Positions 1 through 30,122 of a stretch of 30,122 bases of DNA are shown here, piece after piece. The DNA comes from a virus. The stretch lies in IMG/VR virus record IMGVR_UViG_3300021502_000005, positions 1 through 30,122 of that record; one strand, written 5' to 3'. The first letter of the stretch is position 1. Each line of letters starts with the position of its first letter. The position numbers were made by a program, and so were the translations under genes. The notes under the pieces are model-generated. The model made no database searches. It was given only the letters and a program-made list of their open reading frames with translations, and had not been told where the DNA came from.

Positions 1-3000
1 TTTTGATAATGAAACTCCTAACTCGCCGCTTATAGCTGCCGGTGCACCCATCGCCATATTGGTTAAATTGATTGAAGCGGAAGAAATTTTAAAACCTAAA
101 TACTTTAAAACTGTTAATGATTTTAAGTTGGCGATCACATTGTCAGCAAATTCATTATTCCTAAGAATATCTTTTAATGAAGCTACCGCCTCTTTGTATT
201 CTTTTGGTTGTCTTGCAGCGTCCATGCTTCTTGCTTTTTTCGCTTTTTGGTAATCTTTATAGGTAGCTTTGTCATTGTCCTTTTTAAATTGATCCCATGT
301 CAAATCCGCACCGGTTAAAGCCTTCATTCCTTTAACAGCTATTTGTTGTTTAGCATGCCCTCCTGCTGCTGCTTCTGTTGCCATGGCAACAGCTTCAACA
401 AGGTCAGTCTCATATCCACGAACAACTTTATCGCCCACAGCATCAGACCTGCCTATCATTCTTGCTCTTGACCCATGCCCCTTTAATGCAGCTTCATATT
501 GCTTCATAAACATATCGGCAAAAACAGCGTCAAAATCTTCGTTGGCGTTTACCTGCTCAAGCACTTTATTAATCACTTTTTCCTGCGCTAAAAGAGGTGC
601 TAATTGCTGAAATAAATCTTCTGATAATTGCCCTGATTGTGTTACCTCTGTTTTGTATCCAGTACGGTTTAATTTTTCTTGATATTTTCGTGCAAAAGCC
701 TTTGTTTTGAAAAATTGCATTTCAGCCGGAAGCCCGGGTTTAGAACCAAAAACTTTCCACATACCTGATTTTCTGATACGTGGGAAATAATGTCCCTGAA
801 GGTTACCCATGCGAGCCATTGCAACTTTTAAGCTAATCTCTTTAACCTTACCATCAACAACAGTTTTTATTTTAGGGACTGGTTGTCCTGCAAGATTAGC
901 CATCTTTATAATATCCTGCATGCCTTTGGCATAATGCTTGTATAGATTCCGCATCATTGTACGGTAATTTATAAGAGCTTCCTTCCCTTCAGGTGTGAAC
1001 TTTGTCTGGTCTGCTTCTAAAAGGTGAGCGTGTCTCCATGCTGCATCTTCAGAAAACATTGATTCCACTACAACGCCTTTAGTGTTTATAATATCAAAAT
1101 CGTCATCGTTATTTTTTCTTACTTTAAAACTTATTCCACCTATATCACGTTTTACCAAATAATTATTAAGGCGTTTATACTCAAGTTTGTTTCTCTTTTT
1201 TAGTTGAGTTAATGGTTCAAATAAAGAGTTCCCTTCGTTGTCATTTCCTCTTAACTCGTTTTGCTTCATGTATTTATGTTCGCCAAGTTTTCTGAATACT
1301 CCGTACAACCTTTCGTATGCACCGCCGAGTCGTTTAGCATTATACATGGTCGTGCCAAGCAAATGTTCAATATGCGTGAGTTGTTTCCTTTCGTCCTTCG
1401 CAAGCTTACCCCAATTCTTTTTGTTGCCGAGAACCATGTCTGATACTTGCTGAAAGAGTTTATCTTCACCTGGTACAATATCATCTTTTTTGGTTTGGTA
1501 GTTGGCATCTGGTTCAGCCTCTTTGGTTTCAAACTGGATGTCTTCTTTAGCCTCTACGCTAAAACTCGTACCATCACCCTTTCGGATTATCCACTGGTCT
1601 TCCGGTATGCCTTGAGCTTCGTATGGGAATTGTTCACGGCGTTGTTCGGCTGTTAGTTTTGCACGATCTGAAGCGTCTCTGGATTCTATCTCACCCAAGA
1701 GAGATTTGTATAATTTATGACTTTTTTCTCGGATGCCTACGCCATGCTCACCTTCTATTTCTTGGTATGCAGCTGACAAAGAATTACGCTCGGACATTAA
1801 TTTATCATAAGCAGGAGTCCCTACAGCTTTTGTTAATTCTTTATTGAGAACGCCTATCTTATCCATTATGGCTTCTCTTTGTGCATAAAGCTTTTTCGCA
1901 AACATATTCGCGGAACCACCACGGGCAAAACCTTCAAGTCCCTGAATTGAATGTTGAACCTCATGCAAAAGGTATTTTTTCAGGTTCTTCCACTTAGGGG
2001 ACTTATTGTCTTTAGCCCACGAACCCAAGCTCAAAGTTTTATTTGTTTCATCGTAAAAAGCGACTGTATTTACACCAGATATGTTAAAGGTGGTATTCTT
2101 TAATTCAGGGTAAGCTTTATACAATTCCGGATGATCAAGCATGTTGCTTATTTTAGGGTATTGGTCTTCTCCAAACTCACCTCTTGCGGCAGCTAACCAT
2201 TGACTGGTCGGTTTGATCCTTACCCCGCTATCATCTATCTCGAATTTCCAAGCGCCTTCTTTAGATTTGAGCCAACCGGTATCACGCCATACTTTCTTTT
2301 TGTCAACGCCTTCAGCAAGCATCTTCTGCGCATCGGCTAAAGCCCCTTTGTCGGCTCCTATGGCTTTTTCGCCTGCCATTTCAAACAACGGCATACCCTC
2401 AGAAAGAGCAGCTTGCCGTAACTGTGGCGTTATGGTGAAGGATTGGTTAGTTATTGATTGTTGTATCCGTTCAAGTTTGCCCCCAAACAGTTCAGCGACA
2501 CCGGCGCTTCCCCTCGCAATAGCATCGCTAAAAGATGTCCCTGCCTCCATTTCTTTCTGTAACGATCTCAATCCTCTTTCTATCTGCGCCCTATTAACAG
2601 CAAACATTTGACGCTCTCCGGTTATAGGACTTTCAAAGATATCTGGAACGCCTTTTCGGGCAACAGTAAGAGCTTTTTTCACATCTTCTATCGTATAGGT
2701 AGCGCCAACATATTTTGGCTTTGATTGCCAGCCTGTCGTATTTATTTCAACCGTTCCTGTTTTCGCACCCCATTTCTTACCAAATTTCTTTAGGAATTGG
2801 GGTATCATTTTATCATACAAATTAAATGCCCATTCACCGCCTACCTTTGAATCAAGATCAGTTAAAGAACGTAACCTATTAACAGGTTTTATTGCCATCA
2901 GCCTTTCCGCAAGCTCTTTTCCGATATGTTGATCTAAGTCTTCTGGCATTATCCCTGTTTGCTTAATAGCTTCGTTGCCGTCAAGGTCATACCCCACCAA

Positions 3001-6000
3001 ATTAGACCCAGAATAATGAACTTCGCTTAAATACTTACTCAAATCATACCGATCAGCAGTTTGCTGACCCGAAATCCAACTTGCCTTGTCAAAGCCTTGC
3101 TCGGCTGCCATGCGAATGAGCCTTTTCAACCCTATCTCAATCGCATTTTTTTGAGCAAAAAGTGGCATCCCTTTTTGTTGTCCCGGTAATGGTTTTTGAA
3201 TTTCTTCAAGAAATAAAATTTTATCACCGTTTGCGGCAACCCTTTCATTTATACGCATCCGTACTATTGGATTTTTTACATCCGAATATTCAGAATGCCC
3301 ATCTTCCCACGAATAGTTTTTAGCACTTGGCATAGTAACGAAAAACTCACGGTAGTTTTCTTTTTCGCCTTCGAGTTGGTATTCAGAGAATTTGGTGTTG
3401 CCAACAACACCACTATTTTCAACGGCTCCATCAATATCCCACTCATCGATCTCGTCTTGCGTCGCAAAAGGTAAATTATCCCACTCCAAAGGTTTGTCTA
3501 TTTCTAATCCATTTTCCTCTGCAAGATCTTCGTCTGGAAAAATAATTCCTCCTGCTTCAAATTTTGCCTTATTATGAAAAAACTGGTATCCGCCTGTATC
3601 ATCCCATGCTATCCTCCATGTTGTTAGCGTATCTGTGTCTTTCTCAACCTCTTCAACAACAACCTGATTTTCTTTAAGCAGTTCAACAAGTTCATCCCGA
3701 CCAACACTCTTCTTACCTTCAAGCATTTCTTCGATATTCATCCATTCAAGTTCAGCAGCTTTGACCCCAGGTTGCTTTTTGAGCCAGTTCATTACAGAAG
3801 AAGCTTGCATCTTAGCAGGCATTTTTGTTTCTACTGTTTTTATTACCTGTGAATAGAATCTGGCTGCAGTTTGTTCAAAAGCCATAGCCGGAACAGCACC
3901 CCCAACTCGACCAGCAATTTTCTGTTCTGCAATCTTCCCAGTTTCCATTTTACGGGCAACGCCTCTACTGGTAGTAACCATAAGATTAACCATAGCATCA
4001 AAGAAGTCTCCAATCTTTTGCAGAATACGTCCTATGCGTGTATCACGTGCATATGCTCGGCTTTTTGCAGCGTCGCCTATAAAAGATGCCTCCATTTCTT
4101 CGGTAACGTCTCCCTTTATCCCACTGCGCCTGATAGCTCTTTTGATTGCCCTAACATCGCCTTCTGACACAACACCAAAGCTCTTGAATAAATGCCATTG
4201 TTCATGTGCAACGGAGCCTATGTCAGCTTTTACCCCAGCACCGCCAGTTTTAAACCAGATTTGTTTAGGCTCCGGTAAGAATGCGCCTGTTCTTATTCGT
4301 TCATCTGTAAGGCCGATCCGGTCATTGATTGAATCCATTTCAAGGATCGTATGTTTTGGGAAGCCTTTAAATTTAAACCACAGGTTCCCTTGCTTGTCTT
4401 GACCTGTTGTAACGTTTTCCATTTTGGCAAAAGTTTCGCTTATATCTTTTGATGTTAAGGGAATGGCTTTGGCTTTGCCGGCCTCAAAATAAATAGCCCC
4501 TCCAGTAACAGGCATGGAACCTTGCTCATGCAATGACTGACCGCCCTGAATCACGTCTAAAAGCTTCATACCGGCAGCATTCGCAAACTTTTGAAGATTC
4601 GCAGCATTTATTTTTGGCAAGGTAGTATCAGGCTCAAAAGCAACTATCGTAACAGCGTTCGCACCTTCAGCTTGTTTTAAAATCCTCTTAGCTGCTATCC
4701 CTCGAAGCTTATCATAATTCTCAACTCGCATTACCCCGGTAACAGCGTGTTTGTTATCTAAGAAAAGTAGCCCCCCTTGCGGAAGCAACTCTTCACCTAT
4801 TCTAAGTATTTGTCCCGGACTTGCTATAACTGGTAAATTTTCGCCTTTTGTTTTAAACATCCTGACAAACATCGGTACTCGAACTGTAGCTTTCCCTGTT
4901 TTCGGAAGCGGATAAGCTTTTAAATCAATACTGGATACATATTCACCCTTTCCAACAGCAATTATTTCAGGAGCCGTAATTTTTGTTCCGGCCAGAAGAG
5001 ATAAAAGTTGTTCAGAAACATTTTTGTCCCCTTGTGATAGCACTGCGTTTCCACTTGGATGATTGTGGACTAAAATTATTTCCCTTACGCCTTTAGTATT
5101 CATCGCCTGCCCGGCGATGATTCCCACTTGTGCCGGTGCAGCCGCAGTAGTGCCGACACTGAATCTATGCGCTCCTAATATTTTCCCTTCTTCACCCAAA
5201 AGTAACGCAACAAGCCTTTCTTGTGGGAATTTCGATAAATTATAATCAGCGAATGCGGCCGCATCACCTGAATTTTTTATATGGGATGTATGAGATAAAT
5301 ACCTTCGCCTGGCGTTGGATACGACTTTCGGCCATTTTGGTTTACCCATTTTGCCTTTGGGAGGTGCAACCCTTCCGGTTGGCTCGGATATCTCACCAGC
5401 CTTTTTTTCGGTTTCTTTTTCATATGTGGCTCCTACTTGCTTTTTTATTTCTGCAACAACATCCGGATACGCTGCCCAATTATCAAATCTTTGGATCTTT
5501 GTATCGAGTTCTCTCACTTTATTATTGATAGCCTGTACATCACCCGGGTTAATGCCATATTTATCAAGAAGCTCTTTGTGTTTTACTTTATCTAACTTGC
5601 TGACAGACTTTAGTAATGCCCGCTCTTGCTTTAACTCTGAACCCATACTGGTCGCGGCCCCGGCCATTTTGTCAGCTTCGATTTGCCAGTTTTCATTTTC
5701 TCCAAATAGGTTCGCTTGTCCGCTTGTAGCTTTTGGCACTATCGTTTTAACCGCCTGGAGGTAGTTACCCACTTCATCAGCAGTGTGTTGGTCAGCGTAT
5801 TTCATGCCTACATTTTGCAACTCATTATTGTTCGGCACGGCTTTGGCTATTGCTATGGCTTTCTTCCCGTTGATATCTCCGTTTCTATATGCGTAATAGA
5901 GGTCATTTCCGGCATTTGTTCCAATAGTGAACCCATCTTGCCCTTTAACCCTTGATAAAAGCCCTCGGCTGGATGCTTGCTCTTCTGTGGTTTCTGTTCC

Positions 6001-8880
6001 TCTGAAATATGCGGCATAATCTCTCACGCTCCCTTGCTCGTCTCTTATGTTTGATTCAGCATCAAAAATAGCTGCTTGCTCGGCTGTGAACCCTTCAGAT
6101 TCTTTCAGCACTTGCGCCGGGATTGTTTCTTCGCCTTGCCTTTGTGCAAGATCAAACCTGTGCCGGCCAGTGATTAATTCTAAATCACCATTTTCTCTTT
6201 CCCATAAAACTACAGGTGGTGTCCCTACTCTTTCGTACTCACCCTCTATTGGGGTTACGACACCTTTTGCGTCAGCACCTTCCTTGAATTGCGGAACATC
6301 TTTTGATAGTTTTATTTGTTCAATAGGGATTTCTTTTGTTGCAATATCTTTTATTTTTTCAGATGTTTTCTGCTGGCTTGGTTTTATTTTTGTTAACTCT
6401 GGGTAATCGAGATGTGATTTTATTTTACCTTCATTAATAGCTTGCTTAACAGATTGTTTGTGAGTTTGAATAATTGATGGATTCAAAATTACAACTTGAG
6501 GCTCACTCGTCCCAATATCTTTTTTAATGTCAAAGCCATCGACTCCAATATCTATAAACTTTTGTTTCGCATCGTTTGCCTGTTTAAAATAATCTTGATA
6601 AGATGGGTCTTCTATAGGAATATCATAAGCGTCAAACCATGTAGCTTGTTCCGCATCTTCGAAATCCTTAAACCCTGCTTTTTGCGCTATTTTGTCTGCA
6701 TCTTCCTCTGAATTTATTTCCACAACATTGGCATCTTTTTTAATAATCACAGGAACACTTTTATCATACCCGACAGCCCTCGCTTTTTTTGCCCAGTCTT
6801 TGTCTAACCAATGTTTATCCTTTCCAGCGTTCGATAAATAAATATTATTGGGTCCGAGTTGGCCATAAGAATATTTTCGGTGTTCTAATGGCGCATCTGC
6901 CCGAAAACCCTCTCCCTCTATTTTAAGCAATGACTTTTCATCTGTTCCATGATGGTATTTTGATATTTTATTAAATTCATCTTTTCCCATTTCCCAAGGT
7001 TCTATTGCCTCCGTACCCTCAACCGCCCATTCGGGAACAACTCCTTTAAATCCTGGAGGCTTTCCCCCTCGTGCTGCCCGATCCCCTGAAATTTCACGTT
7101 CAGTCTTGCTTTTTCTAAAGGCTTCGTTATATAACTGTGCCTTGACTTTTCCGTCCATTGACTCTTGTATTTTACCCTCTTCCTTTAATGCAACGGCCTT
7201 GGCATCCTGATCATCCATAAGCTTCTGAAGTTTAGGCGCTTGTTCAAGTGTTGCTTGCTTCCCAAAGGCTATGGCCTCTTCTGACTTTTTAAATTCCGGT
7301 ATTTTGGATATCGGGGTAATAGACTTTTCGGTTTCGGTTCGCACAGCTTCTACATCTGCATCAGTCGGCTCTACCTTTAAGCTTGCTTTCTTTATATATT
7401 TATTAAGATAGTCCGCATTATTTTCAGCGTCTAACGGATCTTTCTCAAACTGGTTTTCATTTTCCGTTAAATCTGTTTCCTTCTCAACAAACATGCCCCG
7501 GACTTGTTCGGCCAGTTTTGTATCTTGCTCGGCCACTCTTTCGATAACCGGCTCCATCATTTCGGAAGTTAAATCACCGGTTTCAATAGCTTTAGCCAGC
7601 CTCCCGGATTTGATATCATCTTTTATTTGGTTGGTTTCATTAGAAGGCACTTGCGCAACGATATTATCTGGCAAGAACTGCTCCTGATCGCCATCCCCCA
7701 ACAAAGGCTCCCCCATTTCTTTTATTTTGGCAAGAGACTTTCCTACTGCAACTTCCCCTGCACTTTGCGGGATAGACATCATGGATTCCATTACTGCATC
7801 CGTTAAGCTTGCATCAAGCCCGGCTGCTACAGAGCCGCCATATTCTCCCGTTCCCTCTCCTATCATATCAAGGCCAACGGCTGTACCGTGCAACCCTGCG
7901 CTTTTAAACCCTTTAGGCATAGCTTTAGACGCTGCTTTTATTCCAGCTTTCTGAACTGAACTGGCGAAGGCTTTGTCTGACAGAAATGCTGCTTTTACAG
8001 CGACATCATCAAGAGGGTTAATGCCTTTGGCTTTTAATGCACTTGAGATTGCTGCCTGAGATGCTTTATTCGCTGCCTTATAAAAAGGAGAGAATATTAA
8101 CCGTGTTGCGCCCATTGTGGCGACATCAACACCGGTTATAACCCCGCCTTTTATGGCCCCTTTTTCTAAAACGTCCTCTCTGCCGTATTCCCCTTTTGCA
8201 AATTGCTCTTGAGCTATCCCACCGGTTTCTATAGCTATATTCCCAAACAATAAGCCTACTATTCCGCCAGCCATTGCCACTATAGGGTTTCCGGCAGATA
8301 GAGCAGCCCCTATTTTAGCCCCTGTAAACATACTCCCGAGGATAACGCCTGAATTAGGAAGTTGAGCCGCGACTTCATGTATAGCCCCTTTCGGGTTCTC
8401 CCATGCTGCACCGGCAACGTTCGCAATAGCCTGCATTACAGAATCATCCCCAGCTTCTTCCTTCCGTGTCTGAAGATTTTGCATAAAAGCTTGCTGTGCT
8501 TGTGTCTTTGGAATTTGTGCTGCTGATAGTGAAACCTGTTCGGCTTCTCTTGGGTCGTCTGTCGCTACATTCCATGCAGTCCTAAGACTTGCGCCTGTTT
8601 GCTTGACACCACCGACCAAGGCGCTGCTTATGCCGGTTTTTTGTAATGCTTTCCGCCCCTCTTCGATATAATCGTTGTCCGTCATGCCTTCAAAATATCG
8701 TTCAGGCCGGAACAAAGAGCTACTTTTTATCTTGTTTTCAACCGCACGATGACCGGCCTCCAAAAATTGCTGGTTTGGATTAACGGCAGCAGGAGCAGCA
8801 GAAACGGCAGGTGCTACAGGTGTTAAATTTTGTTGTTCCAGTTTTGATTTTGGCTTTATTTCGTAGTCTAATAATCCCAT
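1..8880 (-). CDS. Giant polyvalent internal virion/ejection protein (C-terminus beyond window)
   Basis: A single frame stays open for all 2,960 codons from ATG at 8880 to base 1 and continues past the edge. Visible in order: a Gly/Ala-rich hydrophobic stretch (about residues 173-225); an ADP-ribosyltransferase-like domain (about 640-805, Y642, HGT at 644-646, late E793); a ParB-like domain (about 851-1000, GRHRF at 905-909); a RadC/JAB domain (about 1190-1320) with H1272, H1274, P1275, S1276, G1277, S1282, D1285; zincin 1 (H1559-E-Q-W-H1563, later E1597); a conserved phage domain with WISGQQTADRYDLSK from W1935; zincin 2 (H2306-E-V-Q-H2310, later E2397/E2399); and a helical region with HYFPRIR near 2690. 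This mix is typical of the 'polyvalent proteins' described for phages and conjugative elements, which are thought to enter the cell with the DNA and protect it. The start has a weak ribosome site two bases after the upstream stop, suggesting translational coupling. Activities of individual domains are inferred from motifs. Confidence 0.9.
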   Translation of the reverse strand, partial: MGLLDYEIKPKSKLEQQNLTPVAPAVSAAPAAVNPNQQFLEAGHRAVENKIKSSSLFRPERYFEGMTDNDYIEEGRKALQKTGISSALVGGVKQTGASLRTAWNVATDDPREAEQVSLSAAQIPKTQAQQAFMQNLQTRKEEAGDDSVMQAIANVAGAAWENPKGAIHEVAAQLPNSGVILGSMFTGAKIGAALSAGNPIVAMAGGIVGLLFGNIAIETGGIAQEQFAKGEYGREDVLEKGAIKGGVITGVDVATMGATRLIFSPFYKAANKASQAAISSALKAKGINPLDDVAVKAAFLSDKAFASSVQKAGIKAASKAMPKGFKSAGLHGTAVGLDMIGEGTGEYGGSVAAGLDASLTDAVMESMMSIPQSAGEVAVGKSLAKIKEMGEPLLGDGDQEQFLPDNIVAQVPSNETNQIKDDIKSGRLAKAIETGDLTSEMMEPVIERVAEQDTKLAEQVRGMFVEKETDLTENENQFEKDPLDAENNADYLNKYIKKASLKVEPTDADVEAVRTETEKSITPISKIPEFKKSEEAIAFGKQATLEQAPKLQKLMDDQDAKAVALKEEGKIQESMDGKVKAQLYNEAFRKSKTEREISGDRAARGGKPPGFKGVVPEWAVEGTEAIEPWEMGKDEFNKISKYHHGTDEKSLLKIEGEGFRADAPLEHRKYSYGQLGPNNIYLSNAGKDKHWLDKDWAKKARAVGYDKSVPVIIKKDANVVEINSEEDADKIAQKAGFKDFEDAEQATWFDAYDIPIEDPSYQDYFKQANDAKQKFIDIGVDGFDIKKDIGTSEPQVVILNPSIIQTHKQSVKQAINEGKIKSHLDYPELTKIKPSQQKTSEKIKDIATKEIPIEQIKLSKDVPQFKEGADAKGVVTPIEGEYERVGTPPVVLWERENGDLELITGRHRFDLAQRQGEETIPAQVLKESEGFTAEQAAIFDAESNIRDEQGSVRDYAAYFRGTETTEEQASSRGLLSRVKGQDGFTIGTNAGNDLYYAYRNGDINGKKAIAIAKAVPNNNELQNVGMKYADQHTADEVGNYLQAVKTIVPKATSGQANLFGENENWQIEADKMAGAATSMGSELKQERALLKSVSKLDKVKHKELLDKYGINPGDVQAINNKVRELDTKIQRFDNWAAYPDVVAEIKKQVGATYEKETEKKAGEISEPTGRVAPPKGKMGKPKWPKVVSNARRRYLSHTSHIKNSGDAAAFADYNLSKFPQERLVALLLGEEGKILGAHRFSVGTTAAAPAQVGIIAGQAMNTKGVREIILVHNHPSGNAVLSQGDKNVSEQLLSLLAGTKITAPEIIAVGKGEYVSSIDLKAYPLPKTGKATVRVPMFVRMFKTKGENLPVIASPGQILRIGEELLPQGGLLFLDNKHAVTGVMRVENYDKLRGIAAKRILKQAEGANAVTIVAFEPDTTLPKINAANLQKFANAAGMKLLDVIQGGQSLHEQGSMPVTGGAIYFEAGKAKAIPLTSKDISETFAKMENVTTGQDKQGNLWFKFKGFPKHTILEMDSINDRIGLTDERIRTGAFLPEPKQIWFKTGGAGVKADIGSVAHEQWHLFKSFGVVSEGDVRAIKRAIRRSGIKGDVTEEMEASFIGDAAKSRAYARDTRIGRILQKIGDFFDAMVNLMVTTSRGVARKMETGKIAEQKIAGRVGGAVPAMAFEQTAARFYSQVIKTVETKMPAKMQASSVMNWLKKQPGVKAAELEWMNIEEMLEGKKSVGRDELVELLKENQVVVEEVEKDTDTLTTWRIAWDDTGGYQFFHNKAKFEAGGIIFPDEDLAEENGLEIDKPLEWDNLPFATQDEIDEWDIDGAVENSGVVGNTKFSEYQLEGEKENYREFFVTMPSAKNYSWEDGHSEYSDVKNPIVRMRINERVAANGDKILFLEEIQKPLPGQQKGMPLFAQKNAIEIGLKRLIRMAAEQGFDKASWISGQQTADRYDLSKYLSEVHYSGSNLVGYDLDGNEAIKQTGIMPEDLDQHIGKELAERLMAIKPVNRLRSLTDLDSKVGGEWAFNLYDKMIPQFLKKFGKKWGAKTGTVEINTTGWQSKPKYVGATYTIEDVKKALTVARKGVPDIFESPITGERQMFAVNRAQIERGLRSLQKEMEAGTSFSDAIARGSAGVAELFGGKLERIQQSITNQSFTITPQLRQAALSEGMPLFEMAGEKAIGADKGALADAQKMLAEGVDKKKVWRDTGWLKSKEGAWKFEIDDSGVRIKPTSQWLAAARGEFGEDQYPKISNMLDHPELYKAYPELKNTTFNISGVNTVAFYDETNKTLSLGSWAKDNKSPKWKNLKKYLLHEVQHSIQGLEGFARGGSANMFAKKLYAQREAIMDKIGVLNKELTKAVGTPAYDKLMSERNSLSAAYQEIEGEHGVGIREKSHKLYKSLLGEIESRDASDRAKLTAEQRREQFPYEAQGIPEDQWIIRKGDGTSFSVEAKEDIQFETKEAEPDANYQTKKDDIVPGEDKLFQQVSDMVLGNKKNWGKLAKDERKQLTHIEHLLGTTMYNAKRLGGAYERLYGVFRKLGEHKYMKQNELRGNDNEGNSLFEPLTQLKKRNKLEYKRLNNYLVKRDIGGISFKVRKNNDDDFDIINTKGVVVESMFSEDAAWRHAHLLEADQTKFTPEGKEALINYRTMMRNLYKHYAKGMQDIIKMANLAGQPVPKIKTVVDGKVKEISLKVAMARMGNLQGHYFPRIRKSGMWKVFGSKPGLPAEMQFFKTKAFARKYQEKLNRTGYKTEVTQSGQLSEDLFQQLAPLLAQEKVINKVLEQVNANEDFDAVFADMFMKQYEAALKGHGSRARMIGRSDAVGDKVVRGYETDLVEAVAMATEAAAGGHAKQQIAVKGMKALTGADLTWDQFKKDNDKATYKDYQKAKKARSMDAARQPKEYKEAVASLKDILRNNEFADNVIANLKSLTVLKYLGFKISSASINLTNMAMGAPAAISGELGVSLSK

Positions 8881-8882
8881 AA

Positions 8883-9869
8883 TTATCTACCCAGTCGCTC
8901 TCTTGACTCACGTTGTCCGGCCAATGCCCTACCGACTAAATCAGTGTATGTTCTCCATCCTTTTTTGGCTGCACCGCTGTACAGCCTTCCAGTCGCCTTC
9001 CAATTTTCAGTACCAAGACCATATTTACTAAGAGACCTACCCATTCGCTGAAAACCTTGTTGCGGGGTCGTCGCCGCCCAATCTTCCCATGAATGTCGTC
9101 TTGCGTTTGTAGGTGGTGCTATCGTTGCTGTAGGTGCGGCCATTTGGCTTGCCATCTGTGCCGGACGGTGAGCTTGCCACATTTCATCATCTGGCAGAAA
9201 CGGTTGGTTTGATGATTCTGCTGTTGCTGCTATCTGAGCCGCTCGCGGGGAAAAGTTTGCCCTTCCCATCATCTCTTGGGTAGCCATGCTTTCGGTGATC
9301 TTGCTATTTCCACCAAAATCGTACTGTTTCCCACCTTCCGTTATCACACGGCCTCTGCCTTGCAAGCTATCAGGTTGCGCCGTTGCTGCTGCTGAAGGCA
9401 TGGCCTCTTCTCCACTTGCATATCTTTCCATCCAATCGGCAATTTCAGCTTCTTGATTTTGTCGTATCTCTTCGCTGGCTAATGGCTCCCCTGTCTTTGG
9501 ATTAACCCATCCTCCCAATTCTGTTTTTTCTTCCCACGCTGGTTGCAACTTAGCATATATATCTCTTCGCATATTGGCTGTTTGCAAGGGAGTAAACCCG
9601 CCTGCGGCTTTGGCTTTTGTGCCTGTTGCCTTAGTATATCTTGATCCACCAGAAGTATCAACCCCGGTTTGCCCATATCTTTGTTGATATCGAGAACCTT
9701 CCCCCGCTTCCATCATGGCACGTCTTCTGGTTGCACCGGTTTGGCGACGTTCAGTCAAAGCCGTTTCGTGTCGTCTTTCCGTGGCAGCGATTTGGTCTTC
9801 TCTTTTCCGTGCCTTATCTCTCGCTCTTTTATATTCACTCGTCATTTCACCGGTTTGTTTTCTTGCCAT
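8883..9869 (-). CDS. Putative internal virion protein, basic N-terminus
   Basis: 328 residues, unrecognised by family. The first 60 residues are very rich in Arg, Lys and Glu (EYKRARDKARKRE, then RRHETALTERRQ) and probably helical. The middle is low in complexity and rich in Ala, Gln and Met. The C-terminus is again basic (GQRESRERLGR). There is no signal peptide or membrane segment. The start is clear, with AAAGGAG shortly before ATG. It sits between a 733-residue tail protein and the giant polyvalent protein, the place where short-tailed phages often keep internal or ejected proteins, so an internal virion role is likely but only from context. Confidence 0.8.
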   Translation of the reverse strand: MARKQTGEMTSEYKRARDKARKREDQIAATERRHETALTERRQTGATRRRAMMEAGEGSRYQQRYGQTGVDTSGGSRYTKATGTKAKAAGGFTPLQTANMRRDIYAKLQPAWEEKTELGGWVNPKTGEPLASEEIRQNQEAEIADWMERYASGEEAMPSAAATAQPDSLQGRGRVITEGGKQYDFGGNSKITESMATQEMMGRANFSPRAAQIAATAESSNQPFLPDDEMWQAHRPAQMASQMAAPTATIAPPTNARRHSWEDWAATTPQQGFQRMGRSLSKYGLGTENWKATGRLYSGAAKKGWRTYTDLVGRALAGQRESRERLGR

Positions 9870-9870
9870 T

Positions 9871-12072
9871 TTAAACTCCTTTTATTTCATTTTCTATCGC
9901 AAACCCACACGAAACACTAGCTTGCAGATTGCTTAACGGCCCATTCTTTTCGCAATAAGCAAGAAATTTTTCTTTAATCCATGCTACTTCTGCCCCTGAG
10001 CTAATAATGTTGCTGTCAGTCACTCTATAGCCCCCCATGTCTACTCTTTCTGTTACAACTTCAGTCTTATATAAAGTTACAAACGCATTGTACTCTGCCC
10101 CAGAAACAGTATCAACCCACCATATTCCTGACATGTCGCCAGATTGGTGAGCGGGGCCGTCTACCCTTGTATGGGTATAGCTTGCTGTAATAATTATGTT
10201 ATATAACCTAATAGAAAAGTCAGCGTTTATTAGCGCCGCGCATACCGTAGTAGCAAGCAGCACTTTATTATAGTATACAGTAGTAGCATAGTAGTTTTCA
10301 ATTTCGTCCCCCCCCCCACTTTGGTAAAGAGTTACGGCATCCCATTGGACACTCTCAGTGACTATTTCTTTCTCTTGTGCATTAGAATAAACGGTCGTGG
10401 TTGTGCTCGATGCCGTAGACCCCACCCCCCCGGCATAAAAATAAGTAGTTTCGGCATAAGTTTTATACATAGTAGGGATGTTACGGGCTTGATCATATTG
10501 CGGGACATTGAGTTCTATCATATGCTCCGGGATAGTAAAAACTATTGGTCTTATTGAATCGTAGCGAGAACCGTGCCCAGTGGTGTAAGCTCCATACATT
10601 GTCAATGAATAAGTGCTAATATCTACAGTATGAGTATATATAGGCACAACGAAATCTTCTCTATTGCCATATTCTACACTATGTGTTTTTGTAACGCTGG
10701 CAGATGACGAGTCTATGAGATAGCCTTTTGCACCGCCACCTCCGCCCATTACATATGACCCCCCCCCGCTGTGGGTAACATCTTGCGTATAGGTGTTAGG
10801 CTTAGTAGAAATTAGCACAGGGCGATATTCCCCAGCCATCTCATGCCCAGGCAATTTTCTATCCTCATTAATTTTAAGTTCTATTAGCGAATCTAAATCA
10901 AAATAGGCTTTCGTTCGGTGGGTATCCTGAAAATACCCTGGCCGATATTCGTCTCGCTGCCACACAGAAAAGCGCAATACCTCGGCAGGGCATCTTATAG
11001 TTGCTGCACCTTCAAACCCTATTAATGTGTACCCTGTATCTGTTTTTAGAATTATTGCTTTATACTTATGCCTGGGCAAATAACTTGCCATTCGCATTCT
11101 GTCTTTATAACTCAAGGGTGACTGGCAATTCATATGAACATCTACAATTATTTGCCCAGTACCGTAGTCAAATATTAATTCTTTAGCAAGGAAATCAACA
11201 CTAAAGAAAAACTTTGTATTCCCATAGTACATCTCCTGCACATCAGGTTTTTGATGAAGCTCCAAAATTTGTATGCAATCTTTTTCTATTTCTTCCAAAC
11301 TTACTTGCTTATATGTTGTAACATCGGTTGCAGTTTCATCGGGGATTGGCTTCTCTTTATCGGCACCCAGCGCTATTATAGCGTAAGTTCCGTCAATATC
11401 TCCAGGCTCGCCCCGCGCAATCGGAGGACTCAGCTTCGCCGAGCAAGAGAAACATGAGCCTGCTGCTGCCCCTGCGCAAGATCCTTCCTTAAAGGCAGGA
11501 ATCTTTGGGTAAAATCGCCCTCGGCCAGTATAGCTCCCAAGGCAAAACAATAAAACCTTATCGTCAACCTCATAAATACCAAAATCCATCGCATGGCATA
11601 GCAAAGGCTTCTCTTCCTTTCCCCTGCAAAGATCAACTAAATATCTCCTTCCTGTGTATTCAGCTTCAAACAAATAAAACTTTTTTTTTACTATCCTATT
11701 ATAATAGTACCACATTCCACCAACATAAAAATCGTACTCGCCCTCCAATAACTCAGGGCCTATAACCTCTAAAATTTTCCCCTCCGTGAAGTACGTAGTG
11801 CACCAGCAATATTCCTCTATAATTATAACATCTTTTTCAAACACTGCCAACAACAACGGTGGAACATAAATGTTAATGGTATCAATACCAAAAACAGAAG
11901 TGCAGACTACCCGAATGCCACTTGCAAACTCAACAATTCTTTTATTCTGCATCAACCCTTGAAAACGCATGGCATTCCGCAAAATTTCAAGCTGAGCAAA
12001 ACCAAAGTGATTCAGTCGTTTTGCGTTGTATTTATCACCGGTATGCCTATATTGCACATAAGATGCTGACAT
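9871..12072 (-). CDS. Large tail/virion protein with homopolymeric G tracts
   Basis: 733 residues, no family recognised. It is rich in Tyr, Thr, Val and Gly with alternating beta-strand-like segments and no membrane span. A Gly/Ser/Pro-rich linker (near residues 200-225, containing KLSPPIARGEPGDIDG) splits an N-terminal part from the rest. The last 300 residues hold short Gly clusters (HSGGGS, MGGGGGAKG, YQSGGGD) written with runs of G up to ten bases long, and an A9 run lies near codon 128. A one-base change in any run would truncate or replace the C-terminus. Position after the beta-rich tail genes suggests an exposed tail or receptor-binding component. It begins just after the upstream stop with a weak ribosome site, so translation is probably coupled. 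Confidence 0.8.
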   Translation of the reverse strand: MSASYVQYRHTGDKYNAKRLNHFGFAQLEILRNAMRFQGLMQNKRIVEFASGIRVVCTSVFGIDTINIYVPPLLLAVFEKDVIIIEEYCWCTTYFTEGKILEVIGPELLEGEYDFYVGGMWYYYNRIVKKKFYLFEAEYTGRRYLVDLCRGKEEKPLLCHAMDFGIYEVDDKVLLFCLGSYTGRGRFYPKIPAFKEGSCAGAAAGSCFSCSAKLSPPIARGEPGDIDGTYAIIALGADKEKPIPDETATDVTTYKQVSLEEIEKDCIQILELHQKPDVQEMYYGNTKFFFSVDFLAKELIFDYGTGQIIVDVHMNCQSPLSYKDRMRMASYLPRHKYKAIILKTDTGYTLIGFEGAATIRCPAEVLRFSVWQRDEYRPGYFQDTHRTKAYFDLDSLIELKINEDRKLPGHEMAGEYRPVLISTKPNTYTQDVTHSGGGSYVMGGGGGAKGYLIDSSSASVTKTHSVEYGNREDFVVPIYTHTVDISTYSLTMYGAYTTGHGSRYDSIRPIVFTIPEHMIELNVPQYDQARNIPTMYKTYAETTYFYAGGVGSTASSTTTTVYSNAQEKEIVTESVQWDAVTLYQSGGGDEIENYYATTVYYNKVLLATTVCAALINADFSIRLYNIIITASYTHTRVDGPAHQSGDMSGIWWVDTVSGAEYNAFVTLYKTEVVTERVDMGGYRVTDSNIISSGAEVAWIKEKFLAYCEKNGPLSNLQASVSCGFAIENEIKGV
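10308..10317 (-). repeat. G10 homopolymer inside the 733-residue tail gene
   Basis: Ten consecutive C on the plus strand, G on the coding strand, at about codons 585-588 (YQSGGGD). Runs this long are prone to slipped-strand change. The assembled length keeps the frame open. Confidence 0.95.
10425..10431 (-). repeat. G7 homopolymer inside the 733-residue tail gene
   Basis: Seven consecutive G on the coding strand near codon 548 (FYAGGVGS). A further run of four G follows after a single T at 10420-10423. Confidence 0.95.
10759..10767 (-). repeat. G9 homopolymer inside the 733-residue tail gene
   Basis: Nine consecutive G on the coding strand near codon 436 (THSGGGS), a few residues before a second glycine cluster (MGGGGGAKG) that is encoded with mixed codons. 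Confidence 0.95.
11681..11689 (-). repeat. A9 homopolymer inside the 733-residue tail gene
   Basis: Nine consecutive A on the coding strand encode the Lys run in IVKKKFYLF near codon 128. It is a possible site of polymerase or replication slippage in the same gene as the G tracts. Confidence 0.9.
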
Positions 12073-12074
12073 TG

Positions 12075-13442
12075 TTAAGTTTCCGCATGTGGATAGGTAT
12101 GAGTTTCGCTAAGCCTTGCCGAGTTAGTAAGTGTCTCGTTATGGCTGTAGCCCATGCTAACTCCTCTTGAAAGAGAATCGCTCAAGCTTGCGCTTGCATT
12201 TACCGAAGACATAGCGCTGGCTGCTAATTGGGACGAAATATTTGCCATAGCCTTTTGACCTTCTATCGTTAACCCGGTGGAGCCAAGGTAGCCCTGCAAT
12301 GTTAATTCAGCTTCTTTCAAAGAGAGTGTTGTCTGATTATTGGCCTGTTCTATTTTTGCTTTGTATTCTTGAATTTGTGCATCCAGCGTAATTGCCATCG
12401 CCTTGGAGTCGGCTTCGTACCCAGCAATTTTATAACCATAAACTTTGGCGATATTTTCTATAATACTAAGCTCAGTGGTAACATTTATTTTGTAAGCTTC
12501 AATATCACTTTGATAAACACTAACTAAATTTTGGTTGGATTGCGTAACAATATCAGCCTTTAATTTTTCGGTTTCTACCTCTAAGGATGATCCTTTAATT
12601 CTATTAACGTAAGCCTCAACTTTTGTGGTATAAACTCTAAGGATAACCTCGGCAGCAGCTTTTGCAGCGTCTAGCAACCTGTTTGCTGAAGAATTAAATA
12701 ATTCTTTTTCCTGCCCTTCTAACTGAATACTTGAGCTGATGATAAACTGTGAATGTTCTTTGGCCAACCGAGCTTGCTCAATAGTAATTTCATAGTTTAG
12801 CTGTTGGTTATTCCTATTAATTTCTTTGGTTATTTCTAATAGCCTCCCGCTTAACATGCCAGGCGGAATTTCATAACCCCTTGCTGCAAAATAATTTTCT
12901 GTTTCAGCGTACAATCTTTCATTCTCTAACTCTGTCCGGTTCCTTGCTCTCTCCCATAATGCCGATTCTGTTTCTGCTCCTAACCCTGTTCCTCCTTCAG
13001 CGAGAAAGTCTTTGACTACAGCAATTAGAGCGGTGTTTAAATCACTTGAATATCCTGTCTCATCATAGTTAAAATCAACATCCGGTTCTACTATATCGTA
13101 TGCCGGAATGGTTACAGTTGGAACAGTGACCGTAGAAAAAACAGGTCTGCTTGGCGCGGTAATAGTTTCAGGTGTGAGGTCTGCGTCACTTGGAGCCTCT
13201 GGCCGCAATGATGTAAGATCATTATCAATGGCAGACTCTTGAAAAGCATACGAAATATCCGATGTAGGAGGTGAGATATCAGTGAACAAAGCCGCCAATG
13301 TGTCTAAATAAAACTTAGCCGTGGTCACTGCGTCTGATGCGTAATCCTGTGCGCTTGTGAATTTGTCCTCGACAAGCTGCCCGGCTTCGTTTGCCCCAAT
13401 GCTATAAGATGTGTGCGGGACTCGACCTACATTGATCGCCAT
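12075..13442 (-). CDS. Coiled-coil virion structural protein
   Basis: 455 residues. The N-terminal 50 residues look helical and are followed by a Pro/Asp/Thr-rich linker (about 55-120). A long, almost wholly alpha-helical coiled-coil region fills the rest, with ERARNRTELENERLYAETE and, a little later, YEIPPGMLSGRLLEIT. The combination 'FAARG(Y/F)xxPPGxLxGRLLEI' followed by an N/Q-rich helix is, from memory, common in uncharacterised virion proteins of short-tailed phages. The C-terminus is Ser/Ala-rich. ATG is preceded by GAGGGAG. It lies directly upstream of the 733-residue protein with a two-base gap. A tail-fibre adaptor or internal tail component is plausible; the precise role is unknown. 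Confidence 0.85.
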   Translation of the reverse strand: MAINVGRVPHTSYSIGANEAGQLVEDKFTSAQDYASDAVTTAKFYLDTLAALFTDISPPTSDISYAFQESAIDNDLTSLRPEAPSDADLTPETITAPSRPVFSTVTVPTVTIPAYDIVEPDVDFNYDETGYSSDLNTALIAVVKDFLAEGGTGLGAETESALWERARNRTELENERLYAETENYFAARGYEIPPGMLSGRLLEITKEINRNNQQLNYEITIEQARLAKEHSQFIISSSIQLEGQEKELFNSSANRLLDAAKAAAEVILRVYTTKVEAYVNRIKGSSLEVETEKLKADIVTQSNQNLVSVYQSDIEAYKINVTTELSIIENIAKVYGYKIAGYEADSKAMAITLDAQIQEYKAKIEQANNQTTLSLKEAELTLQGYLGSTGLTIEGQKAMANISSQLAASAMSSVNASASLSDSLSRGVSMGYSHNETLTNSARLSETHTYPHAET

Positions 13443-13445
13443 GGC

Positions 13446-13925
13446 TTAACTCCCTCTTGGTTTACTGTTTAAAATTGTAGGATCGACATGGATAGAGTCT
13501 ATACTAAAATCACATCCTGATGTATTTGCAATTTTAATTTCCCAATATCTTCCTTTTTGGCTTCTTCTTCCTGAAACTTCGCCACTTCCTTGCCTGCTCG
13601 ATGATAGCGCCGGTGTAAGTCTGTAAGTTTCTGTGTTACCTTCGTCTGTTTTAACTTCAAACTGGATGCTGCCGGTAGATTCATACCCAACATGAAATTT
13701 TCTAATCCTTTTTTGATTAGGTATTCCCCAGTCGCTTCTTGGAAATTCACCAAAAGCGTCGATACTTGAGCCATCATCATTGCCAGCTTCATCCAGTTCA
13801 TAAATCCCATCTTCACTAAAACCTATATGGATATTTCCGATTTTAGCGAAAGAATTGAAATTGTAATTAACATACTGGCTAATGGCCAAATTTTTCAAAT
13901 TAACTGCTAAAGTTAAGTAATCCAT
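13446..13925 (-). CDS. Hypothetical tail-associated protein, 159 aa
   Basis: A 159-residue soluble protein of mixed beta character with no recognised motif. It has a charged acidic loop (DEAGNDDGSS) and an Arg/Ser-rich segment (SSSRQGSGEVSGRRSQKGR). No signal peptide or membrane segment is seen. ATG follows the preceding stop directly (TAAATG), and only three bases separate its stop from the next start, so it belongs to the same polycistronic message as the tail genes around it. A minor virion protein is the likely role, from context alone. Confidence 0.75.
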   Translation of the reverse strand: MDYLTLAVNLKNLAISQYVNYNFNSFAKIGNIHIGFSEDGIYELDEAGNDDGSSIDAFGEFPRSDWGIPNQKRIRKFHVGYESTGSIQFEVKTDEGNTETYRLTPALSSSRQGSGEVSGRRSQKGRYWEIKIANTSGCDFSIDSIHVDPTILNSKPRGS

Positions 13926-14957
13926 TTAATACCTGCTATGCCTTAAAATTTCATCGGTGAATCTTTCGCCCACTTTGCCAGTGCCGTAACATACAATAGA
14001 TGGGAGTGTAATATCTGCGTCTGCGTCTGCTGCTGCATGCCCAGTCGCCTCTATTGTGATCAAAGGCAATTCTATATCAAGATCTCCGCTTGCCCCACGG
14101 ATACCGGTTCCGTAACACTCTAAAAGAGGAAGGTCTTCTTGCAATTCACCGGCTATCGAAACAGTTCCAGTTCCAGAACACTCTAAAAGAGGTAACGCCT
14201 CATCCCATTCTCCAAGTATCCCAATCAGCCCAGTAGCAGCGCATTCTATAAGAGGTAAAGTTATTGCTCCGGTTGCACCACCATAAGCAGATACCGTTAT
14301 TTTAGGTAACTCTATATCCAAGTTCCCGGCTACTGCAAGAGTAACAACCTCAAATGAGGGGATAGTATTCATCACAGCACTAATTCCGCTGTAAGTATAA
14401 ATAGATTTTACAACTATTGCCTCTGCTGAAGTTTCAGCAGTACTTGTAAATATGTCTTTTCCTGTATCAGGTACACCAGAGACTGCAAACTGGTTATTGG
14501 CAAGATAAATTAGCTTCCCCGTTAAAGATTGGCCAGAAGTAGCGTAAGTTCCATCCGTGAGCATTATGGTGTAGCCGAATTTCAAATTAGGGCAAACTGC
14601 TGAAAAAGTGGCACCCGCTCTTTCGATAATTTCTTCAAGATAAAACTCAGGAGTTGTCAAAACAACTGAAATTTTACCGCTCAACAAGGCTGCCCCATAG
14701 TGAAAATAAGGTGCTGTTGCTACCATTGCAGCATCGGCTGAAAATACCATTTCTCTAAAGGTTTCTTTTCCTCCAACACTGCTAACGCTGCAATCACCAA
14801 GAAAATCTATCTCTTCTGTATAAGTGACTTCCTGCCCTGCCGGAGCAACCTTGCTACTTTTACAGCCGTAATAAGAATAAAACGTCACTATCTTCTTTGC
14901 GGAAACAATTCCTGGAAGATCTGAAGTATCTATTTTTATTGTATCATAGGTAGTCAT
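13926..14957 (-). CDS. Repeat-containing beta-rich tail protein
   Basis: 343 residues. The first 210 residues show Thr/Val/Ala-rich beta strands and a Cys pair in the CKSSK and GDCSV segments. From residue 217 to 327 there are six imperfect units starting with LPxI/LPLL and ending near GTG or ATG, with starts at 217, 234, 255, 276, 297 and 318. Such regular short strands with Gly turns suggest a stacked beta structure in a fibre or tail appendage. The start overlaps the stop of the 71-residue gene by four bases (ATGA), a sign of translational coupling. Specific function is not known. Confidence 0.8.
   Translation of the reverse strand: MTTYDTIKIDTSDLPGIVSAKKIVTFYSYYGCKSSKVAPAGQEVTYTEEIDFLGDCSVSSVGGKETFREMVFSADAAMVATAPYFHYGAALLSGKISVVLTTPEFYLEEIIERAGATFSAVCPNLKFGYTIMLTDGTYATSGQSLTGKLIYLANNQFAVSGVPDTGKDIFTSTAETSAEAIVVKSIYTYSGISAVMNTIPSFEVVTLAVAGNLDIELPKITVSAYGGATGAITLPLIECAATGLIGILGEWDEALPLLECSGTGTVSIAGELQEDLPLLECYGTGIRGASGDLDIELPLITIEATGHAAADADADITLPSIVCYGTGKVGERFTDEILRHSRY
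13977..14309 (-). repeat. Six tandem imperfect 21-residue (63-bp) coding repeats
   Basis: Units read LPKITVSAYG, LPLIECAATG, LPLLECSGTG, LPLLECYGTG, LPLITIEATG and LPSIVCYGTG. The spacing is 17 residues once and then exactly 21 residues four times. Similarity is clear at protein level and partial at DNA level. Confidence 0.9.
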
Positions 14958-15169
14958 ATTCTAAAATTTCTTATTATCGTGTTACTAACTAATTCAACAA
15001 TTTTATATATACGAAAGACGAAGTGGTAACGAACTTGCATAAGCTTCTCTAATTGTTCTGCTGGCACTACTACACTATTGTAAGCAGCATAAAATGTTTC
15101 TATTTTATTCCCTCTTGTTATCTCCGGGAAAGTAGCAAAAGCCAGCATGTTCGCATCGTAGACAGCCAT
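14954..15169 (-). CDS. Small hypothetical tail-region protein, 71 aa
   Basis: 71 residues, unrecognised. The N-terminal half is neutral (AVYDANMLAFATFPEITRG) and the C-terminal half is basic and hydrophobic (FRIYKIVELVSNTIIRNFRI), possibly an amphipathic helix. Its ATG overlaps the stop of the upstream 396-residue gene (TAATG), and its own stop overlaps the next start by four bases. This tight coupling on both sides supports it as a real gene in the tail operon. It could be a small adaptor or a chaperone of its neighbours. Confidence 0.7.
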   Translation of the reverse strand: MAVYDANMLAFATFPEITRGNKIETFYAAYNSVVVPAEQLEKLMQVRYHFVFRIYKIVELVSNTIIRNFRI

Positions 15170-16359
15170 TAGAGAACCTCTCTATCCTCTTTTATAGCGA
15201 AGCTATCTTCAAGGTATCTGTAAACAGCATCGCAAATTCGATAAGTGCTTGTCCCGTCAGGATTAGTGTCCCATGTTTCAACTGTAAGGGTATCGACTGT
15301 GTTGCTATTAACTTTTCTAGTTGCCCCTGATGCCGTACCATCAACAATAAGCACCATTTTATTCTGCCATTCATTCGTAGCCCAGGTTTTTGTTGTATCA
15401 GTTAATGTAGTGTTAGTCGCACCGGAAGGTGTCCCTTGCTCAGGTTGGTTGCCTGTCTGCACCGCAAACATATCTGACATCGTAACAGCGGGACTCATTC
15501 TAATTAGTCCATTTAAGTCTAACCAGCCAATAGCCCCTTTTTTATCATAGCTGTTTACTTGGGCAGGTACTAAACCGTATTGGCCTGTTCCTGCATCAGG
15601 ATCAAGGTAAGTAGATAGTATTGCAGCAGTTGCTATTGCGTATTCTCCAATAATACCGTCCTCATCCCCAACATGGTCAAACCTGCAAAGTTCTGCGAAG
15701 TTGCTTAAAGTGCTATTGTAGCCGCCCATCATCGCTGGGCAAGGGGTTACCCCAACAAAAGCACCAGAGGCGTAATCTCTTGGCAAAGAAGTTACCTGAA
15801 TATGAGTGCTATCTACTATTGTTTGCACTTGTAGTTGGTCTCTCCCTTCAGTATCTACCCCAACGATTTGAATCTTTTGCCCTTTTGAGAACCCAGTAGA
15901 CGACGCCACTGCTAATGACACTCCAGAGCCAGTACTCGCCAGCGCTGTGGTTGTTGTAATAGTGTCGTAGAATAATTTATCCAAAAAGCCAACAAGCAGG
16001 CTTTGGTTTGCAACGAATTTTCCAATGGCAACAAAATCAGCGTTGCCCACCATAAACATTTTAGTGGCTGCATCCCATACCACTTGATCATAAGTTGTAT
16101 TGGCATAAGCTTGAGTAGTCCCAACATGGGTAGTTGCATTCCAATAAAGCCAAAGTGTAAAAGTAACAGTTGTAGTAACTCTTCGAAGCTCTAAGTAAAT
16201 ATAAGGATACCCATGAGCGCTACCATTCGTTTTGTAAACTTCGCTATCTGCATCCAGTGTATCATGGCTCGTCCAACCAGCAGCGACCATGAACGCTTGT
16301 ATATCCGTCCACCATAAGTCAGAGGTGGCATAAGTTTTATGCAAAGCTATATCAGCCAT
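15169..16359 (-). CDS. Beta-rich virion (tail) protein, 396 aa
   Basis: 396 residues. The N-terminal domain opens with DLWWTDIQAFMVAAGWTSHD and continues with many aromatic beta strands (YIYLELRRVTTTVTFTLWLY). A small beta domain follows around residues 140-205, with GVSLAVASSTGFSKGQKIQI and SLPRDYASGAFVG, a pattern I associate with phage structural proteins. A C-terminal beta segment lies around 320-375. No membrane segment is present. GGGAG precedes the ATG at good spacing. The gene sits among other beta-rich tail genes, so a tail or baseplate-like structural role is inferred. Confidence 0.85.
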   Translation of the reverse strand: MADIALHKTYATSDLWWTDIQAFMVAAGWTSHDTLDADSEVYKTNGSAHGYPYIYLELRRVTTTVTFTLWLYWNATTHVGTTQAYANTTYDQVVWDAATKMFMVGNADFVAIGKFVANQSLLVGFLDKLFYDTITTTTALASTGSGVSLAVASSTGFSKGQKIQIVGVDTEGRDQLQVQTIVDSTHIQVTSLPRDYASGAFVGVTPCPAMMGGYNSTLSNFAELCRFDHVGDEDGIIGEYAIATAAILSTYLDPDAGTGQYGLVPAQVNSYDKKGAIGWLDLNGLIRMSPAVTMSDMFAVQTGNQPEQGTPSGATNTTLTDTTKTWATNEWQNKMVLIVDGTASGATRKVNSNTVDTLTVETWDTNPDGTSTYRICDAVYRYLEDSFAIKEDREVL

Positions 16360-16375
16360 CGTTTATTCTCCCTTA

Positions 16376-16897
16376 TTACACATTTTGCAGAGTGACAGTG
16401 ATTCTAACCTTTAAAGTGTCACCATTTTCAACCGGTAATCCAGCGGTAAATTTTGCAGCTCCGTACATTACTGCACCGCCTGCTGCAACATCAGCTTTAG
16501 TGTTATTGCTCACCAACGCTGCACCGTATATTGTTGCAGTTGCAATAATAGAAAAAGCCGCAGTGCTGCTATTTGCAATACTCCCACCGGCAGCAGCATC
16601 GTCCGTCCATGTAGGCCTTGTGGTTTCACTGTACTCAGAATCGGCCTCAGTAAACCCAGGAACGGCGTATGTGTCTGTTAATAGCGGAGTGTAATCATCT
16701 ACAAAAGTTAGTGTGTACCAAGTCGGCTCGGCTGTCCCGTTTCCCAGCCCTGTTTGCAACAAATAGTTAAAGCCCTCAGTTGTAGTCACATTGTGAGTGT
16801 CCCCTTGCTTGAATAACTTGCCGCCTCTCCAAAGTTCCCACTCATAGATCGATGTTCCTTCGGCAGTTAATCCGGATGTAAACTTATTGGTGTCCAT
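16376..16897 (-). CDS. Beta-sandwich tail protein, 173 aa
   Basis: 173 residues rich in Thr, Ala, Gly and Tyr. The segment VTTTEGFNYLLQTGLGNG, then TWYTLTFVDDYTP, then a late GAALVSNNTKADVAAGG and a final GDTLKVRITVTLQ strand resembles a widespread family of small phage tail proteins of unknown exact role. AGGAG precedes the ATG. It is the third of three consecutive small beta-rich genes (155, 122 and 173 residues) that probably act together in the tail. Confidence 0.8.
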   Translation of the reverse strand: MDTNKFTSGLTAEGTSIYEWELWRGGKLFKQGDTHNVTTTEGFNYLLQTGLGNGTAEPTWYTLTFVDDYTPLLTDTYAVPGFTEADSEYSETTRPTWTDDAAAGGSIANSSTAAFSIIATATIYGAALVSNNTKADVAAGGAVMYGAAKFTAGLPVENGDTLKVRITVTLQNV

Positions 16898-16907
16898 TTA
16901 GAATCTC

Positions 16908-17276
16908 CTAAGTGGGATTATTAATCTCAATATCCCAGGTTTTATTTTTGTAAATCGAATTTACGATAACACTAGTCGAATCAGTTTCGGTAACATAGAT
17001 TAAAACGTTGGTGCTTACTTTCCCAAGTGCTAAAAATGTTATATTATTTGATGATGTTATCAATACCTCTACTTCTTGGCAGGTAATACGCCTACCGGAA
17101 ACCGCTCCTGTTCGGGGTGCACCAAAATCAACAGTGCTAATGTTGCTTGAGCCTAACGAATATAGCACTGCCTCAGCATATGTTGTCGGTGCTGTATGGC
17201 AGACCAACATAATCGTAGCATTTGTTTTTATATAGTTGAGCGCTGTGTCTATCGCGTCAGTAGATATATATTTCAT
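16908..17276 (-). CDS. Small tail structural protein, 122 aa
   Basis: 122 residues. Features that recur in homologous phage proteins, from memory, are an N-terminal helix (DTALNYIKTNATIMLVCH), the turn APTTYAEA, a central VSGRRITCQ and a final strand ending IEINNPT. It has no membrane or signal segment. The start lies three bases after the stop of the upstream gene and has only a poor ribosome site, so translation probably depends on coupling. Likely a virion protein of the tail tip or stopper region; not assigned further. Confidence 0.75.
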   Translation of the reverse strand: MKYISTDAIDTALNYIKTNATIMLVCHTAPTTYAEAVLYSLGSSNISTVDFGAPRTGAVSGRRITCQEVEVLITSSNNITFLALGKVSTNVLIYVTETDSTSVIVNSIYKNKTWDIEINNPT

Positions 17277-17279
17277 GGC

Positions 17280-17747
17280 TTAACTCATTGGCTGTGTTAA
17301 AGCGAAAGTAGTTATCGACACTGGCAAAGACACTTTAATTGCTGTGCTACTTAAGACTAACTGGCTGCTGGCTGTAGAAATATTGCCATCAAATCTTACA
17401 GCGGTTGTGCTTGCCCCAGTTGTATAAGCGTTATCATAAAATCTGAACCATCCTGCTGTCCCTATCGCCAGCCCTATACCTGACCAAGTTTCTGCAGCGG
17501 CCTTGCCAAGAACCCCAGCAACAGCAGCATCAAATTCCAAGCCATTTGTAGGCGCACCGCCTACAAAAGCTCCTGCGCTAAGCGTAATAGAAACCAGCTT
17601 TGTGCCGCTTTCCGCTGCATCAGCAGCAGCAGGTTGGTTGCCGCTATAGATGTCCATTACACTATCAATAAATAACGCTTTGAAGGAGTTGCCAGTGCCA
17701 TCTCCCATCAATTCAGTTACCAATCCGGTAGACAATCTTACTGCCAT
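17280..17747 (-). CDS. Tail structural protein, 155 aa (IYSGNQPAAAD family)
   Basis: 155 residues. It shows the motifs IYSGNQPAAADAAESGT, then GTAGWFRFYDNAYTTGAST, then AVRFDGNISTASSQL, a set that I recognise from many uncharacterised phage structural proteins. The composition is beta-rich. AAGGAGG lies just upstream of ATG. It follows the nozzle candidate gene with an 11-base gap, fitting a role in the tail built onto the nozzle. Its exact position in the particle is unknown. Confidence 0.8.
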   Translation of the reverse strand: MAVRLSTGLVTELMGDGTGNSFKALFIDSVMDIYSGNQPAAADAAESGTKLVSITLSAGAFVGGAPTNGLEFDAAVAGVLGKAAAETWSGIGLAIGTAGWFRFYDNAYTTGASTTAVRFDGNISTASSQLVLSSTAIKVSLPVSITTFALTQPMS

Positions 17748-17758
17748 TGTTTTCCTCC

Positions 17759-18652
17759 TTATGGTTGTAAAGTTACAATATACTTCCTATTTTTAATTAC
17801 TCCCGCCCCGAAATTAGCCGCAGGATATTTAACGCTATCTTCTGAAAAGTTGAGAAAAATACCAGATTTAATTCCTATAGAAAGGCCATTTTTAGTAGCG
17901 ACCAAAATGGACTTCCCGCCTTCCTCGAATGTACCAATTTGAGACATCATTGTTCCTATGTCAGTGCCTTCTATCGCTGGATAATTTGAGACGACTTTAC
18001 GAGTAAGCTCATTTGGGTTATTCCCAAAATAAAACAATATTTCTGTGGAATTGCTTAGATAAAATCCATCCTCTACAGGGGCAAACATAGCAATCCTTGA
18101 ACTTTCCATGATTACATTTCTTGCAAGGTCAAAATGGTTCCTTGAATTCGGCTCGCTGAAAAACAAGGTATCGCCTACAGCCACATACACCCTGCTCTTG
18201 TAAAACCCGACCATATGACCTACAGGAGGGGGACTCAGTATTCTGGTTGTTGGCATTCCGGTATAATCAGCAGCTACCCACGAAGAAGAAACACGGTTCC
18301 GCACATAACCGGTTTCCCGATTATTGCAATAATATATTTCATTCCCTACCTTGACGTACCGCATCCTCAAACCCGGAGTAACTGCACGAATCGCTGTTGT
18401 GGAATAATCCGCATTAATTACAGTTAAAGCATCCCCGGTCACACAAAGAGCGTAATCGCCACAAGAAAAACCACTGTGATAACTGCCGCTAACTTTCTGT
18501 TCGTACCCTTTCCTCCGTGAGATTCTTCCCGTATCATCTATGTTAATATTTTTACACGCAGCAAGCTCCTGGAGGCCTGTCTCAGCATCAAATTCAATTC
18601 TTGCAGGATCTATTTCAGTGTTAAGCCCTTTTGTGCCTTTGAATAGCAACAT
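17759..18652 (-). CDS. Tail nozzle-like beta-propeller protein
   Basis: 297 residues. The N-terminus reads KGTKGLNTEIDPARI and then NINIDDTGRISRRKGY (about residues 35-50), a signature of nozzle or stabilisation proteins of short-tailed phages, which plug the portal-adaptor channel. Later segments such as HMVGFYKSRVYVAVGDTLFF followed by SEPNSRNHFD look like propeller blades. It is shorter than P22 gp10 (about 470 residues), so part of the fold may be missing or supplied by a neighbour. Placement one gene after the adaptor supports the call. AAGGA precedes ATG. Confidence 0.8.
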   Translation of the reverse strand: MLLFKGTKGLNTEIDPARIEFDAETGLQELAACKNINIDDTGRISRRKGYEQKVSGSYHSGFSCGDYALCVTGDALTVINADYSTTAIRAVTPGLRMRYVKVGNEIYYCNNRETGYVRNRVSSSWVAADYTGMPTTRILSPPPVGHMVGFYKSRVYVAVGDTLFFSEPNSRNHFDLARNVIMESSRIAMFAPVEDGFYLSNSTEILFYFGNNPNELTRKVVSNYPAIEGTDIGTMMSQIGTFEEGGKSILVATKNGLSIGIKSGIFLNFSEDSVKYPAANFGAGVIKNRKYIVTLQP

Positions 18653-18660
18653 GATAGTCC

Positions 18661-18837
18661 TTACTGCCCCATTTTCTCTTCAAGATCTTTTAATCTTTTC
18701 TTGTGCTTGAATATGGCCGCTTTCCCTGCGTCCATACTACCGGAAAAAGGCTTGTTTTTATTTTTATTTCTTTGGAATATTTCCCTAAACAGCCCTTTTC
18801 TTTTTTTATCCGGTGTAGACTTCTTTAATAATGGCAT
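18661..18837 (-). CDS. Small highly basic protein between adaptor and nozzle genes, 58 aa
   Basis: ATG at 18837, TAA at 18661-18663. 58 residues, beginning MPLLKKSTPDKKRKGLF and ending KRLKDLEEKMGQ. About a third of the residues are Lys or Arg, and the last 20 residues probably form an amphipathic helix. AGAGGG lies upstream of the start. It fills the gap between the adaptor stop (18848) and the nozzle start (18652) with only short spacers, as expected for an operon gene. No family is recognised. Binding to DNA or to the acidic adaptor ring is possible but speculative. Confidence 0.75.
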   Translation of the reverse strand: MPLLKKSTPDKKRKGLFREIFQRNKNKNKPFSGSMDAGKAAIFKHKKRLKDLEEKMGQ

Positions 18838-18847
18838 AATAACCCTC

Positions 18848-19510
18848 TTATAAAAAACTTTCTAAATTTAAGCTGTCATTCACTTCTATCGGGCATCTAT
18901 CTTCTGGCCCAATATATCGATTTAACGCAGCCATGGCCCCGTTAAATTCATTCTTATAATATCGTGTGTTAGGGCTTGCCCCTTCCTCTCCGTCCTCTAT
19001 GAGCTTCCAGATTTCTTTTGCTACATAACTTACAAGGAGTGGCCTGGTTAGAAATTCCGGTAACGCATCATTCTGGTCGCCGTTGATAGTTTGTATCGTT
19101 GGAGCCTTATAATAATGCACTCTCAAAGTTTCAGCCGAGGAAGGAATACGCTGGTAATATAACCGGTCTCCCTTTCTTGCCACACCAACCACACGACCCC
19201 CAAGATCAAGCCGACTAAAAGCTGAATACAGCAACTCGACACTTCCATAAATTTTAATTTTAATATTGTTTGTATTGGAATAGCAGTAGTGCAAATGTTT
19301 TTGGAAATTATCGGGAAGGTCGGCGTAAGCTGTTGAAACTACCGTATCGACCGTGGTTTCTGTTTCAAGCAACTTGGGTAACAGGAAGAGGCCTGATATT
19401 TCTTTCAAAGCCTTATTCACATACGACATCGTGTCCGCTATCCCGAAAGAAACATCTTGGATAATAGTCTGGACTTCTTCGTTTATCTCTAAAACTGTTT
19501 CAATAGCCAT
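18848..19510 (-). CDS. Head-tail connector (adaptor) protein
   Basis: 220 residues. The N-terminal helices (ETVLEINEEVQTIIQDVS, then MSYVNKALKEISGLFLLPKL), the strand/turn block STAYADLPDNFQKHLHYCY and the segment DRLYYQRIPSSAETLRVHYY match the layout of P22 gp4-like adaptors, which form a ring below the portal. C-terminal helices (ALPEFLTRPLLVSYVAKEIW) complete the domain. It has no catalytic motif. AAGGAAG precedes ATG. Location between head proteins and the nozzle candidate agrees. Confidence is good for the general role and moderate for the family. Confidence 0.8.
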   Translation of the reverse strand: MAIETVLEINEEVQTIIQDVSFGIADTMSYVNKALKEISGLFLLPKLLETETTVDTVVSTAYADLPDNFQKHLHYCYSNTNNIKIKIYGSVELLYSAFSRLDLGGRVVGVARKGDRLYYQRIPSSAETLRVHYYKAPTIQTINGDQNDALPEFLTRPLLVSYVAKEIWKLIEDGEEGASPNTRYYKNEFNGAMAALNRYIGPEDRCPIEVNDSLNLESFL

Positions 19511-19526
19511 TCCACTTCCTTTTGAA

Positions 19527-19560
19527 ATGATTGAGGCTATCTCACGACAACCTCAATCAT
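19527..19560 (-). other. Intercistronic hairpin, perfect 10-bp stem
   Basis: ATGATTGAGG at 19527-19536 and its exact reverse complement at 19551-19560 enclose a 14-base loop. The hairpin sits in the gap between the 138-residue gene and the adaptor gene, just before the adaptor ribosome site. No long T run follows, so it looks like an mRNA stability or processing element rather than a terminator. Confidence 0.75.
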
Positions 19561-19576
19561 AAATGATATTAACCAG

Positions 19577-19993
19577 TTATCTTCCGATAAACATAACCTT
19601 TACTGATGTTACAGCACTGAGATCAGTTGTATTACCGACCTCATCGGCAGCAGCAGCGTCTACAGCAGACCTAAAAGTAGCGTCAACGATACAGGACTGG
19701 CCGTCTGTGATGTTCCCTGCCCCAGTATCAGCAATAGTCACCTTATCGGTGGTTACGGCTGCTTGCGCCGCTGTGGGGGTCATAGCCTTGACTTTGCTAT
19801 TGGTATAGTCATACTCAAAGACATACCCGCTATTGCCAGCGATTGTGACGTGAGTGGCTACAGATAGACCTATATCGCCAGGCGTTAATGATTCCCCGCC
19901 AGTTGGGTATGAAGAATCAAAGGCAATATCGCAGAAAACAACTCTTTTAGTGCCAAAGACGGAAAATTCTCTATTCGTGATTGTTAAACTCAT
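19577..19993 (-). CDS. Small structural protein, 138 aa
   Basis: 138 residues, mostly beta strands with Thr/Ala/Val richness and no membrane segment. It starts SLTITNREFSVFGTKRVVFC and ends in a short strand, VTSVKVMFIGR. AAGGAGGTGA, a near-perfect ribosome site, precedes ATG, implying high expression as expected of an abundant virion component. It lies between the decoration candidate and the adaptor. It could be a second head decoration or head-completion protein. Family not recognised with certainty. Confidence 0.75.
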   Translation of the reverse strand: MSLTITNREFSVFGTKRVVFCDIAFDSSYPTGGESLTPGDIGLSVATHVTIAGNSGYVFEYDYTNSKVKAMTPTAAQAAVTTDKVTIADTGAGNITDGQSCIVDATFRSAVDAAAADEVGNTTDLSAVTSVKVMFIGR

Positions 19994-20005
19994 GGCTTCA
20001 CCTCC

Positions 20006-20737
20006 TTATGTTATCTTGAGGATTACAGGCTGGTATTCAGTATCAACGCCAGCGAACCCGTGAACTGTTCCAACCGCCGGAATAACAGAAGCAGCCGCCA
20101 TAATAGCTGTGCTACCAGCCACAGTAGCCGTATCCTGAATTACGTCTGTGCCCAATGCAGTGGTATCCCCCATCAATACGCATGCAAGCCCTTTTGTCTG
20201 TGCCCAGTAGTAATATAGAGTTGTAACCGCAACAACAGGCACACCAACAGGGCAAGCAACGGTGGTACTTTCGACAATACCTTTCCATGGATTATGAACA
20301 AGGGTAAACTTTGAAGTCGTATCAAGCGCCACCTTAATACCTTCCTCAAGTGTGAGATTCACCACTGTGCCGGATGCGCTTATAGCCGAGTTCGCCTCTA
20401 TAGGATAAGAATATCCTTCTCCAGTGGCATCGTTAATCTGTAATGCACCATCTTTTAATGCATTCTCTGCAATCGCTGTCCCTGCCGTAACCGTTACAGC
20501 CAGTGTTTTAGTCCCAATTGCAACCGCAACCAGGATGGCTTCATCTGCATGGGCAGCAGCTATAGCAGCCGATACGCCAAGATTACCAGCAGTCAAGTCA
20601 GCACCTCCAGCCTGTGCGTAAACAAACTCTCGACCATCTTTTAATGCCCGTCTTGTCCCGAGTGCTTCTTTTTGCACTGAAGACGTTTGGTAAACTCCTT
20701 GACTAAACCCTGCTTTTTTCATTGGTGATGTACTCAT
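20006..20737 (-). CDS. Putative capsid decoration/head structural protein
   Basis: 243 residues directly downstream of the major capsid gene. The N-terminus contains SVQKEALGTRRALKDGREFVYA followed by an Ala-rich region (SAAIAAAHADEAILVAVAIG), then beta strands. The central LVHNPWKGIVESTT and the later YYYWAQTKG resemble proteins often encoded beside phage capsid genes. GGAGGA lies nine bases before ATG, and a potential structured RNA abuts this site. No enzyme motif is present. A head decoration or minor head role is the best inference. Confidence 0.75.
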   Translation of the reverse strand: MSTSPMKKAGFSQGVYQTSSVQKEALGTRRALKDGREFVYAQAGGADLTAGNLGVSAAIAAAHADEAILVAVAIGTKTLAVTVTAGTAIAENALKDGALQINDATGEGYSYPIEANSAISASGTVVNLTLEEGIKVALDTTSKFTLVHNPWKGIVESTTVACPVGVPVVAVTTLYYYWAQTKGLACVLMGDTTALGTDVIQDTATVAGSTAIMAAASVIPAVGTVHGFAGVDTEYQPVILKIT

Positions 20738-20752
20738 TTTTTATGCTCCTCC

Positions 20753-20798
20753 GGAAGCTTGCAACCATCCACCACGCTTCCTGTGGGTTTATGGATGG
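20753..20798 (-). promoter_or_regulatory. Structured leader (hairpin/possible pseudoknot) before the decoration gene
   Basis: On the minus strand CCATCCA (20798-20792) pairs with TGGATGG (20771-20765), and CCAC (20786-20783) pairs with GTGG (20775-20772), leaving a 5-base bulge and the loop AGGAAGC. The loop bases GGAAGC (20781-20776) are complementary to GCTTCC (20758-20753), which touches the ribosome site GGAGGA. The two helices could form a pseudoknot or compete. Confidence 0.55.
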
Positions 20799-20819
20799 GT
20801 GATTAAAGTTTGGTTAATT

Positions 20820-21797
20820 CTAAGTTAAGCCGGAATACGCAATATGCGCTTTTCGGTTATTGACAACCATGTTGCCATCGAAATAAATCTTTAAAGTCTT
20901 ATCTTCCGGAGAATCAGGGATAACTTTCCATTTGGTTCTCATAAACAGGCCTTCTTTATGAACTGCAAAGCCGATGTTGTTCGAGTTCAGGGCGAACATA
21001 TAACCTGAAGGGCAATAGTCATCCGGGAATATCTCTTTCCCCTCAAACTTTAGACCAGTGAACCCGGCCTCAACGGTCACAGTAGATTCGGTGAATCTCT
21101 GTTGTGCCTGAAGAACATCTGACAATGTGTTGTAAAGTGTTTCAGTGGTTACGATAATATCCGGTTTTCCGCCCTTACCATCTCGTAGCTTTGCCGTAGA
21201 GCAAGCTGTTCTGATTTTTGCAAGAGAGATTGGCCCGCCGTCACTGTTGACTTTCCCTTCCCAGGGCTTAGTCCCGTCATCGGCCACAATATCATTTTCA
21301 GCTTTCCCGGCGTAAGGCAGGGTTGCAGTTTCATTGCAACAAGCCAAAAGCCCGGTAAGCCTTTCGGAATCTCCGCCTGGTACATCATATACACTATCTG
21401 CCAAAAGCTTAGTAACAGACTTCTGATTCCCGCCAAGTCTCTGATTTACCATTGATACTACAGCGTATTCACCGGCATTTTTAAGGCCATCGATACGATA
21501 AATAGTTGAGTTGCCATAAGCGTGCTTCCAATCGAAAACAACGCTGGTAATAGCCTCACGGTCGTCTGAGTTTACGGTAGCACCACGGCTGTAAAATCCC
21601 GCATTCTGCCCGTCATACTCCAAAGGAATTCGAATCTGAAAACCACCTGCAGGCCGCTCCCATATCCCTTTTTGCTGTTTGATAAAATAATTCAACAGAA
21701 AGGATGTATTAAAATAAATATCCCTTGCCAGCTTTCCATCTTCCAGTTCAAAATAATCTTGTGTTATTCCATCAAGCTCACTCGTTGATGTTGACAT
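20820..21797 (-). CDS. Major capsid protein
   Basis: 325 residues. It starts MSTSTSELDGITQDYFELED and shows the capsid-like run ERPAGGFQIRIPLEYDGQNA, an E-loop-like GFYSRGATVNSDDREAIT, a central helix (NAGEYAVVSMVNQRLGG) and a late PDIIVTTETLYNTLSDVL followed by GLKFEGKEIFPDDYCPSGYM, which is typical of HK97-fold coat proteins. No protease gene is visible, and a separate scaffold gene lies just upstream. TTAGGAGGATATAATG gives a very strong ribosome site. A stem-rich gap follows the gene. Identification rests on these patterns and on gene order. Confidence 0.9.
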   Translation of the reverse strand: MSTSTSELDGITQDYFELEDGKLARDIYFNTSFLLNYFIKQQKGIWERPAGGFQIRIPLEYDGQNAGFYSRGATVNSDDREAITSVVFDWKHAYGNSTIYRIDGLKNAGEYAVVSMVNQRLGGNQKSVTKLLADSVYDVPGGDSERLTGLLACCNETATLPYAGKAENDIVADDGTKPWEGKVNSDGGPISLAKIRTACSTAKLRDGKGGKPDIIVTTETLYNTLSDVLQAQQRFTESTVTVEAGFTGLKFEGKEIFPDDYCPSGYMFALNSNNIGFAVHKEGLFMRTKWKVIPDSPEDKTLKIYFDGNMVVNNRKAHIAYSGLT

Positions 21798-21816
21798 TAT
21801 ATCCTCCTAATGGCAG

Positions 21817-22701
21817 CTACATAGCCGCTTGTCGCCGTTCTTTCAAACGTGCGGCCATAACTGTATTAACGCCGCCAAACTTTTTTGGTTGTTTAAGTTC
21901 TGGCGCTATCTTACCTTGTACGGTTCCAGTTGTAACAGGTCCTGAGCCGATAACTTGTGCGCCCTTCTTTGCTTTAAAATTCTTAATCACTCTTTCCTCG
22001 GTTTCTTTTACGGCCTTTTCCACAGCGTCTTTGACCTTTGCTTCAACACCTTTAGCGTTCCCTTCTGACATCAATGCCATATGCGCCGAGATAGCGTTAT
22101 GGCCGGGGTTGCTATTAATAAAGGCCTGAATCTCCCCAGAATCCCACATTGGATCAAAGGTTTCATTTTTTGCTGCGTAATCATCAAAAGTTTTCAGGAC
22201 ATTATCTTCTTGCGATCTTTGTGAAAATGTACCTGCAACCTCTGCCGAAACTTCGGCCCTAATTTGCTTTGCAATGTTCGCTGTGTAGGCTATGGGATCT
22301 TCATCCATCCATTCCCGGATGTCTGCCACTGACATTTTAGAGATGTCTTTATATCCGGGATCTTCAACCTCTTTAGGCTTTAACCCTTCGTTTACCTGCG
22401 ATTGCAAAGTCTTCAACTGCTCTTTCAGGTCGTTCCTGGAATGTATAAGCTCCTGGAACCGAGGATGCTTATCAAACCGAGTCTCATCCTCTTGCGCCTG
22501 CGCTGCTGCTTTTCCTTCAGTTGCTTTCTTCTCAACCTCAACAGCTTTTTCCTCTTCAGCCTTAATCTCTTCATCAGTTTTTTGCGTCTCTTCAGACGAT
22601 GCAGGTAGTTGTTCATCTACCGTTGCGATGAGATCATCAGGGTTTGTTGCAGGGGACGGGGCTGCAACGTCTTCGTTTATCGTCTGTTCTGGTTCTGGCA
22701 T
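21817..22701 (-). CDS. Scaffolding protein
   Basis: 294 residues. It is acidic and Glu/Lys/Ala-rich with a disordered N-terminus (first 40 residues) and a charged coiled-coil stretch (about 41-70). A predicted helix follows (FDKHPRFQELIHSRNDLKEQ, about 76-95), then a middle helical domain around KMSVADIREWMDEDP. The short basic tail (VMAARLKERRQAAM) resembles coat-binding tails of phage scaffolds. TAGGAG precedes ATG. Placement immediately before the capsid gene, on the same strand with 19 bases between, is the usual scaffold position. Confidence 0.88.
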   Translation of the reverse strand: MPEPEQTINEDVAAPSPATNPDDLIATVDEQLPASSEETQKTDEEIKAEEEKAVEVEKKATEGKAAAQAQEDETRFDKHPRFQELIHSRNDLKEQLKTLQSQVNEGLKPKEVEDPGYKDISKMSVADIREWMDEDPIAYTANIAKQIRAEVSAEVAGTFSQRSQEDNVLKTFDDYAAKNETFDPMWDSGEIQAFINSNPGHNAISAHMALMSEGNAKGVEAKVKDAVEKAVKETEERVIKNFKAKKGAQVIGSGPVTTGTVQGKIAPELKQPKKFGGVNTVMAARLKERRQAAM

Positions 22702-22729
22702 GACTTTCTCCTACTTTTTCAATTAATAT

Positions 22730-23119
22730 TTATATTCTAATTCTTCGATCATCCATGCGCTTTTGCATGATTTTATCTGTGATAACGTGAGCAGGTGGTT
22801 GTGAGGGTGGCCTACCCGGTTTCTCACCGGCTTCCATATGCCTCACACCCTCACCCGCCATCCATTTATGGTAATTCTTCCTTGTCGGGTCTTTCAGGAA
22901 CTCTTGACAATGCCTTCCGCCTTCTTTGTTTACAACTTCCCTGATTGATTTTATCCAGCCCGGCGATTCGCTGGCAAGGTGCGGACCTGGTATGCTAATT
23001 ATTTTAGCCGCTGTTCCTTGGCATATCGGGCATTGTGTTTTTTTTGGGCAATCAGACATATTAAACGCCTGTTCTGATATCTGGTTGCATTCTTCGCATT
23101 GGAAACTATATAAGATCAC
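22730..23119 (-). CDS. FmdB-type zinc-ribbon protein
   Basis: 129 residues with a GTG start at 23119, chosen because AGGAGA at 23132-23127 gives a 7-base spacing; a TTG further upstream (23140) would start inside the terminator T run. Cys pairs C8-x2-C11 and C30-x2-C33 form an FmdB-like zinc ribbon (YSFQCEECNQ, then CPICQG). The C-terminal half is basic and Pro-rich. Small FmdB-like proteins are often encoded just before phage scaffold or capsid genes; their role is unclear, possibly nucleic-acid or protein binding. It is the first gene after the leader terminator. Confidence 0.8.
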   Translation of the reverse strand: MILYSFQCEECNQISEQAFNMSDCPKKTQCPICQGTAAKIISIPGPHLASESPGWIKSIREVVNKEGGRHCQEFLKDPTRKNYHKWMAGEGVRHMEAGEKPGRPPSQPPAHVITDKIMQKRMDDRRIRI

Positions 23120-23132
23120 TATCCACTCTCCT

Positions 23133-23181
23133 AAAAACAAAAACGGCCTGCGTTAAGATTTTACTCTCAACGAGGCCGTTT
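23133..23181 (-). terminator. Strong Rho-independent terminator ahead of the capsid operon
   Basis: Read leftward, AAACGGCCT pairs with AGGCCGTTT, continued by CGTTGAGA pairing with TCTTAACG (one G-U, one bulged base), loop 23159-23164. The stem is followed by TTTTTGTTTTT, which runs straight into the AGGAGA ribosome site of the zinc-ribbon gene. Confidence 0.85.
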
Positions 23182-23198
23182 GGCGTGGTTGGTTTTAA

Positions 23199-23228
23199 TT
23201 CAGCATGAACCGTTAGGGTGATACTGAA
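23199..23228 (-). other. Leader hairpin upstream of the terminator
   Basis: On the minus strand TTCAGTAT (23228-23221) pairs with ATGCTGAA (23206-23199) with one G-U, and an inner ACC/GGT helix is possible. It lies between the promoter candidate and the terminator. Confidence 0.5.
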
Positions 23229-23262
23229 CTGTTAACTATTTGTTTTTATAGTCTTTCGTAAT

Positions 23263-23291
23263 CGCATAACATAAAGGGAACACTAAGTCAA
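23263..23291 (-). promoter_or_regulatory. Sigma70-like promoter candidate for a short leader RNA
   Basis: TTGACT at 23291-23286, a 17-base spacer, then an extended -10 of the form TGnTATGCG with TATGCG at 23268-23263. Predicted start near 23256 gives about 120 bases of leader before the terminator. The -10 matches consensus at only three bases outside the TG extension. The rest of the segment 23292-23405 is AT-rich and shows no gene. Confidence 0.45.
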
Positions 23292-23405
23292 TAAGTTATT
23301 TTTTTTATTGTAACATTAAGTACACTACTGGCAAATATATAAAATCACACGGGATTGATAACAAAAAATCTGACAGGTTCCGAAAAAACCAATATGTTTT
23401 ATTTT

Positions 23406-23495
23406 TCATTTTTTAAACAATTTTTCCAAAGAGGTTATAATTTGTTTAAATCCACGGATAAGTATCTTAATAATTTGCTTTTCTGTTGCTGTCAA
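23406..23495 (-). CDS. Tiny basic amphipathic ORF, 29 aa (TTG start)
   Basis: TTG at 23495, TGA at 23408-23406. The 29-residue product begins MTATEKQIIKILIRGFKQII and ends KLFKK, a helix with hydrophobic residues on one face and Lys/Arg on the other. AAGGGATAAAACC precedes the TTG, almost the same as the AAGGAGATAAAACC before the TTG of the neighbouring 133-residue gene. Short basic helical peptides occur in many phages, with unknown role. Alternatively the shared TTGACA could be a -35 box (with TATTAA 17 bases on). Real but uncertain. Confidence 0.5.
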   Translation of the reverse strand: MTATEKQIIKILIRGFKQIITSLEKLFKK

Positions 23496-23517
23496 GGTTT
23501 TATCCCTTATCGGTTTT

Positions 23518-23919
23518 TTATTCTTTAAGAATATTTTGTATAATTCTTTCTTTTAAACCTTGTATGTCTTTCGTCAATTGAATATTCCGCAATCTACACG
23601 TTTTTAATTCTGTCTTAAGCTTCCTTATTAAAACCTCATTTTCTTTGGTTTCTTTTTGAGTCGCATCCTGTGCGACAACGCAAGCGATGCTATCATAAAA
23701 TAAACAAGATTTGTCTTTAAGTACGGGGTATTTCCGAAAAACTTTTTGCCAGAATAAGATTAATTGGTTTTCTGCTTTTGTCTCATGCTCTAGGCGCTGT
23801 TTGTTTTTATCTACCCATATCTTCCAACCGGGTTGGGTAGATACAGCTTCCGCTTTTCTTAAATTTTCAAGGTAACCAGCGTATAAAGATTGTGTTTCTC
23901 GGCCGACATTGAATGTCAA
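23518..23919 (-). CDS. Coiled-coil hypothetical protein after the portal, 133 aa
   Basis: 133 residues with a TTG start at 23919. The start overlaps the portal stop (CCTTGA), and its ribosome site AAGGAG lies within the last codons of the portal gene, so the two are translationally coupled. The protein is rich in Lys, Glu and Leu. The C-terminal 45 residues (ENEVLIRKLKTELKTCRLRN onward) form a likely coiled coil, and the N-terminal part has aromatic residues (PGWKIWVDKNKQ). There is no membrane or catalytic motif. It could help portal assembly or packaging; family unknown. Confidence 0.75.
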   Translation of the reverse strand: MTFNVGRETQSLYAGYLENLRKAEAVSTQPGWKIWVDKNKQRLEHETKAENQLILFWQKVFRKYPVLKDKSCLFYDSIACVVAQDATQKETKENEVLIRKLKTELKTCRLRNIQLTKDIQGLKERIIQNILKE

Positions 23920-26189
23920 GGTTTTATCTCCTTGTTGTTGGATGCAAGTCCCTTTTCACGGTATGCTCCCTGTGTGTTGCTCTTGACACTCTTGCCTTTT
24001 GCCTCTGAATCCTGCCCACCTGCTTTCTTAGGGTAGGCTTTTTCAGGTTGCTCGCTTTCATCTGTCTGGATATCCTTTATCACTCGTGCTGTATCCCTCT
24101 TGCCTTGGTCTTCAGCGTTCTTAATATCCGATATTGTCTGCGCCTGCTCTATCTCAAGCTTAGTCTGATCAAAGCTTACTCCGGCCTTCTTGACTTCCTG
24201 ATCGACAAACTCTGACTGAATTTTAGCTTTCAGTAGCTCAATCTCAACCATAACTTTCTCAACGGCTGCCATTTTGGTTTGAATTTCAGCATTAGTCTTG
24301 TCCAGTTCCGCTGTTTCTATTGGATTCTCTGCTGGTGCTTCGCCAGACATCGCCTGTGTCATTGCCATAAATGATGGGATTTCCCCCTTTTCTGCAGCCT
24401 TCTCAAAATCCTTTACATCCATTTGTGATAAGTTTTGAAACACCTCAAGTATCTCAGGGGGTACGCCTATTCCCGATAACTTTTCAAACAGTTCGCCAAA
24501 TGGCCCTGCCTGCATACGGTCAATCACTTCCTTGATCTCAGCGTCCGGCCATCCCATCTTTTTCAATAATGCCCTATTATCAATCGCCTGCTTGTCGAAC
24601 AAAACAAGAGATTCCTCCCGTTGCACTACCTCTGATTTCAACATTGTTGAGCCGGACACAACTGTCAGCTTCGCCGGGACTATCAGTTTACGTCCGTTGA
24701 CAACCTGTTGTTCTTGCCCTTCTACCGGTATCCATCTGTCTTCAGTATAAAAATTCATGACGTGCGACAAGAACATCCGCCCACGTTCACGGCCCATCTT
24801 TCTGTAATTGCTTTCTTTACCCTTCACCATGTTTGAGGCGTGTTCAAGCAAAGCAGCTATGGCCTTATATGCGATAACTTCTTTACCTGGTGTCTGAGTC
24901 GCTTCGAGTTCAAATGAGCCTGATATAAGAAAGAACATCTCTTTATATAGGTTAAACGCTGCGATCAAATCGGCAGGCATCTTTGGAGGGTCTATATATC
25001 TTAATGAAGCCGCTGCAAGGTCGTTTGTCGGGTTAAGTATTCCGGTTTGATTGGTAACTTCTGCATTGCTCACGCCTGAAGTTTCAGGATTAATGAACTT
25101 AAACCCGGCCACCTTATCCTTGAACATTGTAAATTGGGTAAGAGTTTTATTAACTTCAATTTGAATATTTTCTAACTGCTCAAAATCTGAATATCCCCAG
25201 GGCTGCGATGTATCCGTGATGGATTGCGTTAAAGTAAATGGGAACTTGTCATACAAATAAGTCTTTTGTGCCTCTTCATCCTCAAGCGTTTCCGAAATCG
25301 AAGGATTGCTCCGGTCTTCAAGGACTATTTTGCCGCCGTTACACACGGTTATTACCCTTATATTACCCTTGTACAGCGGGGTTCCATCTTCTTTTTCAGT
25401 ATAATCTTTCACCCAGCACTCACAAATTAAAAGCTCTTCGCCTTCCACGTTGCTCTCACCTGACATATTCAGCATGTTCTTGACAATGCCGCCGAATGTG
25501 CTGAAATACCCCTTAGGTTGCCCCTTCGTGTTTGCTGAAACCTCACGCCTGGTGTCTCCAAGTTCTTTCAAAAACTCTTCATCGGATGTAATATCGTCTG
25601 CAAACTGAGGCCATCTCCGCCTTGCTTCCCGGACTGACATCGGCCAGTAGTGGAATAAGGCTTCAGATTTTTGGATATTCTTAGATTTTACAGGATAGAA
25701 TCCAAAGTGGAATGGATCGACTATCTCTGTTTCAACCTCGCCAAGATTAAACTCAAGATCAGGGTTAAACACAACCTTTTCAACCGTGCAACCGTAGGTC
25801 TCGCCATTAATCACGGATTGCTCAAAAATAGCCTGTTGTTCTGTATCTCCCCACCAAAAATCGGCGATATGAAGCAGATCGTCGTAAACATCATCCTGTA
25901 CTTCGTTAGGATCGCCCCGCTTGACGATATTGAACGTGGGGTTGTTGTCTGTGAGCATGTTGACTGTACGCTGGCGGTGAGTGTATAGGAGGTTTGCGGT
26001 CATGAGTGTGATCTTAGAGGATGGTTGCGCCCAGTGTTTGTTCCTTGCTAATTCATAATTTCGGTTCCATTTTGCCGGTAAACCTAAATTTGATTTATCT
26101 TGGATCACTTCGGCGAGTATCGTAAAAACCTTATACCCTGCTTTTGCCTTGCCTTGCGCTGGAAATAGTTCTGTTGAGTTATTCGGCAT
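23916..26189 (-). CDS. Portal protein
   Basis: 757 residues, close to the length of P22 gp1 (725). The N-terminal region (LPAKWNRNYELARNKHWAQP, then TANLLYTHRQRTVNMLTDNN) and the segment EQSVINGETYGCTVEKVVFN followed by IVDPFHFGFYPV match P22-type portals. The later ELEATQTPGKEVIAYKAIAA block is also typical. A long charged coiled coil (about 620-712) would form the barrel or crown inside the capsid, followed by a Lys/Gly-rich tail. It forms the dodecameric DNA channel at the capsid vertex. AAGGAG precedes ATG. It follows the terminase genes after three small accessory genes. Confidence 0.92.
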   Translation of the reverse strand: MPNNSTELFPAQGKAKAGYKVFTILAEVIQDKSNLGLPAKWNRNYELARNKHWAQPSSKITLMTANLLYTHRQRTVNMLTDNNPTFNIVKRGDPNEVQDDVYDDLLHIADFWWGDTEQQAIFEQSVINGETYGCTVEKVVFNPDLEFNLGEVETEIVDPFHFGFYPVKSKNIQKSEALFHYWPMSVREARRRWPQFADDITSDEEFLKELGDTRREVSANTKGQPKGYFSTFGGIVKNMLNMSGESNVEGEELLICECWVKDYTEKEDGTPLYKGNIRVITVCNGGKIVLEDRSNPSISETLEDEEAQKTYLYDKFPFTLTQSITDTSQPWGYSDFEQLENIQIEVNKTLTQFTMFKDKVAGFKFINPETSGVSNAEVTNQTGILNPTNDLAAASLRYIDPPKMPADLIAAFNLYKEMFFLISGSFELEATQTPGKEVIAYKAIAALLEHASNMVKGKESNYRKMGRERGRMFLSHVMNFYTEDRWIPVEGQEQQVVNGRKLIVPAKLTVVSGSTMLKSEVVQREESLVLFDKQAIDNRALLKKMGWPDAEIKEVIDRMQAGPFGELFEKLSGIGVPPEILEVFQNLSQMDVKDFEKAAEKGEIPSFMAMTQAMSGEAPAENPIETAELDKTNAEIQTKMAAVEKVMVEIELLKAKIQSEFVDQEVKKAGVSFDQTKLEIEQAQTISDIKNAEDQGKRDTARVIKDIQTDESEQPEKAYPKKAGGQDSEAKGKSVKSNTQGAYREKGLASNNKEIKP

Positions 26190-26226
26190 TTAGCGCTCCT
26201 TATAATTTAACCGCCTTTTTTTTTAC

Positions 26227-26478
26227 TTATACAGCTAATATAAAAGTTCTGTATTCGTCGATATACACTTGCCGTTTCCCAGGCTTGGCGGATGCAATAG
26301 CTTCTAACATCCCTCTTTCTAATTTTGCTTGTAGTGTATCTATATCATCGGAAATCGCATCGTTATCGTTGAGCGGATGTGATTTCTCATTTTTGGGTTT
26401 TACAACTGGTGCGCTCGCACTTATCGCATCCATCGCTGATGCGGCTAAAAACGTTTGTTGTTGTTTTATTTTTTCCAT
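26227..26478 (-). CDS. Small hypothetical protein, 83 aa
   Basis: 83 residues, mostly helical and charged. The Ala/Ser-rich N-terminus (FLAASAMDAISASAPVV) is followed by an acidic middle (LNDNDAISDDIDTLQAKLER) and the basic KPGKRQVYIDEYRT. Its ATG overlaps the previous stop (TAATG) with GGGAG upstream. It lies just before the portal gene. No family is recognised; a small packaging accessory or regulatory protein is possible. Confidence 0.7.
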   Translation of the reverse strand: MEKIKQQQTFLAASAMDAISASAPVVKPKNEKSHPLNDNDAISDDIDTLQAKLERGMLEAIASAKPGKRQVYIDEYRTFILAV

Positions 26479-26906
26479 TACTGTTCTCCCTTACAAGCTT
26501 TTTGATGAGACGCAAAACCAGCCCTGCCCTTAATTTCACGTCCACATTTTTCGCAAGTGAACAACTGATAATTCGAATTCTCTGAATGATCTACTGTTTT
26601 TTTGGCAACAACATCAATCATCCCCGCATCCGTCAATATTTGCTTAGGGCCACCATCTTTCATTGTTTGCTCAGTGTCCTTATATTCTATTCCCCACGGC
26701 AGGTGAGCACTACATTTCGGACAAAACATAGTTTGCCAGTCAACCCCGGGTAGCCATGGCGCCGGTAAGCCCCGTTCCGGATGAGCAGACGCAAACATAT
26801 CAGGCGTTAATGGCAGATTAAGCTTGTCTTTATCTATTGTCGCAATCTCTGAATCTTCGCTCATATGTGTACCTTGCAATGAGCATATCATACAGTGTAA
26901 TTTCAT
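26478..26906 (-). CDS. Zinc-finger protein, 142 aa
   Basis: Start taken at ATG 26906, which overlaps the stop of the upstream gene as TAATG and has AGAGGA upstream; an earlier ATG at 26930 lies inside that gene. The protein has C5-x2-C8 near its start, a central CPKC (MFCPKCSAHLPWG) and a C-terminal CEKC-x12-H-x3-C finger (CEKCGREIKGRAGFASHQKA, then C). The middle is acidic. Three Cys pairs suggest two zinc sites. It may bind DNA during packaging or act as a regulator. It lies between the small membrane protein gene and the portal. Confidence 0.78.
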   Translation of the reverse strand: MKLHCMICSLQGTHMSEDSEIATIDKDKLNLPLTPDMFASAHPERGLPAPWLPGVDWQTMFCPKCSAHLPWGIEYKDTEQTMKDGGPKQILTDAGMIDVVAKKTVDHSENSNYQLFTCEKCGREIKGRAGFASHQKACKGEQ

Positions 26907-27103
26907 TATTTCGTATCCTCTTTTAAGCACCTCATGATTTCAGTCTCTTCCGGTTCAGGCTTTTCCACTTTCGGATTAAACCGTTTTTGCAATAGTGGCT
27001 CATTGGTCATTGTCTTGCGTCCCATATAATATCCTAATATTACAAAAATTAAAGCAGTCAATAAGAAACATCCTGCATGTATCAGCATGCTATATTGTAT
27101 CAT
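26906..27103 (-). CDS. Small single-span membrane protein, 65 aa
   Basis: Start taken at ATG 27103, where GGAGG lies five bases upstream, so the gene overlaps the last codons of terL. The 65-residue protein opens with a hydrophobic segment (MLIHAGCFLLTALIFVILGY, residues about 6-25) followed by MGRK and a charged, Glu/Lys-rich tail. It is a likely type I or signal-anchored inner-membrane protein. A holin-like or lysis-inhibition role is conceivable but not shown, and it is too far from any lysis gene to judge. Confidence 0.7.
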   Translation of the reverse strand: MIQYSMLIHAGCFLLTALIFVILGYYMGRKTMTNEPLLQKRFNPKVEKPEPEETEIMRCLKEDTK

Positions 27104-28613
27104 AGAGCCCTCCATCGTCGTAATCGTCTGTTTCTCCCCAGTCATAACCACTTTGATTTACTGGTGATTGTTGTATTTGCTTGCTTGCGTAATCCTCAAA
27201 TGGAGATGCGCTACCCTTCGCTAATGCGTCTAAACGCCTGTCATGTGAGGCTATCCGTGCCTTTGATGCCTTGAGACTCAACGGTCTGGACATACATATA
27301 TGGCAGGCATCATCAAGACAATGGGCCTCGCCCGAATCGTCGATTTCTTCAGGGTTTGTTTTGTGTGTCTGGATCATAGGTATTGTCCGAATAAATTGTT
27401 CACACGTAGAATATATCTGTATCATAGGCCGCTCGCCCTTCACAACTTTCAGCCTCTCCCTAAATTGTCTATATTTCAAGTGCCTGGTTGCGTCCCCTTT
27501 CGTAAGATACAGCCCGTGCCCTGCAAATACTTCCGCAGTCGATTTGCCTTGCCCACCACCCTTATAATCCGGCTTCTTATTGAAACTGTCATGCCCTGCA
27601 TATCTCACCATCGGCGGCCTTATACGTTGCTTTCGCTCTCTCTCAACGATGCCTTCCGCAATCTCTGAATCAACAAGCCGCAGACCCTTATTGATCTCGC
27701 CATTCCAACCATACCACTCAAAAAACCTATACACCCTACCGTCTGCGTCTACCCACCACCATCCGATTGAAAAGGGTGCACCAAACCCCCAGTCAAACGT
27801 CATATATACAGGGGCATTGTCTGGCACGGGGATAGGATCAATTACATGGTGTTCTTTCGAGAAAAAAAACGCCTGCCCCATAAATATTTCCCAGTTCCCG
27901 TCCTTATAGGCCGTGCGGTACGGTTCCGGCAATGCATCTAACCTGTGAATGTAATTAGGGTCTTCTTGCATCAAAATTTCGTTATCTTGCAGGAGCCCTG
28001 GGATATACTGACGTAGCATCCCGCCATCTTTATTTTCTGTACGTTTCAGCTCCATAGGCTTCGCAAAATCAACCCATCTTTCTTTGCAAAAATTGTGGCC
28101 TATGCCCCCTGGGTTGCTTGCACATTCAATCCCAGGGATTTTATGCCGGTATTTTTCTGGTATGGGGAGTGCACACCGGACACGGCCTCGCAGGTAATCA
28201 TAAATAAATTCTGTGAATGTGGTTAATTCGTCTATAATCAATAGATGTATTTCCGCCCCCTGATATTGGAAAACGTCCTGTTCATACTGGCAATGGCAAA
28301 AATGCAACATTGAGCCGTTCGTGAACTCCCATCTCTTGTCGCCTTTCTTGTACGTCAATACTCTGGGGTCGTTCGGGAATTGTTGTAGCGCCGGGAGGAT
28401 GTGATTTTTTTCTAACTCTGGGAATGTTCGGCGAAATAGATACACTTGGAGATTTGGAACTCGCAGACACCAAATTAATGCCTCAAACCGTAATGCCATA
28501 GATTTTCCAGGTCCCGCAGCACCACCATATAAAATCTCATTCGCCGCTGATTTATGGAGTTCCGCTTGTTTCGATTGTGGAATATAATCTATTTTGATTT
28601 GATTTTTTGGCAT
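27090..28613 (-). CDS. terL: Terminase large subunit (packaging ATPase/nuclease)
   Basis: 507 residues. The ATPase domain has a Q-like motif (YIPQSKQAELH), Walker A GAAGPGKS at 31-38, Walker B LLIIDE at 124-129 and coupling motif CASNPGG at 164-170. The nuclease domain (from about 265) has TFDWGFG with D274, then RYAGHD with D342, then HCLDDA with D434/D435, the usual acidic residues of an RNase H-like headful or cos nuclease. It drives DNA into the procapsid and cuts concatemers. Only eight bases separate it from terS. No anomaly in its core. Confidence 0.95.
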   Translation of the reverse strand: MPKNQIKIDYIPQSKQAELHKSAANEILYGGAAGPGKSMALRFEALIWCLRVPNLQVYLFRRTFPELEKNHILPALQQFPNDPRVLTYKKGDKRWEFTNGSMLHFCHCQYEQDVFQYQGAEIHLLIIDELTTFTEFIYDYLRGRVRCALPIPEKYRHKIPGIECASNPGGIGHNFCKERWVDFAKPMELKRTENKDGGMLRQYIPGLLQDNEILMQEDPNYIHRLDALPEPYRTAYKDGNWEIFMGQAFFFSKEHHVIDPIPVPDNAPVYMTFDWGFGAPFSIGWWWVDADGRVYRFFEWYGWNGEINKGLRLVDSEIAEGIVERERKQRIRPPMVRYAGHDSFNKKPDYKGGGQGKSTAEVFAGHGLYLTKGDATRHLKYRQFRERLKVVKGERPMIQIYSTCEQFIRTIPMIQTHKTNPEEIDDSGEAHCLDDACHICMSRPLSLKASKARIASHDRRLDALAKGSASPFEDYASKQIQQSPVNQSGYDWGETDDYDDGGLYDTI

Positions 28614-28621
28614 ATACTCTG

Positions 28622-29122
28622 CTATTCGCCTTTGCTTGGTATCCCGGTAGAAGCCGTCTCGGAGCTTTGTTTTTCAATACTTTCCGGCTCTGGCATGGCG
28701 CTGACCAGTTGCAAGGGGGTTCCGTCTTTTCCTGTGTGCTGAATCTTATCAGTAACTTTCCCTTCAGTTCGATCAAGAAATTCCTTTTGAGCCGTGACAT
28801 TCCCGTCCTCGGCTTCTTTCAGCATAGAATCGTAAACGCTGGTTCTCTGCCTGTACGAGTTTTTTTTACGCAAATCGAGTGCGTCAGAATATATCTGATC
28901 GAGTTCAGCTTTAACAAAATGGAACCGTAATGTCTCTAATGAGATATTAACTATAGCCGCAAGTTTTTTCTGTGATTTCGGCCATGTATTATCCCAGTCC
29001 GCCAAATACGCCAATAAATTCACTCTATGCCGGTCTTTAGCTGTTATTCTTGGTAATTTCTGGTCTTTAACCGTTATTTTCGGTAGTTTTTTGGTAGATT
29101 CCTTGGAAACTTTTTTCTTCAT
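28622..29122 (-). CDS. terS: Terminase small subunit
   Basis: 166 residues. The basic N-terminus holds two near-identical decapeptides, LPKITVKDQK (13-22) and LPRITAKDRH (23-32). A DNA-binding region follows, with WPKSQKKLAAIVNISLETLR as a helix-turn-helix, then a helical oligomerisation region (DALDLRKKNSYRQRTSVYDS) and the conserved-looking AEDGNVTAQKEFLDRTEGK, typical of phage TerS with an N-terminal HTH. GAGG precedes ATG. It recognises the phage genome and directs the large subunit. Place immediately before terL is as expected. Confidence 0.88.
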   Translation of the reverse strand: MKKKVSKESTKKLPKITVKDQKLPRITAKDRHRVNLLAYLADWDNTWPKSQKKLAAIVNISLETLRFHFVKAELDQIYSDALDLRKKNSYRQRTSVYDSMLKEAEDGNVTAQKEFLDRTEGKVTDKIQHTGKDGTPLQLVSAMPEPESIEKQSSETASTGIPSKGE

Positions 29123-29310
29123 AGCATCCTCAATAATAAAATATCAAAACAACAACACACAAACTGCGTCCGCAAAATTGTCAGATACTTTATTTGTCAA
29201 AAAGATGGTCGTTTATTCGTTACTCTAACATTTCGTCAGACGATCGACGTCCGGGCGTTTCAGACGCTGCATAGTTTTATTGAAAAGTTTGCCTTGTGTA
29301 TCTAACTGCT

Positions 29311-29338
29311 ACTATACACAACATATAGCATATTGCAA
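29311..29338 (-). promoter_or_regulatory. Promoter candidate for the terminase operon
   Basis: TTGCAA at 29338-29333, 16-base spacer, TATAGT at 29316-29311 (five of six -10 bases). It would start a leader of about 180 bases before terS. Confidence 0.45.
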
Positions 29339-29477
29339 CAAAATAATAATTAACCATCGCTTTTTGTACATGGCCTAAACCATGCCTTGCCGTCTAATCG
29401 TCCAGCCTCGTGGCTCTCACAGCCTCTGTAACTCATTGAAATCTTTACATAATAATCTATTATAAATAAAGAATTTT

Positions 29478-29506
29478 ATTATACAATGTATCTGTAATTA
29501 TTTTAA
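29478..29506 (-). promoter_or_regulatory. Second minus-strand promoter candidate
   Basis: TTAAAA at 29506-29501, 17-base spacer, perfect TATAAT at 29483-29478. The leader to terS would be about 350 bases and would include the inverted repeats. Confidence 0.4.
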
Positions 29507-29555
29507 TAAGTTGCCGAATATTTGCATATTAGTGCATATTTTATTAATAAAAGAC

Positions 29556-29584
29556 TTGACAACAAACAAGCAACCTGCTAAATT
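29556..29584 (+). promoter_or_regulatory. Sigma70-type promoter for the rightward genes
   Basis: Perfect TTGACA at 29556-29561, 17-base spacer, TAAATT at 29579-29584 with an upstream TGC (extended -10). The predicted start, near 29591, coincides with the first copy of the 19-nt leader repeat. An imperfect palindrome (TTGA...TCAA, 29583-29597) overlaps the start and could be an operator. Confidence 0.75.
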
Positions 29585-29590
29585 GAATTT

Positions 29591-29609
29591 AAATCAACAA
29601 CAAAACAAC
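29591..29609 (+). repeat. 19-nt leader element, copy 1
   Basis: AAATCAACAACAAAACAAC, lying at the predicted transcription start and upstream of the AAGGAG of the first rightward gene. Identical to copy 2. CAA-rich and free of structure, it could enhance translation. Confidence 0.85.
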
Positions 29610-29629
29610 CTTTAAGGAGATTGGGAACC

Positions 29630-29965
29630 ATGAAGTTAAATAAAAAAACAAAATTCGGTTGGAGCTGGACGAATGATGGATATGACAATTTAGCTGATCC
29701 GCCTGAATATATTGGGACAATAAACATTTTGGCAAAAGATGCACCTTGGGAAGACCCCTGTTTTAAAACGAGCAATTACGATTCTACAGCCTCATCTTTT
29801 TTTATTTATGTGGACAAACGTTGGTATAGGCTCATAGAGGAGGACTTTTGGTTGATTAAAAATTACGGAGTTTCCCGGATTAAAGTTAATATTGTCGGCG
29901 TCAACCTTTTCATCGAAGATCGGAACTATATAGAACTCGAAGTATATTCCCCGGGATATGCATAA
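29630..29965 (+). CDS. Hypothetical rightward protein, 111 aa
   Basis: Start at ATG 29630, ten bases after AAGGAG; a TTG at 29621 is too close to the ribosome site. 111 residues, rich in aromatic and acidic residues (KFGWSWTNDGYDNLADPPEY, then KRWYRLIEEDFWLIKNYG), and finishing in beta strands (KVNIVGVNLFIEDRNYIELE). No membrane segment or known motif. It is the first gene of the rightward set and has a consensus-like promoter, so it is probably an early gene, perhaps host-directed. Function unknown. Confidence 0.8.
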   Translation: MKLNKKTKFGWSWTNDGYDNLADPPEYIGTINILAKDAPWEDPCFKTSNYDSTASSFFIYVDKRWYRLIEEDFWLIKNYGVSRIKVNIVGVNLFIEDRNYIELEVYSPGYA

Positions 29966-29983
29966 AATCAACAACAAAACAAC
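29965..29983 (+). repeat. 19-nt leader element, copy 2
   Basis: Identical 19-base copy placed right after the stop of the first rightward gene and before the AAAGGAA of the second. No promoter boxes precede it here, so it is not simply part of a duplicated promoter. Confidence 0.85.
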
Positions 29984-30002
29984 AAATTAAAGGAAAATAA
30001 AA

Positions 30003-30122
30003 ATGGCTGCAGTATATAACGCAACTAAAAAACAAATTGACGATATAATAATTGGCATATCACATAAAATCAAACAGTTCAAAACGCACAGCCTCCCGGA
30101 CGGCTGTAAAATAGGAGGCTTC
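30003..30122 (+). CDS. Partial rightward protein (3' end beyond window)
   Basis: ATG at 30003 with AAAGGAA upstream; 40 codons are seen without a stop. The product begins MAAVYNATKKQIDDIIIGIS and continues with a basic stretch (HKIKQFKTH) and LPDGCKIGGF. Too short to classify. Shared leader element and orientation place it in the same unit as the 111-residue gene. Confidence 0.65.
   Translation, partial: MAAVYNATKKQIDDIIIGISHKIKQFKTHSLPDGCKIGGF

Follow-up and report, generated by a model that had tools for sequence, protein, structure and literature searches.

The 30,122-base linear fragment analysed here (IMG/VR record IMGVR_UViG_3300021502_000005; the window is the whole record) encodes a giant protein that, judged by its sequence, belongs to a known class, the phage-type polyvalent proteins. 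Compared with its relatives, this giant is a fixed chassis, consisting of an N-terminal region, an HExxH zincin-like metallopeptidase and a helical C-terminal domain, with payloads exchanged at two slots: slot A, between the N-terminal region and the first zincin, and slot B, between that zincin and the C-terminal domain. Several unrelated activities are combined in the one polypeptide (RadC, LPD23, a ParB fold, a GNAT fold and zincin motifs), and the occurrence of LPD23, RadC, ParB and zincin in a single chain inside a virion operon bears out the preliminary description of this DNA, which had named the product a polyvalent protein of a phage. We consider it likely that the giant is packaged in the virion and ejected through a short tail as polyvalent cargo, with swappable payloads on the chassis and a zincin that would most probably cut the chain. 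Few parts of phage biology have been tested as little as giant injected proteins.

The giant gene and its operon

The gene occupies positions 1..8880 on the minus strand, with residues 1-2960 visible; its domains are given below in window coordinates and lie on the same strand. From an ATG at 8880 the frame runs to position 1 through 2,960 codons without a stop and is open at the record end; a stop-free run of this length has a chance of ~10^-90 at this base composition, the codon-position GC bias is even along it and no frame shift is visible. The proposal of one uninterrupted frame of more than 2,960 residues that continues past the edge and encodes over 300 kDa thus stands, the visible part alone amounting to 326 kDa. 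Residue 2960 aligns to a position in the complete giants of two related loci, L002 (3,071 aa) and L012 (2,883 aa), after which these continue for ~431 residues, so that the full-length protein probably comprises ~3,390 aa.

Only 2 bases separate the giant gene from the gene upstream. The operon there (8883..29122, minus strand) encodes terminase, portal, capsid region, SU10-like adaptor, head closure, nozzle-like and structural proteins, and the giant therefore lies beside late virion genes on the same strand; the terminase and the capsid region we take to be such from reading the sequence. The SU10-type adaptor (E 1e-13), the P22-like portal and the nozzle-like protein agree, at the sequence level, with a short tail. 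By reading, two small cysteine-rich (zinc-ribbon-like) proteins are encoded at 22730-23140 and 26478-26930, between terminase/portal and the capsid region.

That the giant closes this virion or tail operon, as had been suggested, is not supported: the gene runs off the end of the record, and its counterparts in L015, L002 and L012 have further same-strand genes downstream, some of them tail-fibre-like or with a polysaccharide deacetylase domain. Pseudomonas phages AF and Epa33 and Vibrio phage 1.211 have related giants placed ahead of holin, spike or tail genes, with holin genes after the giant in both AF and Epa33 and spike genes also in AF. The last genes before the giant are syntenic with L015, and the virion genes just upstream resemble L015 genes (33-53%). 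Since these upstream genes resemble L015 while the giant resembles those of L002, L010 and L012, virion genes and cargo appear, on sequence resemblance, to have different histories. The syntenic giant of L015 (4982-14380) carries an inorganic pyrophosphatase (InPase), GGDEF and LPD38 at the same locus, cargo of a nucleotide-signalling type.

A gene placed among assembly genes might also serve assembly only, its product helping to build the tail or acting like a scaffold and then being cut up or left out of the mature virion; the presence of a zincin would suit such a role, and Iyer et al. 2017 (PMC5512222) report that P1 DdrB is cleaved before it is packaged. We regard this as very unlikely, given that an assembly protein would have little use for nucleic-acid and modification domains and that the giant gp69 of phage JC1 (4,515 aa) is abundant in mature virions, with 51 unique peptides in purified particles (PMC9144972).

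Domains of the visible protein

The conserved N-terminal region (residues 120-345; 7846..8523), traced by iterated profile search in the loci compared, contains by hydropathy one hydrophobic Gly-rich segment (residues 194-212), is common to other phage giants, mostly near their N-termini, and may have a membrane role. A search of phages with the N-terminal 480 residues gave no match. The giants of L002, L010 and L012 start, within residues 1-120, with an RNNNPGNLRY segment that is lysozyme-like by eye and has no Pfam match; the window's giant does not carry it.

Such features could be taken to mean that the giant is mainly an ejection conduit, the inner-membrane part of a DNA channel like T7 gp16 or the N-terminus of the N4 virion RNA polymerase (vRNAP), with the enzyme modules as minor passengers. 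The conserved N-terminal region with its hydrophobic segment, the lysozyme-like start (RNNNPGNL) of the three related giants, the adjoining nozzle-like genes and the insertion of the N4 vRNAP N-terminal domain into nanodiscs (PMC12633501) are all in keeping with a conduit. We nevertheless think it unlikely, as enzyme-like modules of various kinds make up most of the length and differ from one near relative to the next on a constant chassis, which suggests selection on the payload.

Slot A of the window's giant holds a segment without recognisable family, a ParB domain and a RadC domain with a following module, X. The first of these (residues 640-835; 6376..6963) had been described as an ADP-ribosyltransferase (ART)-like domain, an assignment for which no test gave support. 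No relative was found by tblastn in 50,697 phage records and no close relative in a scan of viral contigs; neither Pfam nor the ART-PolyVal profile (PF18760) matched; hhalign against ART-PolyVal gave 0.2%; and, under an HMM of 7 true ART-PolyVal members, the segment scored no better than 208 of 998 reported shuffles. The AF2 model does not resolve its fold (pLDDT mostly <50). The order of its motifs (YHHGT, NNIYLS, VDGFDI, EPQVVILNP) is ART-like by eye, so that a very divergent ART is conceivable.

Folds of the ParB and RadC domains were searched with an AF2 model of residues 620-1480. The ParB/sulfiredoxin-superfamily domain with its helical part spans residues 832-1165 (5386..6387), with the ParB_N fold at residues 847-947 and the motifs GRHRFDLA and SNIRDE, GRHR at 905 being the GxxR motif. 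The match to ParB_N in Pfam is weak (E 0.011), and the ddrB-ParB profile (PF18763) gives no match to the giant at E 0.1. The ParB-like assignment made at the outset is settled by the predicted fold, since the top Foldseek matches are the ParB-family protein Noc and ParB (Noc 7nfu, E 8e-6) and VIA superposes the domain on 7bnk with Z 10.9 and an rmsd of 2.2 over 88 aa. The giants of L012 and Vibrio phage 1.211 also have this region.

The RadC/JAB domain (residues 1201-1321; 4918..5280), likewise anticipated, is found by Pfam (PF04002, residues 1202-1317, E 3e-16, 59.9 bits against a curated cut-off of 22.1; E 3.6e-18 in a second Pfam search), and its predicted fold matches Chlorobium RadC 2qlc (Z 13.1, rmsd 3.2 over 119 aa). 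HNHPSG, the Ser and the Asp are intact, and the catalytic (JAMM) Glu of 2qlc aligns with a His in the window's giant (ILGAHRFSVGT) and likewise in L012 and L002. Directly behind it lies module X (residues 1322-1464; 4489..4917), possibly a degenerate second RadC copy. The indications are suggestive only: the order of strands and helices in its model is the same as in RadC, and hhalign against RadC gives 58% with a plasmid homologue included and 1.9% without it (controls <=0.6%).

The first zincin-like metallopeptidase (residues 1480-1665; 3886..4443; alignment of 13 members) has HEQWH at 1559-1563 and a downstream Glu in EEMEA at 1594, and both are present in all near relatives. Conservation of this HExxH...E pattern supports, at the sequence level, the zincin of the preliminary description; Pfam gives no MPTase match in the region and the AF2 model is weak there. 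Some distant giants read HExxxH instead, which Iyer et al. 2017 (PMC5512222) also describe.

Slot B begins with a module that had been overlooked. Residues 1675-2160 (2401..3858) are likely to form a divergent GNAT-like fold, an assignment that rests mainly on VIA applied to the AF2 model. This is the best-modelled domain of the giant, with pLDDT mostly near or >90 at residues 1680-1750 and 1840-2050, the GNAT core. The VIA rows listed are all GNAT-type folds, the best being the C-terminal part of ICL2 (Z 10.2, rmsd 3.3 over 143), the AtaT, KacT and TacT toxins, GCN5 and NatD; Foldseek reaches a probability of 0.97 with E no better than 0.004. The region is also the most widely shared part of the giant: 80 loci were retained from the 463 coding stretches that one scan yielded, and the family occurs in >80 loci, in giants of up to >5,600 aa. 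The analysis thus names a likely fold, GNAT-like, for a very common and unmodelled domain of phage giants; GNAT domains have also been reported in phage polyvalent proteins (Iyer et al. 2017, PMC5512222). The acetyl-CoA loop Q/RxxGxG/A is not seen in the family, which has EEIQSDWHxxGRxxGY instead, and the window's copy lacks even the family's QSDWxxxGR loop, reading EEIQKPLPGQQKGMPLF there. Because neither the RadC Glu nor the GNAT loop is conserved, both modules may be inactive.

Behind the GNAT-like module follow LPD23 (residues 2167-2222; 2215..2382; Pfam PF18838, E 1.6e-15, above cut-off, and 1.3e-19 in a second search) and the second zincin motif, HEVQHxIQxxEGFAxGG (residue 2306; 1951..1965), which Pseudomonas phages AF and Epa33 have conserved as well. 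The stretch from LPD23 to this motif has no close relatives among the viral contigs scanned.

The visible chain ends in residues 2457-2960 (1..1512). The conserved helical domain of the preliminary description corresponds, by homology to L002, to the start of the tail-700/PLxRFG domain: identity to L012, L010 and L002 is 54-56%, and the full C-terminal domains of L002 and L012 match NF032893 above cut-off. The window's giant, in which the record end cuts the domain, gives no NF032893 match.

Shared linker motifs (GxPLF, DIRYS) were considered as protease sites and set aside: GxPLF simply marks where the GNAT module stops on its C-terminal side, and DIRYS-type motifs occur about as often as expected (5 against 5.2).

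The replaced RadC Glu, the lost GNAT loop and a slot A segment without recognisable family might together point to a decaying gene, several modules having lost their catalytic residues and the protein persisting as a structural relic. To this reading we give the least credence. The frame is open over 8.9 kb with uniform codon bias; both HExxH motifs, HNHPSG and the ParB motifs are intact; and the RadC change, by comparison of the aligned proteins, is old and kept, because it is common to L012 and L002.

Fixed chassis and exchangeable payloads

The chassis and its slots emerge from comparison of the window's giant with those of L002, L010, L011 and L012. All five have the first zincin and the C-terminal domain in common, at 54-97% pairwise, the C-terminal domains of L010 and L012 being 97% identical over the part present. 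The slots differ. Slot A contains an Eco57I-type methylase and an SNF2 helicase in L010, ParB-RadC in L012, RadC in L002 and, in the window's giant, the segment without recognisable family followed by ParB and RadC-X. Slot B is empty in L010, holds a true ART-PolyVal domain in the near relative L012 and GNAT in L002, and consists of GNAT, LPD23 and zincin 2 in the window's giant. These near relatives amount to a natural experiment in which the same chassis (C-terminal domain up to 97% identical) bears different cargo in defined slots, and they let one separate the parts required for packaging and ejection from the payload, and ask whether these are cut apart by the zincin.

L010 (803-12358) and L013 (1-747) are the two ends of one record, IMGVR_UViG_3300027822_000003 (62,626 b), which divides the giant gene into 3,852 and 248 codons. 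This division over both contig ends suggests a circularly permuted, near-complete genome encoding a giant of ~4,100 aa with methylase and SNF2 helicase.

The RadC domain breaks a stated rule, as the survey of Iyer et al. 2017 (PMC5512222) placed RadC in the polyvalent proteins of conjugative elements only. Besides the window's giant, 8 of 49 related viral records encode RadC, in each case within an open frame of 2,400 to 6,200 residues, whereas in named phages each of four RadC genes looked at encodes a stand-alone protein (~150-165 aa). One locus (L048, record G031) has a single open frame of ~6,235 codons, far longer than the window's gene, with a canonical RadC (E 4e-34). Among plasmids, RadC-X is best matched (29% over residues 1201-1464) on a conjugative plasmid of Pseudomonas sp. 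KHPS1, by an ArdC-type protein read in its extended frame, with RadC, ArdC_N, MPTase-PolyVal and DUF5710 domains in a relaxase/T4SS context. On plasmid NZ_CP100552.1 (L128:5788-11220), an annotated zincin gene probably starts too late, since its frame is open for ~340 codons upstream and encodes RadC there. Plasmid searches with RadC-X of L012 and with module X alone gave no match, and a scan of genome contigs with the ParB-RadC-zincin stretch gave no relative. Going by these comparisons, RadC in a phage polyvalent protein is new, as are its homology to a conjugative-plasmid ArdC protein and the two-slot chassis; the RadC match would fit plasmid-phage exchange, which it neither dates nor directs.

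It is conceivable, though we lean against so far-reaching a reading, that the giant is a two-slot modular delivery platform in which enzyme cassettes move between phages and RadC between plasmids and phages, and in which the zincin releases each payload separately after ejection.

Proposed ejection of the giant and known systems

The reading we prefer, that of ejected multi-tool cargo, implies the following course. The giant would be made late, at the time of the head and tail proteins, and wait inside the capsid until, ahead of the DNA or along with it, it passes through the short tail into the host, in the manner proposed for N4 vRNAP and for DarB-like giants of Bcep22-type podoviruses. Packaging and translocation would depend on a chassis made up of the N-terminal region and the helical C-terminal (tail-700/PLxRFG) domain, with the middle of the protein carrying swappable payloads in slots A and B. 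The HExxH zincin, always found between the slots, would most likely cut the chain, either before ejection inside the capsid or once in the cell, and so free the modules, which would then act on presumed host targets. The preliminary description had held that the protein must pass the portal-adaptor-nozzle channel or be cut first. The short tail it assumed agrees with the operon; the paradox it raised is not a new one, since N4 ejects a vRNAP of ~3,500 residues through a ~35 A channel (PMC12633501, preprint) and, as Iyer et al. 2017 (PMC5512222) note, packages it uncut even though it has a zincin domain, so that size alone does not force cleavage.

The likeness to N4 vRNAP (gp50) drawn here is one of layout: no RNA polymerase module was found in the window's giant, and what the two have in common is their size, an N-terminal membrane-type region, an HExxH domain with a large helical C-terminal domain behind it and, as proposed for the giant, short-tail ejection. 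P1 DarB, a 250-kDa virion protein, is likewise believed to enter the cell (PMC9024508). JC1 gp69, DarB-like and from a Bcep22-type podovirus, has the same kind of position, coming last in a short-tailed phage's virion module and ahead of the lysis genes, a comparison made by annotation only. Used as a link to the JC1, AF, Vibrio 1.211 and Epa33 records, tail-700 matched only Epa33. The 495-kDa PLxRFG protein of Klebsiella Lastavirus (PMC9505181) is likened by description, not by sequence.

The KHPS1 plasmid protein aligns through RadC and the following segment, and differs in its ArdC_N domain, absent from the window's giant, and in its relaxase/T4SS context. With the phage-type polyvalent proteins of Iyer et al. 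2017 (PMC5512222) the giant shares many unrelated domains in one late-operon protein, among them zincin, ParB-superfamily and LPD domains; unlike in those, no ART was found and the ParB domain falls off the ddrB-ParB model. From the PLxRFG/tail-700 giants (NF032893) of Pseudomonas Epa33/F116-like phages it differs in its payload set and in a record that stops inside the domain, yet it has, via L002 and L012, the same C-terminal chassis domain, and with Epa33 it also has in common the LPD23 and HExxH region and the late-operon position of the giant.
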